Source: Geobacter sp. DSM 9736
Lineage (GTDB): Bacteria; Desulfobacterota; Desulfuromonadia; Geobacterales; Geobacteraceae
Assembly: GCF_900187405.1 (NCBI RefSeq)
Contig: NZ_LT896716.1
Location: 3,162,753-3,226,752 of the forward strand
Length of the DNA: 64,000 bases
Direction: 5' to 3'
The notes below the pieces were generated by a model. The model had not been told where the DNA came from and did not search any database. It saw only the letters and a list, made by a program, of their open reading frames with translations. Below are positions 1 to 64,000 of this stretch, piece after piece. The position numbers and the translations under genes are program-made. Position 1 is the stretch's first letter, and each line of letters opens with the position of its first letter.

Positions 1-49
1 ATCCGGAAAGAGCTATGCAGAGAACCGCGAAGGAAACGATTCTGGTCAT
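1..49 (-). CDS. N-terminus of an exported protein (partial)
   Basis: Only the first 16 codons lie in the window; the rest runs off the left edge. Read leftward from an ATG at 49, the peptide is MTRIVSFAVLCIALSG, a basic start followed by a hydrophobic run as in a signal peptide. A strong ribosome binding site (AGGGAGGTG, reading leftward, about 63-55) sits at good spacing. The gene is divergent from the cyclase gene at 208. Nothing can be said about function; the call rests on the RBS and the signal-like sequence only. Confidence 0.4.
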   Translation of the reverse strand, partial: MTRIVSFAVLCIALSG

Positions 50-207
50 ATCAACACCTCCCTGAACCTGCTTCACAACCCCTTCTACAAAGAGAATACC
101 GCCGGCTCCGTCCATGTCAAAGTTTCGGCGCAGCTTCCGTCCCGTACATCTGGCTCCGGACCTTTTTCCCTGTATAATCATGAAAGAACCATACGAAGGA
201 GAGAGCG

Positions 208-882
208 ATGAAAATCCATGATATTTCCGTACCGGTGCGAAATGGCATGCAGGTGTATCCAGGAGACCCGCAGGTAACCGTAGAGCAGGTGGCGTCCATA
301 GCCAGCGGCGACCGGCTCAACCTGTCGCGTCTGGTGATGGGAAGCCATGCAGGAACGCACATGGACGCTCCAAGCCATTTTATCGATTCCGGAGCCTCTG
401 TTGATCTGCTGCCGCCGGAGCTGATGATAGGCCCGGCTGTCGTGGTGGAGGTGAAGGGAGTGACGGAGGTAAGCGCCAGGATCATCTCCAGGTTGCCGTT
501 GCACGGTACGAGCCGGCTGCTCCTGAAGACCGACAACGGAGCGTTCTGGCCCGAGGGAGAATTCAACGAGGACTATGCCCACCTGTCGGAAGATGCAGCA
601 CGCTACCTGGTGGAACGGAAGATGTGCCTTGTCGGGATCGACGGGCCCTCCATCGAACGGTTCGAGGGGAGCGGCGATGTTCACCGGCAACTCCTCGGAG
701 GAGGCGTTCTCATTCTGGAAGGCCTGGACCTCCGATCCGTGCAGCCGGGGGAGTACGACCTCCTGTGTCTTCCCTTGAAAGTCGCCGGAGGGGAGGGCGC
801 TCCCGCAAGGGCTCTTCTGATGGAGCGGCATGGCTCCTCCTCCGGCACGTTCGATGCGCATACTACACGCTGGCCGCTGTGA
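208..882 (+). CDS. Cyclase-family metal-dependent hydrolase (kynurenine formamidase-like)
   Basis: A 224-residue protein of the cyclase/kynurenine formamidase superfamily, soluble metal-dependent amide or ester hydrolases. The diagnostic HAGTHMDAPSHF block starts at residue 47, giving the metal ligands H47, H51 and D53. YPGDP near the N-terminus and a GGDGAPAR-like GGEGAPARA near the C-terminus also fit the family, and the length is normal. The start follows an AAGGAGAG RBS. The stop overlaps the ATG of the next gene by one base, so the two are probably co-transcribed. No other tryptophan-catabolism gene is visible, so the substrate is unknown and kynurenine formamidase activity should not be assumed. 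Confidence 0.85.
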   Translation: MKIHDISVPVRNGMQVYPGDPQVTVEQVASIASGDRLNLSRLVMGSHAGTHMDAPSHFIDSGASVDLLPPELMIGPAVVVEVKGVTEVSARIISRLPLHGTSRLLLKTDNGAFWPEGEFNEDYAHLSEDAARYLVERKMCLVGIDGPSIERFEGSGDVHRQLLGGGVLILEGLDLRSVQPGEYDLLCLPLKVAGGEGAPARALLMERHGSSSGTFDAHTTRWPL

Positions 883-2633
883 TGGTGCGCAGGACCAGGG
901 AAAGCCTCCGGGACGGGGAAGGGTCCCTTGAGCGGGCAGTACGGGAGCTCACCGAAGAGCTGCAGCAGGTTAACGACCGTCTTCTAGCCGCTACCCGCGC
1001 CAGAGCGGAGTTTCTCTCTTACATGTCGCGTGAGTTGAGAACCCCCATCAACTACATCCTCGATCTAGCTGCAGCGCTGGATGATGGATCATACGGGCAG
1101 GTGAACGACCGTCAGCGGCAATGCGTACGGTATATTGCTGAGCATGGGGCTCGGCTCCGTTCGCTGGTGGACCGTATCCTGGATCTCAGCGGCATGGACA
1201 TCGGATTGACCAGATTCGTGCCGCAGCACTTTCCGGTGACTTCGGCGTTCGAGGAGGTGATCGGGCGCCTGCGGCCCCTTGCCGATCGCAGGGGGATACG
1301 CATTGCCGCTCGCAGTGCGGTGGGAGCAGGATCCATATATGCGGACAGGCAGAAGTTTACCTTTATCGTCGAGGAGCTGCTCACGAATGCCCTAAAGTTC
1401 TCAGGGGCAGGATCGATGGTGGTCGCGGAGATCATTGAGACGCAATCGGCTGGACACCGGTATTTCGAGGTTACCGTATCGGATCAGGGGCCGGGAATTC
1501 CACAGGAAGATGCTGAGTGGATCTTTTTCGGCTTCGAACGCGGGATGGGTGCGCCGGGAGGAAATGGCGGCGTCGGCCTGGGGCTGGCTCTGGTCAGGCG
1601 CTTCGTAGAGCTGCACGGGGGCAGGATCTGGGTTGACAGCCACCCTGGGCGAGGAAGCACCTTCACCCTCCTGATCCCGGGAGAGGAGGCGCTCCCACGG
1701 GATCATCCGGCTCCGCGGATACTTTTCGGGGGTGCGCATCCCCTCCGGGTCCAGCGCTTTGCCCACCTCCTCAGGGAGGAAGGCTACGAGGTCGTTGTAG
1801 CGGAGGAGGGGGGGGCACTCCTCGATACGGCGTTTTCATCTTCCCCCGACCTGGTGCTGCTAGATCCTGAGATGCCGGGAATGGAGTGCCTGGAAGTCTG
1901 CCGTCGCCTGAAGTCCGACTCGGTGACTGCCCATCTGCCGGTCCTGATGATCTCCGATCTTACGGGGAAAGAGATCCGTGCTGCAGCTGCGCGGGCCGGA
2001 GTGGATGATATCCATCCCTTCCCTCCCGACATGGAGGAGCTGGTGCCTAAGATCCGGAGCCTGGTGGTCCGCAAGCTCGCTTTCGAACGGATGAAAAAGA
2101 GCTGTGAGCGTGCCGAGGCGGAGGCTGGTACCGACCAGCTCACCGGCCTTTGCAACCGCCGGCAGCTCCTTGCCATTCTGGACCGGGAGCTTGCCCGCAG
2201 CAGGCGGTACGGAAGGTTCTGCTCTCTTGCGATGATCGATATCGACTTCTTCAAGGCCTACAACGACAGGCATGGGCACGTGCAGGGGGACGAAGTTCTC
2301 AGGCTCGCCGCGGAGCTTTTCATGGAGAGCGTGCGGGATTCGGATATAATCGCGCGATACGGTGGGGAAGAATTCATAGTGATCATGCCTGAAACAGGCA
2401 AGGAGGTGGCGCTGGTGGTGGGGGAAAAACTGCGGCATGCCTTTGCCGAGCATCCGTTCCCCCTGGAACAGACCCAGCCTGGCAGTACCCTTACCATAAG
2501 TATGGGAATCGCTACATTCCCTCCGGATGCTGAGAACAGGCAACAGCTGATCGACCGGGCCGACAAGGCGCTCTATGCAGCCAAGAACTCAGGCCGCAAC
2601 AGAGTAGCGGTCTGGGGATCTCCCTCACCCTGA
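882..2633 (+). CDS. Hybrid kinase-receiver-diguanylate cyclase with degenerate H-box
   Basis: A 583-residue cytoplasmic protein without membrane segments. An N-terminal coiled coil leads into a HisKA-like helix, where the usual SHELRTP reads SRELRTP, so the phospho-acceptor histidine is R50. An HATPase domain follows (DQGPGIP; GGVGLGLALV), then a receiver with candidate phospho-acceptor D328 (LLDPEMPG), then a GGDEF domain. The GGEEF signature is at residues 494-498, with an RDSD product-inhibition site five residues upstream, so the cyclase output looks active. The start chosen is the ATG overlapping the upstream stop (translational coupling); the frame is open further upstream inside the cyclase gene. 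The 3' end overlaps the convergent helicase gene by 9 bases. Likely role: c-di-GMP signalling, with the kinase part acting as sensor or scaffold. Confidence 0.85.
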   Translation: MVRRTRESLRDGEGSLERAVRELTEELQQVNDRLLAATRARAEFLSYMSRELRTPINYILDLAAALDDGSYGQVNDRQRQCVRYIAEHGARLRSLVDRILDLSGMDIGLTRFVPQHFPVTSAFEEVIGRLRPLADRRGIRIAARSAVGAGSIYADRQKFTFIVEELLTNALKFSGAGSMVVAEIIETQSAGHRYFEVTVSDQGPGIPQEDAEWIFFGFERGMGAPGGNGGVGLGLALVRRFVELHGGRIWVDSHPGRGSTFTLLIPGEEALPRDHPAPRILFGGAHPLRVQRFAHLLREEGYEVVVAEEGGALLDTAFSSSPDLVLLDPEMPGMECLEVCRRLKSDSVTAHLPVLMISDLTGKEIRAAAARAGVDDIHPFPPDMEELVPKIRSLVVRKLAFERMKKSCERAEAEAGTDQLTGLCNRRQLLAILDRELARSRRYGRFCSLAMIDIDFFKAYNDRHGHVQGDEVLRLAAELFMESVRDSDIIARYGGEEFIVIMPETGKEVALVVGEKLRHAFAEHPFPLEQTQPGSTLTISMGIATFPPDAENRQQLIDRADKALYAAKNSGRNRVAVWGSPSP

Positions 2634-5600
2634 CGTGCGGCAGCGATGGTAAAAGGGACAGTGTCTCCCGTCACATCCTTCCCGCACTCCGAAGTCCTCT
2701 TCGGTGCTTCTAGTCCGCACGTCATCCATCAGGCGTAGCAGCAGTGAGCGTTCCTCCGGACGCGGAGCAACTTCCTCGATTTCCCCCCCCTTGAGAAACA
2801 CCAACCGCCCTTCAATCGGCATCGTCGGAAATGCCGAAGACAGGGCGAGCATGTAAATGCGAAGCTGGAACCGGTAGCCATCCAGGTCGGCCCGCTCCCG
2901 CTCGACATACTTGTAGTCGTAGACGGAGACCAGGTCAGGTGCTATGGCCACCAGATCCATCGCTCCCTTCACGTAATACGTTGCAGCTCCCTCCAGCTTC
3001 AGAGTGAAGGGGTGTTCGCGCAGGAGCTTCCGTTTTGCGAGCACCCTACCCGCCGGACTTGCGGCGAAAGCGATTACGTGAGCCGTCACCTCCTCCGCAT
3101 CAACGGGTGCGGCGGCCATGCGGGCGGCTGTAGCAGCACAGGATGCCCGCTGGAGGAGAGGAGGAGCGTCGAAGTCGACAAGCTCGAGCATTGCATGTGC
3201 CAGGTTGCCTTTTTCGAGCGCCGTCATGCCGCCGGTCTGTCCGTAACGGTCGTGGGGCCCTCCGAGCAGCTCCTTGAAGAGCCCTTCGTCAAGTCCCATT
3301 ACACCCTTGTAAAAATACTTCCGTGGGCACTGGAGGTAATCTTCCAAAGCAGTGGGAGAGAAAAGCATCGTCGAGGGGCCGGGGGAGCGGTAATGGAGAG
3401 CCCTTGCCACTCCTAGTTCCAGCCTCTCGGGAGAAAGCGTTGCATCAGCCGTCGGGTTCTCGCTCCGATCCGGCGGCGGAGGCACGGCAACCGGCGTCAC
3501 TTTCAACAGGTGACGCTCCTCTCCGGCGCAGAAAGCGTCGATCCAGCGCCGCCAGTCTCCGTTTCCCTCCCCCGACAGGAGAAGATAATCCCGGGCACGG
3601 GTCATCGCCACATAGAGTAGACGTTTCAGCTCGGCGCATTCCTTGGCTCTGCGGAGCTCCGAAATTGCCCGAAATGCAAGAGAAGGGCGTGCCTCACGCC
3701 CCGGCGGGGCCACCCTGAGGCCCAGACCCAGCTGGTCGTCATACAGGAGGGGGGAGTTGTTCACTGGCTGCCCCGCCCCGATCTCGGGAACGAATACGAT
3801 GGGGAACTCGAGCCCTTTGCTCTGATGAACGGTCATCAGCCGTACTACATTCTCACCTTCTGCGGAAATCACCGCTTCCGCTTCCGTCGGCTCCGTTTCC
3901 ACCAGATCCACCAGATAGAGGACGAAGCGGTGGAGAGCACCTTCGTGCCTGTCGGCGAAGGAACGGGAGAGCTCGATCAGTTTCCGCAGGTTCGCAAGTT
4001 TCTGCTCGCCCTGGAAGGTCGTGAGGAGAGTGGAGGCGAAATCGGTGCCGGTCAGGATTTCCTCAAGAAGCTCGGCGATGGTCAGACGGTCCCGCAGGGG
4101 GCGCAGCCGATCGATCAGGCGGGAGATGGCGGCAAGTCTGGCTGCATCCTGCGTTTCCAGTCGTGCGCATGCTTCGGGTCGAGCCAGGGTCGTTTGCCAT
4201 CTTGAGAGCTCTCCCTCCCGTGCAAGAAGGAATAGCGTTTCATCGGATACACAGCAGAGGGGAGAGCGGAGGACACCCGTAAGCGCCACCAGGTCCCGCT
4301 CCGACTCCAGGTAGCGCAGAAAGTTGATGATGTCGAGGATCTCCTGACAGCGGTAGAACCCTTTCCCTTTTACAACATAGTAGGGGATGCCCCGTTGCCG
4401 CAATTCACGCTCGTAAAGTTTCAGGTTGCTGAAGCGGCGGAAGAGGATGACGATATCGCCGCAGCGCGGTGGGCGTCCTTCCGAGGCCGCTACCAGGTGC
4501 TCCCTGTCGAAAACACGCACTCCCTCTTTCTCCGATACGAGGGTACGAATCTTTTCGGCAATCGCAGCGGCCTCGTTGCAGCGAGCCTCGGCACTTGAAC
4601 AGTCCTTTTCGAGGGTCAGAAGCTCGACGCATGGAGTGCCGTCACCCGCTTCCCGCTGCGGCAAAAGGTGGTGGCGCTCGTCGTACACAATCTCGAAAGG
4701 GGCGTCACCCTGTGCCATGACGATCTTACCGAAGAGGCTGTTCACGAACTGGATGATCTCGGGCCTGGAACGGAACGATTCCTGGAAAAAGAGTGGCTCG
4801 CCGCCGGATGCTGCGATCTCCGCCTGTGCTTTGCCGAAAACCTCGACGTCGGCTCCCCGGAAGAGATATATGGACTGTTTGGGGTCCCCGACGATGAAAA
4901 GGCGCTGCTCCTCCCCGCACAGCAGGCCGACCAGCTCCTTCTGCAGCGGGTTTGTGTCCTGGAATTCATCCACCATGACTACAGGAAAGCGTGACCGGTA
5001 CTCGGCACGGATGCCGGGGTCGTTGAGGAGAAGGTTGCGGGTAGCGATCTGAAGGTCTTCGAAGTCGAGGGCTCCCTGCCGTTCCTTTCGTAGGCAGTAT
5101 GCGTTCGAGAGCTTCCCGGCGAGGCGAAGAAGGGCCTCCGCCGCGGGAGAAGTGCGGAGCTGCCAGTATGACTCATGGAGTCCCGCGATGCAGTTGGCGA
5201 GGCGGTCGCGAACAGGTTTCTCCTTCCCCCAGTTGCCCGCGATGCAGCTTTCCATGGAATCCAGAAACGTGGCGGTGCTTTCTTCGCCGAGGGACAGTAC
5301 GCAGGAGCCGTATATACGCTCTAGTTCACGCAGTTTTGCGTGGAAGACCAGCTCTTTCCCCTTGAGAATTCGGGCGATCTCCGCGCACAGCTCCTGTAGC
5401 TCGATCTCCCGCTCCCGGAACCGGCGGGCTGCACGCTCGTCCCATTCGACCAGAAATCCGGCAAGGTCCTCGTCCGTAGTACAGCTTCCGGACCTCTTTC
5501 GTACAAGCTCCTCCAGGAGTTCCCGCAACCCTTTTCCCCGCCCTGCGCCGGAAAGGGGGAGGTAGCGAAGCAGCAGCCTGATGTCGGGGGTCCGGTCGCG

Positions 5601-6044
5601 CAATTCTCCGGCTATGATTTCGTCTAGGGCGCAGGTGAGCTCTTCTCTCGCGCTGCGTTCATCGAGAAGCATGTATGACGGATCGATCCCTGCTTCTATC
5701 GGATTTTCCCTGAGGATCTGGGAGCAGAAGGCGTGAAAGGTCGATATCGCCGCGGCCGGAAAGGATCGCAGGAGGTCTTTCCAGTCGGCTGCCTGGTCTT
5801 CTCGCTGAAGGCGCATCGCGATCCCCCGGCGTACACGCTCCTTCATTTCCACTGCCGCCTTGTCGGTGAAGGTGATGGCTGCTATCTCCTCGACGCGGAG
5901 GGGCCGGGGGAAAGAGGTCTCTCCCGCCAGCAGGCGAAGGTAAAGCTCCACCAGGACGGCGGTCTTTCCGGAACCGGCTCCTGCCGAGACAATGGTGTTG
6001 CCGGTGAAGGAGAGAACCTGTTTTTTGACGTCGGACCATTGCAT
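2625..6044 (-). CDS. addA: AddA-like UvrD-family helicase/nuclease
   Basis: A 1139-residue superfamily 1A helicase with a C-terminal nuclease, the expected catalytic subunit of an AddAB-type double-strand-break repair enzyme. Visible motifs: Walker A SAGAGSGKT at residues 20-28, VDEFQDTNP (motif II), VGDPKQSIYLFRGAD (motif III), VHQSKGLEFPIV (motif V) and YVAMTRAR (motif VI). The C-terminus has a PD-(D/E)XK core (GAMDLVAI...VYDYKY) framed by one cysteine in LQCPRKY and three in CDGRHCPFYHRC, the usual Fe-S cluster layout of AddA/AddB nucleases. The partner-like gene lies at 9221-12397 on the same strand, separated by five unrelated genes, whereas addA and addB are normally adjacent. Confidence 0.85.
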   Translation of the reverse strand: MQWSDVKKQVLSFTGNTIVSAGAGSGKTAVLVELYLRLLAGETSFPRPLRVEEIAAITFTDKAAVEMKERVRRGIAMRLQREDQAADWKDLLRSFPAAAISTFHAFCSQILRENPIEAGIDPSYMLLDERSAREELTCALDEIIAGELRDRTPDIRLLLRYLPLSGAGRGKGLRELLEELVRKRSGSCTTDEDLAGFLVEWDERAARRFREREIELQELCAEIARILKGKELVFHAKLRELERIYGSCVLSLGEESTATFLDSMESCIAGNWGKEKPVRDRLANCIAGLHESYWQLRTSPAAEALLRLAGKLSNAYCLRKERQGALDFEDLQIATRNLLLNDPGIRAEYRSRFPVVMVDEFQDTNPLQKELVGLLCGEEQRLFIVGDPKQSIYLFRGADVEVFGKAQAEIAASGGEPLFFQESFRSRPEIIQFVNSLFGKIVMAQGDAPFEIVYDERHHLLPQREAGDGTPCVELLTLEKDCSSAEARCNEAAAIAEKIRTLVSEKEGVRVFDREHLVAASEGRPPRCGDIVILFRRFSNLKLYERELRQRGIPYYVVKGKGFYRCQEILDIINFLRYLESERDLVALTGVLRSPLCCVSDETLFLLAREGELSRWQTTLARPEACARLETQDAARLAAISRLIDRLRPLRDRLTIAELLEEILTGTDFASTLLTTFQGEQKLANLRKLIELSRSFADRHEGALHRFVLYLVDLVETEPTEAEAVISAEGENVVRLMTVHQSKGLEFPIVFVPEIGAGQPVNNSPLLYDDQLGLGLRVAPPGREARPSLAFRAISELRRAKECAELKRLLYVAMTRARDYLLLSGEGNGDWRRWIDAFCAGEERHLLKVTPVAVPPPPDRSENPTADATLSPERLELGVARALHYRSPGPSTMLFSPTALEDYLQCPRKYFYKGVMGLDEGLFKELLGGPHDRYGQTGGMTALEKGNLAHAMLELVDFDAPPLLQRASCAATAARMAAAPVDAEEVTAHVIAFAASPAGRVLAKRKLLREHPFTLKLEGAATYYVKGAMDLVAIAPDLVSVYDYKYVERERADLDGYRFQLRIYMLALSSAFPTMPIEGRLVFLKGGEIEEVAPRPEERSLLLRLMDDVRTRSTEEDFGVREGCDGRHCPFYHRCRTSG

Positions 6045-6055
6045 TTGCTAGGCCT

Positions 6056-6961
6056 TCAGGGGGAAGGTTGCAGCAGGGGAGATAGATCGATGCTGCGGGC
6101 ACGGCATTCTTCGAGAAAAGCCGGATCCACCGGCGCGACAGCCGACACTTTTCGTCCGTCAGAGGAGCGGAAGCACATCTGCCGGCAGTGAAGCATCATT
6201 CTCGGGGCTGATGCCCCCCCATACGTAGTGTCTCCTAGGATGGGCAGGCCGCAATGGGTCAGGTGCACCCGTATCTGGTGGGTTCTTCCGGTGACCGGAC
6301 GGGCTTCGACGAGGACCGCTCCGCTCCCCGCCGCGAGTGTCCGGAAGTGTGTAACGGCTTCCTTGCCGGGGAACGCAACGCCGTACCTGAACTTGTTCAA
6401 CTTGGCGATAGGTGCGTCAACCGTCCATCGTTCTTCGTCGGGCAAGGTGTCGACCAGCGCCCAGTAAACTTTTTCAACTCTTCCCTCTTTGAGGAGAAGG
6501 GAGATATGCGTGGCAGCCCTCTTGTTCTTCGGAAAGAACATTACGCCGGATGTGCCCCGGTCGAGACGGTGTATTACCCGGGCCGGTTCCTTGATTCCGG
6601 TCTCCCTGAGATAGACGGAGACCGCGTACTCCACAGTTCCTTTGAGCTGATAGGGGGTGCGCTGGCTGTTGATGCCGGGAGCCTTGTTGATGGCCATAAA
6701 GGAGGAATCTTCGTAGAGGAGGTCCTCCCGGCGGTATACCAGATCGATTCGCCGCTCCTGCTCCATCACACCGAGGACCAGCTCTTCCCCCTCCTTGAGC
6801 GCGCGCGATGCGACCCTGGCCAGGGTGTTGGAGACGGTGCACCCTCCCCAGTCGATGATTCTTCGTATTTCTCCTTTGGATAGTTGGGGGAAGAGTGCCT
6901 TTGCTCCGTCATCCAGCCTCATCCCGGCCTGTTCCGGCCCTACGGTCGCGGCCAGTATCAT
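6056..6961 (-). CDS. RluA-family RNA pseudouridine synthase
   Basis: About 301 residues, an RNA uridine isomerase of the RluA group. An N-terminal S4-like RNA-binding segment (RLDDGAKALFPQLSKGEIRRII) precedes the catalytic domain with the signature HRLDRGTSG, whose aspartate is the nucleophile. A GRTHQIRVHL block near the C-terminus is also typical. I prefer the ATG at 6961 (MILAAT) because it overlaps the NUDIX stop as ATGA and has a G-rich RBS in front; an ATG four codons upstream (6973) is possible but lacks one. It is translationally coupled to the NUDIX gene. Whether it acts on 23S rRNA or tRNA cannot be read from the sequence. Confidence 0.88.
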   Translation of the reverse strand: MILAATVGPEQAGMRLDDGAKALFPQLSKGEIRRIIDWGGCTVSNTLARVASRALKEGEELVLGVMEQERRIDLVYRREDLLYEDSSFMAINKAPGINSQRTPYQLKGTVEYAVSVYLRETGIKEPARVIHRLDRGTSGVMFFPKNKRAATHISLLLKEGRVEKVYWALVDTLPDEERWTVDAPIAKLNKFRYGVAFPGKEAVTHFRTLAAGSGAVLVEARPVTGRTHQIRVHLTHCGLPILGDTTYGGASAPRMMLHCRQMCFRSSDGRKVSAVAPVDPAFLEECRARSIDLSPLLQPSP

Positions 6962-7476
6962 TTGCGCCCCCATACCCGAAAAAGAGCTGCGATAGTCTTG
7001 CCGTCGGCGATCCTGCCATCCCGGGCCATTTCCAGCGCCTCTGCAATAGGGATGCGGAGCGTCTCGATGTTTTCGTACGGTTCCTGGTTATCCGTCTGCT
7101 GAGTAAGATCGGTGGCGAGAAAAAGGTGGATCACCTCATCCATGACGCCGGGGGAGGAGTAAATTGTTCCCAGTGATTCGAGCTTTCCTGCTATCAGCCC
7201 CGTTTCTTCCGCAAGTTCCCGCATTCCGCAGACCGCAGGCTCTTCTCCCGGGTCCCGCCGCCCTGCGGGAAGTTCGAGAAGGAAGGCACCGGCTGCTGGG
7301 CGAAGCTGTCTGATGAGGGAGACGGTGCCGTCTTCGTGGAGGGGAAGTACCGCAACTCCTCCGGGATGGCGGATTATCTGGTAGGTGTGCCACCCCTTTT
7401 CCCCCATCCTGACTTCCACCTGCTCTATGTTCACCACGAATCCTTTGAAAAGGGTCGTGCTGTTGCGTTTCTCCAT
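6958..7476 (-). CDS. NUDIX hydrolase, ADP-ribose pyrophosphatase-like
   Basis: A 172-residue NUDIX protein. The complete NUDIX box GX5EX7REUXEEXGU is present (G, E, then RELAEETGLI), so the Mg-binding glutamates are intact. The N-terminal KRNSTTLFKGFVV and the ELPAGRRDPGEE context are typical of ADP-ribose or ADP-sugar pyrophosphatases. The ATG is preceded by a good GGAGG. It heads a two-gene leftward unit, its stop overlapping the RluA start. Substrate inferred from family resemblance only. Confidence 0.87.
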   Translation of the reverse strand: MEKRNSTTLFKGFVVNIEQVEVRMGEKGWHTYQIIRHPGGVAVLPLHEDGTVSLIRQLRPAAGAFLLELPAGRRDPGEEPAVCGMRELAEETGLIAGKLESLGTIYSSPGVMDEVIHLFLATDLTQQTDNQEPYENIETLRIPIAEALEMARDGRIADGKTIAALFRVWGRK

Positions 7477-7531
7477 TGCGTATTCCTCCAGCCGAGGTGA
7501 ACGATACCATTATCCTCCCCGGCTGTGAAGG

Positions 7532-7559
7532 TTGAATTGCTTGGTTGGGGTGCTATCCT
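7532..7559 (+). promoter_or_regulatory. Candidate sigma-70 promoter for dodecin
   Basis: TTGAAT (7532-7537) and TATCCT (7554-7559) are separated by 16 bases, with an extended TG just before the -10 box. It lies in the short divergent region between the NUDIX and dodecin genes. Sequence match only. Confidence 0.35.
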
Positions 7560-7609
7560 TGTAGCAATGCGTGCGTTGCGGGTGGCAAAGGACGCACCGG
7601 GAGGAATGC

Positions 7610-7828
7610 ATGTACGGCAAGGACAGGATCTACAAGAAAGTTGAAGTGATAGGAGTTTCACCGGATGGGGTGGAAGCAGCCATTCAGGCGGCGGTGAATC
7701 GTGCCCACAAGACTCTCGACCGGCTGTCATGGTTCGAGGTTCAGGACATCAGGGGGCACGTGCAGGAGGATGGGCGGATAACGGAGTACCAGGTGGTGCT
7801 GAAGGTGGCTTTCGAGCTTAAGGACTGA
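7610..7828 (+). CDS. Dodecin-family flavin-binding protein
   Basis: A 72-residue protein with the dodecin pattern: YKKVEVIGVS at the N-terminus, an amphipathic helix (VEAAIQAAVNRAHKTLDRLSWFEV) and a closing strand (EYQVVLKVAFEL). The conserved W-F-E-V core, where the flavin-stacking tryptophan sits, is present. Dodecins form hollow dodecamers that store or buffer flavins. The start at 7610 follows GGGAGGA; the frame is open 13 codons upstream but without an RBS. Monocistronic by appearance. Confidence 0.85.
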   Translation: MYGKDRIYKKVEVIGVSPDGVEAAIQAAVNRAHKTLDRLSWFEVQDIRGHVQEDGRITEYQVVLKVAFELKD

Positions 7829-7912
7829 TTACGGATCTTTGTTGGTAGAGGCTGTCTCCGTTCACCGGATCCGTCCGCTGCCGGATAAAGGATGGCTAAT
7901 TGGAATATTGTC

Positions 7913-7921
7913 TGCTATAGT
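7913..7921 (+). promoter_or_regulatory. Candidate extended -10 promoter for FKBP gene
   Basis: TGCTATAGT, an extended -10 (TGn-TATAGT), lies 41 bases before the FKBP start. No clear -35 box at 17 bases. It would place the transcription start near 7928. Confidence 0.35.
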
Positions 7922-7961
7922 TGCGCGGGCTTGTCAACAACGTGAAAGGCGGAGTGATGTT

Positions 7962-8414
7962 ATGGCACAGGCGAAGCAGGGGGACCGGGTAAAGGTCCAT
8001 TATACGGGAAAACTGGAGGATGGCACGGTATTCGATTCCTCCGAATGCAACGATTCCGGGTGCGGATGCGAAGATGGAGCACTTGAGTTCACCATAGGAG
8101 AAGGACAGGTAATTCCCGGGTTCGAGCAGGCGGTGGTCGGCATGAGCCCAGGCGACAGGAAGACCGTTAACATACCTGTTGACCAGGCTTATGGAGAGCG
8201 GGTTGACGACATGGTGGCGGTTGTGGAAAGAAGCGACATCCCGCAGGATCTTCCTCTGGAGGTGGGGAACCAGCTGGAGGTTACTCAGGAGGACGGAAAC
8301 AGCTTTCCGGTCGTCATCACGGAGCTGACCGATACGACGGTCACCCTGGACGCGAACCATCCCCTTGCCGGTCGGAACCTGATCTTCGACCTCAATCTTG
8401 TCGAAATCGGATAA
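7962..8414 (+). CDS. FKBP/SlyD-type peptidyl-prolyl isomerase
   Basis: A 150-residue cis-trans prolyl isomerase/chaperone. The FKBP core (GDRVKVHYTGKLEDGTVFDSS; FTIGEGQVIPGFEQAVVGM) is interrupted after AYGER by the insert-in-flap domain typical of SlyD (LPLEVGNQLEV...VTLDANHPLAG) and resumes at the C-terminus. There is no signal peptide and no His/Cys-rich tail, so it is a short cytoplasmic SlyD-like form. An unusual CNDSGCGCEDG loop after FDSS has three cysteines and could bind metal (inference). The start was moved to 7962 because it has an upstream AAAGGCGGAG and matches the family N-terminus. Confidence 0.87.
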   Translation: MAQAKQGDRVKVHYTGKLEDGTVFDSSECNDSGCGCEDGALEFTIGEGQVIPGFEQAVVGMSPGDRKTVNIPVDQAYGERVDDMVAVVERSDIPQDLPLEVGNQLEVTQEDGNSFPVVITELTDTTVTLDANHPLAGRNLIFDLNLVEIG

Positions 8415-8423
8415 ACCCATCGC

Positions 8424-8462
8424 GGCGACGGCGGCGAAGCCATTGGCTGCGCCGCCGTCGCC
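8424..8462 (+). terminator. GC-rich hairpin after FKBP gene
   Basis: A perfect 13-bp inverted repeat (8424-8436 with 8450-8462) begins ten bases after the FKBP stop. It lacks a downstream T-run, so it may be a weak or factor-assisted terminator or an mRNA-stabilising structure. Confidence 0.4.
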
Positions 8463-8632
8463 CGCCTCGAATCATCTCCCGCTGCGGCATCCTCAACTAT
8501 CAAACAGATGAAAGCCAGGCTCCTCAGTGGAGCTGATGGAAGTGCATGATAACGGGCGGCGGCACCAGCCCCGGTTAGCGCGCGTGGGTCTCCTGGACAA
8601 GGCGGGTGTTGGCTTTTCGATGTCGGAGCAAT

Positions 8633-8659
8633 AAAAAAGGCAGCCGAAAGGCTGCCTTT
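8633..8659 (-). terminator. Rho-independent terminator
   Basis: Ten paired bases (8636-8645 with 8650-8659) around a GAAA-type loop, followed on the minus strand by a six-T run. It sits 20 bases beyond the stop of the leftward ferritin-like gene. Confidence 0.85.
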
Positions 8660-8679
8660 GAAGTACCCGATGTCCCGCT

Positions 8680-9156
8680 CTATCCCTCGGGGAGGAAGTG
8701 CTCCTCGTACATGTCTTCGAGAGACTGCAGGTGCCGTGATTCGTCTGCCAGCAGCAGCTCGAAAAGGTTCCCCATGGGAGCACCCGCACAGCCCTGCGAC
8801 ATGCGGCGGTAAAAATCGATGGAATTCGTTTCAAGGTGTATGGCGTATGCCAGTGCTTCCCTCACATCCGAGTCCGGCTTGAGCTCTTTCTTCGCAAGGA
8901 CGTAGCCGAGGTTCATCGTAGGGACACGCTTTGCCAGCTCCCCTTCACCTTTCATGTGCCCATCGACCAGTGCCTTCTCCAGCTGGTGCTTGTGCTCCAG
9001 TTCGTCGAGGGCCGCATCACGCAGGATTTCCCGTGCATTCTTGTTCTCTACCTTACGGAGCGCATCCAGGTAATGCCGGAAGCCTTCTTCCTCCATCTGT
9101 ACGGCCATCTCCACCGCCGCTTCAAATGTATAACACACATCTCCCTGCTCGGCCAT
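8680..9156 (-). CDS. Rubrerythrin/ferritin-like diiron protein
   Basis: A 158-residue four-helix ferritin-like protein. Candidate diiron ligands occur in the expected four helices: MEEEGFRHY, DELEHKH, ETNSIDFY and DESRHL. There is no rubredoxin C-terminal cysteine pair, so this is a 'rubrerythrin-like' or erythrin form, probably in oxidative-stress or iron handling. The start is the ATG at 9156 (MAEQGD) after GGAGGG; the frame is open 33 codons further upstream but that part has no family resemblance. A terminator follows closely. Confidence 0.83.
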   Translation of the reverse strand: MAEQGDVCYTFEAAVEMAVQMEEEGFRHYLDALRKVENKNAREILRDAALDELEHKHQLEKALVDGHMKGEGELAKRVPTMNLGYVLAKKELKPDSDVREALAYAIHLETNSIDFYRRMSQGCAGAPMGNLFELLLADESRHLQSLEDMYEEHFLPEG

Positions 9157-9220
9157 ATAGCCCTCCTGCCATTGGAAATAGGGAACTTTTAACACAACGG
9201 GGTGAGGAAAAACAAGTGCA

Positions 9221-12200
9221 TTATGCATTGCTACCCGTGGATACCCCCTGATCATCCTTCAGGTTCACCGGAACATAGCGGCAGACGCTGCTGAAGTCGC
9301 AGTACCCGCATTCCGCGGGGGTGACCTGGAAGTCCCCCCCCCTGATCCTGCGTACGATGGCGCACAGCCGGTTGAGGAAATTATCCGTTCCGAGGGTTCT
9401 CCTAATCCCGGGATCGGTATCTAAAAACCCTGTGAAATCTTCCTTTTCGTCTCCTCTAAACTTCTTTTCCAGGACGGCCGATTTGCGCAGCAGCCAGTAG
9501 CATGCCGCAAAATCCGACGGCTTTCCCACCCCTTCCGTTTCCAGAAGTTGAGCAGCGGCCAGCAGGTATACCGGTATCTGGAAAGAAGTATCTCCGAGAC
9601 TGCTTTTCTTCAGGAGAGTCCTGAACTTGTCTCCATTGCCGCTCACCTTATAGTCTACCACCTTGACGCATTGTCGCGATTTATCAATGTCGATCCGGTC
9701 GATCTGTCCGCAGAGAAGGATCGATTCGCCCGTTTCGTCGGCGACTTGAAGGGGCGGGTCTATTTTGTGTTCAAAGGCGTAAGGGATGAAGGGGGACTCT
9801 GTAGCGACCTCCAGTTCTACAAGCCGTTCGAGGAGTGGCAGAAGAGACTCCTTCTCCATTTCCCACAGGAGAGATTCCCCGGTATGCCTGTTTTCCTCCC
9901 ACCACCTGAAGGCGCCAGAAGCCACTTCGTGCAAGATCCGGAGTGCTTCTTGAAGGTCGCGGAGAGGGAGGCGTTCCTCGCGCTGCATCCGCAGGAAGAA
10001 CTCCTTAAGCACCAGGTGAGCCAATGAGCCTACGTCCCGCGTTTCCAGTTCGATGTCCGGCTTTTCCTGCACGTCAACCCGGAGGAGCCTGCGCATGAAG
10101 TAGCGGAATGGGCACGTTGCGTACTCCTCCAAGGATGTCGGAGTGAAGCAGCGGCCTTCGGGGGAGCTGTAATATGAAGCCAGCTCCTCCACCGCCGCAG
10201 GGCCGGCAAGCCTTCCAGTGCGGGGCCCGGCGGTAAAGTCACGCGTCCGGCGATCAGAGGCGGAGAAGAAGAGTTCCCGTTCCGCTTCGACTTCGGCATT
10301 TGCGTTAATTCGTGCCGCGGCCGGGAGCATTTCCGCCGGGAGCCGGGACGGCTCCAGCAGCCGCCTGAGCGCCAGAGAGTTCAGGAGTTCTTCCGGCTCC
10401 ATGCACTCCTCGGGCTCGGGGGTCAGGTTTGTGACGGAACTTCGCTCTTCGCGGAGCTGGATCTTATCCAGGATCTCTTCCAGGTAGGGGGAGGGAAGAA
10501 GCTGGTTGCCACGGCTGTCGGCGTAACAGTAGGAAAAAGTCAGGGATTCCGTCGCACAGGAAACGGCAAGCCAGAAAAGAAGCGGCTCTTCCTCACCTTT
10601 TTCCCTGGCGGTTCGCAGCCACCTCGTGCCGGCAAGGCGCCGGAGGAGAAGCTTGTCGCTGTCCTTCAGCAGAGCATGCCCCTGGTGAGGCGCAGGGCAT
10701 ACTCCTTCGTTGAGCCCTCCGACAAAGAGGTGCGGAAAGGAGAGACCCCGTGCATCGCGAAAGTTCAGGATGGAAACTCCGGAAGAGCGTTCGCCGCTCA
10801 GGCACACCCCCTCCATTCCCTCTCGGAGCAGCTCCAGGTATTCTCCTGAAGTGACGGCCCTGTCAGCGGTGCCGACTACGGCAGCGTCACGTGCCACATC
10901 CTTCAGGAGCTGCTGCAGCAGCGCGATGGCTGACGCGTCCCTCTTCAGGATACGCCGGTCGGTGCTGCTGATTCCCCTCTCGAAGATATGGTATTTTTTT
11001 ATGAATCTTTCGAGGAGGAGGGTGAAATCCGCTACGGTCCTGCTTCCCCTGAACGCGCGGATGTCGGTCAGCAGGGGAACGAGCATGCGTCGCACCCGTT
11101 CCTCGCGGGACGAGTCTTTTCCCTTGGTTTTAAACCTGGCGATTAGACGTCCGATTTTTTCTTCAGCAGTCCCCAGGCTGTCGTTGATGTATCCTGAGCC
11201 GCTGAGAACCTGCTCCACCTCTCCGGCGCGAGGCTCTTCCTGGAATGAAAGGTAGGAGGAGCCGCACAGACCTGCCAGCTCCTCCCGGGAGATATCGGAT
11301 TTGAGGGCGACAAGGGGGGAGAGGGCGGCCCGCACAAGTGCCGCCGTAGCCAGCGGTGCTCCTCTGCGGTAGGAGACGGGTATGGAGAAGCGTCGGCATA
11401 CGTCTTCCATCATCTCTTCGTACATTTCGAGGGTCCTGAAGCAGACAGCTATGCCGGAGGGATCGGCGCCCCCTTCCATGAGCCGCCGTATCCGGCGACC
11501 GATCTCCTCACATTCCCGGTACGGCCCGGGAGCGGCGATCAGTCCGGGGGCCTCGGTCTCAAGCGCAGGCATGTCATCATGTACAGCAGCAAGAAGGGGT
11601 GTGACGAACCTGCCATGCGGTTCCTCGAAGGTAAGTGCAAGGTTGAGGTCGCTGTTGTCCAGGGATTCTACGGCGTCAGCGGTTCGAGCCGCGCAGGCGT
11701 ACACTCCTTCCCGCTCCGGGCTGTAGGGGAGGCGCAGTTCTACGGGAAGCCGTCGTGAGAGCTCCGCCAGGAGTGAAAGCTGCCCGGCGGTAAGGTCGTA
11801 AATGCCATCTACCACTATGGAGTCGAGATCGGTGAAAAGGCCGGGGAGCGTGCCTCCGTCTCTAAGGTGACGGAGCGCCATGATTTCTCCGTCGTGGGCG
11901 TCGATCAGGCCCCGTTCCGCCAGGGTGCGCTCGTACTGGCCGTAGAGCGAAGCCAGATACGTCATCCGTTCAGTGCGGGGCAACCGGGGGAGGTGGGTCA
12001 CGAGGTCGGCTGCCGTGAAGTTGGCCTGCTTCAGTTCACTGATCGCCGAGGCCAGTGCGTCGATGAAGCCGGGAGAGTGCCCCGGACGGCCAGGGCCTTC
12101 TTCTGGCACCGAATATCGGCGGCGGACCAAATCCTCCAGAAGCATCTTCATTCCGATGCCGGAGAGCATTATGCCGCAAGCGCCGGATACGCGGTTTATA

Positions 12201-12397
12201 GAATCGCACAGTCCTCTGAGGGTCAGCGCAGCCGGTCCGCACAGGATGGTATGGGTGGCGAGAGCTTCCCTGGTGCAACGCTCGGCTGCTGCCTGTGAGG
12301 GGACTATGAGGAGCGTCCGTCGGCTGTTGGGCTGGGTAAGATCAAGCATGGTGCGTGCGATTATAGCCGACGCGCAATCGGGTGGCAATCGTTCCAT
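9221..12397 (-). CDS. addB: AddB-like PD-(D/E)XK nuclease subunit
   Basis: A 1058-residue inactivated-helicase/nuclease protein of the AddB type. The N-terminus has a degraded helicase fold (RTLLIVPSQAAAERC) instead of a Walker A lysine. The C-terminus has CPFRYFMRRLL, a PD-(D/E)XK core (GQIDRIDI...VKVVDYK) and a closing ECGYCDFSSVC, giving four Fe-S cysteines as in AddB. It would pair with the protein at 2625-6044 for break resection. The start is uncertain: an ATG at 12349 (MLDLTQP) is a plausible alternative and neither has a convincing RBS. Confidence 0.75.
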   Translation of the reverse strand: MERLPPDCASAIIARTMLDLTQPNSRRTLLIVPSQAAAERCTREALATHTILCGPAALTLRGLCDSINRVSGACGIMLSGIGMKMLLEDLVRRRYSVPEEGPGRPGHSPGFIDALASAISELKQANFTAADLVTHLPRLPRTERMTYLASLYGQYERTLAERGLIDAHDGEIMALRHLRDGGTLPGLFTDLDSIVVDGIYDLTAGQLSLLAELSRRLPVELRLPYSPEREGVYACAARTADAVESLDNSDLNLALTFEEPHGRFVTPLLAAVHDDMPALETEAPGLIAAPGPYRECEEIGRRIRRLMEGGADPSGIAVCFRTLEMYEEMMEDVCRRFSIPVSYRRGAPLATAALVRAALSPLVALKSDISREELAGLCGSSYLSFQEEPRAGEVEQVLSGSGYINDSLGTAEEKIGRLIARFKTKGKDSSREERVRRMLVPLLTDIRAFRGSRTVADFTLLLERFIKKYHIFERGISSTDRRILKRDASAIALLQQLLKDVARDAAVVGTADRAVTSGEYLELLREGMEGVCLSGERSSGVSILNFRDARGLSFPHLFVGGLNEGVCPAPHQGHALLKDSDKLLLRRLAGTRWLRTAREKGEEEPLLFWLAVSCATESLTFSYCYADSRGNQLLPSPYLEEILDKIQLREERSSVTNLTPEPEECMEPEELLNSLALRRLLEPSRLPAEMLPAAARINANAEVEAERELFFSASDRRTRDFTAGPRTGRLAGPAAVEELASYYSSPEGRCFTPTSLEEYATCPFRYFMRRLLRVDVQEKPDIELETRDVGSLAHLVLKEFFLRMQREERLPLRDLQEALRILHEVASGAFRWWEENRHTGESLLWEMEKESLLPLLERLVELEVATESPFIPYAFEHKIDPPLQVADETGESILLCGQIDRIDIDKSRQCVKVVDYKVSGNGDKFRTLLKKSSLGDTSFQIPVYLLAAAQLLETEGVGKPSDFAACYWLLRKSAVLEKKFRGDEKEDFTGFLDTDPGIRRTLGTDNFLNRLCAIVRRIRGGDFQVTPAECGYCDFSSVCRYVPVNLKDDQGVSTGSNA

Positions 12398-12438
12398 GCT
12401 GAGTTAAAATGGGAAGAAAATGATGTCTGGAGGCAGAT

Positions 12439-13323
12439 ATGAAGGTGCTTCTGAGTGGCGGTACCGGTTTTGTCGGAGGCTATGTGCGCAGGGCGCTTCT
12501 GGCGAAGGGGCATAGTGTCAGGGTTCTGGTGCACCGGCATGCGACGGGGATCGGGGATGGGATAGAGCAGGTGACGGGAGATGTTATGCGTCCGCAAACG
12601 TTGGAGGCGGCCGCAGCAGGGTGCGATGCCGTTATCAATCTCGTCGGAATAATACGTGAATTTCCGGCACGCGGAGTGACCTTCGAGGCGCTGCATGTGC
12701 GGGCGACCGAGCACATGGTCCAAAGTGCATTGAAAGCCGGAGCGAGCCGCTACATCCAGATGTCGGCCCTTGGGACACGGCCAGAGGCCGTTTCCGCCTA
12801 CCACCGAACCAAATTCAGGGCGGAAGAGATCGTGCGGGATTCCGGCCTCGATTACACGATATTCCGTCCATCTGTCATCTTCGGAGCCGGTGATGACTTC
12901 ATCAACAAGCTGGCAGGCTTTGTTAAGGCACTTCCCGCAGTCCCTGTAATCGGAAGCGGAAGCTACAGGCTTCAGCCCATCCACGCAGAAGATGTGGCGC
13001 GCTGTTTCGCACTGTCCCTTGAGATGCCGGAGACGAGAGGAGCCACCTATTCCCTTTGCGGTCCGGATCGTGTCACCTACAACGAGCTTCTCGACCTGAT
13101 CGGACGGATTCTCGGGAAGCCGCGGATTGCGAAGCTGCGGAACCCTCTTTTCCTCATGAAGCTGGTTGTTCCTCTTTTCCAGAGGTTTCCTGTTTTCCCT
13201 CTCACCACCGACCAGATAACAATGCTGCTTGAAGAGAGCATTTGCGACGGCGGCTGGAGGAAGATCTTTCCATTTTCTCCCATCCCCCTCGAGGAAGGAA
13301 TTCGAAGCTATCTCTCCAGATGA
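12439..13323 (+). CDS. NAD(P)-binding NDUFA9-like epimerase/dehydrogenase
   Basis: A 294-residue atypical short-chain dehydrogenase of the NDUFA9/complex I-associated type. The N-terminal Rossmann motif SGGTGFVGGYV is intact and a YHRTK sequence supplies the Tyr-Lys pair. The RPSVIFGAGDDFIN block and a hydrophobic C-terminal region are typical of this group, which often binds NAD(P) without known catalysis. RBS GGAGG precedes the ATG. It is divergent from the AddB-like gene and has no obvious partner. Confidence 0.8.
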   Translation: MKVLLSGGTGFVGGYVRRALLAKGHSVRVLVHRHATGIGDGIEQVTGDVMRPQTLEAAAAGCDAVINLVGIIREFPARGVTFEALHVRATEHMVQSALKAGASRYIQMSALGTRPEAVSAYHRTKFRAEEIVRDSGLDYTIFRPSVIFGAGDDFINKLAGFVKALPAVPVIGSGSYRLQPIHAEDVARCFALSLEMPETRGATYSLCGPDRVTYNELLDLIGRILGKPRIAKLRNPLFLMKLVVPLFQRFPVFPLTTDQITMLLEESICDGGWRKIFPFSPIPLEEGIRSYLSR

Positions 13324-13373
13324 TTATCCCCGCCATAAATATGCTTCCCTCTGTTCTCATTCATCAGGTCTTA

Positions 13374-13405
13374 AGCTAAGTGTATAAAAAAACATACACT
13401 TAGCT
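13374..13405. repeat. Perfect 12-bp inverted repeat, candidate activator site
   Basis: AGCTAAGTGTAT (13374-13385) and ATACACTTAGCT (13394-13405) are perfect reverse complements around an eight-base A-rich spacer. The centre is about 73 bases before the start predicted from the sigma-54-like element at 13436, a normal position for an enhancer-binding protein. It could also end the upstream gene's transcript, but there is no T-run. Confidence 0.5.
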
Positions 13406-13435
13406 CCTATCAGTTAATCTAAAATAATTAAAATA

Positions 13436-13452
13436 TTGGCATATATACTGCT
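13436..13452 (+). promoter_or_regulatory. Sigma-54-type -24/-12 promoter
   Basis: TTGGCATATATACTGCT matches the RpoN consensus YTGGCACGN4TTGCW at 10 of its 13 specified positions, with GG and GC separated by exactly ten bases. It lies in an A/T-rich intergenic stretch with the inverted repeat at 13374 upstream. It would start transcription near 13462, giving a leader of about 200 bases before the cytochrome gene. Confidence 0.5.
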
Positions 13453-13506
13453 AAAACCAGAAGCATTGTTAATTAGTTTTATTTATATAGCCGGAGGCAG
13501 GGGGTA

Positions 13507-13551
13507 ATGCTGCGCGCACTACGAGGATGGCTGCTCCGCCCTTTGGCGTAG
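13507..13551 (+). CDS. Possible leader peptide (14 codons)
   Basis: A short frame, MLRALRGWLLRPLA, starts at an ATG nine bases after GGAGG (13493-13497). It is rich in Leu (5) and Arg (3) and its codons run through both 5' arms of the alternative hairpins at 13515-13534, the layout expected of a leader peptide whose translation selects an RNA fold. No family resemblance; chance occurrence is quite possible. Confidence 0.25.
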   Translation: MLRALRGWLLRPLA

Positions 13552-13640
13552 TGCGGCAGCCATTCAGCGCACCAACGGTAATCATCCAGCTCTTATCCTA
13601 TGGAAGCACGGCGGTACCAAAATGATGTGGGAGGCCGCCG
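13515..13640 (+). promoter_or_regulatory. Structured 5' leader with alternative hairpins
   Basis: Two perfect pairings interleave: CGCACTACG (13515-13523) with CGTAGTGCG (13547-13555), and ATGGCTGC (13527-13534) with GCAGCCAT (13556-13563). With no bases between the two 3' arms they can hardly form together, so they look like mutually exclusive folds. A further hairpin, CGGCGG (13609-13614) with CCGCCG (13635-13640), ends five bases before the AAGGGGGG RBS of the cytochrome gene. I do not recognise a known riboswitch class. Confidence 0.45.
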
Positions 13641-13658
13641 ACTCAAGGGGGGTGTAGC

Positions 13659-16600
13659 TTGAACGCTATCAAGCGAGTGGCCATTGTGGTGGGGGTGTTG
13701 GCAGGAGTGTTCGGACAGTGCTCCATCGCTCATGCGGAGCTGCGGTGTTATGACTGCCATGGCGATAGTCGCAACCAGGACATTCGCCCGGTGGATTCAT
13801 CTTTCCGCAACATATCCACCGGCGGTTTCAGCGGAAACCACCGAAGCCACTTGCCGCAGCCTCTCTCCCTCGGCGAGATCGGCCGGTGTGCAGCTTGCCA
13901 TCCAGGTAGCGGCAGCTATAATGCCGGACACCGCAACGGGTTGATCGAAGTTTCCACACGAATAAACGCATCTCCTCTGGAAACCCCATACAAGAACAGA
14001 ACTACGGCCTTTCCTCAGACGTCAACTCCTACTCTTGGAAGCTGCGGCAACGTGAACTGCCATTTCGAATCAGCCAGCCCCACCTGGGGAGGGCCTCCCT
14101 TCGCATCCCCTGCAGGATGCACGGGCTGTCACGGCGCGCCGCCGCAGGACAACAACCATCCCCGACATTTCTCTGCGTTTTCCACCTCCGCCGGCCGGAG
14201 CATCGAAAATATCTGTGTGAAGTGCCATGCCGATCATACAAAAGATGCGAAACCCTTCGCTCATGCCGGTGAAGGGCGGGAGATCGAGGTCAATTTCACG
14301 GCGTTCCCGAACAGCGGCGGCAGCTATGTCGGAGGGAGCACGGCCTATCCGAGCTTCCTTCCCAGCCAGAATCCGCAGAAGACAGGAAGCTGTGTCAATC
14401 TCTACTGCCACAGCGACGGCAATGGCGGAGCTCCAAACCTGGCGGTGAAATGGTCAGATTCCACGGCAACCCGCTGCGATTCGTGCCATCGGGGACGTGG
14501 CAACGATTTCCTGAACATGACCTCGAACGGGCACTCGCGGCTGGTGGGGCCGCAATGGATAAGGAAGTATCCATGCACATACTGCCACAATGCAACTATC
14601 AAGGGGGTCACAGATCAAAACGGCCGGCTGTCGGACGGTTTCGTCAACAAGGAGAAGCACGTCGACGGCACGAGAGATGTTGTTATTGCGCCCAAATGGG
14701 GAATAGTCGGAAGAGAAGCCCCCAGCTACGACGCCTCCACCAAGGTTTGCGACAATGTCTATTGCCACAGCGACGGCACCACCGACCCGGAAACCGTGAG
14801 ACCTTTTGCATGGAACGTCAGGAAGACGGATTGCAATACGTGTCACGGCCATCCCCGCGGCTCCTGCTCGGACAGGAACTCCGGCTGTCATGACGGAAGG
14901 ACGGACGAGAAGGGGAAGATTTGGGTTCTGCCCGAACGCTACCAGTTCGGCAACGTGACGACCTATGCCTGGCCCCCGGGTGAGGAGTGGAAAGCCGCCA
15001 TCCCGATGTTCAAGAACCAGGGTGCCGGTACCGCCCGGGCCAATTCCCATGCCCGGCACACCGAGACGAGCTTTACCTGCGACAACTGCCACTCCTCGAC
15101 GACCATCAACGGGACCTGCACCGACTGCCATGCCGGCGTGGTGCCTGTCGGCAAGATGAGCGAGGTGTCCCATCTCAACCCTGACTTCCACGTCAACAAG
15201 ACGAAGGACGTTTTCTTCAGAGATGGGGGGACCTACAACAATATTACGAAAGCCTGCTCCGGGACCGTATGCCACACCGGGGGCGCGGACCCCATATGGG
15301 GGGAGGCGGACCGGCCGATCATATGCCTCAGCTGCCATGGCACGAGCGGCGGCGACACCGACGACTTCCAGGCCTTCAACAACGTCCAGGGGAGGGTGAA
15401 CATGACAGAATGGTTCACCACCGGGCATGGCAGGTACTCAACGTCCGGAAGGTATCCCTCATCGGGTAACCCGGCAGCCAACTTCCCCGGAAACCCCTGC
15501 TGGTATTGCCACGACAACACGGTGCTGCACAAGGACGGGAACAACCCGTTCCGGCTTCGCATCCATCCCCAGTTCACAAAGCGGTACGAAAAAGAGTGCC
15601 GCTACTGCCACATGGAGGGGAATGACGATGAATGTCTGGGCTGTCACTACTCCCCAGGTTCGCTAGCGCTTCAGATGAACTACTCCTCGGTACGGTCGAA
15701 GCACGGGGGGGTCGTCTACACCTCCGGGTGCCGTGTCAGCTGCCATCTCACCGACGCCACGCTTCACAAATCGGGCTCGCCGCTCTGGAGCAAGGAGCAG
15801 AACGATGATGTGAAGAACCAATACCTGATGATGGGTGTGTGTCTGCAGTGCCATGACGACGATACCGGGGGGCAGTGCACGGGGTGTCATGTCTCGCCAC
15901 CCGACAACCCTTTCAAGTACGAATTGGGCTACGACCCGGGAACGGGGAGAATAAAGCCCAAGAAGGCGCGCGCCTCATCCGTCCACTTCGGGTACAAGCA
16001 CTACCGTGGTTTCGAATCTACCGGCGGCTGGACGAAAGACGCGAACGGCAAGCCTCTCGGGAAGTGGAAAGGGGGCAAGTTCTGCTGGGATTGCCATGAC
16101 CCACATGGCGACAAGAACATCTACATGGTCCAAGACAAGGTGGCCACAGAAACCGACGGCAGGTTCGGCGTTCCTACCAAGAGGGCTGACGTCTCCTTCA
16201 GGCGGCGGGTCGACGGCACCGATTACGCCCGGCAGACCGCCCCATACAACGGAATCTGTAATGTGTGCCATTCCTCCAGCAGCAAGCACTTCACCGCCGT
16301 CAGCGGCGACGGTCACAACGCCGGGAGGGTATGTACTTCGTGCCACGAGCACCGCTTCACCGACAGCCATGCAGACGGAGCCAGCTGCAACAGTTGCCAT
16401 TTCAACAAGCCCGTTCCGCGGCACTCCGGCTTCGGCCTTCCGAGGGATTGTGTGAAGTGCCATGGCGGGGCCATCGGCAAGCGGATGGACGTCATGACGC
16501 AATTCAGGGCGAAATCACACCACGTCCAGGGGGTCCCTATCACGAACAAGCAGTGCTACGCCTGCCACTGGGAATCGACGGAGTTGGGCCTGATCGACGT

Positions 16601-18206
16601 CCGATACCACACGGGGTACAACTTCAAGACCTACACGACCGTCAAGAACGATGTGGTGGACCTGGTTGTCTGGGGGCCGGGTGTGCGGCCCACCGCTTAC
16701 AAGAACTACAGCACCGCGATCCAGTTTCTGGCGGGAAATATGGCAGCCGACGGCCCGACGGCGAGAGGCGAGTCCCAGAAGCTCAACGACCACTGTCTCA
16801 GCTGCCACAGCGACCAGAACAACGATACCGACCCCTTCAATGACTGCAAGACCCCCCGCCAGTATGCGTGGGATCTTCAGAGCATAGCCTCGCGCTACAG
16901 CCAGCAGGGAACCACCTTGTGGGGCAAGTACGCAGGGACCAACAACGCGAAGAAGAACGTGCCGAAGGCCCTTTCCGCACACGGCAACGCCGTAGCCAAC
17001 AAAGGGGGATGGGACCCCGCAACCGGAATTGACGGAGCGATCCCGAACACACGGGATGGCGCCTACAATGTCACCTGCTTCGACTGCCATAGTTCCCACG
17101 GGTCGAAGGCCCCAGGGGTAACCTCCAGCTACGTGACCTTCAACGGCACCAAGAACGGCGGGAACCTGAAGGAAACCCAGGCGGGGAAAGGGGGCTACGC
17201 CATGTCGTATTGGGCCACCCCCAACACGGCCGGAAACAATCCTTACAATACTGGTGCCGGCCAATGCTTTGACTGCCACATGTCGAGGATGTCCGGGCTG
17301 ACTCCATGGGGTTACGAATCGACATTCGGAGCCACGAAACCGGTAAAGGGTTACAAGGACGCCTACCGTTTCGGGACCAGGACCTCTGTCTACCGGCTCC
17401 CGTATGCAATAAAGGATGTACAGGCGGTCAAGGGAGGACACCTGAAAGTTTCGTCACCTCTTGATCATGCCGCGACCAAGGCCATCGAAGGTCTTTGCAC
17501 TCCCTGCCACGATCCCCATGGCGTCAGTCAGTCCCTTGGGGCCAAGCAGTCCTACGCCGTGCCGCTCCTCAAGGGTACGTGGCTGACGTCTCCATACAAG
17601 GAGGACAATCCGGCACCAGATCCGACCGGCACCAACATTACCAATGACAGCGCGGGAGTGCCGCGCTCGTGGGGGAAATACCAGGCGGAGCCGACGCCGA
17701 CCCAGCCTTACGTCAAGTACAGCATTGACCGCAATACGTTCGACGGCACCAACCGGATCACCGAGGGGGATGATAAATTTGCGGGCCTCTGCCTCCGGTG
17801 CCACCTGAAGGCCGACCTCAATGGGACAAACGACGCCTGGAAGAGCAGCGACCGGATCCACAAGTCGGTCAAGGGGTGGGGGACGAACAAGGAACATACC
17901 TTCTCCTGCTCAAAGTGCCACCAGCCACACCAGAGCGGGCTACCCCGGCTCATGCAGACGAACTGTCTCGACTACAAGCACCGCGGCAACCGGATGAGCG
18001 GTGGAAACCCATGGGCAGCCGATCGGCAGGTCCCGGGGTCGGCCCATGACAGAGGAGGGGAGCACAGAGGGTATCCGACTGTGGCGGCAGGGCTGGAAGC
18101 TACCACCGCCTGTCATGTCAGCCGTTTCAATCGAACCTATTCACCCTCTTCTCCGCCTGCCGAGTGGCCGAACGAGAACTACTGGAACGTCAAGACGCCG
18201 TGGTGA
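13659..18206 (+). CDS. Large multihaem c-type cytochrome (about 27-33 haems)
   Basis: A 1515-residue exported cytochrome. A signal peptide (AIKRVAIVVGVLAGVFG, then AHA) is followed almost at once by the first CYDCH. I count 27 canonical CXXCH motifs, four CX4CH (CGNVNCH, CVNLYCH, CDNVYCH, CSGTVCH), one CX3CH (CRVSCH) and one CX6CH. Each CX4CH is followed by a CXXCH, the Geobacter-type CxxxxCH...CXXCH domain. The C-terminus keeps lone cysteines (CLDYKH, ACH) but no complete motif. The start is TTG, preceded by AAGGGGGGTG. No membrane anchor follows, so it is periplasmic or extracellular. It is followed 11 bases later by the giant FN3 gene, so they are an operon. Probable role: extracellular electron conduction (inference from class). 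Confidence 0.9.
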   Translation: MNAIKRVAIVVGVLAGVFGQCSIAHAELRCYDCHGDSRNQDIRPVDSSFRNISTGGFSGNHRSHLPQPLSLGEIGRCAACHPGSGSYNAGHRNGLIEVSTRINASPLETPYKNRTTAFPQTSTPTLGSCGNVNCHFESASPTWGGPPFASPAGCTGCHGAPPQDNNHPRHFSAFSTSAGRSIENICVKCHADHTKDAKPFAHAGEGREIEVNFTAFPNSGGSYVGGSTAYPSFLPSQNPQKTGSCVNLYCHSDGNGGAPNLAVKWSDSTATRCDSCHRGRGNDFLNMTSNGHSRLVGPQWIRKYPCTYCHNATIKGVTDQNGRLSDGFVNKEKHVDGTRDVVIAPKWGIVGREAPSYDASTKVCDNVYCHSDGTTDPETVRPFAWNVRKTDCNTCHGHPRGSCSDRNSGCHDGRTDEKGKIWVLPERYQFGNVTTYAWPPGEEWKAAIPMFKNQGAGTARANSHARHTETSFTCDNCHSSTTINGTCTDCHAGVVPVGKMSEVSHLNPDFHVNKTKDVFFRDGGTYNNITKACSGTVCHTGGADPIWGEADRPIICLSCHGTSGGDTDDFQAFNNVQGRVNMTEWFTTGHGRYSTSGRYPSSGNPAANFPGNPCWYCHDNTVLHKDGNNPFRLRIHPQFTKRYEKECRYCHMEGNDDECLGCHYSPGSLALQMNYSSVRSKHGGVVYTSGCRVSCHLTDATLHKSGSPLWSKEQNDDVKNQYLMMGVCLQCHDDDTGGQCTGCHVSPPDNPFKYELGYDPGTGRIKPKKARASSVHFGYKHYRGFESTGGWTKDANGKPLGKWKGGKFCWDCHDPHGDKNIYMVQDKVATETDGRFGVPTKRADVSFRRRVDGTDYARQTAPYNGICNVCHSSSSKHFTAVSGDGHNAGRVCTSCHEHRFTDSHADGASCNSCHFNKPVPRHSGFGLPRDCVKCHGGAIGKRMDVMTQFRAKSHHVQGVPITNKQCYACHWESTELGLIDVRYHTGYNFKTYTTVKNDVVDLVVWGPGVRPTAYKNYSTAIQFLAGNMAADGPTARGESQKLNDHCLSCHSDQNNDTDPFNDCKTPRQYAWDLQSIASRYSQQGTTLWGKYAGTNNAKKNVPKALSAHGNAVANKGGWDPATGIDGAIPNTRDGAYNVTCFDCHSSHGSKAPGVTSSYVTFNGTKNGGNLKETQAGKGGYAMSYWATPNTAGNNPYNTGAGQCFDCHMSRMSGLTPWGYESTFGATKPVKGYKDAYRFGTRTSVYRLPYAIKDVQAVKGGHLKVSSPLDHAATKAIEGLCTPCHDPHGVSQSLGAKQSYAVPLLKGTWLTSPYKEDNPAPDPTGTNITNDSAGVPRSWGKYQAEPTPTQPYVKYSIDRNTFDGTNRITEGDDKFAGLCLRCHLKADLNGTNDAWKSSDRIHKSVKGWGTNKEHTFSCSKCHQPHQSGLPRLMQTNCLDYKHRGNRMSGGNPWAADRQVPGSAHDRGGEHRGYPTVAAGLEATTACHVSRFNRTYSPSSPPAEWPNENYWNVKTPW

Positions 18207-18217
18207 GGGACGCTATC

Positions 18218-21200
18218 ATGATCAGAACTAACCGTTGGATGACCATATTCGGGGGCAAGATGATGAACTACCAGATGCCGGCATTCGAAAAGCGGCAAGC
18301 GCATCTCCGCTGTAAGCGGCTTGGGCGGGTCCTTTCTTATCTGCTCACTCTCGCCCTGGTCGTGCCGATGCTCTCCTATCCCTCCCTATCCCTTGCAAAA
18401 GGAGGCGACGTTCACTGGCAGTTGCGGGACACGGTGAGAGGGAAGCAGGAAATCGTCGCTTCCACCGCTGACTCCGACAGCAATGTCATTGCCGTCGGTT
18501 TTACCAATTTCCGCAACGCCGCCAGCACGGATGAGGATTATTGGGTTGTGAAGCTCAGGTCCGACGGCAGCGGTATGGCCTGGAACGCTTCCTACGATCG
18601 GCGCGGGGGGGCCGACAGGGCCGTCGCCGTCGCGGTCGACGCCAATAACGATGTAATCGTGTCCGGATACGCCTGGAACGGAACCGACAACGACATCCAT
18701 ACCATCAAGTACAGCGGTGCTACAGGCACGGTTCTCTGGCAGAACACCTACAGCGGCGTTGCAAACGACATAGCGACCTCAGTTTCAATCGACCGAGTGA
18801 ACAACATGGTCTACGTGGGGGGGTACGCGCAGAACGCCTCCGGGAATGACGACTATCTGATTCTCAAGTACGACAATGCGGTGGCCGGTGCCGAAAACGC
18901 ACCACAGCAGGTCATCTCCTACGGTGGGGCGAACGGCGGGCCTGACAGGCTCATGTCTCTTTCTGCCGGCGTAAACGGATTCGCCGTCACCGGACAGACG
19001 TGGAACAGCTCCTCTAGCCAGTTCGACTGTCTCACGCAGAAGTACGACTTCTCCGGCAACAAAGTGCGGGAATGGCGATATCAGTCTGGCAAAGGTGTCG
19101 TCGGGAATTTCGTCCAGGTGGACGCCCAGGGCAACGTCATCGTTTCGGGTACCGTGGAGGGTGAGCTGGACCGGGATGTCTATACGGCGAAATACACTGC
19201 TTCCACGGGCATGACCACGTGGCAGCACACCTATAATGGCGTCTTTGATGACGTGCCTACAGGCATGTACGTGGATGTGGCAGGAGATGTCTACATCACG
19301 GGCTACACGTGGACAGCCGAGGGGAACAACGACATCCTGACCATGAGGTATAACGGCACGACCGTAAATCCCGCGGGCGACCTGATCTGGACCAAAAGCT
19401 TCAACTCCGCAATCGACAACAGCGACATAGCTGCTCCTACGGGGATCGTGGTGGATGAAGCTCTTTATGGAGACGTCTACGTAACCGGCTACACAATCGC
19501 CAACGGATTCTCCGATTTCCAGACTATCAAGTACAAAAAGGAGAACGGAAATATCCTCTGGTTCAGGAGTTTCAATGGCGCGGAGAACAGGAATGACCGC
19601 CCGGTAGGGATAAGCCTGTCGGCTCAACAGGGTGTATCGGTAATCGGCTGGTCCGACAATACGAAAGTCCTTGCGGAGGGAGAGGACTCGAATCCCATGT
19701 TCCCATTGGACGGCGGGGAGGCGACCGCCACCGGCGGGTCGGCGACGAGCGTCGTCAACAGCGGAAAGTCCTGGTCAGCCAATCAATGGACAGGCTATAC
19801 CGTCCGGATCACTGCCGGCGCAAACAGTGGTGCCGCCGGCTACATCATCGCCAATTCAGGCACGACTCTAACAGTTGCCCAACCCTTTTCACATCCGGTC
19901 ACGGCAGGTGATACCTACGTCATAGTCGGGTCCAAGTCATCCATTACCGATGGGACCAAGAGCTGGGCCGTCGATCAATGGGCGGGATACCACGTCAGGA
20001 TGACGAGCGGCGCCAACAACGGTGCGGTGAGAAGGGTCGTCGGAAATACGGCTTCCACCCTGACTGTCGACGTAGAGTTCGGAAGCGCCGTGGCGGTCGG
20101 CGACTCCTATGTGATCTTCGACAAGGAGGACTACGACACGTACCTGATCAAGTACGATCGGGGGAGAATAAACAGGCCGACGAACCTTGTCGCGGAGACA
20201 ATGGTGAAGGACGGCACCGGCCACTATGCCATCAGGCTCTCGTGGGTTGACAATTCCGCGAATGAAGAGGGGTTCAGGATCGAGCGGCGACTGGGCGAAA
20301 ATGGTGCATGGGTGCCGGTAACCACCGTATCCCCCGGCACCACCGAGTTTCTCGATACAGGCCTCGATGAAGGCAACTACTACTATTACCGCGTCTGGGC
20401 CTACAATGCCGCAACGATTGATGATCCCGACTACAGCAATGAAGCACACGCGCTGGCGGTGATAGTCTACTTCGACACCCCCACCTGGAGCCATACGTAC
20501 AACAGTGAATTCAATCTAGAAGACTATGCGACCGCTATTGCCATAGGCCCTGACGATCACCCTGTCGTGACGGGGAAGAGCGACAGCGATCTCATAGGCA
20601 TGTACGACTACCTGACCCGCAAGCTCAACAGGGCCGACAGCACCCTGATGTGGAGCAGTCGTTACGACAGCATGCAGAACGAGATGGATATTGCCACCTG
20701 CATCGCAATAGACGGCAGCAACAACGCCTATGTTTCCGGCTACTCTTCTCTCTACTACGACCCTGTCGGCCAAAACGTCAACTCGGTCTTCACCATGAAG
20801 TACCCATCATCCGGTCCACCTAGCCAGTGGGGAGCGCAGTACAACGGCCCCGGCGGCATCGACGACAGATCGACGGCCGTCACCTCGACCACCGACGGTT
20901 CCAGTATAGTCGTCACCGGTTATGGGAAGAATCCAGGCCTGAACGAGGATATCTATCTCGTCAAATACGGGCCTAACCCCTCCCTTGATCAGTACGGAAA
21001 TGCGCTTCCGGTATGGTCGGCCGTACCTTTCGACGGAGGAGGCGATGACTTCCCGACAGCTGTGGCGATAGCTCCCGACGGAAATATATTTGTTTCCGGA
21101 TATCGGCAGAACGGAACGAGTTACGACCTCTTCCTCGCCAAATACGAAGGCGTTACCGGCGCTCTCATATGGACGGACACGTACGACGGGGGGAGCAACG

Positions 21201-24200
21201 GGGAGGACCGAGGTCTTGCTCTGGCTCTCGATGCAGCGGGAGATCCTTACGTAGCCGGGTTCGTCACCAACACGCAGGGGAACCGTGACTTTGTCCTCAT
21301 AAGGTACATCGGCTCCTCCGGTACCGCCATCAGGCAGTGGGTTCGCACCTTTGACGGCCCGTCCCACGGGAATGACTGGGCTGCCGCTGTCGAAATTGAT
21401 CCGGTGGACGGATTTGCCGTCGTGGCGGGAACCACTTCCACCGGCCCCGACGACAGAGACTTCTGCCTGATCAGATACGCTGCCACTGGAGCGGAACTTT
21501 GGCAGAGAACCCTTCAGCGCCCCCTGACCGATGAGGTGGTGGCGGGGATGAGGGTGGACAATTCCGGAAACATCTACATAACCGGAGACACTGGGGACGG
21601 AGTAACAACAGATTCTCTTACGGTAAAATACAATCACGAAGGCGCGGTCATCGACGCTGCGCTGTACCAGGGTACTGCCGGCGGCTTCGACCAGTCGGCC
21701 GCACTTGCCGTCAACTCACTTGGGGAGGCGTTCATCGCAGGCTATACCACGAACGCGTCGGGAAATGCCGACTACCTCGTGTACCGGATGTCGGCTGAAC
21801 AGCTCCCGGCACCCTACCCGTTCACCCAGACCCCGCTCTACACCACGCTGGCTCTTGCCTGGACCGACAAGTCATCAGTCGAGGACGGATACGTGATTAA
21901 GCGGAGGAGCGGTATCTGCATTGACGACGATTCCGACAGCTCCTGGGTAACCGTTGCTTCTCCGGGGCCGAACGTCACAACTTATACTGACACCAATCTT
22001 TCACCGGGTACGACCTACTGCTATCGTATCAACTCATACAGAGGGAGTGTTCCTTCCCGCATGGTAAAGCGGGAGGTGATGACGCTCATGCCTCCGGCTC
22101 CCGGTGATTTCTCGGCAACTCCCGTGAATACGACCAGGATCGACCTTGCCTGGACCGATACGACCAGCGGCGAGAACCAGTTCCGGATCGAGCGTTGTAC
22201 CGGCGCTTCGTGTACTGATTTCGTGCTGCTCGGAACGGCACAGGCAAACGCCACCTCATACGAGGACATGACTGTCTGCAGCGCTACGCCGTATCGCTAC
22301 CGGCTCACGGCCATAGGTCCGAACTGGGTTTCGGAGCAGGCGATGGCATCCGGAGTTACGCAGGCTCCGAGAGCTCCCGAGGGTCTTGCCGCCCTAAGGG
22401 TGTCGGAGGCGGAAGTGCGGCTGCAGTGGAGCGATGTGTCGAGCGACGAAGGTGGATTCAGGATCGAGCGGTGCGTGGGGGAGGGGTGCAGTGATTTTGT
22501 GCCGGTCGGTACGGCTACTGAAAACGCGACATCTTACAACGACTCGGCTGGGCTGGGTGCGGGTGCCACCTATCGGTATCGGGTAAAGGCGGTAAAGAGC
22601 GCCATATGCTCATGGGAGAGCCCTCCGAGCGGCATAGCGGAGGCGACTACTGCTGTGACGGCGCCCGGCGGTCTTGCGGGAGCGGCCGTGAGCACGACCC
22701 GGGTCGACCTTGCCTGGACCGATACCACCGCGTCGGAGACCGGTTTCGTCATAGAGCGTTGTACGGGTGCGGGTTGTACATTCGAAACCTTGGATGCCGG
22801 TTTCCCCGTGACGGTGAACTACAACACAGACCACTGGAGCGACCATGGGGCCTGCAGTTCCGCCACCTATACCTACCGCATAAGGGCGGTAGACCGCGCT
22901 CTGCCGATGGACGGTGGCGGAGCCTGGAGCAAACGCGCACCGGTGGCTATTTCGAATTTCCAGCCCTACTTCCAGACACGGGTGGTGGTTCCCTTCAATG
23001 CAGGAATGAAAACCGACTTCGGAGATATCCGGTTCTTCGACGCCCGCGACAACACTCAGCTCCCCTATTGGCTTGAATCCAAGGTGGATGGTGTATCCGC
23101 TACGTTCTGGATCAAGACGAGGGGCACGAACTCGGTATATCTTTACTACGGCAATCCCCTCGCAACTAGCGCCGCCAGGGGATCGGATACCTTCGAATTT
23201 TTCGAGGATTTTTCCGGCACTGTCATAAATTCCGGCAAATGGAATATTGTTAATCCCACGTATTTTCGCCAGGATGGCGAGTTGATAGCCACCGGCGGTA
23301 CGGGAAACTGGGACAGCGGTCTCTACAGCACGTTCTCCTTTGCCCGCCCCTTCACTTTCGAAGTTGACCAGTACGTCACCGGCGGCAACGACATGATGTT
23401 AGGCGCCAAGGATTCCGGTAGCGGCATCCATTTCGGCGATTTCGTCCATGCCGGGTACCTTACGGGTTCATCGAACAACATGTACGTGTACGAAGATGGG
23501 AACAACAGGGGGTACCGAAGTCTCTCGATTCCACTTAACACATGGAGAACCTTCAGGTTCGATGTTCTCTCCACCGGTGCCGGATACTGGCAGGGACCAA
23601 GCTTGGGCTCCATGAGCCGGTATTACGACAGTACCTACAGCAACGAGTCGCCGCTAAGGATCGGTTTCGTTACGGCAGCCCAGGCGTTCAAGTGGGATAA
23701 TGCCCGCGTGCGCAGGTACGCTACTCCTGCGCCGGCGTCGTCGATAGGCGCACAGGAGGCCGCTCCCGCGCTCTCCGGTTCCTGGGATAGCGACTACAGC
23801 AACACCTCCGTAGTAACACTTCCTACCCCCGGAGCGCCTACCGATCTTTCTGCGATAAGGGTGAGCGAGATCGAGGTCAAGCTCCAGTGGACCAGGAACA
23901 GCACCGATGACTCCGGTTTCCATATCGACAGGTGCACGGGAGAGGGGTGCGATTTCAGCACGAAGGTAACTTTTACGGCCGCAGCCGGCAGCACAGAGTA
24001 TCGTGATGTGGATGTAGTTTTCGGGACAGCCTACACCTACAGGGTTTCAGCCTTCAAGTCGGCGGCTTGCGGGTGGGAGACATCACCGAGCGCCGCGGCG
24101 TCCGCCACCACGTCGCTGCTTCCGCCGGCGGCAGCGGCCGCCGAGGCTTCCATCGGCAATGACTGCAACGATCTCCGGTTCATGGACGATAACGCAACGT

Positions 24201-27200
24201 CCCTGGAATACCATATCGAATCGGGCTGCAATACAGCGGCAACACGTGTATGGCTGCGCGTTCCCTCGGTCCCGAGCGGCAGCAAGCAGATCTTCCTCTA
24301 TACCGCGAATCCTCCTGCTTCCGCAGTCAGCAATCCTGCCGCGGTCTTCGATTTCTATGAAGATTTCAGCGGATCAGCTCTGGATGGCGGGAAATGGGTG
24401 GAGCTGGATACGGCCGCCAACTACCTGACGGTGAACGGTGGCCTGAAGGCTAGTGGGGGAGCAGGTTCATGGGGAAGCGTCGGCCTTTACAGCGTACCCA
24501 GTTTTCCGAGGCCGTTCGTACTTGAAGCCGCGCATTACCGGAGCGGCGGCAGCTACATGATGCTCGGCCTGAAGGATACCTCCACGTATTCAAGCCTGAG
24601 CTACTACCCCTACATGAGTTACCCTGTTTACGACGGTAATGGAAACCGCCTGCAGGTCTATGAGAGTGGCACGTCACGCGGCGATAACCTGAGGGGCATA
24701 CAATCGGGAACATGGCAGTATTACAAGATCGATGTCCTGCCCAATAGTGGCGCCAAGTATTATCATGGCAGCGCCTTGCAGTCGCTTACTCCCTTTTACG
24801 AGGGGACGCACAGTACGGCCTCTCCCCTGAAGGTGGGTATTTTGAACAACAACCAGGCATTCAGCATGAATATGGTGCGGGTGCGCAAATATGCGAACCC
24901 TGAGCCGGTGGCAACGCCCGAGCAGGAAGGTTACGGTTCATACCTCCTTTCGGAAGGTTCCTGGTTTGCCCGGCGTCCGATCACCATTTCCAATGCTGGT
25001 CCTGCCCAGACCGATTACCAGGTTGCGGTTATCCTTGATACGACTTCGTCGGCCGCGGATCGGATAGCCCTTTCATGGAGCGATACCACCGGCTCCGAAA
25101 CCGGCTTCGCGATTGAGCGATGTGCCGGAGCAGCCTGCGGGTTCGAGTCTCCAAGCCGGTTTATGGCTGCGGCGAACGCGACCAGTTACGTTGACTGGGC
25201 CGTCGCAAATGCCGGGGCGTATTGCTACAGAGTGAGAGCAGTACGGGAAGGCGTCTGGGAAGCTCCCTGGTCGGAAATCGTATGCGCTGCCACCTCGACT
25301 GCGACGGCACCTGCCAATCTAACCGCCAGTGCATCGGAGACGAAGGTGGATCTCGCCTGGTCGGACACCACCACGGGTGAAAACGGCTTCAGGATAGAAC
25401 GCTGCACCGGTGTTTCGTGTGATTTCACGACCATTGATCCCGGCTTCCCCGTCACCGTCGGAATGAATTCAACCTCGTATACCGACACTGCCGTCTGCAG
25501 TAATGCATACCGATATAGAGTAGAACCTTTCAAGGCCGGTCCGGGAGGATGGAGCGCTCCCCTTTATAGCAACATAGCTGATGCAGTCACCAGGCTGCCG
25601 TCGGCTCCGACCGCACTGGCCGCCACCAGAGCATCCGAAACAGAGGTGAACCTCGTCTGGTCTGACACGACGGGGGACGAGTCCGGCTTCAGAATCGAAA
25701 GATGCGAGGGTTCTACTTGCGATTCTTTCACGGAGATAGGCACCGTGACTGCCAATGTCACCAGCTTCAGCAGTATCGGACTGAAGCCCGGGACTTCCTA
25801 TCGTTTCCGGGTCCGCGCCTTTAAAACCGCCGCCTGTGGGTGGGACAGCCCCTACAGTGAGATTGCCGTCGCTATCACGGATGTAGTGCCCCCTTCCGGG
25901 CTTACTGGTACGGCACCCAATACGACGCAGCTCAACCTTTCCTGGATCGACAATACGGTCAGCGAAACGGCATTCCTGGTGAACAGGTGCTCGCAAACGA
26001 ACTGTGATTTCAGCGTCAGCGACTCCGGATTCCCGATACCTCTTCCTGCAAATTCGACGACGTGGAGCGATTCCTCGGTCTGCGAGAGCTCTGCATACCG
26101 TTACCGCATAGGCGTCCTGAACAAAGGCCTGTCGCTGGACGGCAGCGGCACATGGACGAAGAGAAAGCCGCTGAACTTTACGAATTTCAAGGCGGGGTTC
26201 CTTGCCAGGGTCACAATTCCTTATGCCTCGGGAATGAAAAACGACTTCTCCGACATTCGCTTCTATGATGAAGGAGCTTACAAGGAGTTGCCTCACTGGA
26301 TCGAATCCAGGACAGACGGGGTTTCAGCCACCGTATGGCTGAAGACGGGCCCCACCAGCCAGGCATATCTCTATTACGGGAATGCTGCTGCGCAAAGTGC
26401 AAGCAGCGCTGCCGGCACGTTCGGCAATGGACTGATGGGGTTCTGGCCTATAAACGAGGTAAATGGAACGGTCACGGGAACTACCGCAGACCTGAGCGGA
26501 CAGGGGAATGATCTCGCGCTCAACGGCTTCATCGGGCCGTACGGTATTATCAGCGGTGGGCGATACGGTAATGCGATGTCGCTGGATGGCATAAATGATT
26601 TCATGAAAAAGGACGCCGTCAGCCTTCCCACCGGTAGTACAGCAACAATAGAAGCTTGGATTTACCCGAAAAGTTACGCGGAAGCCGCCTATAACGGCAT
26701 CGTATCATTCGGCAACAGAAGCTCCCGCGACTCTCTGCTGCTCAGCATCCAGAACACCGGCCGCCCGAGCATGGCTACCTGGGGAAACGACTTCGTTCCT
26801 TCCTCCGGTCCCATTGCTACGCTCAATGCCTGGAATCATATTGCGGTCACCGTCAACGGCACTGCCGTCACTCTCTACATGAATGGCCAGGCAGTGAGCG
26901 GTGTATTGACATATCAACCTTCGTTCCAGTCCAAAAACCTCTCCATAGGGTCCACTGACTACACCCCCGGCCGCCTGTTCAACGGCTACATCGACGAAGT
27001 GCGCATATACAATCGCGCTCTCACGGCGGCTGAAATCGCTTCCCGCTATGCAACCGTCCCGCCGGTCGTGCAGCTGGGTGTCGAGGAGACTGATCCGGGT
27101 TATGTTTTTGCTGCAGCGTATGACCATGTTTACAGCCTTCCAGCTTCCGCAACTATGCCTGCAAAGCGTACTCCCGGCGGGCTCAACGCGACAAGGGCGT

Positions 27201-29233
27201 CGGAGGTCCAGATCAACCTCAGCTGGTCAGACAGCAACAACGATGAAACCGGTTTCAAGATTGAGCGTTGCGAAGGGTCCGGCTGTACAGACTTCATCCA
27301 GATCGATACGGTTGCGGCAAATACCCTGAATTACTCCGATACCAACAGGGACGCAAACCTGAAGCCCAATACCATATATCGTTACCGTGTACGTGCTTAC
27401 AAGACTGCTTCCTGCCCATGGGACAGCAACTACAGCGCCATTGCGCAGGCCGAAACTACAGTTTTGGGACCCGCATCGCTTGCCGCTTCAGCAGTGAATA
27501 CTACCCAGATAAATCTCACCTGGAGCGACCGGACCGTTTCAGAGAGTGGTTTCCTTATCGAACGCTGCACCGGTTCAGCGTGTGATTTCAGCACCAAAAA
27601 TACTTTCCCCGTCGGACCTAACATAACGTCATGGTCCGATACGACCGTTTGTAACTCCGGGATTTACAGATATCAGGTAAAAGCGGTGAAGCGAGGACTC
27701 TCTCTGGACGGGGATGGAACCTGGACCCGGCGTGCACCCCTTTCCATCAGCGACTTCAGGGCAGGGTTCCAGGTCAGGATCACCGTGCCGTACGATCCCG
27801 ACATGCGGAACGATTTCGCCGATATCCGTTTCTTCGATGCAACTGCCAACCTTGAGCTTCCGTACTGGGTGGAAGCCAAGACAGACGGGGTATCCGCGGA
27901 AGTGTGGATCAAGACCGGGAAGAACAACAACATCTGGCTCTATTACGGGAATCAACAGGCAGCCAGTGCGGCAAACGGTGCCACTGTCTTCGATTTCTTC
28001 GATGATTTTGCAGGCACAGCTATAGACACTTCAAAGTGGAATATTGTCGATGGGACCGGCTTCAGTGTTTCGGGCGGATTCCTCCATGGCACCAGCACTA
28101 CCGGAAGAATTACCTCCAGGACATCGTTCTCCTCGGGAATCGTCCAGGAGGTGAAGGCCAAGGCAACGTCGCTGGCGCCCAACGGGCAGGTGATGGCCGG
28201 ATTCTACAACTCCTACTACAACAACCTGGGTTTCCTCGATCATCCCGGCAGCGCCCACTATTCCAATAATGGAAGCTGGACAGCCTACGGAATAGAAATT
28301 CCTGCGAGCATGATGCTGTACAGTCTGACAGTCAGGGATTCTTCCACCGTCAGTCTGAAAATTCACAATCTGGATGTGCCTACTCCTTTCTGGAACGTGG
28401 GGGATGTGGGTAATACTGTTTCAGGCGAGGTGATCGCGCTCGGCAGACGGTACGACAGTGACGGATACAATGGGCAAACCTACACCGCCGACTGGGACTG
28501 GGTGCGGGTGCGGAAGTACGCCTCCGTCGAGCCCGCAGTCCTGCTGGGCGCAGAGGAAGAGTCCACAGGTTTCGTCTTTACCGTTCTCTGGACCAGCCCA
28601 TACAGCATCATTGCCAGTGCCACTGCGCCTACCCCCGCCATCCCCGGCAATTTTTCGGTCGCAGCGGTTACGGACACGCAGATAAACGTGACCTGGACCG
28701 AGACAATCCAGGACGAGGATGGGTTCAAGCTTGAGCAATGCTCGAGCAACGGGTGCACTTCGGATGCTGACTTCACACAGATAGTTCAGGCGGGGCCAAG
28801 CGTGGTGAGACATGAGGTAGGGGGCCTGAATCCCTCTAGCACCTACTGTTTCCGCCTCAGGGCAACGAAGGCAGCCTCATGCGGCTGGGATACCGCGTAT
28901 ACCCCCATTGTATGCGATACCACCTTCTCTGCCCATCCGATCAATCTGAATGCTTCGGCTGAAGGTTCGTTCAAGGTCCTCCTGACCTGGAATGATGTCT
29001 CTACCGACGAGGACGGCTTCGAAATCCAGGCGAAGGTGTGGAATGGGGAGTGGGTAAGAGTGGCCGCTGTCCCTAGCAACAGCACCTCCTATACGGTGCG
29101 GTTCGGCATCGAGCCCAAGATGAACTATACGTATCGCGTAAGGGCAATAAGGGGAGAAGACAATTCCCCCTTCAGCAACGAAGCGAGTGCGACTACACCG
29201 CCATATGCAGGGAATCACGGCACGTGTCAGTGA
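18218..29233 (+). CDS. Giant secreted FN3 / beta-propeller / DUF2341 / LamG protein
   Basis: A 3671-residue surface or secreted protein. After a basic stretch and hydrophobic signal (VLSYLLTLALVVPMLSY), propeller-type repeats (VAVDANNDVIVSGY pattern) fill about residues 70-1190, interrupted by one FN3 domain. The rest alternates FN3 repeats, about 14 in all, most carrying a cysteine pair (RIERCTGxxC) and often a third Cys in ACGW, with DUF2341-type jelly rolls (IRFFDA...LPYWLE...VYLYYGN) at roughly 22.9-23.2, 24.1-24.3, 26.2-26.4 and 27.8-28.0 kb, and one LamG domain (26.4-27.1 kb). Two DUF2341 copies are truncated. I use the ATG at 18218, after GAGGGA; the frame opens at 18164 inside the cytochrome gene. 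No cell-wall or membrane anchor is visible at the C-terminus (NHGTCQ). It is likely to interact with the cytochrome or a surface polymer (inference). Confidence 0.85.
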   Translation: MIRTNRWMTIFGGKMMNYQMPAFEKRQAHLRCKRLGRVLSYLLTLALVVPMLSYPSLSLAKGGDVHWQLRDTVRGKQEIVASTADSDSNVIAVGFTNFRNAASTDEDYWVVKLRSDGSGMAWNASYDRRGGADRAVAVAVDANNDVIVSGYAWNGTDNDIHTIKYSGATGTVLWQNTYSGVANDIATSVSIDRVNNMVYVGGYAQNASGNDDYLILKYDNAVAGAENAPQQVISYGGANGGPDRLMSLSAGVNGFAVTGQTWNSSSSQFDCLTQKYDFSGNKVREWRYQSGKGVVGNFVQVDAQGNVIVSGTVEGELDRDVYTAKYTASTGMTTWQHTYNGVFDDVPTGMYVDVAGDVYITGYTWTAEGNNDILTMRYNGTTVNPAGDLIWTKSFNSAIDNSDIAAPTGIVVDEALYGDVYVTGYTIANGFSDFQTIKYKKENGNILWFRSFNGAENRNDRPVGISLSAQQGVSVIGWSDNTKVLAEGEDSNPMFPLDGGEATATGGSATSVVNSGKSWSANQWTGYTVRITAGANSGAAGYIIANSGTTLTVAQPFSHPVTAGDTYVIVGSKSSITDGTKSWAVDQWAGYHVRMTSGANNGAVRRVVGNTASTLTVDVEFGSAVAVGDSYVIFDKEDYDTYLIKYDRGRINRPTNLVAETMVKDGTGHYAIRLSWVDNSANEEGFRIERRLGENGAWVPVTTVSPGTTEFLDTGLDEGNYYYYRVWAYNAATIDDPDYSNEAHALAVIVYFDTPTWSHTYNSEFNLEDYATAIAIGPDDHPVVTGKSDSDLIGMYDYLTRKLNRADSTLMWSSRYDSMQNEMDIATCIAIDGSNNAYVSGYSSLYYDPVGQNVNSVFTMKYPSSGPPSQWGAQYNGPGGIDDRSTAVTSTTDGSSIVVTGYGKNPGLNEDIYLVKYGPNPSLDQYGNALPVWSAVPFDGGGDDFPTAVAIAPDGNIFVSGYRQNGTSYDLFLAKYEGVTGALIWTDTYDGGSNGEDRGLALALDAAGDPYVAGFVTNTQGNRDFVLIRYIGSSGTAIRQWVRTFDGPSHGNDWAAAVEIDPVDGFAVVAGTTSTGPDDRDFCLIRYAATGAELWQRTLQRPLTDEVVAGMRVDNSGNIYITGDTGDGVTTDSLTVKYNHEGAVIDAALYQGTAGGFDQSAALAVNSLGEAFIAGYTTNASGNADYLVYRMSAEQLPAPYPFTQTPLYTTLALAWTDKSSVEDGYVIKRRSGICIDDDSDSSWVTVASPGPNVTTYTDTNLSPGTTYCYRINSYRGSVPSRMVKREVMTLMPPAPGDFSATPVNTTRIDLAWTDTTSGENQFRIERCTGASCTDFVLLGTAQANATSYEDMTVCSATPYRYRLTAIGPNWVSEQAMASGVTQAPRAPEGLAALRVSEAEVRLQWSDVSSDEGGFRIERCVGEGCSDFVPVGTATENATSYNDSAGLGAGATYRYRVKAVKSAICSWESPPSGIAEATTAVTAPGGLAGAAVSTTRVDLAWTDTTASETGFVIERCTGAGCTFETLDAGFPVTVNYNTDHWSDHGACSSATYTYRIRAVDRALPMDGGGAWSKRAPVAISNFQPYFQTRVVVPFNAGMKTDFGDIRFFDARDNTQLPYWLESKVDGVSATFWIKTRGTNSVYLYYGNPLATSAARGSDTFEFFEDFSGTVINSGKWNIVNPTYFRQDGELIATGGTGNWDSGLYSTFSFARPFTFEVDQYVTGGNDMMLGAKDSGSGIHFGDFVHAGYLTGSSNNMYVYEDGNNRGYRSLSIPLNTWRTFRFDVLSTGAGYWQGPSLGSMSRYYDSTYSNESPLRIGFVTAAQAFKWDNARVRRYATPAPASSIGAQEAAPALSGSWDSDYSNTSVVTLPTPGAPTDLSAIRVSEIEVKLQWTRNSTDDSGFHIDRCTGEGCDFSTKVTFTAAAGSTEYRDVDVVFGTAYTYRVSAFKSAACGWETSPSAAASATTSLLPPAAAAAEASIGNDCNDLRFMDDNATSLEYHIESGCNTAATRVWLRVPSVPSGSKQIFLYTANPPASAVSNPAAVFDFYEDFSGSALDGGKWVELDTAANYLTVNGGLKASGGAGSWGSVGLYSVPSFPRPFVLEAAHYRSGGSYMMLGLKDTSTYSSLSYYPYMSYPVYDGNGNRLQVYESGTSRGDNLRGIQSGTWQYYKIDVLPNSGAKYYHGSALQSLTPFYEGTHSTASPLKVGILNNNQAFSMNMVRVRKYANPEPVATPEQEGYGSYLLSEGSWFARRPITISNAGPAQTDYQVAVILDTTSSAADRIALSWSDTTGSETGFAIERCAGAACGFESPSRFMAAANATSYVDWAVANAGAYCYRVRAVREGVWEAPWSEIVCAATSTATAPANLTASASETKVDLAWSDTTTGENGFRIERCTGVSCDFTTIDPGFPVTVGMNSTSYTDTAVCSNAYRYRVEPFKAGPGGWSAPLYSNIADAVTRLPSAPTALAATRASETEVNLVWSDTTGDESGFRIERCEGSTCDSFTEIGTVTANVTSFSSIGLKPGTSYRFRVRAFKTAACGWDSPYSEIAVAITDVVPPSGLTGTAPNTTQLNLSWIDNTVSETAFLVNRCSQTNCDFSVSDSGFPIPLPANSTTWSDSSVCESSAYRYRIGVLNKGLSLDGSGTWTKRKPLNFTNFKAGFLARVTIPYASGMKNDFSDIRFYDEGAYKELPHWIESRTDGVSATVWLKTGPTSQAYLYYGNAAAQSASSAAGTFGNGLMGFWPINEVNGTVTGTTADLSGQGNDLALNGFIGPYGIISGGRYGNAMSLDGINDFMKKDAVSLPTGSTATIEAWIYPKSYAEAAYNGIVSFGNRSSRDSLLLSIQNTGRPSMATWGNDFVPSSGPIATLNAWNHIAVTVNGTAVTLYMNGQAVSGVLTYQPSFQSKNLSIGSTDYTPGRLFNGYIDEVRIYNRALTAAEIASRYATVPPVVQLGVEETDPGYVFAAAYDHVYSLPASATMPAKRTPGGLNATRASEVQINLSWSDSNNDETGFKIERCEGSGCTDFIQIDTVAANTLNYSDTNRDANLKPNTIYRYRVRAYKTASCPWDSNYSAIAQAETTVLGPASLAASAVNTTQINLTWSDRTVSESGFLIERCTGSACDFSTKNTFPVGPNITSWSDTTVCNSGIYRYQVKAVKRGLSLDGDGTWTRRAPLSISDFRAGFQVRITVPYDPDMRNDFADIRFFDATANLELPYWVEAKTDGVSAEVWIKTGKNNNIWLYYGNQQAASAANGATVFDFFDDFAGTAIDTSKWNIVDGTGFSVSGGFLHGTSTTGRITSRTSFSSGIVQEVKAKATSLAPNGQVMAGFYNSYYNNLGFLDHPGSAHYSNNGSWTAYGIEIPASMMLYSLTVRDSSTVSLKIHNLDVPTPFWNVGDVGNTVSGEVIALGRRYDSDGYNGQTYTADWDWVRVRKYASVEPAVLLGAEEESTGFVFTVLWTSPYSIIASATAPTPAIPGNFSVAAVTDTQINVTWTETIQDEDGFKLEQCSSNGCTSDADFTQIVQAGPSVVRHEVGGLNPSSTYCFRLRATKAASCGWDTAYTPIVCDTTFSAHPINLNASAEGSFKVLLTWNDVSTDEDGFEIQAKVWNGEWVRVAAVPSNSTSYTVRFGIEPKMNYTYRVRAIRGEDNSPFSNEASATTPPYAGNHGTCQ

Positions 29234-29270
29234 GGCTGGTAACGTGATACAAAAAGAAAGGAGGAGCGCG

Positions 29271-29330
29271 ATGAAGAAGGCATATGCGAAGCCCCGGATA
29301 GTGTCCTGGGGAACAGTGCATCCCTGCTGA
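29271..29330 (+). CDS. Candidate RiPP precursor peptide for the GeoRSP-type maturase
   Basis: A 19-codon gene encoding MKKAYAKPRIVSWGTVHPC. It has the best RBS of the region (AAAGGAGG, seven bases before ATG) and is followed 24 bases later by a strong terminator, so it is built as the last gene of the cytochrome-FN3 operon. Y5, P8, I10 and G14 fit YxxPx[LI]xxxG, the leader signature bound by PqqD-like recognition domains in lasso-peptide biosynthesis. Only five residues follow the glycine, ending in a C-terminal cysteine, so this is not an ordinary lasso precursor. A PqqD protein, a radical SAM-SPASM enzyme and a SPASM-only partner lie at 37.9-40.1 kb. Translation is strongly supported; that it is the maturase substrate is inference. 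W13, H17 and C19 are conspicuous candidate modification residues. Confidence 0.75.
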   Translation: MKKAYAKPRIVSWGTVHPC

Positions 29331-29354
29331 TCGTTTTTTGGCTGGGTTTGCATT

Positions 29355-29388
29355 ACAGGACATCCCGCCCGGGATGTCCTGTTTTTTT
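29355..29388 (+). terminator. Strong rho-independent terminator
   Basis: A perfect 13-bp inverted repeat (29355-29367 with 29370-29382) with an uninterrupted T-run to 29388. It closes the cytochrome-FN3-peptide transcript, so the downstream genes need their own promoter; I see no convincing one in 29389-29517. Confidence 0.92.
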
Positions 29389-29517
29389 CTGTCTATATCT
29401 GCTCACATACCGTATGACCCAGCGGGATAGTCTGTCGAAACCTCACGATAACCTTTCCTATACATGAAAGTACTCCTATGGTACATTAAGCCGCACGAAT
29501 CAGAGGGCTTTCAATCT

Positions 29518-31983
29518 ATGCTCAAGGCATTCATTCAGATACTGCTCCTCATTCTAATTCCAGCGGCGTCCTCAGCGGAAATTCTCAAGGCGGATACGGT
29601 CTGGAAGGGGCAGATTGTGCTTACCGAGGATGTGGTGGTTCCTCAGGGGGTTACACTTACCGTGGAGCCGTCCACAGTGGTAATTTTTTCCGCTGCGGAA
29701 AGCACCAAAACCGATCCGGAGTATCTTTCGCCCTTGACGGAACTGACGGTGAGGGGGAAGCTGCAGGTGCTCGGGACCGAGCAGGGGCCGGTGGTGTTCG
29801 GGCCGGAGGGGGAGAGGAAGGCCGAGGTATGGGCCGGAATAATAATCGATGGCGGGACTGCATCCTTCAGCTTCTGCCGGGTAACCGGTGCCGAGACCGC
29901 AGTGGCGGTCCTGAGAGGACGCGCCCACATTCTTGGGGGGGAGCTGAAGGGTAATCGGTACGGGACTACCGTCCATGGCCCAGATGCGGAGATTGTACTC
30001 AGGAATGCTCAGGTAAAAGATAACGACTACGGCGTTTTTTCCTTTGATGGTGGCCGAGTCAGCACCGAGCTCTCGACTGTGGCCGGGAACAGAAAGAAAG
30101 ACCTGTTTTCCGGTAAAAGCAAGCGCAGAGCTACGGAACTAGGATATGAAGCGCCGCCTCCCCGGCCGCTTCCTCTTCGTTATAAGGATGCCGTTCTTCT
30201 TGGAGAGACGGTCTGGCAAGGAACGGTTGAGGTCAGCGGGCTCGTGAGGGTCCCGGAGAACAGCCGGCTAGTGGTGCTGCCGGGTACGGTGGTGGAGTTC
30301 CGAAGAAAAGACACGAATGGGGACGGCATAGGTGAAAACGGCCTCCTCATCCAGGGCCGTTTAATCGCAAAAGGAACGCGAAAACAGCCCATTTTCTTTC
30401 GATCGTCGGAGAAGGAACGGAAACCCGCTGACTGGGATGCCCTCAATATCATGAACAGCGATGGGGCCCAGAACCTCATAGAGTATTGCCAGATCGAGAA
30501 TGCCTACAGGGGACTCCATTTTCATTTTTCCAACGTGGCGGTGACAAACACGGTACTTCGTAACAACTTTCGGGGCATCCAGTTCCAGGAGTCGATGGTC
30601 GAGTTGCGTGGAAACTACCTGTATGACAATCGGAGCGGCATTCAGGGGCGTGATTCCGAGGTCCTGCTCCTGGGCAACATGATCGGCAGCAACCTCATGG
30701 GCGTAAACTTTTACCGGGTGAATCTCTCAGCCGCACGCAACAGATTTGCAGGCAATGTCCGGGAAGGGGTGCGGATCAGGGAGAGTGTTCCCAGATTCGA
30801 GGAAAACTTTATAGAGGGGAACCGGTTTGGCCTGCTGGTCGCCGACTGCGTTTACGGGAGCTTCCGCGGTAACGTGATAGTCAACAACGGGGAAACAGGT
30901 TTTTCTGTGAAAACCTCGGACAACCTCGACATTTCAGGCAATTATATCTCCCAAAATGGACTGAACGGTTTAAACCTCCAGGACGTTCGCTCCGCCATCA
31001 AGGGTAACGTCGTCGCCGACAATGGGGAGCGCGGGATCGGCATTATTTCTTTCGACGGCGTTGTGACCGGCAACAACCTGGAGGGCAACGGGTTGTATGC
31101 TGTTGACCTCGAAGGTTCGGCGGATGTCGTGGCCTCCGGCAACTGGTGGGGGACGAGCCGCCCGGAAGAGGTTGTCATGGACCGGCGCCGTGATCCCGCC
31201 CGAGGGTCCGTCATACACAAGGACCCAGCCCCGTGTCCGCCGCTCTATGTCTGGCCTGTAGCGGATATTCCCGGGGATGTCGCGTGGCGTGGGAGCCTTG
31301 ACGTGCTGGCGCGGGTGACAGTTCTCCCTGGTGCCACCTTGCGGATCTTTCCCGGAACGGAGGTACGTTTCGGAAAGGAAGTCGGGATGGCAGTAAAGGG
31401 CAGAATACTTGCAACTGGAGAAGCCGGCAGGGAAGTCAGATTCACCTCCATTGAAGGCGGCGAGACCGCGGCCTGGGATGAGATACTGCTGGAGCACGCC
31501 GATGGAAGCACCTTCACGCACTGCAGGTTCAATAATGCAACATGGGGATTACACAGTCATTTCACGAATTTGTCCATCACGGATAGCTATTTCACCAGGA
31601 ACTACGGGGGCATCAGGTTCAGGAGCGGTCCCGTCGAGATCAGCCGGTCCCGTTTCTCAGAGAACACGATCGGAATCCGGTCCTTTCGAGGCAATGCCAA
31701 CATAAGCCGGAACGAGATCACGGGAAATGAGACGGGAATATTCGTCCGGGAAAAAGGTAGCGGACTCTCGATATGCGATAACAACATCTTTTCAAACGCC
31801 GGCTACAACATCCGCGTGGGAGACTTCAACGACGAGGACGTAAGCGCGCCAAACAACTGGTGGGGGGTTGCGGACCCCGTAACGACTATCTTTGATGGGA
31901 GGCAGGAACCGGGTATCGGGATGGTTCAGTTCGAACCCCCATTAACCAAGCCGCTCGAATTCCGGGGGGGAGTGAGGCAGTGA
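29518..31983 (+). CDS. Exported right-handed beta-helix protein (NosD-like)
   Basis: An 821-residue secreted parallel beta-helix. Signal peptide MLKAFIQILLLILIPAASSA. Three tandem modules each open with a W-x-G...VPxG-x-L-x(3)-PGT-x-V-x-F strand pattern (about 29.60, 30.21 and 31.27 kb), followed by PbH1-type N/G-rich coils such as NRFAGNVREGV and NNWWG closures. The frame is open from 29464, but the ATG at 29518 begins the signal peptide and has a GAGGG 10-14 bases upstream. Such proteins bind polysaccharide or assist surface-protein assembly; the ligand here is unknown. It resembles the lipoprotein at 35624. Confidence 0.8.
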   Translation: MLKAFIQILLLILIPAASSAEILKADTVWKGQIVLTEDVVVPQGVTLTVEPSTVVIFSAAESTKTDPEYLSPLTELTVRGKLQVLGTEQGPVVFGPEGERKAEVWAGIIIDGGTASFSFCRVTGAETAVAVLRGRAHILGGELKGNRYGTTVHGPDAEIVLRNAQVKDNDYGVFSFDGGRVSTELSTVAGNRKKDLFSGKSKRRATELGYEAPPPRPLPLRYKDAVLLGETVWQGTVEVSGLVRVPENSRLVVLPGTVVEFRRKDTNGDGIGENGLLIQGRLIAKGTRKQPIFFRSSEKERKPADWDALNIMNSDGAQNLIEYCQIENAYRGLHFHFSNVAVTNTVLRNNFRGIQFQESMVELRGNYLYDNRSGIQGRDSEVLLLGNMIGSNLMGVNFYRVNLSAARNRFAGNVREGVRIRESVPRFEENFIEGNRFGLLVADCVYGSFRGNVIVNNGETGFSVKTSDNLDISGNYISQNGLNGLNLQDVRSAIKGNVVADNGERGIGIISFDGVVTGNNLEGNGLYAVDLEGSADVVASGNWWGTSRPEEVVMDRRRDPARGSVIHKDPAPCPPLYVWPVADIPGDVAWRGSLDVLARVTVLPGATLRIFPGTEVRFGKEVGMAVKGRILATGEAGREVRFTSIEGGETAAWDEILLEHADGSTFTHCRFNNATWGLHSHFTNLSITDSYFTRNYGGIRFRSGPVEISRSRFSENTIGIRSFRGNANISRNEITGNETGIFVREKGSGLSICDNNIFSNAGYNIRVGDFNDEDVSAPNNWWGVADPVTTIFDGRQEPGIGMVQFEPPLTKPLEFRGGVRQ

Positions 31984-32705
31984 GTGCGCGGGTCTTCGGG
32001 AGCATGGTCATATTCCTGCTTTGGCTTGCAGTTACAGGTGCTTCCCATGCATTTGTCCTGAGCGGCACGATAAAGGACGGTGACGGAAAGCCTCAGGAAG
32101 GGGCAGAGGTTTTTGCCTACGATTCCCTTCTAACCCGACGACCTGCCGATTTTATCTCTTCAAAGACCGCCAAGGACGGCCGATTTTCCATTAAACTTCC
32201 GGAGCGGCAATACTGGGTAGTTGCACGGGTCAGAGGAGGCGATAGATTCGGCCCACTTATGCCCGGAGACAAGCATTCCGGCGAACCGGTGGAGGTGGAG
32301 CCACCTCGTGAAGGTGAGGCACGGATGGACTTTACGGTTGCGGACATCCGGGAAGCAGCCCAGTCGCGACGAAAGACAAGGGACGATTATGTGCGGGTGA
32401 GCGGGCGCATCCTTACAATGAAAGGAACCGCCGCAACCGATGCCTATGTCTACGCCCTGCCTCACGACCAGCAAGCTGGGATTCCTCCGTTCATTTCATC
32501 GTGGAGCAACGAAAATGGAGAGTATGTTCTTTTTCTTCCGCCCGGAAGCTACAGAATCGGAGCTGCAATGGAATTCCCACCCGATTCAAGACAGCTTTCG
32601 GATGTGGTCCTTTCAACAGGAAAAGAGGCCCATGCGGATGTGCGGTTGCCACATGATCCTCGTTCCGATGCTCAGGGTCATCCCGACGAAGAATCTGACG
32701 AATAA
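31980..32705 (+). CDS. Exported protein with two carboxypeptidase-regulatory-like domains
   Basis: A 241-residue secreted protein. It starts at GTG, overlapping the previous stop as GTGA, so it is translationally coupled. A signal peptide (GSMVIFLLWLAVTGASHA) precedes two small beta-sandwich domains of the carboxypeptidase-regulatory/Cna-B type: FVLSGTIKDGDGKPQEGAEVFAY and VRVSGRILTMKGTAATDAYVYA, each followed by a DGRFS or NGEYVLFLPPG strand. These domains are structural or binding modules. The acidic tail (HPDEESDE) is low complexity. Function unknown beyond the periplasmic or surface location. Confidence 0.7.
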   Translation: MSARVFGSMVIFLLWLAVTGASHAFVLSGTIKDGDGKPQEGAEVFAYDSLLTRRPADFISSKTAKDGRFSIKLPERQYWVVARVRGGDRFGPLMPGDKHSGEPVEVEPPREGEARMDFTVADIREAAQSRRKTRDDYVRVSGRILTMKGTAATDAYVYALPHDQQAGIPPFISSWSNENGEYVLFLPPGSYRIGAAMEFPPDSRQLSDVVLSTGKEAHADVRLPHDPRSDAQGHPDEESDE

Positions 32706-32751
32706 ATGCGCCGCTGTCTGCACGCGGGATAAGTAGTGCCGGAGGTTGACG

Positions 32752-33309
32752 ATGAAACGCACGATGGTTGTTGTACTGCTGTTGCTTCTGCTTTCAGCGG
32801 GCGAGTCGGTTGCCTGTGTCGGCAGAACCCTCTATGTAGGGGTCACGCCGACGCATAGCGAAGTTCTCCTCGCGGAGATGATCTCCGTGCTGGTAAACGA
32901 ACGGACCGGGACGACGGTGAAGATTCTTCAGTTCAAGGATGCCCGGGAGCTGTATGGGGCAGTGAAAAAGGGGGAGGTAGGCCTGATCATAGAGAGCCCT
33001 AACCGCGCTTCAGGCCTTACCGGGAAAGGGAAGGATCTCTCCGGGAAAGCAGCGTACGACCTGCTGAAGAACGAGTACCGCAGGAGCATGAATCTCGTGT
33101 GGCTCGACCCGATCGGAGGAAGTGCCTATGCGGCTCCGGTCATTTCCATGGAAACACTCAGCAACCTTCCTGCACTACCTAAGCTGATCAACAAGCTGTC
33201 GAATATCTTCAGCGATGAGACATACAGCAAGGTCGTAAAGGCAGCCGGATCAGACGAGAAACCTCGAAAAATCGCTCGTGATTTTCTGAAAGCGAAGAAA
33301 TTGATATGA
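32752..33309 (+). CDS. Small periplasmic binding-protein-like protein
   Basis: A 185-residue exported protein. An ATG six bases after GGAGG begins a signal peptide with a long Leu run; a cysteine follows near the cleavage site (SVAC), so lipidation is possible but the lipobox is poor. The mature part (LYVGVTPTHSEVLLAEMISVLVNERTG, then KGEVGLIIES) resembles the N-lobe of glycine-betaine/choline-type substrate-binding proteins, but it is too short for two full lobes. No ABC permease or ATPase lies nearby, so it probably binds or senses rather than transports. Confidence 0.55.
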   Translation: MKRTMVVVLLLLLLSAGESVACVGRTLYVGVTPTHSEVLLAEMISVLVNERTGTTVKILQFKDARELYGAVKKGEVGLIIESPNRASGLTGKGKDLSGKAAYDLLKNEYRRSMNLVWLDPIGGSAYAAPVISMETLSNLPALPKLINKLSNIFSDETYSKVVKAAGSDEKPRKIARDFLKAKKLI

Positions 33310-33328
33310 TCCGAGGCGCCTGGTTTCA

Positions 33329-34252
33329 ATGACCGGCGGAGCGGTCAAAAAGTCATATAAGTTTTTGGCCTCGACGGAACTTGCCGTTGTTCTGTTCCTC
33401 ATCGTCAGCCTTGTCGCCATCCCCGGCACATTCCTGGAGAACAGGGAAGTAGTTTACAAAAACCCGTTCTTCCTGGTGCTGCTTGCGCTGCTCGGGTTAA
33501 ACCTCGTCCTGTGCACCGTTCGCAGAATCAGAACGATTTCGAGGCCGGTTCTTATACTGCATGGCGGAGTGCTGTTGACGCTCGTGGGTTGCATTCTCAC
33601 TTCCTTCGGATTTGTGGGTACTGTTAACATCTACGAGGATACTTCCATCGATCAGGTGTACCGGTGGGATTTGCAGCGCGATGTGCCTCTCGGCATGGAG
33701 CTGAATGTTCGAAGAGTGAACCGGGAATATTATCCGGTGCCGGTCAAGGTAGGCGTATTGCGCGGTCAGGAAAAGGTTTCCCTTCACACCCTGAGAACCG
33801 GAGAAAGTTTCACTCTCGGCGAGTTTGAAGTTCTCGCGGACGATTTCGATGTAGCCGCCCAAGTTCTCCGTCTTACGGTGATGCAAGCCGGTCGAGTCGT
33901 CGGGACCTGTGATACGGCAGGTGCCGCTCATCTCCCACCGGAGTTTCCGTACCGGTTCAAGCTCGTCGCTTTCAGGGACCCCGTTCTCAAACGTCTCTGG
34001 GTAGACATTCTCCTTTCTGCTGAGGGCGCTGAGGCTAAGGGGGTTGCAGAGGTGAACCATCCCTTTACTTGGCGTGGTCTTCATTTCTACAATACGCAGG
34101 TAGCAAGAGATGAACAGGGCAGGACGTATGCCGGTATACAGGTCGTAAAGGATCCGGGCAGGCCGCTGGTATTCGCCGGGTTCGCGGTTATGTGCATTGG
34201 TGTGGTTTTATGTTTTATAAGGAGGTTTTCCAGGAAAAATCTATGGAACTGA
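33329..34252 (+). CDS. ResB-like cytochrome c biogenesis protein
   Basis: A 307-residue membrane protein of the ResB/Ccs1 family. Three N-terminal membrane segments (LAVVLFLIVSLVAIPGTFL; FFLVLLALLGLNLVL; VLILHGGVLLTLVGCIL) precede a periplasmic domain and a last segment near 34.17-34.22 kb. ResB works with a CcsA/ResC partner to deliver haem to apocytochromes in System II. No CcsA is visible here, so it may serve as a dedicated accessory for the cytochrome at 13659, using a ResC encoded elsewhere (inference). Confidence 0.8.
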   Translation: MTGGAVKKSYKFLASTELAVVLFLIVSLVAIPGTFLENREVVYKNPFFLVLLALLGLNLVLCTVRRIRTISRPVLILHGGVLLTLVGCILTSFGFVGTVNIYEDTSIDQVYRWDLQRDVPLGMELNVRRVNREYYPVPVKVGVLRGQEKVSLHTLRTGESFTLGEFEVLADDFDVAAQVLRLTVMQAGRVVGTCDTAGAAHLPPEFPYRFKLVAFRDPVLKRLWVDILLSAEGAEAKGVAEVNHPFTWRGLHFYNTQVARDEQGRTYAGIQVVKDPGRPLVFAGFAVMCIGVVLCFIRRFSRKNLWN

Positions 34253-35046
34253 GCACTTTTGGCATCTTCGGCATATACGCGGCGGCTTTTCTTCTCGGCG
34301 CTGCGCACTCTCTGGAGCCGGGGCACGGGAAGACGGTCGTCGCCGCCTATCTCGTCGGCTCCCGCGGAAGGCCCATCGATGCGGTCATCCTTGGGCTGGT
34401 CGTCACGTTCACGCACTCGTTCAGCATTATCCTTCTTGGGGTAGTGGCTAAAATGTCCTCCAGGTACTTCACCGACGACCAGTTGCATGGATACCTCGGG
34501 ATCGTCGCCAGTCTCATCATCCTCGGTATCGGTATCTGGATGCTAGTAACACGGTGGCCCCGCAGGGGCGGGCATGGGCATCATCACCATTTTCACCTGT
34601 TTCATCGTCACGGCCATCATCACGGCCACGACCACCACCATCATGATCACGACCACAGCCATGACCATAGTCATCACCATAGCCACCACCCGGTGATTGA
34701 TGATCCTGCCATAACGGCAGATCGCAAGCTCGGCCCCCTCGGCCTGATTCTGCTGGGAATTTCAGGTGGGATTGTGCCGTGCCCGGCAGCCTTGGCGATT
34801 CTGCTTGCTTCGGCATCGGTAGGCGATATAGGAAAGGGGCTCGCTCTGGTCCTTGTTTTCAGCCTCGGGCTGGCAGCGTCATTGGTGGCCATCGGGCTTG
34901 TCGTAGTGAGCGGAGTGAAGGCAGCGCAAAAGTTTGTCGATACCGAGCGGCTGGCACCGCGGATAGCTTTCGTCAGCGCAGTCATTGTAACGTTGATCGG
35001 AGCAGTGACCCTCTATTCCTCCATCAGTCACTTCAGGATGCTCTAG
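34243..35046 (+). CDS. NicO/RcnA-type nickel-cobalt transporter
   Basis: A 267-residue integral membrane protein of the NicO family. The first helix carries AHSLEPGHGKTVVAAYLVGSRG, the signature region of RcnA-type exporters, and the third has a THSFSIILLG block. A very His/Asp-rich loop (about residues 110-150, 34.57-34.70 kb) separates the two membrane halves and should bind Ni, Co or related ions. The ATG at 34243 overlaps the ResB end by 10 bases and has AGGA in front; an upstream ATG at 34192 is possible. Presence in a cytochrome/radical-SAM locus is unusual; the metal and direction of transport are inferred from the family. Confidence 0.78.
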   Translation: MELSTFGIFGIYAAAFLLGAAHSLEPGHGKTVVAAYLVGSRGRPIDAVILGLVVTFTHSFSIILLGVVAKMSSRYFTDDQLHGYLGIVASLIILGIGIWMLVTRWPRRGGHGHHHHFHLFHRHGHHHGHDHHHHDHDHSHDHSHHHSHHPVIDDPAITADRKLGPLGLILLGISGGIVPCPAALAILLASASVGDIGKGLALVLVFSLGLAASLVAIGLVVVSGVKAAQKFVDTERLAPRIAFVSAVIVTLIGAVTLYSSISHFRML

Positions 35047-35047
35047 C

Positions 35048-35617
35048 ATGGGTACGGGACGTTCATTTTTCCTTCCGGCGTCGCTTCTTGTTGCGCTCTT
35101 CATGCCTGCTCTTCTCCCTTTGCCCGCTTCGGCTCATCCAGAATCGGGATTTCTTCCCGATGCCATTGCCGAAACCGAATACAAGATCGTCCTCGATCTT
35201 AATCCAAGGGACAATGTGACACGCAACAAGCTGGGAGTGGTTCTCTACCGCAAGAACAAGTTGAAGGAAGCGGAGAGGTGCTTCGGAGACGTCCTTCGGG
35301 CGGAGCCGCGCAACTTTGACGCACATGACGGCATGGGGCTCGTGAGGATAAAGGAGCGCAAATACGAAGAGGCTGTTTCCTGGTTCCGGAAGGCAATTGG
35401 AATTGCACCCGACGATACCATGGTGCACTACAACATGGGGTTCGCTTTCGAGCAGATGGGTAAGCTGAAGGAGGCCGAGGCAGCTTACCGGCGTAGCCTT
35501 GAGGTGAACGCCGGTCTGATACGCAAGGGAATGAACCGGGAGGTTGAAGCCGGCAAACGCGCCATTCTCGTCTCCGCGCTTACGTCCCTTAACAACAGGA
35601 TGAAACAGACAAGGTGA
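35048..35617 (+). CDS. Exported TPR protein
   Basis: A 189-residue protein with a signal peptide (FFLPASLLVALFMPALLPLPASA) and about three tetratricopeptide repeats (NKLGVVLYRKNKLKEAERCF; DGMGLVRIKERKYEEAVSWF; YNMGFAFEQMGKLKEAEAAY). TPRs are protein-binding scaffolds. It starts one base after the NicO stop and ends just before the beta-helix lipoprotein, so it belongs to the same transcript. Partner unknown; cytochrome or beta-helix assembly is a guess from context. Confidence 0.75.
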   Translation: MGTGRSFFLPASLLVALFMPALLPLPASAHPESGFLPDAIAETEYKIVLDLNPRDNVTRNKLGVVLYRKNKLKEAERCFGDVLRAEPRNFDAHDGMGLVRIKERKYEEAVSWFRKAIGIAPDDTMVHYNMGFAFEQMGKLKEAEAAYRRSLEVNAGLIRKGMNREVEAGKRAILVSALTSLNNRMKQTR

Positions 35618-35623
35618 TCTCTT

Positions 35624-36643
35624 TTGCTTAAGCTTATGAACGAAGCGTTATTCAAGAAGCTACTGGCCGGCGTCGGGAAAAAGGTGGTAGTCATCTCCAC
35701 GGCGCTCTTTTCCGCCTGCATCTCGGGTTGCAGCGACAACGCCACCGAGATCGGGATGACCACCATCACCAAGGACACCACATGGTCCGGTGTGGTCAGA
35801 GTGACCGGTGATGTTTATGTCCCCCCGGGGGTGACTCTCACCATCGCTCCGGGAACCACCATAAAGTTCAAGCGTATCGACCAGTCGAGCGGCAGAAACC
35901 TGTTCGGCTACGATTCCCCCTATTACCCTGAGGCGGAGCTGATAATCCGCGGACGTTTCGTCGCTCGGGGCACACCCAAGGATATCATTGTTTTCACCTC
36001 CGCCGAGCGCGATGCCCGCCCGGCTGACTGGGGGGCCATAAACCTCCTTGGCAGCAGCGGCAATGCTGTCGAGTACTGCAAAATCCTTTTCGCCTACAAT
36101 GGGCTTCACGCCCACGGCGCGGCCGTGCAGGTGCATCATAACGAATTTTCTAAAAACGCTGTCGCCATAAGCATAAAAAAGGAAGAGGAGATTCCCGGGG
36201 TCCCCTGGTTCGGCATCGCTTCCGACCTGAACGCCACCCACAATCGCATTTACAACAACAAGGGGGGGATTACCTTCCGGAATTCAAAGGCGGTCATAAG
36301 CCACAACACGATCAAAGACAACAAGTTCTTCGGGATTTGGCCAAAGGAGCAGAGCGAAGCGACGATCAGCAACAACGATATCAGCGGTAACCTTAAGGGC
36401 ATCTACCTCTACAAGTCTTCCGGCACGAAGATCAACAGCAACAACATCTACGACAACAAGGAATACAACATAGCCATCGCCGACGAACAGGAGACGGATG
36501 TGGATGCCCGGAACAACTGGTTCGGGACGATCAACATGCAGAAGATAGGAGAACTTGTCTTCGATAAGAAATTTGATCCCGATGTTGCCGCCGTCGTCGT
36601 CGAGCCGATACTGAAGGAAAAGGTTCGGGAGGCAGGGGAATGA
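35624..36643 (+). CDS. Beta-helix lipoprotein (NosD-like)
   Basis: A 339-residue lipoprotein: the signal ends in ISGC (lipobox), so the cysteine near residue 30 should be acylated. The mature part begins with the same module as the protein at 29518 (DTTWSGVVRVTGDVYVPPG, then LTIAPGT) and continues as N/G-rich right-handed beta-helix coils (HNRIYNNKGGITF; ISNNDISGNLKGIYLY; ARNNWFG). The first start is TTG at 35624, seven bases after AAGGTG; an ATG four codons later is the alternative. It is coupled to the MFS gene by ATGA. Confidence 0.75.
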   Translation: MLKLMNEALFKKLLAGVGKKVVVISTALFSACISGCSDNATEIGMTTITKDTTWSGVVRVTGDVYVPPGVTLTIAPGTTIKFKRIDQSSGRNLFGYDSPYYPEAELIIRGRFVARGTPKDIIVFTSAERDARPADWGAINLLGSSGNAVEYCKILFAYNGLHAHGAAVQVHHNEFSKNAVAISIKKEEEIPGVPWFGIASDLNATHNRIYNNKGGITFRNSKAVISHNTIKDNKFFGIWPKEQSEATISNNDISGNLKGIYLYKSSGTKINSNNIYDNKEYNIAIADEQETDVDARNNWFGTINMQKIGELVFDKKFDPDVAAVVVEPILKEKVREAGE

Positions 36644-37908
36644 CCGTAAACGAGCGGAAGGCGGCGTGGATTGCAAGCCTGTCCCACTGCTTCACCCACG
36701 GTTACATGACTCTTCTTCCGGCAGTGATGGTAGTTCTGGCAGGTGAGCAGTCCCTCGGTTTCTTCGCACTTGGCACCGTCGTCAATCTAGGCTACTTCCT
36801 CTTTGGCGCCGGATCGATTCCAGCCGGGATTCTTGCCGACCGTATCGGAGCAAAAAAAATCCTGACACTCGGACTTTTCGGTATGGCCCTTTCTGCCCTG
36901 CTCGTCGGCGTCTCTCCCACCAGTTGGGCGTTTGCAGCCTCTTATGCCCTACTGGGGCTGGCTGCAAGCATTTACCACCCTGCGGGACTCTCCCTCATCG
37001 CGCGGCACATCGAGAAAAAAGGCAAGGCTCTCAGCCTGCACGGCATTCTTGGCAACATCGGGCTTTCGCTGGCCCCGCTTTTCGCAGGGCTGATGGTGAC
37101 GCTCTTCGACACATGGCGCGCGGCATACCTCTCTTTCGGCCTGATGGGGTTGCTGTTTGCCCTTGCCGTCCAGCGGATCAGCATTGAGAATGAGGAGAAT
37201 CTGTCGTTCAGGACCCTCCTTTCTCCGGAACTCCTTCGGCTGCGTTCGCCCGTCATGTCTGCCATAGACACCATTCCGGCTGACCGGGATGCGGTAAAGG
37301 TTCTTCCTGTGCCGCTTCTTCTTCTTTATGCCGGCTCTATTGCCTTCGGTTTCATATACCGCGGCTCGCTCACCTTTTTCCCCTCTCTGTTCCAGCAAGA
37401 TATCTATTTCATTTCGAGTTCCGAGCAGCCGGTGGTGCTTGCTGGATTGGTGACCTCTATGGTGCTCTCCGTCGGCGTATTCGGGCAGTGGCTCGGCGGT
37501 TATGTTTCCGATCGTCTCAGACGGCCGGAAATGGCTCATATCATGATTTACCTGGTCGTCATACCGGCGCTCTACTACGTGAGCAGGCTTTCCGATACGC
37601 CACTCATAGCGGCAAGCATCCTGTTCAGTCTCGTTTTCTACGGCTGGCAGCCGCTGCAGAACTCGCTTATCGCTCGCTGTACACCCCGCAGCGCCTATGG
37701 GAAAGGATTCGGCTGGAACTTCTTCTTCATAATGGGAATGGGCTCAATCGCCACAGCCGTTGGCGGGTACGTGGCTGACGACCAGGGGGTCGACAAGGTT
37801 TATCTGCTGCTGGCAGCGGTTTCGCTGGCGGCGCTCATCATCTCCGCGGCGGTGATCCGGCTGGCTCCTTACTCCCTCAGATTCAGCTTCAGGATCGAAA
37901 GGGAGTAA
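36640..37908 (+). CDS. MFS transporter, fosmidomycin-resistance-like
   Basis: A 422-residue, roughly 12-helix major facilitator. ADRIGAKKIL (motif A-like) after the second helix and ASIYHPAGLSLIARHI in the fourth match the fosmidomycin-resistance/sugar-efflux branch. Its start overlaps the previous stop (ATGA) and the PqqD gene follows 14 bases after its stop, so it is the natural exporter candidate for the modified product of the radical SAM genes (inference from context). Confidence 0.8.
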   Translation: MTVNERKAAWIASLSHCFTHGYMTLLPAVMVVLAGEQSLGFFALGTVVNLGYFLFGAGSIPAGILADRIGAKKILTLGLFGMALSALLVGVSPTSWAFAASYALLGLAASIYHPAGLSLIARHIEKKGKALSLHGILGNIGLSLAPLFAGLMVTLFDTWRAAYLSFGLMGLLFALAVQRISIENEENLSFRTLLSPELLRLRSPVMSAIDTIPADRDAVKVLPVPLLLLYAGSIAFGFIYRGSLTFFPSLFQQDIYFISSSEQPVVLAGLVTSMVLSVGVFGQWLGGYVSDRLRRPEMAHIMIYLVVIPALYYVSRLSDTPLIAASILFSLVFYGWQPLQNSLIARCTPRSAYGKGFGWNFFFIMGMGSIATAVGGYVADDQGVDKVYLLLAAVSLAALIISAAVIRLAPYSLRFSFRIERE

Positions 37909-37922
37909 CTTTCGGAGGCTTT

Positions 37923-38237
37923 ATGGCAACAATTTATCGGAATCCGGACGTAATGTGGCGGGAGGAAGACGACGCCCGCGACCGGGCAGCGGACGGGCTG
38001 GAGCGTGGTGAGGATATCGAGGACATAGGTACATCGCTGCTCTTTGCCAATGGCGTGATGGTGACCCTCAACATGCTCGGGACGGAAATCTGGAAAACAT
38101 GCGAGGGGAAGACTTCGGAGGAAATTGTCTTGGAGCTGCTTCGGGAGTTCGATGTGGAGGAGGACGTGTTGCGGGAAGACGTGCGCCAGTTCCTGGAGGG
38201 ACTTGCGGCGCAGGGGTTTATCACCTATGGGAAATGA
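37923..38237 (+). CDS. PqqD-family peptide chaperone (GeoRSP type)
   Basis: A 104-residue PqqD-like RiPP recognition protein. Typical features: WREEDD near the N-terminus, GTSLLFANGVMVTLNMLGTEIWKTC (the wing with conserved LN...IW) and a C-terminal helical part ending FLEGLAAQGFI. Such domains bind the leader of a precursor peptide and present it to a radical SAM enzyme. RBS GGAGG precedes the ATG. The downstream gene starts 11 bases before its stop. In public annotation this gene order carries the label GeoRSP. The candidate ligand is the 19-mer at 29271. Confidence 0.88.
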   Translation: MATIYRNPDVMWREEDDARDRAADGLERGEDIEDIGTSLLFANGVMVTLNMLGTEIWKTCEGKTSEEIVLELLREFDVEEDVLREDVRQFLEGLAAQGFITYGK

Positions 38238-39225
38238 GATTGTTCTTTCTGCCCCCCTTACCATAAACTGGGCCATCAACAATACATGTAATTTCAAGTG
38301 CCGGCACTGTTACAGCAGAGGGGATTCTTCCGAGGAGCTGGGAAGAGAAACACTCCTTCATTGTCTTGAGAAAGTCGCAGGGGCAGGTGTCCTTTCGGTA
38401 AATTTCGGAGGGGGAGAGCCTTTGTTGCGGCGCGACCTGCTGGACATCGCCAGCTACGCCAACGGCCTGGGAATGACTGTGTCCATGAACAGCAACGGCT
38501 ACCTCATCGATGCGAAGTGTGCAGCAGCGCTCAAGGAAGCCGGATTTTCCAAGGTAGGGATCAGCATCGACAGCCATATCCCCGAGGTTCACGACCGGTT
38601 CCGCGGCGTGCCCGGCAGCTATGAGCAGGCCGTCGCGGCGCTCCTACATCTGCGGAAAGCAGGTATCAGGACATCAATCTCCACCGTCATATGCACATTC
38701 AACCACGAACACATCGACCAGTTGGTGGATTTTGCACTGCGTCATCAGGTAGCCCAGCTCAATTTTCACAACTTCAAGTGCTCGGGTCTCGGGCTCGCGA
38801 ACAGGGATGAACTTGACCTCTCCCCGGAGAAGTGGCAGGAATTTTACCGGCAGGCCCTCCAGGTGAAGCAGCAGGTTAAGGAGCTGGATATATCCCTGGA
38901 CGACCCCATCATAGCTTCCCTTGGTCTAACCGGCGACAGCAAGCCCGTTAAGGGGAGCGTCTGCGGCAAGTTGTCACTGAATATAAAAGCGAATGGTGAT
39001 ATTACTCCCTGCGGATTCATTCCTCTCGTGATCGGGAATATAGTGAGCGACGAGCTCAAAGAGGTCTGGCGGACTTCATCCGTTCTGGAAAAGATGCGGA
39101 ACAAGCAGCCGAAGGGGAAATGCACTACCTGCGGGAGTTACGCCGATTGCATCGGCGGATGCAGCGCAAGGGCTTTCGCGTTGACGGGGGATATGAACAG
39201 TCCCGATCCGCACTGCTGGATCTGA
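38227..39225 (+). CDS. Radical SAM/SPASM peptide maturase (GeoRSP type)
   Basis: A 332-residue radical S-adenosylmethionine enzyme. C21, C25 and C28 form the CX3CX2C motif (CNFKCRHC) binding the catalytic 4Fe-4S cluster, with NFGGGEPLLR as the SAM-binding GGE segment. The C-terminal SPASM domain has cysteines in VCGKLSLNI, TPCGF, CTTCGSYADC and IGGC, plus a final DPHC, enough for two auxiliary clusters. I place the start at ATG 38227, overlapping the PqqD gene, because upstream sequence has no resemblance. Related enzymes crosslink or epimerise residues in short peptides; the reaction here is unknown. Confidence 0.9.
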   Translation: MGNEIVLSAPLTINWAINNTCNFKCRHCYSRGDSSEELGRETLLHCLEKVAGAGVLSVNFGGGEPLLRRDLLDIASYANGLGMTVSMNSNGYLIDAKCAAALKEAGFSKVGISIDSHIPEVHDRFRGVPGSYEQAVAALLHLRKAGIRTSISTVICTFNHEHIDQLVDFALRHQVAQLNFHNFKCSGLGLANRDELDLSPEKWQEFYRQALQVKQQVKELDISLDDPIIASLGLTGDSKPVKGSVCGKLSLNIKANGDITPCGFIPLVIGNIVSDELKEVWRTSSVLEKMRNKQPKGKCTTCGSYADCIGGCSARAFALTGDMNSPDPHCWI

Positions 39226-39226
39226 C

Positions 39227-40105
39227 ATGTTCGAGTTGAAGGTGCCGATCAGGCTTTACTGGGATTTACCCAGGGCAGAAGAGGGTATGGATCCGGCGGC
39301 GGTATGTTTCGACATCCTCAGGCTGAAAATACTGAGTCTCAACATCGATGCCGGATCTGCCTTATCTTCCTGCAAGAACCTACTTCAATGCCTTGGCGAC
39401 ACAGGCCTCTCCGTTACGATCGCGCTGGATATCCTTGAGGCTGCATCGCGCACAGAAGAAATCAAAACGCTGAAAGTAAAGTCGGTCCTGGTGAAGGTCG
39501 ATTCGTTTGAGCAATTGCAGGTATTCCGCGCTTGGCCCCATCCTTTGGGGATTCAGTATGAAGTGACCATGAGCAACTGGCGTGAGCTGCCGATGGTTCT
39601 CGCCTTCTGCGCCGGGAACGGAATACGCCAACTTGTTCTCCCCATGCAGCGACTCCTTCCCGACCTGTCGGTATCGTGTTTCCACCTCACGCACGAAGAG
39701 AAAATCGAGCTGGCCGCATCCCTGGGCCAAATTTCTTCCCCCACTTTGAACATCACGATCCACGACCCGTTTCTCTGGAAGATTTTCTTTCCCTCACGTC
39801 CCTTTCCTGATGGAGGCTGCCAGGCGGCCAACACCATGCTCTACATCGCCCCAGGCGGGGAGGTCTTTCCCTGTCCCACCCTTCCGATCTCGCTCGGGAA
39901 CCTGCGAAACTCCTCTCTGTATGACATTGTTTTTTCGGAGGCGAAGATACATACCAGAGGCCGGATCATGTCGTCCCCCGGCGGTTGCATAGGGTGTGGC
40001 GAGCTTTCTTCTTGCAAAGGAGGCTGTCGCGGAAGGGCCCTGGTATTGACCGAATCTCTTGATGGTGCAGATCCCGGTTGTGATTGCTTGCCGGTTTTCT
40101 CATGA
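39227..40105 (+). CDS. SPASM-domain protein lacking the radical SAM motif (GeoRSP type)
   Basis: A 292-residue homologue that starts one base after the maturase stop. The N-terminal barrel part (LKVPIRLYWDLPRAEEG) has no CX3CX2C, so it cannot bind the catalytic cluster. The C-terminal SPASM cysteines are kept: GGCQAAN, FPCPT, CIGCGELSSC, GGC and a final CDC. It probably forms a heterodimer with the active enzyme, as a peptide-binding or electron-transfer subunit (inference). No gene follows on the same transcript except possibly the small frame at 40202. Confidence 0.85.
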   Translation: MFELKVPIRLYWDLPRAEEGMDPAAVCFDILRLKILSLNIDAGSALSSCKNLLQCLGDTGLSVTIALDILEAASRTEEIKTLKVKSVLVKVDSFEQLQVFRAWPHPLGIQYEVTMSNWRELPMVLAFCAGNGIRQLVLPMQRLLPDLSVSCFHLTHEEKIELAASLGQISSPTLNITIHDPFLWKIFFPSRPFPDGGCQAANTMLYIAPGGEVFPCPTLPISLGNLRNSSLYDIVFSEAKIHTRGRIMSSPGGCIGCGELSSCKGGCRGRALVLTESLDGADPGCDCLPVFS

Positions 40106-40201
40106 GAGCTAAAGGAAGACATTCCGGTGCCGATTAGTACACTCAAGCAGGACGTTGGCTGGTGAAGTAAAGCTAGCCGGCAATCCACCTTGGGACTGTC
40201 C

Positions 40202-40507
40202 ATGACAAGCGAGCATTCAATTCAGGAAAGCGTCATCAGTTTTTTTGAGTCAGAGTTCACCGACCTGAAGAAAAGGCTGAGGGAAGGGGAGTTGAGTGAT
40301 TTTAAAGAGAGGGTCGTGGTCAGCCAGAAGCTAAGCGAGGCTGTCAAACTTCTGTCACCCTACGTGCGCACTGAGTGGCGGGCACGCCGTGTGGTTCGGG
40401 AGGGGGAACGACTCAGGGCAGAGCTTCTATCGGTAGGTAATATGATCAGGCAGAAACCGCTTCCCCTCCTTATGGTGTGTCTTGCGTCGCAGTTTGCGAC
40501 CCCGTAA
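40202..40507 (+). CDS. Hypothetical helical protein
   Basis: A 101-residue frame of mostly charged helix (FFESEFTDLKKRLREGELSDFKERVVVSQKLSEAV) with a hydrophobic C-terminal stretch. It has no recognisable family and no clear RBS before ATG 40202 (a TTG at 40190 is also possible). It lies 96 bases after the SPASM gene on the same strand and converges on the diguanylate cyclase. Coding is likely but not certain; no function can be assigned. Confidence 0.4.
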   Translation: MTSEHSIQESVISFFESEFTDLKKRLREGELSDFKERVVVSQKLSEAVKLLSPYVRTEWRARRVVREGERLRAELLSVGNMIRQKPLPLLMVCLASQFATP

Positions 40508-40524
40508 TGTTCTTGCAGTTCCTT

Positions 40525-41655
40525 TTACTCCCTTACTTGAAACTCAGGCTGTAGCTGGGCATACCGTAGCTTCGTCGGAGCCGGCTTCTTGACCAGTTCC
40601 ACCGATTTCGCTGCGTAGACGCACGTCCGGTTCTTACCGCTTTTTTTCGCACGGTAAAGCGCCTGGTCGGCACGGCGGACGAGGTCGCTGGACGGCTTCG
40701 CTGCATCTGCAGCGTACGCTATGCCTATACTTGCAGTCAGACGCACAAGTCTGTCGTTGAAGACGAAGGTGGTTTCAGAAAGTTTTGTCCGCAGCCGTTT
40801 CGCGATCATGAAAGCTATGGAAGAGGTGGTCGTAGGCAACATAACCGCAAATTCCTCTCCCCCATACCGTGCTACGAGATCCGAGCCGCGGCAGTTGTCC
40901 CGGAGGATCTTGCCGAAGCGTGCAAGCACCTGATCACCGGCCTGGTGGCCGTAGGTGTCGTTTATCTGTTTGAAATCGTCCAGATCGATCATAAGAAGCG
41001 AAACGGGCATCAACTCTCCTCGTCTTGCTTCGATATCCAGCATCTCGTCGAAAGCTCTGCGATTGAAAAGACCTGTCAGCCCGTCGCGCATTGCAAGTTC
41101 CTTGAGTTTGCTATGTTCAAGGGCGTTTTTCAATGCGTGGGAAAAGTTTTCACGCAGGTTCGTGAGGAAACTGGCAGAGAAGCTTGCGCTGCTTCCTTCG
41201 TCGAAATAGATTATTAGTGAGCCTAGTTCTTCCGGCAGCTGTAGCGCGTGGCGGCGACACCGGATTTCCCCGTCCGCGGAACAGATCATGCTGAGGCTCG
41301 CGAGGCCTTTGAAGTACTCCGCGACCCATTGATCTTCAGATGCAGGGAGAGTTGGGTCGATGGATTTATCTTTGCCTACTCCGGGAGAATATATCAGCGG
41401 CTGGGAGAGCAGTTTCGGAGAGAGGGCGAAGACGATCCGCAGGTATGGAACGTAATCGTAGAGCCACCTTGATGCTATTGCGCATATATCACCGGGATCC
41501 AGGGTGGCACTGATCGCTCCCATGAATCGGCCGAGAAATACGGCTTCGTTCAGTTGCTGCTTAAGGTCGGCGATATCGGCAACTTCCCATTCATCCTGAT
41601 CCTGCTGTTGAAAAGCTGGTCTGGCGGCCGATTCTGCGTAAGGTTCGGCTCCCAT
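40525..41655 (-). CDS. GGDEF diguanylate cyclase with GAF-like sensor
   Basis: A 376-residue soluble protein. The N-terminal half has GAF-like features (FMGAISATLDPGDICAIASRWLYDYVPY) and probably senses a small ligand. After a short linker (HALKNALEHSKLKELAMRDGLTGLFNRRAF) comes a full GGDEF domain: GGEEF at residues 265-269, preceded by an RGSD inhibitory site, so it should make c-di-GMP and be product-regulated. The start at 41655 is chosen for the strong GGGAGGGG upstream; an ATG ten codons earlier lacks an RBS. Confidence 0.86.
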   Translation of the reverse strand: MGAEPYAESAARPAFQQQDQDEWEVADIADLKQQLNEAVFLGRFMGAISATLDPGDICAIASRWLYDYVPYLRIVFALSPKLLSQPLIYSPGVGKDKSIDPTLPASEDQWVAEYFKGLASLSMICSADGEIRCRRHALQLPEELGSLIIYFDEGSSASFSASFLTNLRENFSHALKNALEHSKLKELAMRDGLTGLFNRRAFDEMLDIEARRGELMPVSLLMIDLDDFKQINDTYGHQAGDQVLARFGKILRDNCRGSDLVARYGGEEFAVMLPTTTSSIAFMIAKRLRTKLSETTFVFNDRLVRLTASIGIAYAADAAKPSSDLVRRADQALYRAKKSGKNRTCVYAAKSVELVKKPAPTKLRYAQLQPEFQVRE

Positions 41656-41875
41656 CTGTATCCCCTCCCTTAAGTTGCGTTTCATGAATTATTCGGCAAC
41701 GAGCTCAATGCAACTTCTTTGCCATCCATGGTTATTAGTGGGGGGGAATCCTGAGGGTGCTTGATTTGGAGCCGGAACGAGTATGTAACGAAGAGGTGGG
41801 GTCAAAAAACTGACGAAAGCTTTTAAAGAGAAATTGACGAAGCCTTATGGCTTGAGCAGAGGCGTTAGTAACAAA

Positions 41876-41903
41876 AAGCCCCCGCGTCGGTATGCGGAGG
41901 CTT
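41876..41903 (-). terminator. Terminator-like hairpin beside tRNA remnant
   Basis: Ten paired positions (41876-41885 with 41894-41903, one mismatch), followed on the minus strand by TTTTT. Hairpins like this commonly follow tRNA genes; here it lies eight bases beyond the tRNA-3'-end-like sequence. Confidence 0.55.
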
Positions 41904-41911
41904 GATTTTAC

Positions 41912-41940
41912 TGGTGCCAGGGACGATATCGAACCGATTG
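41912..41940 (-). other. tRNA 3'-end-like remnant, possible attachment site
   Basis: On the minus strand this reads CGGTTCGATATCGTCCC then TGGCACCA, resembling a T-loop (TTCGA) and acceptor end with CCA. The T-stem is not properly paired and no matching 5' half occurs in the next 100 bases, so it is not a functional tRNA. A 3' fragment followed by its original terminator is what integration of an element into a tRNA leaves behind. The gene-free stretch 41656-42130 holds nothing else but the inverted repeat at 42049. Confidence 0.35.
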
Positions 41941-42048
41941 TGTAACAATATGATATGTAACATAAAGAAATTGCGTATGTGTCGTCGATACCTCCAAAAA
42001 TACCTCAAAAAGATATTTTGACCGTGTCTTTAATGGGGTCTGAGTTGA

Positions 42049-42092
42049 ACCCATCAACTCCACATTATTGAAAAAGTGCGGAGTTAATGGGT
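42049..42092. repeat. Imperfect 13-bp inverted repeat
   Basis: ACCCATCAACTCC (42049-42061) pairs with GGAGTTAATGGGT (42080-42092) with one mismatch around an 18-base loop; GAGT/ACTC extend it outward. It lies 39 bases beyond the stop of the leftward HTH gene. The 3' half, GTTAATGGGT, recurs at 51931-51940 just before the AbiEii gene. Terminator or operator; undecided. Confidence 0.5.
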
Positions 42093-42130
42093 CGACTCAC
42101 TGCATCCCAAGACCCTTTATTTATCCCGAT

Positions 42131-43450
42131 TCACCAAAAATTGCTACTATTTCCCGCAGTTCTTTCCTCCGGTGTCTTCCAAGCTGCAAGCCATTGCAAT
42201 GCGTCGGTACTGTCGATCATCGTTCGCGCCAGCGCCAGGCGTTCCAGGACAGCGGCTTTCTGCTCCTCCTCCAGATTGACAGCTCGGCGCTCAACATCGG
42301 CAAAAAACTCCTCGACCCTCTTTGCCTTGGCCCAAGCCTTGATGATGTCGGACAATTCATCCCGACTGTCCTTGCTAGCTTCGACCCGCCGGCGTTCGGC
42401 GTCTTCCAGTGCCTGTTTCGCTTTCTCCTCCTCCCATCGTTTTCGCTCGATCTCGCGTTGCTGCTCAAGCTGTTGTCTCTGAATTTCTGCCTTGCGTTCA
42501 GCTTCTTCAACCTGTTTGGCAATCGAAGCGGATGTAACTTCTAGTTCTTTTATGATCGCGTGAAGTTTACTTGGGAAATCCCCCGCCTTTGCTTCCTGCC
42601 ATTGCCTCGCCCATTGCGTCCCTGGATATGGCGAATACGCCTGAATGCATAGCCTGCCGCTCGGCATGTCACGTGTGGACGTCCACGAGTACGATCGTGC
42701 AGCTCTTTTCAACTGCTGCGGGGTAAGGTCAGTAACCTTTATGTACTCTCCATCAATGTGCCGCACCTCCACATACTCGGTCATCTCGTAGACGGTAAGC
42801 CCTATGGCTACGCTGCCGATGAACACCAGGGTAGGCCGTGACGGAGACCATAGATCAGAATTGTGGTTATCACCTCTCTTCTTTTCACGCTCGTCGATCA
42901 TGCGACGCCATAGGCGCTGCCCGTGCGGAGAAAATTTTACCTGATGCCCGTGTGCCTCAAGATCCAGATAGAGTTCGTTTGCCACATCAATGGTGCGACT
43001 TGCCATTTCCTTGGATGTGATTATATCCGGAAGGAGCCTTTTGATGGGCCTGATGAACGGGTTGAAGTAAGATTCTCGTCCTTCATTCAGACGTTCCTGA
43101 AAGCCCACAAGCAGCGAATGGAGTGCCGGAAGCTCACTGCGCTTCCGGCGTTTGATTTTTGGTGGCTTATATTCAAACTTTAACGGCGCCCGTCTCGCTT
43201 CGCCATCTCGCGCCCATTCCAGTTCGTCCCCCGGACTGGCAGCTGGCAACGGTGGTTTCTTGGGGCGTTTGCCGGTCGCATACATCGCCCAGTAGCCCCT
43301 TTGTGGCCGAGGGACCTTCAGTCGAGTGCAGATTCGGGCAAGAAAACTCGATGAAACCTTGTACTTCAGTGCGACAGTAGTCATCGGCTCCGCCCATACC
43401 TCTTCATACAACTGGTCCCGGCTGACTCGGGTGTCTTTTGTTTTGTCCAT
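42131..43450 (-). CDS. HTH and coiled-coil protein of unknown function
   Basis: A 439-residue protein. The N-terminus (SRDQLYEEVWAEPMTTVALKYKVSS, then VPRPQRGYWA) is a recurring helix-turn-helix-like domain. The middle is mixed alpha/beta with no motif I can name, and residues about 310-400 form a long charged coiled coil. Proteins of this outline turn up in accessory regions near restriction and defence genes. It is the first gene inside the presumed element, transcribed toward the left boundary and divergent from AbiEi. Possibly a regulator; not assignable further. Confidence 0.6.
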   Translation of the reverse strand: MDKTKDTRVSRDQLYEEVWAEPMTTVALKYKVSSSFLARICTRLKVPRPQRGYWAMYATGKRPKKPPLPAASPGDELEWARDGEARRAPLKFEYKPPKIKRRKRSELPALHSLLVGFQERLNEGRESYFNPFIRPIKRLLPDIITSKEMASRTIDVANELYLDLEAHGHQVKFSPHGQRLWRRMIDEREKKRGDNHNSDLWSPSRPTLVFIGSVAIGLTVYEMTEYVEVRHIDGEYIKVTDLTPQQLKRAARSYSWTSTRDMPSGRLCIQAYSPYPGTQWARQWQEAKAGDFPSKLHAIIKELEVTSASIAKQVEEAERKAEIQRQQLEQQREIERKRWEEEKAKQALEDAERRRVEASKDSRDELSDIIKAWAKAKRVEEFFADVERRAVNLEEEQKAAVLERLALARTMIDSTDALQWLAAWKTPEERTAGNSSNFW

Positions 43451-43609
43451 AGCAGTCCCTATCGATACAGAATATAACCTGCTTGAAATATAGGATTCTC
43501 TTCGTAGTCAGTCAAATGCTCGATGAACATCATTTCATATTGATTGTTTGCAAATAAAAGCAACACATGCTATTTTATGCGCGAAATTCAAAGAGGTTAG
43601 AGATGGCGT

Positions 43610-44389
43610 ATGTATCTTGGTCTGGTCGATAGTTTAGCAGCGGAGGGCCGCTCTTGTTTCACCTATCAGGAGTTCCTCAAGCTGTCCGGTTCTTCTGAGG
43701 TTGCGGTCAAATCTGCCCTGCATCGCCTGCTGAAAAAGGGCGAAATAGCAATGCCGTACCGCGGCTTCTACGTAATTCTTCTCCCGATGCACCGAAGCGT
43801 AGGTTGTGTGCCACCAGCCCAGTTTATCCCAGATCTCATGGAGCATTTGGGAGAGGTCTATTATGCCGGTCTCTTGAGTGCAGCAGAATATCATGGGGCG
43901 GCACATCAGCGGCCGCAGATCTTTCAAGTTATGGTGGCAAAGGTCCGCAGGCCGATAACCTGTGGCAATATCAGGGTTCAGTTTGTTTATCGGAAAAATG
44001 CAGCAGCAATCCCCACTGAGTTTCGTAACACCACTGCCGGTACGATAAAAGTATCAACGCCCGAGGCAACCGCTCTCGACGTGGTCGGTTATGTTAGCCA
44101 TTGCGCCGGCCTGGATAATGTTGCAACCATTTTGATCGAGCTGGCTGAATGCATCGATCCCAAGCGCCTTGTCGAAGTTGCCGAACTATCCCCAGTGTCA
44201 TATGCACAGAGGCTTGGCTACCTGCTGGAGCTGCTTGGCGAAAAGGACAAGGTCGTTCAGCTTGCTGAATATGTTCGGAAGAAGTGCCCGGTGCCAACTG
44301 CGCTACTACCAAGACTAAGCATCAAGGGGGCGGCAAAAGATAGGCAATGGCAGGTTTACATAAATACAACGATCGAACCAGATATTTGA
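43610..44389 (+). CDS. AbiEi-type antitoxin/regulator
   Basis: A 259-residue protein with the AbiEi outline: an N-terminal winged helix (LAAEGRSCFTYQEFLKLSGSSEVAVKSALHRLLKKGEI) ending in the GFYVIL wing, and a C-terminal domain with YYAGLLSAAEYHGAAHQRPQIFQVMV and STPEATALDVV. AbiEi proteins repress their own promoter and neutralise AbiEii nucleotidyltransferase toxins. The usual adjacent toxin is missing; the nearest AbiEii lies 7.6 kb downstream. The AAGAGG RBS is best spaced for an ATG at 43603, whose frame stops after nine codons, so translation from 43610 is less well supported. Confidence 0.8.
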   Translation: MYLGLVDSLAAEGRSCFTYQEFLKLSGSSEVAVKSALHRLLKKGEIAMPYRGFYVILLPMHRSVGCVPPAQFIPDLMEHLGEVYYAGLLSAAEYHGAAHQRPQIFQVMVAKVRRPITCGNIRVQFVYRKNAAAIPTEFRNTTAGTIKVSTPEATALDVVGYVSHCAGLDNVATILIELAECIDPKRLVEVAELSPVSYAQRLGYLLELLGEKDKVVQLAEYVRKKCPVPTALLPRLSIKGAAKDRQWQVYINTTIEPDI

Positions 44390-44511
44390 GCCCTTGTGCA
44401 ATCTGCTGAGACATTATCTGACACATACCCATGTTATTATAGATCGCATTTATCTCGCGGGATAATACTCGCTTCGTCTAACATTTTAATCAGAGTTCAG
44501 AAGGAAAGCGC

Positions 44512-47500
44512 ATGTCTACACGCTTTTTTACAAACGCCGGCGACAATACCCTGCTCAATAAATTCAAGGGCATTTTCGAACATAACCGGGACATACAATT
44601 TTTTGATGCGCTGGTAGGCTTTCTGCGTGCGTCCGGGTATTTTTCAATCCGCCCGTTTCTGCAACATGTTCCCAATATCCGCATTCTTGTCGGAATCAAC
44701 GTTGATACAATCATTTCTGACTACCAAAAGCAGGGGCTGCTGTTTCATCCCGACTTGGATCGGGCTGTGGAGGAGTTTCGCAAAACACTGCGCAGTGACA
44801 TCCAGGAGTCTCGCTATTCCAGCGAGGTGGAAGACGGCATCGTTCAATTTGTGGATGATGTGGTTTCCAAGAAACTGGAGATCCGTGCTCACCCTTCCAA
44901 GCGGCTGCACGCCAAGATTTACATTTTCCGGCCGCAAGGTTTCAATGAACACAAGGCCGGAGCGGTCATAACCGGCTCATCAAACTTGACTGATGCCGGT
45001 CTCGGCACGAAAGAAGCTTCCAGGAACTATGAATTCAATGTACTGCTGAACACATTTGATGATGTTCAGTTTGCCACCCAGGAGTTTGAAACGCTCTGGC
45101 AGGAGGGGGTGTCGATCCTGCCGAGAGATGTTTCCAAGGTCAAAGAGGAGTCTTATCTTCGTTCCGATCTGACTCCATTCGAGCTGTACATCAAATTTCT
45201 GACAGAGTATTTCGGGTCGGCCATTGAGTTCGACCCCAACGCAATTGAAGATCTTCCGGACGGATTCAAACGGCTTTCCTACCAGGGAGATGCCGTTAAA
45301 CAGGGCTTTGACCTGCTGCAGAAGCACAACGGCTTTTTTCTTGCCGATGTTGTCGGTCTAGGCAAAACAATTATCGCCGTCCTGATCGCCAGGAAATTCT
45401 ACTTTCACAACGGTTTCCCCGAGCACCGCTCCCACACGCTTATCATTGTTCCGCCTGCACTGAAGGACTCTTGGGAGAAAACCCTGGAGAAGTTCCGTCT
45501 GGATAACTATAAGCTGGTCTCCAACGGTAGTCTGCACAAGCTGACCCATCCGGAAAAATACGACCTCGTCATCATCGATGAGGCCCACAAGTTCCGTAAC
45601 GACACTGCCGATGCCTATGACCTGCTTCAGCGGATATGCAAGACACCGACGAAGCGCCGCTTGAAGGATGATACTTTGGCGAAGAAGAAGGTAATCCTTG
45701 TTTCGGCAACACCGCTCAACAACCGTCCTGCAGATATCCGCAACCTCATCCTGCTTTTCCAGGACGGCAAAGACTCTTCTCTGGAAATCGGCAACCTGCA
45801 GCGCTTCTTCAACCAGCGAATCAAGGAATACGAAAACGCACTGCGGAACCTTGACGCCAGCGCTGCCCGGCATGAGGTAAAGCGCATTTACGATCTCATC
45901 CGGGAAAAGGTGGTGACGCATCTGACCGTCCGCCGCACCAGGACCGATCTCGTCGATGCCGCGGATTACAAGAAGGACCTGGACGAACAGGGGATCATCT
46001 TTCCTAAGGTGGAGAAGCCGCACAAGATTCTATACAAGCTGGAGCCGGAGCTGGAAAGGCTTTACGACCAGACTGCAAAGATCCTGGTGACTGATCTTGC
46101 CTATAACCGCTACCGCGCCATCGGGTTCCTGAAACCTGACAAGAAGCTGAAGTACCAGAATGCTGACCGGATTTCCGCCCAGTTGGCCAACATCATGAAG
46201 ACCCTGCTGATCAAGAGACTGGACAGCAGCTTTCATGCCTTCAGGGAATCGCTCCGGCGCTTTAAGGAAGCGACATGGGCGATGGTCAGTATGTTCGAGA
46301 GCGGGACCATCTACATCGCCCCCAATCTTGACGTTTCAACCTATATTCTCGAAGGACGCGAAGACGAGCTTGTTGCCAAGATTGCCGAGAAGCGGGACAC
46401 TGACCCGACTATTGAAATATGCACTCCCGATGATTTCCGTGATGACTTTCTGCCAAATCTGCAGCGGGATTACGAGATACTTGATGCCCTTACCAAACAG
46501 TGGCTCAGGGTACAGACCGACCCCAAGCTGGACGAGTTCCTGGTCTATCTTCGCGGTGAGCTGTTTGAGCGGCGTATCAACCACGGCGGCAAGCTGGTGG
46601 TATTTTCAGAAGCGAAAGAGACCACCGACTATCTGAAGAAAGAGCTGGCGAAGCATGGCTTTGACAAGGTCCTCACCATTGATTCCCATAACCGGAAGGA
46701 GCGGATGCCGGCAGTCCGGGCAAACTTCGACGCCAACCTCCCCCTTGATCAGCAGGTCAATGAATTCAATATTCTCCTGTCCACCGAGGTTCTGGCTGAG
46801 GGGGTGAACCTCCACCAGGCCAATGTTATAATCAACTACGATACCCCCTGGAACTCAACCCGGCTCATGCAACGGATTGGCAGGGTGAACCGCATCGGTA
46901 CGACTGCCCCGAAAATCCATATCTACAACTTCTATCCCACGGCCAAAGTGGACAACGATCTCGAATTGCAGAAAAAGGCGATCATGAAGCTCCAGGCCTT
47001 TCATTCGGCCCTCGGTGAGGACAGCCAGATATATTCAGAGGACGAGGAGTTTGAAACCTTCGGTCTGTTTGACAAGGATATTCAGGAAGAAAAGGATGAG
47101 CGGCTTACCCTGCTGATGGAGTTGAGACGTTTCAAAAGGGATAACCCGGAAAAGTTCCGCCGTATCCGCAATCTTCCCCTGCGAGCCAGGACAGGCAGGT
47201 CCGTGGCGGTTCTGGACAGTAAGACGGTCACCTTTATTCGTAACCAGAAGCGTGACGCGTTTTACGCTATTGGCCCAATTGACGAGATTGAGGAGTTGAG
47301 CTTTCTGGAAACTGCACGAATATATCGCGCAACAGTTGATGAGCCGCTCCAGCCGCTTCACGAGCGCCACCACGACCATGTGAACCTAGCCATGCTGGAT
47401 TTCGCTGACAAACTGCAGGCGGAAGCGGTGCAGCACAAAGTGGTGGACACCACCCAAGGACCAAACGAACGCAAGGCGCTAGCGTACCTCGATGCTTTTC

Positions 47501-47787
47501 TCAAATTGCCCTTCATCAGCGATGTTGAGAAGAAACGCATTCATGCTGCCAAGCATGCCGTCAAACTAGCTAAATTCGCCAAACTACAGCGGGGGGTGAA
47601 TGACCTTTTCAAGAGTCAGAGCAAGACCAAGTTGACGCCGGTTACGCTGCTCGACAAGCTGATGGAGATTCTCGACCGTTATCCGCTGGATGACGAATTT
47701 GAAAACGCAGCCTTGCCGCTGTTTGATGTCCAGACCATCGGGGAGCTCAAACCTGAAATCATCATATCGGAGTCATTCTCTTCATGA
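44512..47787 (+). CDS. PLD-domain SNF2-type DNA helicase
   Basis: A 1091-residue protein. The N-terminal phospholipase-D-like nuclease domain has H133-A-K135 and the S156-S157-N158 segment of an HxK...(S)N half-motif. The helicase core follows: VVGLGKT (about 280-286), DEAH (D356-H359), SATPLNN and, in the second lobe, VVFSEAKETTDYL and QRIGRVNRIG. A single HKD suggests dimeric nuclease action. RBS GAAGG precedes the ATG, and the stop overlaps the methyltransferase start as ATGA, so the two proteins form one unit. This resembles the translocase/nuclease arm of a restriction-like defence system. Confidence 0.83.
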   Translation: MSTRFFTNAGDNTLLNKFKGIFEHNRDIQFFDALVGFLRASGYFSIRPFLQHVPNIRILVGINVDTIISDYQKQGLLFHPDLDRAVEEFRKTLRSDIQESRYSSEVEDGIVQFVDDVVSKKLEIRAHPSKRLHAKIYIFRPQGFNEHKAGAVITGSSNLTDAGLGTKEASRNYEFNVLLNTFDDVQFATQEFETLWQEGVSILPRDVSKVKEESYLRSDLTPFELYIKFLTEYFGSAIEFDPNAIEDLPDGFKRLSYQGDAVKQGFDLLQKHNGFFLADVVGLGKTIIAVLIARKFYFHNGFPEHRSHTLIIVPPALKDSWEKTLEKFRLDNYKLVSNGSLHKLTHPEKYDLVIIDEAHKFRNDTADAYDLLQRICKTPTKRRLKDDTLAKKKVILVSATPLNNRPADIRNLILLFQDGKDSSLEIGNLQRFFNQRIKEYENALRNLDASAARHEVKRIYDLIREKVVTHLTVRRTRTDLVDAADYKKDLDEQGIIFPKVEKPHKILYKLEPELERLYDQTAKILVTDLAYNRYRAIGFLKPDKKLKYQNADRISAQLANIMKTLLIKRLDSSFHAFRESLRRFKEATWAMVSMFESGTIYIAPNLDVSTYILEGREDELVAKIAEKRDTDPTIEICTPDDFRDDFLPNLQRDYEILDALTKQWLRVQTDPKLDEFLVYLRGELFERRINHGGKLVVFSEAKETTDYLKKELAKHGFDKVLTIDSHNRKERMPAVRANFDANLPLDQQVNEFNILLSTEVLAEGVNLHQANVIINYDTPWNSTRLMQRIGRVNRIGTTAPKIHIYNFYPTAKVDNDLELQKKAIMKLQAFHSALGEDSQIYSEDEEFETFGLFDKDIQEEKDERLTLLMELRRFKRDNPEKFRRIRNLPLRARTGRSVAVLDSKTVTFIRNQKRDAFYAIGPIDEIEELSFLETARIYRATVDEPLQPLHERHHDHVNLAMLDFADKLQAEAVQHKVVDTTQGPNERKALAYLDAFLKLPFISDVEKKRIHAAKHAVKLAKFAKLQRGVNDLFKSQSKTKLTPVTLLDKLMEILDRYPLDDEFENAALPLFDVQTIGELKPEIIISESFSS

Positions 47788-50700
47788 ATCATATCGAGCT
47801 GAAACAACTGCTGCAGCAACCTTACGATCGCGCTGCCTGGCAGGCGATACTGCGGGAAACGTTTCCCAATGTCTCCATCCTGGCCCAGCCCCATGCTGTC
47901 CTCTGTGAGAACAAGGATGTGGCATCGTTTCTGGAACTGGGGAGCGTCCGGCTGCACGACGATAAAAAACTGGCGATCTTTGAAGTTGCCTTGACCCCCA
48001 AGAAGAAAATCCAGCGTAACCGGGTGGAGCTGCGCAACCTGGTTGCCAGGTACATTGATCAGGAGAACAACCACGGTGTGCTGGTCATCTTCACCGGCCA
48101 GAACGAAGATTATCGCTTCACCTTCACTGCCAAAGAGTCGGAGTTCAATGACGACGGCGAGTTTGTCGAACGGCAGACCGCCACCAAGCGCTTCACCTAC
48201 TTGCTCGGCCCCCACGAGACCTGCACCACCGCGGCACGACGACTGAGTCAACTTGCCGAAAAGCAGGATAGGGCAACTCTAACCGATGTCGTTGATGCGT
48301 TCTCGGTGGAAAAGCTCAACAAGGAGTTCTTCAATCTCTACAAGGAGCATTACACCACCTTTGTTAATCACCTATTGGCTGGCACGGCTCCGCAACAGGT
48401 CTTTGGAATTCCCCGCATGGCGGATGACAAAGAACAGGACAAGGCGAACAAGCCGGTACGTGACTTTGCCAAGCGCCTGCTGGGCCGCCTTGTTTTTCTC
48501 CACTTCATACAGAAGAAAGGGTGGCTCGGTTGTCCTGCCGACCGCACCGATTGGATCAACGGCGAACGGGACTTTGTGCGCAACCTTTTCCTGTCCTGTC
48601 CAGACAAGGAAAAATTCTACTCCATCAGGCTTGTGCCGCTCTTCTTCGAAGCCCTCAATCGTCCCGACCGCCCCAATGCCATTTTTGCAGTTACCGGCAC
48701 ACGCGTACCGTACCTGAACGGTGGTCTGTTCGAGCATGAAAAGTTGCCGAACGACCATAAGCCGCTGCCAGTGGAAAAGCTTGATTTCCCTGCCACGCTT
48801 TTTGAACAACTACTGGAATTCTTCGGTCAGTACAACTTCACCATCGATGAAAATGATCCGGATGATCACGAGGTCGGCATTGATCCAGAGATGCTGGGCC
48901 ACATCTTTGAAAACCTGTTGGAGGATAATAAGGACAAAGGGGCTTTCTACACTCCTAAGGCCATTGTCCAGTATATGTGTCAGCAGAGCCTGATCCACTA
49001 CCTGCAGCAGCACCTGGGAGAGCGGGATGAGTTGGTACAGCTAGTCCGCTTCAAAGATGCTGGTTCTGCGACGGATAAGAACAATTGGGTACGTCAGAAT
49101 GCAAAGCGCATAGAAGAACTGCTCGACCGCCTGAAGATTTGTGATCCGGCCATTGGCTCCGGCGCCTTTCCAATCGGCCTGCTACAGGAAATCTACTGGA
49201 TCAAACTGACCCTCGACTGGACACTGGACCCGGCAGAAACCAAGCTGAAAATCATTCAGAACTCCATCTATGGGGTGGATATCGATGCCGGCGCGGTGGA
49301 GATCGCCCGCCTTCGTTTCTGGCTGTCGCTGATCGTGGATGAGGACGAGCCCCGCCCGCTCCCTAACCTGGATTACAAGATCATGCAGGGGGACTCACTG
49401 CTGGAGTCGTTTGAGGGGATTCCGCTGGATAACCTGCAACAATCAAAAGGTTTCAAGGTGGAAGTGTTTTCAAAACAGGGCCAGGGACAGATGTTTCCCG
49501 GGGATCTGCTGGAATTTACGCAATCGCATGAGAGCAACGCCAGGGCTAAAGAAATCTCCTCTTTAATAAACAAGTATTTTGACGTGACCAATCCGACCGA
49601 GAAGCAGGAACTACACAAACAAATTGATCGCTTCGTGTTGGATCACATTGATTACAACCTGCAGATACAGGAAGAGAAGTTCAGTGATGAGCTTCAGTTG
49701 CGCAAAGCAGAGATCAAGCGCAAGGCCGGACTTGTTAAGGGGTGGAAGCCTGCCAAGAAGGATGAACAGAGGCTTGCAGCGCTTGAGGATGGCCTGAAAT
49801 CAATTACCCTGAAAAAGGAAAAATTGCAGGAATTGGAAGAAAAGCCGGAACGTCCCTATTTCCTCTGGCATCTGTTCTTTCAGGATGTGTTTGAGCAGGG
49901 TGGGTTTGACATATTCATTGCAAATCCCCCTTATGTAAGACATGAAACCATTAGCCATTATCGTGGAAACCTTGACCATTATGAAACAGCTGCCAGCAGG
50001 GCCGATCTTTTCGTCTTTTTTTACGAACGTGCAGTAAAGTTGCTTAAAGAAAATGGCATACTAACTTTCATAAGTTCCAATAAATATTATCGATCAGCCT
50101 ATGGAGAGAAGCTGCGAGGCTTTCTAGGACAACAACTCACAATTAATGAACTCATTGATTTTGGGGATGCTCCGGTTTTTGATGCCATTGCTTATGCCTC
50201 AATAATTATCGGCTCTCGCCAATCTCCCGCAGAAAACCACACTCTTCGTGCCTATGCCTGGGACAAGGGTGATCAGTTAAATCGCATAGCAGAAATTGTA
50301 GCAAATAGAGGATTTGAAATATCTCAGCAATCAATGCGTTCGGACGGCTGGCATTTGGAGTCTCAAGAATCGTTGAAGCTATTAGAAACTCTAACAAAGA
50401 GGGGTACCCCTCTCTCAAGTTACGTTAAGGGTAGTTTGTATCGAGGCATTATCACTGGATATAATGAGGCCTTTGTTTTAGACAGCATCACGAGAGATAC
50501 TCTGATTGCTGAAGACCCAAAATCTGCGGAGCTTATCAAACCATGGTTGCGCGGGCGAGATGTAAAGCGATGGAATGTTTCATGGGCACAACTCTATGTA
50601 ATTGCCTTTCCATTCGGCTTTCACGAAAACCTCAATAATTATCCGGCAATTCTTAAGCATCTGAAGAAACACGAAAAGAAGCTTAAAGAACGTGGTCAAT

Positions 50701-51905
50701 GTACTTCTTCAAGAGGAGGCAAAGGTGAAGGCCAACATCACTGGCTGGAGTTGGATAACAATCCGAAGCCTTCCTACCTTCAAGAATTTACCAAACCCAA
50801 AGTGATCATTCCTGCAATCGAGCGTCAGTGCGCTTTTGCTTACGATGATGAAGGGTACTATAGCAACGACAAGACAAGTATTTGCGCCTCTGAGGAAGCT
50901 CTTTTCCTTTGCTCAGTGCTGAATTCTTCAGTCATCTGGTGGATTATTCAGCAAACTGCTGCAAGCAAACAAAATGGCTATTTTGAGTTTAAACCCATGT
51001 ATGTCGCGCCACTGCCCATTCCTGATGCTTCAAAGGCAGACAAAGATCGCCTTGAAGTTCTTGCACAACAAGCAAGGAAAACAACTGGTCCTCAGCTCGA
51101 TTTAATAGAAAGGGAGATTAACTCCATTGTTTACCGACTGTTCAAGCTGCTTCCAGATGAAATTGCCATAATTGAACAGAAACCAACTTCATTCAGCATT
51201 GACCACAAGTCTGCTTTGATTACCCGGATTCTTCCTGCTCTCAAAGAAAAACACTCCTATTTCTCTCTCTCGGCAGTCAAACAAACCCTGGCTGATGCCG
51301 AAATCGAACTGGCTGACGATACCCTCCGTGAATACATGAGCGACGCCATGTCCTCCGGTATTGTTTCTGATGCCGGACGTGGCTGGTACAGCCACCATAC
51401 AAAACCGGTCAATCTTGATCCTAAGCCGGTCGCGAAGATAATCCGGGCAGTGAAGAAAGCATTTCCGCTCCTTGATTTCTGCTGCTGGTCCACGGTCCAG
51501 TTCAATCCCTTTGCCCTCCACCTTATCGCCCAACCGACTATTTTCCTTTACGCCGAGGGTGACACCCTGAACAGCGTGGCCGAAACCCTGAAAGAGAATG
51601 GTTGGGATGCATGGGCCGATCCCGGCAAGAGTGAAGTTGAGCGCTACATCAAACCGGGAGACAGGACGGTGATCTTGCGTCCCTCAATACAAAAGCAACC
51701 GGAAAGTAAAGACCAGGTAGCTCCAATCGAAAAGGCTCTAATTGACCTTAAGATCGAAGCCTCAAAGCTTCACCTGATGGATTCTACCGAAGTCCAACGA
51801 ATTGTCGATGCTGTGCTCAGATCTGGATTGCTGCAAGTTACTGCTTTTCTTGGTTATTCAGAGGCGAAGAGAGAAAAAGTAGAAAGCGTGGAATTGGCCC
51901 ACTAA
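47784..51905 (+). CDS. Adenine-specific DNA methyltransferase fused to an AbiEi-like C-terminal domain
   Basis: A 1373-residue protein. Residues about 1-200 form an N-terminal alpha/beta domain (LHDDKKLAIFEVALTPKKK), possibly a degenerate nuclease. The Eco57I/type IIG-like N6-adenine methyltransferase core has FYTPKAIVQYM, DPAIGSGAF (D454) and NPPY (714-717), followed by a target-recognition region to about 1110. The last 230 residues look unrelated to methyltransferases: a winged helix (YFSLSAVKQTLADAEIELADDTLREYM), a GRGWY wing and CCWSTVQFNPFALHLIAQPTIFLY, the pattern of AbiEi-like (DUF6577-type) antitoxins. The AbiEii toxin gene starts 41 bases downstream. Methylation is well supported; the antitoxin role is inference. 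Confidence 0.8.
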   Translation: MNHIELKQLLQQPYDRAAWQAILRETFPNVSILAQPHAVLCENKDVASFLELGSVRLHDDKKLAIFEVALTPKKKIQRNRVELRNLVARYIDQENNHGVLVIFTGQNEDYRFTFTAKESEFNDDGEFVERQTATKRFTYLLGPHETCTTAARRLSQLAEKQDRATLTDVVDAFSVEKLNKEFFNLYKEHYTTFVNHLLAGTAPQQVFGIPRMADDKEQDKANKPVRDFAKRLLGRLVFLHFIQKKGWLGCPADRTDWINGERDFVRNLFLSCPDKEKFYSIRLVPLFFEALNRPDRPNAIFAVTGTRVPYLNGGLFEHEKLPNDHKPLPVEKLDFPATLFEQLLEFFGQYNFTIDENDPDDHEVGIDPEMLGHIFENLLEDNKDKGAFYTPKAIVQYMCQQSLIHYLQQHLGERDELVQLVRFKDAGSATDKNNWVRQNAKRIEELLDRLKICDPAIGSGAFPIGLLQEIYWIKLTLDWTLDPAETKLKIIQNSIYGVDIDAGAVEIARLRFWLSLIVDEDEPRPLPNLDYKIMQGDSLLESFEGIPLDNLQQSKGFKVEVFSKQGQGQMFPGDLLEFTQSHESNARAKEISSLINKYFDVTNPTEKQELHKQIDRFVLDHIDYNLQIQEEKFSDELQLRKAEIKRKAGLVKGWKPAKKDEQRLAALEDGLKSITLKKEKLQELEEKPERPYFLWHLFFQDVFEQGGFDIFIANPPYVRHETISHYRGNLDHYETAASRADLFVFFYERAVKLLKENGILTFISSNKYYRSAYGEKLRGFLGQQLTINELIDFGDAPVFDAIAYASIIIGSRQSPAENHTLRAYAWDKGDQLNRIAEIVANRGFEISQQSMRSDGWHLESQESLKLLETLTKRGTPLSSYVKGSLYRGIITGYNEAFVLDSITRDTLIAEDPKSAELIKPWLRGRDVKRWNVSWAQLYVIAFPFGFHENLNNYPAILKHLKKHEKKLKERGQCTSSRGGKGEGQHHWLELDNNPKPSYLQEFTKPKVIIPAIERQCAFAYDDEGYYSNDKTSICASEEALFLCSVLNSSVIWWIIQQTAASKQNGYFEFKPMYVAPLPIPDASKADKDRLEVLAQQARKTTGPQLDLIEREINSIVYRLFKLLPDEIAIIEQKPTSFSIDHKSALITRILPALKEKHSYFSLSAVKQTLADAEIELADDTLREYMSDAMSSGIVSDAGRGWYSHHTKPVNLDPKPVAKIIRAVKKAFPLLDFCCWSTVQFNPFALHLIAQPTIFLYAEGDTLNSVAETLKENGWDAWADPGKSEVERYIKPGDRTVILRPSIQKQPESKDQVAPIEKALIDLKIEASKLHLMDSTEVQRIVDAVLRSGLLQVTAFLGYSEAKREKVESVELAH

Positions 51906-51946
51906 TTCCCCACTATTAAATTTTTGAGGCGTTAATGGGTTAAAAA

Positions 51947-53023
51947 ATGATCCACGATATTTGTTTTACTGCCGGCTGGCTAGACCAGAAAAAGAAAGAG
52001 CTTAAGGGTGTTGATCCGGGATTGCTGGAGAAGGCGCTCCACGCCTTTGCCCTTTTGGGGCATCTGGCAGAAAGCGAGCTGAAGTTCGTCTTCAAAGGAG
52101 GAACCAGCCTCCTGCTCCATGTCCCTATTGTCCGTCGACTCTCCATAGATATTGACATTCTCTGCTCGGCCCCAGGTGCAGAACTTGATCGAGTTCTTGC
52201 ACAGGTAGCTCAGGTCCCGCCGTTTGTCCGCTACGAAGAGCATGAGCGTGGCTTTCGTGGATTGCCGGAGCGCCGCCACTTCAAATTCTTCTACACTTCC
52301 CTCGATGGCAACAATGACGCTCCATTCGTCTTGCTGGATGTTGTGGAAGAACGGGAAGTTCCTCATGACGCCATTGTCAAACCGATTACGCCGAGCATTC
52401 TTGAGATTCGTCGTGAAATCCCGGTCACGATCCCCACGGTGGAGAGTCTGCTGGCAGACAAGCTGACGGCCTTTGCGCCGAGAACAACGGGTGTGCCGTT
52501 TGTGCCGAACAATGGTAAGCCTGCCGACACGATGCAGATCGTCAAGCAACTTTTCGATGTCGGGGAGTTGTTCAACCTTGCAGAAGACCTGCCGGCTGTG
52601 CGCCGAGTTTATCAGAAAGTCTTTGCGCAGGAAAATGTATACCGGGGTGGAGGATTTGTTCCGGCAGACGCCTTGGAAGATACAATCCAGGCATCACTCA
52701 GCCTGAGCATGCATCTGCTAAAGGGGGTTAAAGACTCGCCGGAAGCGCTCCTGTTGGTAGATGGAGCACGAAAATTAACCTCTCATCTTGTCGACCACCG
52801 GTTCAACCTGGACATGGCCAAGCTGGCGGCGGCCAAGGCTGCGCTGATGGCCAAACTTATTAGGAACGAAGAGTCAGGTTCTTCGCTGGCAGCATTCAAG
52901 GCGATCCCTCCTCCTGCAGAGCTTCGAGAGTTAAAGATTGTGGGAGAATGGGAACGTCTCAACCGGCTGATGTCGGTCAATCCCGAGGCTTTCTGGTACT
53001 GGTATCAGGCGAGCAGGCTTTGA
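51947..53023 (+). CDS. AbiEii-type nucleotidyltransferase toxin
   Basis: A 358-residue MNT-fold protein. FKGGTSLLL supplies the GG-T/S motif, RLSIDIDIL the catalytic Asp pair, and a later ADKLTAF segment the family lysine. AbiEii toxins transfer nucleotides to RNA or similar targets and block growth unless held by the antitoxin. Start 51947 has no ideal RBS (GAGGC lies 17 bases upstream), consistent with coupling to the methyltransferase gene. Immediate upstream neighbour is the methyltransferase with an AbiEi-like tail; the free-standing AbiEi is at 43610. Confidence 0.83.
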   Translation: MIHDICFTAGWLDQKKKELKGVDPGLLEKALHAFALLGHLAESELKFVFKGGTSLLLHVPIVRRLSIDIDILCSAPGAELDRVLAQVAQVPPFVRYEEHERGFRGLPERRHFKFFYTSLDGNNDAPFVLLDVVEEREVPHDAIVKPITPSILEIRREIPVTIPTVESLLADKLTAFAPRTTGVPFVPNNGKPADTMQIVKQLFDVGELFNLAEDLPAVRRVYQKVFAQENVYRGGGFVPADALEDTIQASLSLSMHLLKGVKDSPEALLLVDGARKLTSHLVDHRFNLDMAKLAAAKAALMAKLIRNEESGSSLAAFKAIPPPAELRELKIVGEWERLNRLMSVNPEAFWYWYQASRL

Positions 53024-53098
53024 TAACGTTCCCCATAACCCTTGAGTTGACTAAATAAGCCGCTGCCTAGAAACTGCTTCCAACGCAGTGGCTAAGCA

Positions 53099-53107
53099 TG
53101 CTATACT
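53099..53107 (+). promoter_or_regulatory. Candidate extended -10 promoter for AAA-protease operon
   Basis: TGCTATACT, an extended -10, lies 33 bases before the AAA start in the only sizeable gap (53024-53139) between the toxin and the next three genes. No good -35 box. It suggests separate expression of the AAA-protease-GHKL unit. Confidence 0.35.
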
Positions 53108-53139
53108 TATGCAATTTTTCTCATTTATTGGAGCCGCAT

Positions 53140-54129
53140 ATGGCTAGAGCCGATATATTATTGAGCATAGTAAAATCAGCTATCGGCAACGACGGCCTTA
53201 CATTGCGGAAATCCGTCGAAGCGCTGGCTGCGGATGAACGCGCAAAAAATCATCACATCCTTTCGGATCGTCTGATTGAGTTGCTTGCCAGTCACACAAA
53301 TCAGGCCAACAAAACTACCCCTTTCATACAAAATGGTACCAGGGATTTGGTATATGAAGTTATCCCTGAAAAACGTTTTAGCGATCTGGTTCTCAATCAG
53401 GACATCTTTGATATCTGTCAGGAATTGGTGGAAGAGCATTATCGGGCTGATCTGCTCAGTTCATACGGAATAGAACCACGCCATCGAATTCTTCTTGCCG
53501 GACCGCCAGGTAATGGTAAGACAACCTTGGCTGAAGCAATCGCATCCGAACTGATGTATCCATTGATCGTGGTCCGTTACGAGAACATTATTGGTAGTTA
53601 TCTGGGCGAAACAGCTTCCCGGCTGCAAAAGGTGTTTGAAGTCGCTCGGTCTCGAAAATGCGTCATCTTCTTGGACGAATTTGAGACATTGGGTAAAGAG
53701 CGTGGAGATACTCGTGAAACTGGAGAGATCAAGCGGGTGGTCAGCTCCCTGCTATTGCAGATAGACCGTCTCCCCTCTCACACTGTTGTCATCACCGCCA
53801 GCAATCATCCCGAACTGCTTGACCGTGCTGTCTGGCGACGGTTTCAGGTCAAGGTTCAACTGCCCCCCCCTACCAAGGAACAGCGCATTCGGTTTATCAA
53901 GAATTTCGAGGAACGGGCCGGTTTCAATTTCAAGACCGCCTACAACACATTGGCCGACAAGCTCGTCGGGATCAGCTTTTCCGAGATCGAGGAGTTTTGC
54001 CTGGATGTCCTACGCCGGTGCATTTTGAATCATACGCAGGACAACCCGAAGGAGATCATCAAGAGCCGGTTGCAGAATCTGGAACGCAGATTTGTGCCGG
54101 CAAAGCGGGGGGCGAGCGATGCCGGATAA
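53140..54129 (+). CDS. AAA ATPase paired with subtilase
   Basis: A 329-residue single-domain AAA protein. Walker A GPPGNGKTT starts at G121, Walker B VIFLDEFE at V175 (catalytic E180), and ASNHPELLDRAVWRRF gives the sensor-1 asparagine and arginine-finger region. The fold matches the classic AAA rather than AAA+ chaperone group. The ATG at 53140 is six bases after GGAG; the frame opens 14 codons earlier without an RBS. The subtilisin-like gene overlaps its end by 11 bases, a tight pairing. Presumed role: ATP-driven regulation or substrate feeding of the protease. Confidence 0.83.
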   Translation: MARADILLSIVKSAIGNDGLTLRKSVEALAADERAKNHHILSDRLIELLASHTNQANKTTPFIQNGTRDLVYEVIPEKRFSDLVLNQDIFDICQELVEEHYRADLLSSYGIEPRHRILLAGPPGNGKTTLAEAIASELMYPLIVVRYENIIGSYLGETASRLQKVFEVARSRKCVIFLDEFETLGKERGDTRETGEIKRVVSSLLLQIDRLPSHTVVITASNHPELLDRAVWRRFQVKVQLPPPTKEQRIRFIKNFEERAGFNFKTAYNTLADKLVGISFSEIEEFCLDVLRRCILNHTQDNPKEIIKSRLQNLERRFVPAKRGASDAG

Positions 54130-56866
54130 ACCGCTGCTGCTTTTGCCGCGTTCTGCTCCAATGCCCCGTGAAGTGACTCGCAGAATGATCAGAAACAACT
54201 TAAGGCTTCCGGGAAGACAGGATCAAGGGCAACGGCTTGGACCACAGTTCACAAATATGCTGGAGGCCTTTGTTACCGATGCTCCGGCAGGGACCAGCAC
54301 AGAAAACATTTTGGTACTGGAAACAATCGGCCGTCCGGAAAATTTCCGCACAGCAGTCGCATCGGTGCCTGGGCTCAGGTGGCTGGCCGAAATAGATCAG
54401 GAAGTCGAGGCTGATGCCCGATTCTTTGAACGCCCCAAAATCGGGTCGCGTTTTTTCAAGGATCGGGTTTTTGCTTTGGATGCCAGAGATTCCAGGGAAA
54501 TTACCGCCTCTCTTAAGGCAAACGGTGTCATTGACGAGGATGGTATTCTGCAAGAGGGTGTTTCCGATGATCAGATACATGCCGTAATTCCAGAAGATTA
54601 TCGTGAGCAGGCCGAACAGATACTGGCGGCCATCAATGAGGAAAAAGCCTCTCCTCTACCGGGCAGGATGTACCTGAGTCTCAGCAATCGTCAAGCGTTG
54701 CAAGAGATTAAAAGAATGTTCGATACCTGGGAGCAAGGTGGACGGTTACGCTTTGGCGCCGGGGCTTGGGGGGAGATTTTTTCCCATTTGCGCACTATGC
54801 GTTTTTGGAATGCCAAGGACAGGGTAACAGAGACCGGCATACTCGATTATTGGCAAAAAGAGGTCGCGTACAAGCGGGGCACTGCTTCAATGGTCGCCTT
54901 TGAAATTGAGCTTTCATACGAAGATGATGAACCTAGCAGACGGGAGCGTCAGCGACACGTTGAGGCGCTAGTTGTCCGTGAAGGGGGAACAGTTATCGCC
55001 TCGTGCGATATGAAAGAAATTCATTTCCACGCCATCAAGGTTGAACTCCCTGTTGCAAACATTGAGCGGGTATTAGGTGAGGATTACAGCGCCCTTTTCC
55101 AGGATGGGGGGATTTTGTTCTTCCGTCCGTCTCCCCAGTGTGCGGTTGATGCCTTTGCGGATGGAGTGGCGGATGATATACCGCCCTTGCCGGAGCCCGA
55201 AGAGCCCCCGGTTGTGGCGGTTCTGGATGGCCTGCCATTTTCTCGGCACAACCTCCTCAATGGTTTTGTCATCATCGATGATCCTGATAATTTCGCAGAT
55301 GATTATCCGCCACGGGAGATGAATCACGGCACTGCAATGGTTTCACTTATCTGCCACGGTGAACTGGATGCGGGCGAAAATCCTATCACTCGAAAGGTAT
55401 ATGTGCGGCCGATATTGAGACCTGACACGGAGTCGCCGCAGGAGAGACGACCGGAGCGGATTCCGAAGAATGTCTTTTTTGAAGATTTGGTCGAACGTGC
55501 CGTGCGCAAGATGTTTGCCGAAGTTGCCGGTGAACCAGCTTCCGCCCCATCAGTCAGGATTATTAACCTCTCAGTTGCCGATCCGGATCGGATGTTCCAT
55601 CAATTCCCTGGCCCCACGGCAAGATTGCTAGACTGGCTTTCTTTCAAGTACAAGGTGCTGTTTTGTGTTAGCGCCGGCAACATCAAGGAACCGGTTTTGC
55701 TCGGTGTCGAACCTGATGAATTTTCCGCCCTGACTGGTGAAGAGAAGGTTTCCGTTGCCTTAAGAACATGGTATGGCGAACGGCGAAATCGAAGACTGTT
55801 GGCTCCTTCTGAATCGATCAACTCCTTAACGGTTGGGGCTCTGCACGATGACGCCTCGACTCCGGTAATCCTTGACGGTTGCCTTGACATCCTTCCGTCA
55901 ACAGACCTTCCTTCTCCATTGTCGCCGCTCGGGCACGGTTTCCGCTCTTCTGTAAAGCCGGATATCGTTGTCCCCGGTGGCCGCCAATTCTTTACCCATA
56001 TTGGCGACGGCGAATATAATCTTCCTCGATTGACGCCACGTTCCGGACAAAAAGTCGCAGCTGTGCCGGTAATGGCGGGGGATAGAACCCGCACAACTTA
56101 CACTTGCGGGACTAGTAATGCGAACGCGCTTGCCGTGCGAGGCGCTTCATTCATCCATGACGCAGTACTGGACGTTTTAGAAGAGCATGGTATCGAGAAT
56201 TATGAGGACTCCATGGCGGCATTGATAAAAACATTGCTCGTGCATGGCGCTTCGTGGGGCGAAGCGGCAGATATTATCGAGAGCGCTGTCCTGAATGGCG
56301 AGCACACAACGGAAGTGAAAAAGGGGATTGCTCGTTGTCTTGGCTATGGTCGCCCGGATTTTGCTAAAGTTATAAATTGTACCGCCTCAAGGGCGACAGC
56401 CATAGGTTTCGGCGTTATTGCCAAGGATCAACGGCACGAATACCAATTGCCGTTACCACCGAGCCTGAGTGGTTTGGACTGCTGGCGGCGTTTGACTATT
56501 ACCCTGGCGTGGCTGTCGCCCATCAGCGTGGATAGCCGTAAGTACAGGAAAGCGGCGCTTACGTTTGAGGCAACCGAACCGGCAAACGATATTGGTGGCA
56601 GCAGAGCTGAGGCGCAATGGCAGCAAGTCAGGAATGGAACGTTGCAGCATGAAATCATCGAGGGGGCAGAGGTACGGGCGTTTCAGGAAGGGCAATACTT
56701 GGTGATTCCCGTCCAATGCCGCGAGGATGCAGGGCCGTTGAATGTGGAAGTGCCTTATGGTTTGGTGGTTTCATTGGAAGTAAAGGAAGATGTTGATTTG
56801 CCGCTGTATGAGGAGATTCGGAGTCTGATCGAAGTGTCAGTACGAGAAACGGTCAGGGTGGTGTGA
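54119..56866 (+). CDS. Subtilisin-like (S8) cytoplasmic protease
   Basis: A 915-residue serine protease. The catalytic triad is complete: D370 (VVAVLDGLP), H403 (MNHGTAMVSL) and S666 (CGTSNANALA). The N-terminal 360 residues are a large non-catalytic domain, with a region (KRGTASMVAFEIELSYEDDE) I cannot assign; the C-terminal 250 residues are beta-rich. There is no signal peptide, so it should act inside the cell, unlike most subtilases. Together with the overlapping AAA gene it forms the two-gene AAA-subtilase arrangement seen in defence-type islands. The target is unknown; conditional self-proteolysis leading to growth arrest is one possibility (inference). Confidence 0.85.
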   Translation: MPDKPLLLLPRSAPMPREVTRRMIRNNLRLPGRQDQGQRLGPQFTNMLEAFVTDAPAGTSTENILVLETIGRPENFRTAVASVPGLRWLAEIDQEVEADARFFERPKIGSRFFKDRVFALDARDSREITASLKANGVIDEDGILQEGVSDDQIHAVIPEDYREQAEQILAAINEEKASPLPGRMYLSLSNRQALQEIKRMFDTWEQGGRLRFGAGAWGEIFSHLRTMRFWNAKDRVTETGILDYWQKEVAYKRGTASMVAFEIELSYEDDEPSRRERQRHVEALVVREGGTVIASCDMKEIHFHAIKVELPVANIERVLGEDYSALFQDGGILFFRPSPQCAVDAFADGVADDIPPLPEPEEPPVVAVLDGLPFSRHNLLNGFVIIDDPDNFADDYPPREMNHGTAMVSLICHGELDAGENPITRKVYVRPILRPDTESPQERRPERIPKNVFFEDLVERAVRKMFAEVAGEPASAPSVRIINLSVADPDRMFHQFPGPTARLLDWLSFKYKVLFCVSAGNIKEPVLLGVEPDEFSALTGEEKVSVALRTWYGERRNRRLLAPSESINSLTVGALHDDASTPVILDGCLDILPSTDLPSPLSPLGHGFRSSVKPDIVVPGGRQFFTHIGDGEYNLPRLTPRSGQKVAAVPVMAGDRTRTTYTCGTSNANALAVRGASFIHDAVLDVLEEHGIENYEDSMAALIKTLLVHGASWGEAADIIESAVLNGEHTTEVKKGIARCLGYGRPDFAKVINCTASRATAIGFGVIAKDQRHEYQLPLPPSLSGLDCWRRLTITLAWLSPISVDSRKYRKAALTFEATEPANDIGGSRAEAQWQQVRNGTLQHEIIEGAEVRAFQEGQYLVIPVQCREDAGPLNVEVPYGLVVSLEVKEDVDLPLYEEIRSLIEVSVRETVRVV

Positions 56867-56873
56867 CAGTATT

Positions 56874-59447
56874 ATGGCGCATTACGAGCAGACATCACTC
56901 TGGAAAATTGCTTTTGATCAAAAAGACGATGGATTGGAGGAGCCACGTTCCAGATTAAAAACAGCCTACCAAGATTTCCGCAGCCGCGTTGAAGTCCTGC
57001 TCCAGCAAATCCATAAAGAACTCCCCTCGCTCACTCTTCACGACATCACCCATGTTGATTCGCTATGGCGTATTGCCTCAGAAATAGCTGGGCCGGATTT
57101 TGACCTCAACCCGGCGGAAGCATTTGTGCTGGGTGGTGCATTTCTCCTTCACGATGCAGCACATTGTCGGGCCGCTTTCCCCGGTGGCCTTCAGGATTTG
57201 CAACAAACAACGGAATGGAAAGATTCTGCTGCGCATCATGGTTTTACTCCTGATATGCTTACTGAAGGAACGGAGCCCTTCCAAACAGTCCTATTCGATA
57301 CCTTGAGGTTGCTTCACCCTCAGCGAGCCAAGAGCCTTCCATTCGCCAAATGGCCATCCAGTGACGGTGCAATGATACATCTGTTGCCAAATGATGATTT
57401 GCGCGATGCATTTGGTCATATAATAGGTGAGATAGCTGAAAGCCACTGGTGGCACCCGCATACACTGGAAAAATTAGCAGGCAAGAAGCCGACAGCTCCT
57501 ACCTGTCTTGCACCTGCGAGCTGGATCATAGACATGCTAAAGATCGCAGTGTTGCTCCGGACAGCCGATGCGGCACATATCGATGCAAATAGAGCACCTC
57601 GGTTCTTGATGTCCATTACACAACCGCAAGGTATTTCCAAGGAACATTGGCAGTTTCAGACACGATTGAATCAACCCACATGTGTTTCTGACAGAAACGA
57701 ATTGATTATTTCTGGCAACCCTTTTCCTGAAAATGAACTATCCGCATGGTGGCTCGCCTACGATGCCGCTTGTCTTGCGAATAAGGAGCTGACTGCTGCT
57801 GACCGGTTATTAGTGGATAATCACCGCCTACAGCGTCTTGCTGCTCGTTCCATAGCCGACAGTCACTCACCGGAAGCATTTTCCAAACACGTTCCGACCG
57901 ATGGTTGGAGCCCTGTAAACACAAATATTAAAATCACCGATGTCAAGAAGCTTGTCGAACACTTTGGCGGCGCAAAACTCTACGGGAACGATCCTTCGGC
58001 AGCTCTTAGAGAGTTGTTACAAAATGCAGTGGATGCCGTGCATGCCTGCCGGTCATTAGGTGGACTCAACCCCAATGAGGGGGAAATTGAAGTTGCTCTT
58101 GAGGAAGCTTCGGGAGGATATTGGCTACATGTAACCGATACTGGCATAGGAATGAGCCGCTACGTTCTGACGGAAGTTCTCCTCGATTTTGGTCACTCTT
58201 TTTGGCGTAGCGCCGACGTGCATGGTGAATGGAGTGGCTTGCCGTCATCAGGTTTTGAATCCATTGGGCAGTTTGGGATCGGCTTCTTTTCAGTGTTTAT
58301 GCTGGGTGAGCAGGTTCGTGTTGTTACCAAACGTTATGAACATAAAAACGGTGAGGCTGCCCAATGGCTTTTGAGCTTTGCTGAAGGCGTTAACAAACGA
58401 CCGACTCTGCGTGAGCCTATTGGAAAGGAGAGGTTAAAAAAACACGGTACTCGGGTATCCGTGTTGATCAGCCCGGAGAAGCTAAAGGCACTATGTCTGA
58501 ATCAGCATATTTGGCGGAATACTTCGTCAGAAATCACATTCGCTCAAGTCTGCGCGCGGCTTGCGCCAGCGATTGATCTGAATCTTTATGTTAAAACTGG
58601 TAGCGAAGAACGACAACTGTCAGTTCAAGCCATGGACTGGAAGTCACTCCCTGCGATAGATTTGCTTAGGAGAATCATGCCTGGTTACTTTGAAAGCACT
58701 GCAGGAAACCAATTTGGGCTTTGGACACATCTATCAGAAATCTATGATGAAGCGGGGAGTATTGTTGGTCGGTGCGCTGTCCAACCGTCATTATATTTAG
58801 GCCCTAATCATGGCGTTGGTGTTGTCAAAGGCCTTTTGGCCGGGAATGTTAATGGAATAGCAGGGATTATTATGTCTAGACCTCAAAACGATCTGGCACG
58901 TAAAGAGGCTATTCCTGCTGTTTTATTGCCGTCGTTACAACTTTGGGCAGAGAATCAAAAAGGATTGTTGCTTGAACATGAAAAACTTAGTTCTAAACAA
59001 AGTGCATTACTTGCAATATTTGGGGCGGCTCATACTGGATTAAGGATGGGTACCTTTAAAAGGCAAAGTGTCTCGTTTGAAGAGTTAATTAGCATTGCCG
59101 CTGAATTAGGCGAAATTATTGTTCATAGTGGTGAAATTGAGTTTGATGAGGATGATGAAGTTTCGCGAAGAGACTTTGAAGAATATTTCGATGTTTGCGA
59201 GAATGTGCTTGAGTTGCCGCGAGTGATGAACAATCCCAAATGGCTTGAACTGCTAAATGAAAATCAAATACCTTGTGAAACCTGGTCACTTGATTCTGCA
59301 CTTGAGACAGCGTTAGCGACAGCCTGGGGGCAGGGGGAATGGGATGCAGATACCGTAACCGTGGGGTACGTAAACGGGACCGAGATTAGTCGTAATTGTA
59401 AGATCGCGAGTCGGTTAGCAGCATCGGCAAATATCGAAGAAATATAG
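56874..59447 (+). CDS. HD-domain plus GHKL ATPase (HSP90-like) protein
   Basis: An 857-residue protein starting seven bases after the protease stop. The N-terminal part has HD-type metal motifs: LHDITHVDS (H56, D57) and FLLHDAAH (H93, D94). From about residue 370 comes an HSP90-type GHKL ATPase: ELLQNAVDA (ATP-binding Asn), DTGIGM (D422) and GQFGIGFFSVFM. The C-terminal 300 residues have no named domain and are A/T-rich. HD-GHKL fusions resemble stress or infection sensors. Operon position suggests it triggers or restrains the AAA-protease pair (inference). Confidence 0.8.
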   Translation: MAHYEQTSLWKIAFDQKDDGLEEPRSRLKTAYQDFRSRVEVLLQQIHKELPSLTLHDITHVDSLWRIASEIAGPDFDLNPAEAFVLGGAFLLHDAAHCRAAFPGGLQDLQQTTEWKDSAAHHGFTPDMLTEGTEPFQTVLFDTLRLLHPQRAKSLPFAKWPSSDGAMIHLLPNDDLRDAFGHIIGEIAESHWWHPHTLEKLAGKKPTAPTCLAPASWIIDMLKIAVLLRTADAAHIDANRAPRFLMSITQPQGISKEHWQFQTRLNQPTCVSDRNELIISGNPFPENELSAWWLAYDAACLANKELTAADRLLVDNHRLQRLAARSIADSHSPEAFSKHVPTDGWSPVNTNIKITDVKKLVEHFGGAKLYGNDPSAALRELLQNAVDAVHACRSLGGLNPNEGEIEVALEEASGGYWLHVTDTGIGMSRYVLTEVLLDFGHSFWRSADVHGEWSGLPSSGFESIGQFGIGFFSVFMLGEQVRVVTKRYEHKNGEAAQWLLSFAEGVNKRPTLREPIGKERLKKHGTRVSVLISPEKLKALCLNQHIWRNTSSEITFAQVCARLAPAIDLNLYVKTGSEERQLSVQAMDWKSLPAIDLLRRIMPGYFESTAGNQFGLWTHLSEIYDEAGSIVGRCAVQPSLYLGPNHGVGVVKGLLAGNVNGIAGIIMSRPQNDLARKEAIPAVLLPSLQLWAENQKGLLLEHEKLSSKQSALLAIFGAAHTGLRMGTFKRQSVSFEELISIAAELGEIIVHSGEIEFDEDDEVSRRDFEEYFDVCENVLELPRVMNNPKWLELLNENQIPCETWSLDSALETALATAWGQGEWDADTVTVGYVNGTEISRNCKIASRLAASANIEEI

Positions 59448-59940
59448 GCCCCCGGAGGGCTCAGAGAGCAGTGTCTCTTACCCCGTCTCTTACCCCGCCA
59501 TCCTGACTACATCGAAAGATGCTCTTCCCAATGCCCAGCTTCGCCCGCGCTTTTGCCACCTCGAATGGCACCATTCGGTCCACACATCTTTCTGCGCCGG
59601 AAACGAAAAGGCCCCCCATTAAGGAGGCCAGAGAATCAGAATATATAGTGTGCTGGTTTCGCGCCGCTTTAGATTGCCAAACGGTCAGCTATTGCTGCCG
59701 TGGCCGATGGTCATTAGCCACCGCGAGAAGTCACCTTCCCGATTCGCCCCCTGAATTTACAGCGTGGGACTGTTCGCCGCTGCTACCCTTTGCAACGTGT
59801 GCCGGTCTGAGTAGGACCTGAACAGATTTACCATCTAGGTCGGCTCTGTGGGCCAGTCCGTGTGTCGATATGACAAAGCGTCACGGTACGCTGCAATTGC
59901 ACCGAATTTTACCTTTCGAGACCTTCAGCGTCAATCATTT
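59448..59940. other. Intergenic region between defence and mobility blocks
   Basis: About 490 bases with no supportable gene; a 100-codon rightward frame at 59519 has no RBS or family resemblance. It holds an exact 12-base tandem repeat, TCTCTTACCCCG at 59474-59485 and 59486-59497, and the leftward terminator-like hairpin at 59610-59629. Nothing else recognised. Confidence 0.5.
59606..59629 (-). terminator. Possible terminator of the integrase operon
   Basis: GGCC (59610-59613) with GGCC (59626-59629) plus inner CC/GG pairs forms a short hairpin followed by TTTT on the minus strand. It lies about 310 bases beyond the last gene of the leftward operon, so it is a weak assignment. Confidence 0.35.
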
Positions 59941-60558
59941 TCATTCATCATCTCCATTCTTTAGACGCTTGATTTGTCGCTGTAATTTCACGATTGCTTT
60001 TTTGGCCTTGTCCAGCTCTTGCTCGGTATTTTCTCCTTTACGGAGTTTTTCTTCACAGATTCGTATCTGTTCATCAGCGGTTGCTCGAGCGGCTCGGTAT
60101 TGATCAATCTCCTTCCGCAGGGTATTTTGCATATACAACGTATCCTTCTCCAGACTCGCAGCCCGTAACAGCTTACCCTCGGCCTCCCCGTCCCGTATAA
60201 CGGCCTTGGTCATTATCTTGTCAGCTCTATCGATGGCTTCCTGAGAAGCCACGTCGATCGCGAATTTCCGCCGTGAAAGTTCACCGACGACATACCCGAT
60301 TCCAAATCCCAAGACAGTGCCGAACACCACATAGGGCCAGGCAGCTGGAACTCCAGGCCAATAAATCTTTATGTCCCTTACGACGCGGTGCCCGATTGTC
60401 TTGTTATTTTCCTCCCCCAGGAGAAGATAGCCGTTTTGCGGAATGGGAGCTCCTTTCTCCTTGAACCGAACAATGGCCAGATCAGGCAGTACCCACCAGT
60501 TCAGCCAGCAAAATAGGATAAAAAGCACCATTGCGACCAAAATACGGACTATTTTCAT
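59941..60558 (-). CDS. Two-helix membrane protein with coiled coil
   Basis: A 205-residue protein: an N-terminal membrane helix (ILVAMVLFILFCWLNWWVLPDLAI), a short exposed domain, a second helix (WPYVVFGTVLGFGIGYVVG) and a charged C-terminal coiled coil of about 100 residues in the cytoplasm. It starts ATGA-coupled to the recombinase and so belongs to the mobility operon. No family recognised; a mobile-element accessory protein. Confidence 0.6.
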   Translation of the reverse strand: MKIVRILVAMVLFILFCWLNWWVLPDLAIVRFKEKGAPIPQNGYLLLGEENNKTIGHRVVRDIKIYWPGVPAAWPYVVFGTVLGFGIGYVVGELSRRKFAIDVASQEAIDRADKIMTKAVIRDGEAEGKLLRAASLEKDTLYMQNTLRKEIDQYRAARATADEQIRICEEKLRKGENTEQELDKAKKAIVKLQRQIKRLKNGDDE

Positions 60559-61445
60559 CGTAGATATGCCTCCGTGGTTTCCTTGTCGAAATGCCCAACC
60601 TCCTGGGCGACCGTTCCCTTGGCGTCATCGTAGTTCATGCCGCCGCGCTGCAACTCCTCCATCCGCTCCTGAGCGTAGCTGTGGCGAAGGCCGTGCGCCC
60701 CGTTGGAAAAGCCAAGCTCCCGCTGGCTGGCAGCGGAAAAACTTTGACTCCAGGCCCGGCCTCCGCCAATAGCATAGTGCTGTGTGTAGTTCACCCCTCG
60801 ATCAGTCACCTGCCGCGGCTCCGCCAGCCGGGTCATTTCCAATTGCCTGGCCAGTTCCCTGGACAGCAGGACCTCACGCACGAGACCGCCTTTCCCTTCC
60901 ACGGAGTAACGCTCACCGTCCCGGCCGGCAAAGCGATCTGAACTCCACTCACGGTGCGTGGAGGCCTGCCGCTCAATAGCCGGCCTGATCGTCAGCAGCT
61001 CATGTGCCCGCAGCCCGGCGTTATGGGCAATGCGGGTGGCCAGGCTGTTCCTGTCCGACTGGGCCGATGCAATCCGCTCCACCTGGGCCGTGGAATAGCT
61101 CCGGGTGGAATAGTGCGTCTCCTTCTCGCTCTTCACCACTTCGAGCTTCACCCCCAGATGCATCTGCATGGCCTGGCGGTCAAGGTCCAGGGTCTTCTGG
61201 GAAACCATGGCAGCCCGGTCGTGGAGATACTGATGGGCGATCTCGGCAGTGAGAGACCGTAGATCCCCCAGCTTGTGTTCATGCTGGTATGCGGCCACCC
61301 CCTTGAGTGCCTGCTCATACCCCCGGGCCGTGCCGACACTGTGGATCTTGCCGTCTTGTCGGTGATCATGCCGGCCTTTGCCCAAGGCAACCTTCTGGGA
61401 GATGGCATGCTCGGATTGCGTTTTTGCGGACCGAAAGCTCGGCAT
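60555..61445 (-). CDS. Tyrosine recombinase/integrase
   Basis: A 296-residue site-specific recombinase. Catalytic residues of the tyrosine family can be placed: Arg in AGLRAHELL, Lys in EGKGGLVREV, HGLRHSYA (HxxR), GH in EVGHFDK and the nucleophile Tyr in TEAYLR near the C-terminus. The N-terminal SAM-like region (VGTARGYEQALKGVAAYQHEH) binds core DNA. I use the ATG at 61445, which overlaps the TAA of the preceding gene by one base (TAATG); the frame opens 38 codons upstream. It supports the element interpretation of the right third of the window. Confidence 0.8.
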   Translation of the reverse strand: MPSFRSAKTQSEHAISQKVALGKGRHDHRQDGKIHSVGTARGYEQALKGVAAYQHEHKLGDLRSLTAEIAHQYLHDRAAMVSQKTLDLDRQAMQMHLGVKLEVVKSEKETHYSTRSYSTAQVERIASAQSDRNSLATRIAHNAGLRAHELLTIRPAIERQASTHREWSSDRFAGRDGERYSVEGKGGLVREVLLSRELARQLEMTRLAEPRQVTDRGVNYTQHYAIGGGRAWSQSFSAASQRELGFSNGAHGLRHSYAQERMEELQRGGMNYDDAKGTVAQEVGHFDKETTEAYLR

Positions 61446-61726
61446 TACCGGTCTTCCTCCGACAGAGTCGTCACTGCTCTCTGCAGCTCCGGCAGCTTCT
61501 TCAGATACCGGTCGATGGAACTGCGGTTCACTTTGCAGCGATGGCTCACCCGCAACCATTCCGCAAGATCGGCACAGGATGCGCCGGCCTGTTTCATGGC
61601 GACCAGCTCTGCCCGGTATTTGTCGAGGCGGCTCTTGCGGTACAGCTTGCGCCGTGCCTCGGCGCGGCGGGTACGGATGAGTGCAACCTCCGCCACCGGA
61701 TCAAATGTCTCGTCTCTGCTGCTCAT
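61445..61726 (-). CDS. Small HTH-like protein of the mobile element
   Basis: A 93-residue basic protein: RTRRAEARRKLYRKSRLDKYRAEL followed by a helix-turn-helix-like part (GASCADLAEWLRVSHRCKVNRSSIDRYLKKL). It is translationally coupled to the integrase and preceded by GGGAGGA, with two strong inverted repeats upstream. Probably a regulator or recombination accessory protein (inference from size and position). Confidence 0.6.
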   Translation of the reverse strand: MSSRDETFDPVAEVALIRTRRAEARRKLYRKSRLDKYRAELVAMKQAGASCADLAEWLRVSHRCKVNRSSIDRYLKKLPELQRAVTTLSEEDR

Positions 61727-61741
61727 ACTGCTGTCCTCCCT

Positions 61742-61768
61742 GTTTTGTCGCATGAAATGCGACAAAAC
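61742..61768. repeat. Perfect 12-bp inverted repeat
   Basis: GTTTTGTCGCAT (61742-61753) and ATGCGACAAAAC (61757-61768) with a GAA spacer, 16 bases upstream of the small HTH gene. A near-continuous palindrome just before a promoter-less start suggests an operator. Confidence 0.55.
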
Positions 61769-61780
61769 CACGCTGTTGCT

Positions 61781-61822
61781 GTTCCCGCGCTGTGTCCGGC
61801 TATGCTGACACAGCGCGGGAAC
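61781..61822. repeat. Perfect 16-bp inverted repeat
   Basis: GTTCCCGCGCTGTGTC (61781-61796) and GACACAGCGCGGGAAC (61807-61822) around ten bases, in the gap between two leftward genes. No T-run, so an operator or replication-related site is as likely as a terminator. Confidence 0.55.
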
Positions 61823-61895
61823 TGAGGGGGCGGTTCATCCACCGGCGGATTTCGTTCCTGCCGGACAGTTTCCGTCACAGATGACGGACCATTGT

Positions 61896-62330
61896 TCAGC
61901 CCCCTCGGTTGCCGCTCCGTGCGGCAGCACGGTCCTCCAGGAACGCCAGCAAGTGCAGACGTTCCGCGGCCCGGTACTCCGCCTCATGCCGGGACAGGCC
62001 GCCATCACATTCCATGATGGCGGCCCGCTCGGCCCATTGCGCCCAGAGGTGCTCGATATGGTGACGGTCGTATGCCTCGCAATGCCGGGTGAGCAGCTCC
62101 CGCTGCAACGGCAGATTGTCGAAGGTCAGTCCGACAATCGAAGCCACCAGATCGGGAACCACTCCCCGTGTGTGTAATTCTCCGGTTTTGGTCAGCCAGG
62201 CTTCCGGTTGGGAAAGTGGTGTCACCTTACCCTGGAGTTTCTCCAGAAGTGCCGGGGGGATCTCGATGATCCGCCCGGCGGGGATGATTCCTCTGGCCGT
62301 AGGGAATGGTTCGATTACCAGCGCTCTCAA
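61896..62330 (-). CDS. Hypothetical mobile-element protein
   Basis: A 144-residue protein (MRALVIEPFPTARGIIPAGRIIEIPPALLEKL) coupled to the DUF3631 gene: its TTG start overlaps that gene's stop as TTGA, with GGAG eight bases upstream. The N-terminal part looks like a small beta domain, the rest is helical. I recognise no family; the pairing with a DUF3631 gene suggests an element maintenance role. Confidence 0.55.
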   Translation of the reverse strand: MRALVIEPFPTARGIIPAGRIIEIPPALLEKLQGKVTPLSQPEAWLTKTGELHTRGVVPDLVASIVGLTFDNLPLQRELLTRHCEAYDRHHIEHLWAQWAERAAIMECDGGLSRHEAEYRAAERLHLLAFLEDRAAARSGNRGG

Positions 62331-64000
62331 GACGGCATCTCCAGATCATCTTCGGTTAAAAATAGTACCCCCTCTCCGGGGATTTTATCCGTAACACCGT
62401 CACATACCACACTGGTGGCGGGTTCAGGTGTGACGGATGGCGTGACGGTTTCCGTTACGGGAACAATCGGTAACGATTTATCCGTCACAGCTGAAGCCGC
62501 ATGAATACTGACTTGTGACGGTGTTACGGATAATTCAGGGGGGGTAGATAGATATCTGGAAAAGGCTTCTCTGAATTGCTCCAGGGTGTACCCCTTGGCA
62601 GTCTCAATGCCGAGACGGATGGTGTGGGAGAGAATGCCGTACTCGCGAAGCCGCTTTGCCACCTGCCGGGGCGAGATGGCCTGGCCCCGATTGAAGGTGG
62701 CCCAAGGCTTCTCATCGTCGGCGCACAGGAGCCGGATCAGCTCTGCCGTGGTGATCCGGTCCCGGTCATCTCCGAAAATCTCCTGAATGTCGGCAAGGAG
62801 TTCCGTTCCGACAGTCTGCGTTGCACTCTCGCTGCCGGACATCTTCAGCGCTGCCGTTGTGCCAAGTTGAAGCCATTCATTGCCGGCTGACAGGGCAATA
62901 GCCAGGAGCGGTTCCCAGTTGTCCTGCGCCCGGTCGTTGAGGCTCTGGGGAAGCGGTGGCCGGGCCTGGCGGACCTGATCGCGGCAATCTTCGGCAAAGC
63001 GGGCCAGCTTGGACCGCAAGTCGGCAAACAGATTCGGCTCGGCATGGCGGATGCGGTCAACCTCTTCGTGGGGCATTTTGCGCCGCAGTTCCAGAATCAC
63101 CGACCGGTCCATCAGGGTATCGGCCACATGGCCGATACCGGCCAGGGCCTTGGCCCCCCAGGTGTTGAACTTGGTCGGGGTGAAATTGTCACCAACGGTG
63201 CGGATGACATAGGCGCTCTCGCGAGTATGGCCGCTGTTCAGAAGTCCCCGCAGCTCTTCATTGTCCTTCATGAAGGCGTCGGCCTCGTCGATCAGGAGCG
63301 TGGGACACCAGGCATCAATTGTTCTATAGAGTGCTGCCGGGGAGATGCTACTCGTGGTGATGGCCCGGGCGGACAGACGACCCAGAAGAAACAGGAGCTG
63401 CGACTTGCCGCAGCGCTTCTCCGGGGCGGTGATGATTGCCAGGGGCGCCACGGGCACGACATCGATGAACCAGGTCATGGCTGCCCACAACGCAACGGCA
63501 TGGGCGGTCTCTTTTTCGCAGACGATGAAACGCCGGACCGTGGCGGCAATGTCGGTTAACAACTGCGTCGGGTCAACTTCGTCCGGCCATGGTTCCACTT
63601 CGACAAAGGGGAGATCGTCGGCAATGGTCCCCTTGCGGGCATCCTTTACCGCGGCATCCAGGGTTGCAGGACGAACCCCGAGTGCTTTTGCTTCCTGACG
63701 GCGCACTTGGTCGTATTGTAACGGAGTAAGTTTCGACAACCGCTCGATGACGGCTTCGAGCGGGAAATCTGAGGCTTCGCTTTCAGGGGATGAGGTTGGT
63801 GAGGCCGCAGCCTCGATACAGCGCTTGACCGACTCCGCCCCTGCCAATCGGGCCAGGTCGTTGAAGTCGGTATCTGCCACATTCCTGGTCGCAGGAAAAC
63901 AGGGGACTACCAGAAGCCCGGACACCGCCTCTGCCGTTTCGATGGCTTTGGTCAAGCCGGGATTGCCTTCGGTGAGATGATCATCATCGGCGCAGATGAC
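62327..64000 (-). CDS. DUF3631/Toprim-type replication or helicase-like protein (partial)
   Basis: At least 557 residues; the frame stays open to the right edge, so the start lies outside. At the edge, ICADDDHLTEGN followed by KAIETA resembles the metal-binding end of a Toprim domain. A P-loop-like APEKRCGKSQLL and TLLIDEADAFM (Walker B) follow, then GHTRESAYVIRTVGD and DRSVILELRRK, the DUF3631 pattern of plasmid and element proteins. The C-terminal 75 residues are a Ser/Thr/Pro/Val-rich tail. It would act in element replication or in loading a primase/helicase. Confidence 0.75.
   Translation of the reverse strand, partial: VICADDDHLTEGNPGLTKAIETAEAVSGLLVVPCFPATRNVADTDFNDLARLAGAESVKRCIEAAASPTSSPESEASDFPLEAVIERLSKLTPLQYDQVRRQEAKALGVRPATLDAAVKDARKGTIADDLPFVEVEPWPDEVDPTQLLTDIAATVRRFIVCEKETAHAVALWAAMTWFIDVVPVAPLAIITAPEKRCGKSQLLFLLGRLSARAITTSSISPAALYRTIDAWCPTLLIDEADAFMKDNEELRGLLNSGHTRESAYVIRTVGDNFTPTKFNTWGAKALAGIGHVADTLMDRSVILELRRKMPHEEVDRIRHAEPNLFADLRSKLARFAEDCRDQVRQARPPLPQSLNDRAQDNWEPLLAIALSAGNEWLQLGTTAALKMSGSESATQTVGTELLADIQEIFGDDRDRITTAELIRLLCADDEKPWATFNRGQAISPRQVAKRLREYGILSHTIRLGIETAKGYTLEQFREAFSRYLSTPPELSVTPSQVSIHAASAVTDKSLPIVPVTETVTPSVTPEPATSVVCDGVTDKIPGEGVLFLTEDDLEMPS

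Follow-up and report, generated by a model that had tools for sequence, protein, structure and literature searches.

A gene of 19 codons in Geobacter sp. DSM 9736 encodes, with high probability, the precursor substrate of the GeoRSP maturation system, as judged from its own sequence, its relatives and the genes which accompany them. It is situated at positions 29271–29330 (+ strand) of the window, i.e., the whole stretch of 64,000 nucleotides which was analysed. The open reading frame begins with ATG at 29271, ends with TGA at 29328–29330 and translates to MKKAYAKPRIVSWGTVHPC. A ribosome-binding site (AAAGGAGG, 29257–29264, + strand) precedes the ATG by 6 bases, and an intrinsic terminator (29355–29390, + strand) begins 24 bases after the stop codon; it consists of a 12-bp stem (29355–29382), followed by a T run, and was the one terminator found in the region 29000–29600, compared to 0.3 expected in shuffled sequences. 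The gene starts 37 bp past the stop of an ORF for 3689 amino acids (18164–29233). Sequence, frame and signals were as described in the original prediction, which had emphasized the strong ribosome-binding site and the terminator behind the gene. The genome contains four copies of the peptide gene, at 3192023 (the gene at 29271–29330), 1495646, 3502745 and 1519309; the last one scored E 0.047 with a first profile and 1.1e-8 with a second profile.

The peptide family

Loci were fetched from named genomes with the radical SAM protein (rSAM). Thirteen of these 16 loci contained rSAM proteins of 47–75% identity and three were distant; L044–L046, with weak rSAM relatives (22–28% identity), were excluded from GeoRSP. 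Six of seven Geobacter-type loci have related tiny ORFs at a distance of 7.6–9.7 kb upstream of rSAM, two of these loci with two copies, and one Nitrospirae locus (L042) also has a related tiny ORF. The consensus of the family is MKKxYxxP[KR][VI]VGSxxVHPC-stop. With a peptide profile of 10 rows, 38 of the 141 genomes of the order gave a total of 89 sites (E <= 2.5e-5), up to 6 per genome.

The C-terminus is almost invariant. Among profile sites which were read without a pattern, 162 of 163 end with PC-stop. Within the order all 90 sites (the 89 at E <= 2.5e-5 and one at 0.047) end with [VIL][HY]PC-stop, 87 of them with VHPC; in genomes outside the order which were reached via rSAM, PC-stop is found at 32 of 33 sites (after removal from the original 35 of two rows at chance level, E 0.42 and 0.87), and all 40 sites outside the order from the phylum-wide search end with VHPC-stop. 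One copy in L201 continues with the four residues QGKL after HPC.

From the fetched DNA, 160 unique relatives were obtained, corresponding to 153 distinct ORFs and 132 distinct peptides, with a search pattern which required P at position -12 and the final PC; this number, as well as the 90 pattern sites (from 104), was reached after removal of places that had been fetched twice. Histidine at -3 occurs in 151 and valine at -4 in 149 of the 153 distinct ORFs, glycine at -8 in 147, serine at -7 in 113, and tyrosine at -15 in 150, the remaining three having F; position -6 is occupied by A (79), S (38), V (24) or G (7). The leader signature YxxPx[LI]xxxG, which had been proposed from the window copy, is therefore retained in part: Y, P (required by the pattern) and [VI] are kept, but not the xxxG portion, since position -6 is mostly A, S or V; the glycine of the family is located two residues after [VI], at -8, where the window copy has S. 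The tail is likewise longer than the TVHPC envisaged at first and comprises G-S-x-x-V-H-P-C. Tryptophan 13, suggested as a core residue, was rejected as such, being not conserved among the 153 ORFs.

At the fixed residues, synonymous codons vary freely (P at -12: CCG 65, CCC 34, CCA 32, CCT 22; V at -4: all four codons), which argues for selection acting on a peptide; the stop codons are TGA, TAA or TAG. The expectation that substitutions would be protein-like was thus borne out by the codon changes. Shine-Dalgarno-like motifs precede 159 of the 160 relatives, compared to 17% (422/2425) of the ATGs in seven of these sequences, and 151 of the 153 distinct ORFs have 17–20 codons plus stop. Half of the sites (45 of 90) have a terminator-like hairpin within 150 bp, a count without shuffled control. 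A chance ORF, which the original prediction had already dismissed, was rejected on account of the conserved relatives, the codon changes and the frequency of Shine-Dalgarno motifs.

Occurrence together with the GeoRSP enzymes

In 345 genomes of the phylum, peptide and rSAM were both present in 25, rSAM only in one, peptide only in two and neither in 317 (p 1.2e-34); the part of this sample outside the order gave 20, 1, 2 and 314, respectively. In some of the genomes the peptide and rSAM scores are those among the candidates scored. By their rSAM scores the genomes form two groups, 26 at 380–622 bits and the rest at <=193 bits; six genomes below the cut-off of 400 bits were counted as positive, since they are 187 bits above the next genome. 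The p-values given here and below are indicative only, since related genomes are not independent. Within the order, PqqD is over the cut-off in 33 of 141 genomes, and the peptide is present in 31 of the 33 (p 4e-22). Seven further genomes of the order have the peptide and no PqqD over the cut-off; two of them (G093 and G105) have rSAM over the cut-off, and when these are added, the peptide is present in 33 of 35 GeoRSP genomes of the order. Neither PqqD nor rSAM reached the cut-off in G014, G017, G020 and G100 (66–81% complete) and G103 (97%), which possess the peptide, nor did rSAM in G342 (81% complete) and G387 (96%), which also possess it. The reverse situation was met in G046 (a complete genome), G090 and G318, where the enzymes are present and no peptide was recognisable, even in a search for a hidden one.

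Outside the order, all six GeoRSP genomes which were fetched by rSAM similarity (47–66% identical) have the peptide, and two of them carry 14 and about 15 copies. The peptide by itself was also searched for in the phylum to which one of the six belongs, and 19 of 295 genomes were positive. This comparison of genomes shows that the recognisable peptide family tracks the predicted GeoRSP enzymes in two phyla. Two Nitrospirae genomes (L197–L202, L209–L213; the 14 and about 15 copies) deviate in that most of the peptides have an extra cysteine (CVHPC). These peptides adjoin secreted-looking proteins of about 260–640 amino acids, many of which, by eye, contain a Y-x-C-P motif, similar to YxxP, near a PGY end.

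Gene neighbourhoods

The GeoRSP genes in the window are located 8.6 kb downstream of the peptide gene on the same strand, and all genes in between are also on the + strand. They encode a PqqD-family peptide chaperone (37923–38237, +; TIGR04302, 162.9 bits, cut-off 100) with a predicted RRE fold, a radical SAM/SPASM protein with CxxxCxxC (38227–39225, +; TIGR04303, 607.1 bits, cut-off 400; start at 38227 assigned by eye, models run on 38239–39222) and a SPASM-domain protein without CxxxCxxC (39227–40105, +; TIGR04304, 297.6 bits, i.e., 2.4 under the cut-off of 300). Two of the three curated models are therefore over their cut-offs.

The intervening genes, all + strand, encode a right-handed beta-helix or NosD-like protein (29464–31983), which is a conserved neighbour, a CarboxypepD_reg-domain protein (31980–32705), an OpuAC-like substrate-binding protein (32746–33309), a ResB-like protein of the cytochrome c biogenesis family (33329–34252), a NicO/DsbD_2-like membrane protein (34192–35046; in 9 of 44 loci), a TPR protein (35048–35617; in 11 of 44 loci), a second beta-helix protein (35624–36643) and an MFS transporter (36640–37908). 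The family names of the ResB and DsbD_2-like proteins give a hint of cytochrome c biogenesis. The MFS transporter was considered as an exporter and rejected, since a similar gene was present in only one (L042) of 28 other loci compared; no peptidase or dedicated exporter was found among the genes scanned. Farther downstream (43610–51905) there is a possible defence island by its appearance, with an AbiEi-like protein (259 aa), a helicase-like protein (1091 aa) and a protein of 1373 aa in a row, named by eye.

When 44 rSAM loci were compared, which include two places counted twice (L043/L208, L041/L197) and several loci cut by contig ends, PqqD was found in 42, beta-helix proteins in 32, a PhnD-like binding protein in 29, a YedE-like protein in 28, CarboxypepD in 26, OpuAC in 22 and ResB in 20. 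A SPASM match was present in all 44; in 34 loci it is separate from the rSAM gene, and the sole match was inside the rSAM gene in 10 of 44 (L253, L254, L258–L262, L264, L266, L288), and the SPASM partner may therefore be dispensable or encoded elsewhere. Genes for the YedE-like putative selenium transporter and the PhnD-like binding protein recur regularly in GeoRSP loci, as in L256–L262 and L032–L037; L258–L262 contain in addition EB_dh/DMSO-reductase-gamma-like, HEAT and NapH-like proteins.

The peptide gene occupies several positions relative to these genes. It precedes the large beta-helix gene directly in the window, L031–L033, L114, L115 and L120, and follows the rSAM gene within 170 bp, on the same strand, in nine loci (L253, L254, L256–L261 and L208). 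The peptide of L208 reads MKYIKPKTLGISTVHPC and stands behind AAAGGAGG; the rSAM protein of this locus, 47% identical to that of the window, diverges most among the 13 close relatives. The original prediction had depended on conservation of the peptide beside other GeoRSP loci, and this was found in sequence as well as in place; the proposal at the centre of that prediction, a substrate for the PqqD/radical SAM/SPASM genes 8.6 kb downstream, is supported by the co-occurrence and by the adjacency to rSAM.

Probable recognition and proposed maturation

The PqqD protein of the window was modelled with AlphaFold (pLDDT 93.8, 13 sequences), and the top Foldseek matches of the model were complexes of the lasso peptide RRE TbiB1 with its leader (E 6e-4), followed by PqqD and another complex of a lasso B1 protein with its leader (E 4e-3 and 9e-3). 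By sequence, too, the best match in the PDB was TbiB1 (E 2.8e-5); for the GeoRSP rSAM enzyme, PqqE is the closest relative with a solved structure. YxxP is described in PMC12710340 as the lasso recognition motif which is recognised by RREs, and the same source gives W/Y/LxxP/L/I as the motif bound by the RRE group that includes PqqD, FusE, McjB and StsC. The conserved Y-x-x-P-x-[IV] of the family, seen together with the modelled fold, strongly suggests RRE recognition by the PqqD-like protein; the peptide is a candidate RiPP precursor, which would be modified and then released.

A sequence of events can be formulated, the first part of which is strongly suggested. The PqqD-like RRE would hold the peptide by Y-x-x-P-x-[IV] while the radical SAM/SPASM enzyme acts on the C-terminal G-S-x-x-V-H-P-C, with the assistance of the SPASM-only protein in those loci which have one. 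The VHPC end should then become one fixed molecule or prosthetic group, following the logic of PQQ and mycofactocin, and not a variable antimicrobial, since V-H-P-C is almost invariant while genomes carry anything from 1 to about 15 copies. The matured product would serve the giant proteins which are treated in the next section, i.e., multihaem cytochromes and FN3/Ig proteins.

The PQQ system (PqqA/PqqD/PqqE) is similar in having a precursor of about 20 residues, an RRE chaperone and a rSAM/SPASM enzyme; PqqA, however, has a Glu/Tyr core, which the GeoRSP peptide lacks. In the mycofactocin system, there is likewise a separate PqqD-like chaperone, MftB; the precursor MftA ends with VY. The GeoRSP peptide, in contrast, ends with VHPC and occurs in several copies beside possible clients; these are giant secreted-type proteins instead of nicotinoproteins, and no MftE-like peptidase was found among the GeoRSP genes scanned. 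With respect to the MftA family, four relatives of 20 amino acids had no NCBIfam match up to E 10. The likeness to mycofactocin as presented in PMC3023750 consists in the short precursor with a strongly conserved C-terminus, the PqqE-like rSAM enzyme with SPASM domain and a further layer of proteins, candidate clients in the case of GeoRSP, which is limited to the same genomes. A combination of this type, with the C-terminus fixed in two phyla and an RRE, led Haft to infer mycofactocin (PMC3023750).

Giant proteins beside the peptide genes

Upstream of the peptide gene, 139 of the 160 copies have an ORF on the same strand within 300 bp, 15 have none and six are at contig edges. Clustering of these ORFs gave 56 multihaem/FN3 giants or fragments thereof, 24 smaller proteins, 12 rSAM proteins and 10 Ig-type giants or fragments, the identities as cytochromes or FN3 proteins being based on counts of CxxCH and Pfam scans of examples; the others form small groups, and two proteins of the smaller type which were scanned contain CarboxypepD_reg. 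The giant in the window (3689 aa; 18164–29233, +) has DUF2341, fn3 and Laminin_G_3 domains and ends with ...PPYAGNHGTCQ; its end segment is part of alignment A4. From their domains and haem motifs, the giants would be secreted. Ig-like (Big_1) proteins with a lipoyl-type fold at the C-terminus were seen upstream of the peptide in L287 (4270–7461) and L255 (9124–11913). The two Ig-like giants which were scanned show a Pfam Biotin_lipoyl fold there; a lipoylated client was considered and discarded, with no conserved lysine visible by eye in ten sequences. In L103, L116, L137 and L138 the draft contigs break 64–198 bp upstream of the peptide, which suggests repeated ends of giant genes.

Two end profiles were constructed from giants adjacent to the peptide, A3 (22 rows, ...CH...QxWNxK[ST]xW) and A4 (10 rows, ...YxxGDGxC-x). 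Of 141 genomes, 24 have A3, and each of these also has the peptide (p 8e-17 against 40 positive genomes). Matches reaching the end of A4 occurred in 20 genomes, all of which have GeoRSP or the peptide (p 1.4e-13 against the same 40). The absence of A3 and A4 elsewhere is incomplete as a statement, because the profiles stem from peptide-adjacent giants and at most 42 and 40 candidates per genome, respectively, were scored, several negative genomes having had more. Fifteen A4 places were fetched; nine end with Cys plus one residue (L228 after extension), five are inside longer ORFs and one ends without Cys. Many FN3-type giants (29006–29230 in the window, A4 loci) have a cysteine which stands one or two residues before the end of the protein, as in GDGTCP. 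The giant multihaem cytochromes, L086 and the 21 other rows of A3, have an end rich in Trp and Lys, at which docking or modification might take place.

The peptide lies within 400 bp of 30 of 40 A3 matches and 11 of 38 A4 matches (the 38 having been picked by hand as reaching position 73 or more of the 76 profile positions). The association is thus strong at the level of genomes and looser at that of genes, as would be expected of clients which are served in trans. That the giant secreted-type proteins are clients of the matured product is suggested by the copies adjoining giants whose end segments were found only in genomes with GeoRSP or the peptide; we consider the chances of this proposal to be about even.

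The same observations could be read in a more intimate manner, namely that the matured 17–20-mer is bound or joined to the adjacent giant, as an anchor, a cross-link or a metal or haem site, instead of acting as a free cofactor. Copies standing directly behind giants, the restriction of two types of giant ends to GeoRSP or peptide genomes and the lack of a peptidase among the genes scanned are consistent with such a stoichiometric partner. However, 27 of 38 A4 giants and 10 of 40 A3 giants are without an adjacent peptide gene, some copies adjoin the rSAM gene only, and the peptide has no signal sequence by eye; this arrangement appears rather doubtful, albeit a serious candidate. A single matured product from V-H-P-C is favoured, because of the C-terminus fixed in two phyla, the RRE, the PqqE-like rSAM enzyme and the further set of proteins that is limited to the same genomes. 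A tentative and still more elaborate version would regard GeoRSP as another cofactor or prosthetic-group system derived from ribosomal peptides, besides PQQ and mycofactocin, in which the VHPC end of the 17–20-mers is converted to a fixed redox or metal/chalcogen centre and supplied gene by gene to the giant multihaem cytochromes and to adhesin-like proteins in bacteria of the Geobacter type, docking at WNxK[ST]xW and YxxGDGxC-x; as a whole, it is also doubtful.

Other possible functions of the peptide

Another type of chemistry would be that of a scaffold, in which the peptide carries sulfur or selenium on its C-terminal cysteine and feeds it to the product; peptidyl-Cys is processed in 3-thiaglutamate pathways. 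The terminal cysteine at 162 of 163 sites would suit this function, as would the YedE-like gene in 28 of 44 GeoRSP loci (the one in L258 passes TIGR04112, the model of a putative selenium transporter, with 340 bits at a cut-off of 200) and a cysteine-desulfurase-like gene in five distinct loci, of which that in L256 passes TIGR01977. YedE is described in PMC5322559 as found in organisms which use Se; according to the same source, however, YedE relatives also move sulfur compounds. Moreover, the GeoRSP genes of the window are without a nearby YedE, the genome having one about 38 kb before the window, and a Sec-type codon replaced the cysteine at none of the sites read. On balance, a role as sulfur or selenium scaffold is unlikely.

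The resemblance of the PqqD protein to lasso B1 proteins (TbiB1 and relatives) and the YxxPx[IV] motif, YxxP being the lasso recognition motif in PMC12710340, could point to a lasso peptide or another antimicrobial RiPP, and PMC4289311 reports clusters of the lasso type from Geobacter uraniireducens and Pelobacter propionicus. In contrast to lasso systems, no cyclase or leader (B2) protease was found among the window genes scanned (29464–41685), the tail is too short for a lasso, and it is almost invariant across phyla, whereas bacteriocin systems are stated to change fast (PMC3023750); this origin is thus highly improbable. Hardly more credible is a regulatory leader peptide (arrest or attenuator) which is no enzyme substrate at all, as the very small size, the P-C-stop end and the terminator behind the gene might indicate, but the downstream genes differ from copy to copy (by eye), the presence of the peptide tracks GeoRSP genomes, and an Rfam search of 28500–30000 gave no match.

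Conclusions

The peptide is very probably the missing substrate of the orphan GeoRSP enzymes. No NCBIfam or Pfam model matched the four relatives of 20 amino acids which were tried, and such genes can easily be missed by annotation, since most of them have 17–20 codons plus stop. A full-text search of the literature brought up no description of a GeoRSP substrate, which is not proof that the peptide is unpublished; term searches of PMC9062424 and PMC8326336 found mention of neither GeoRSP nor Geobacter. What appears to be new is a precursor family for a rSAM/PqqD system, with an unusual arrangement of many copies beside possible clients. An orphan radical SAM maturation system would thereby gain a substrate which is accessible by synthesis and open to immediate tests in vitro. 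In addition, the GeoRSP system would be tied to giant multihaem cytochromes, a class of proteins which is of interest in microbial metal reduction.
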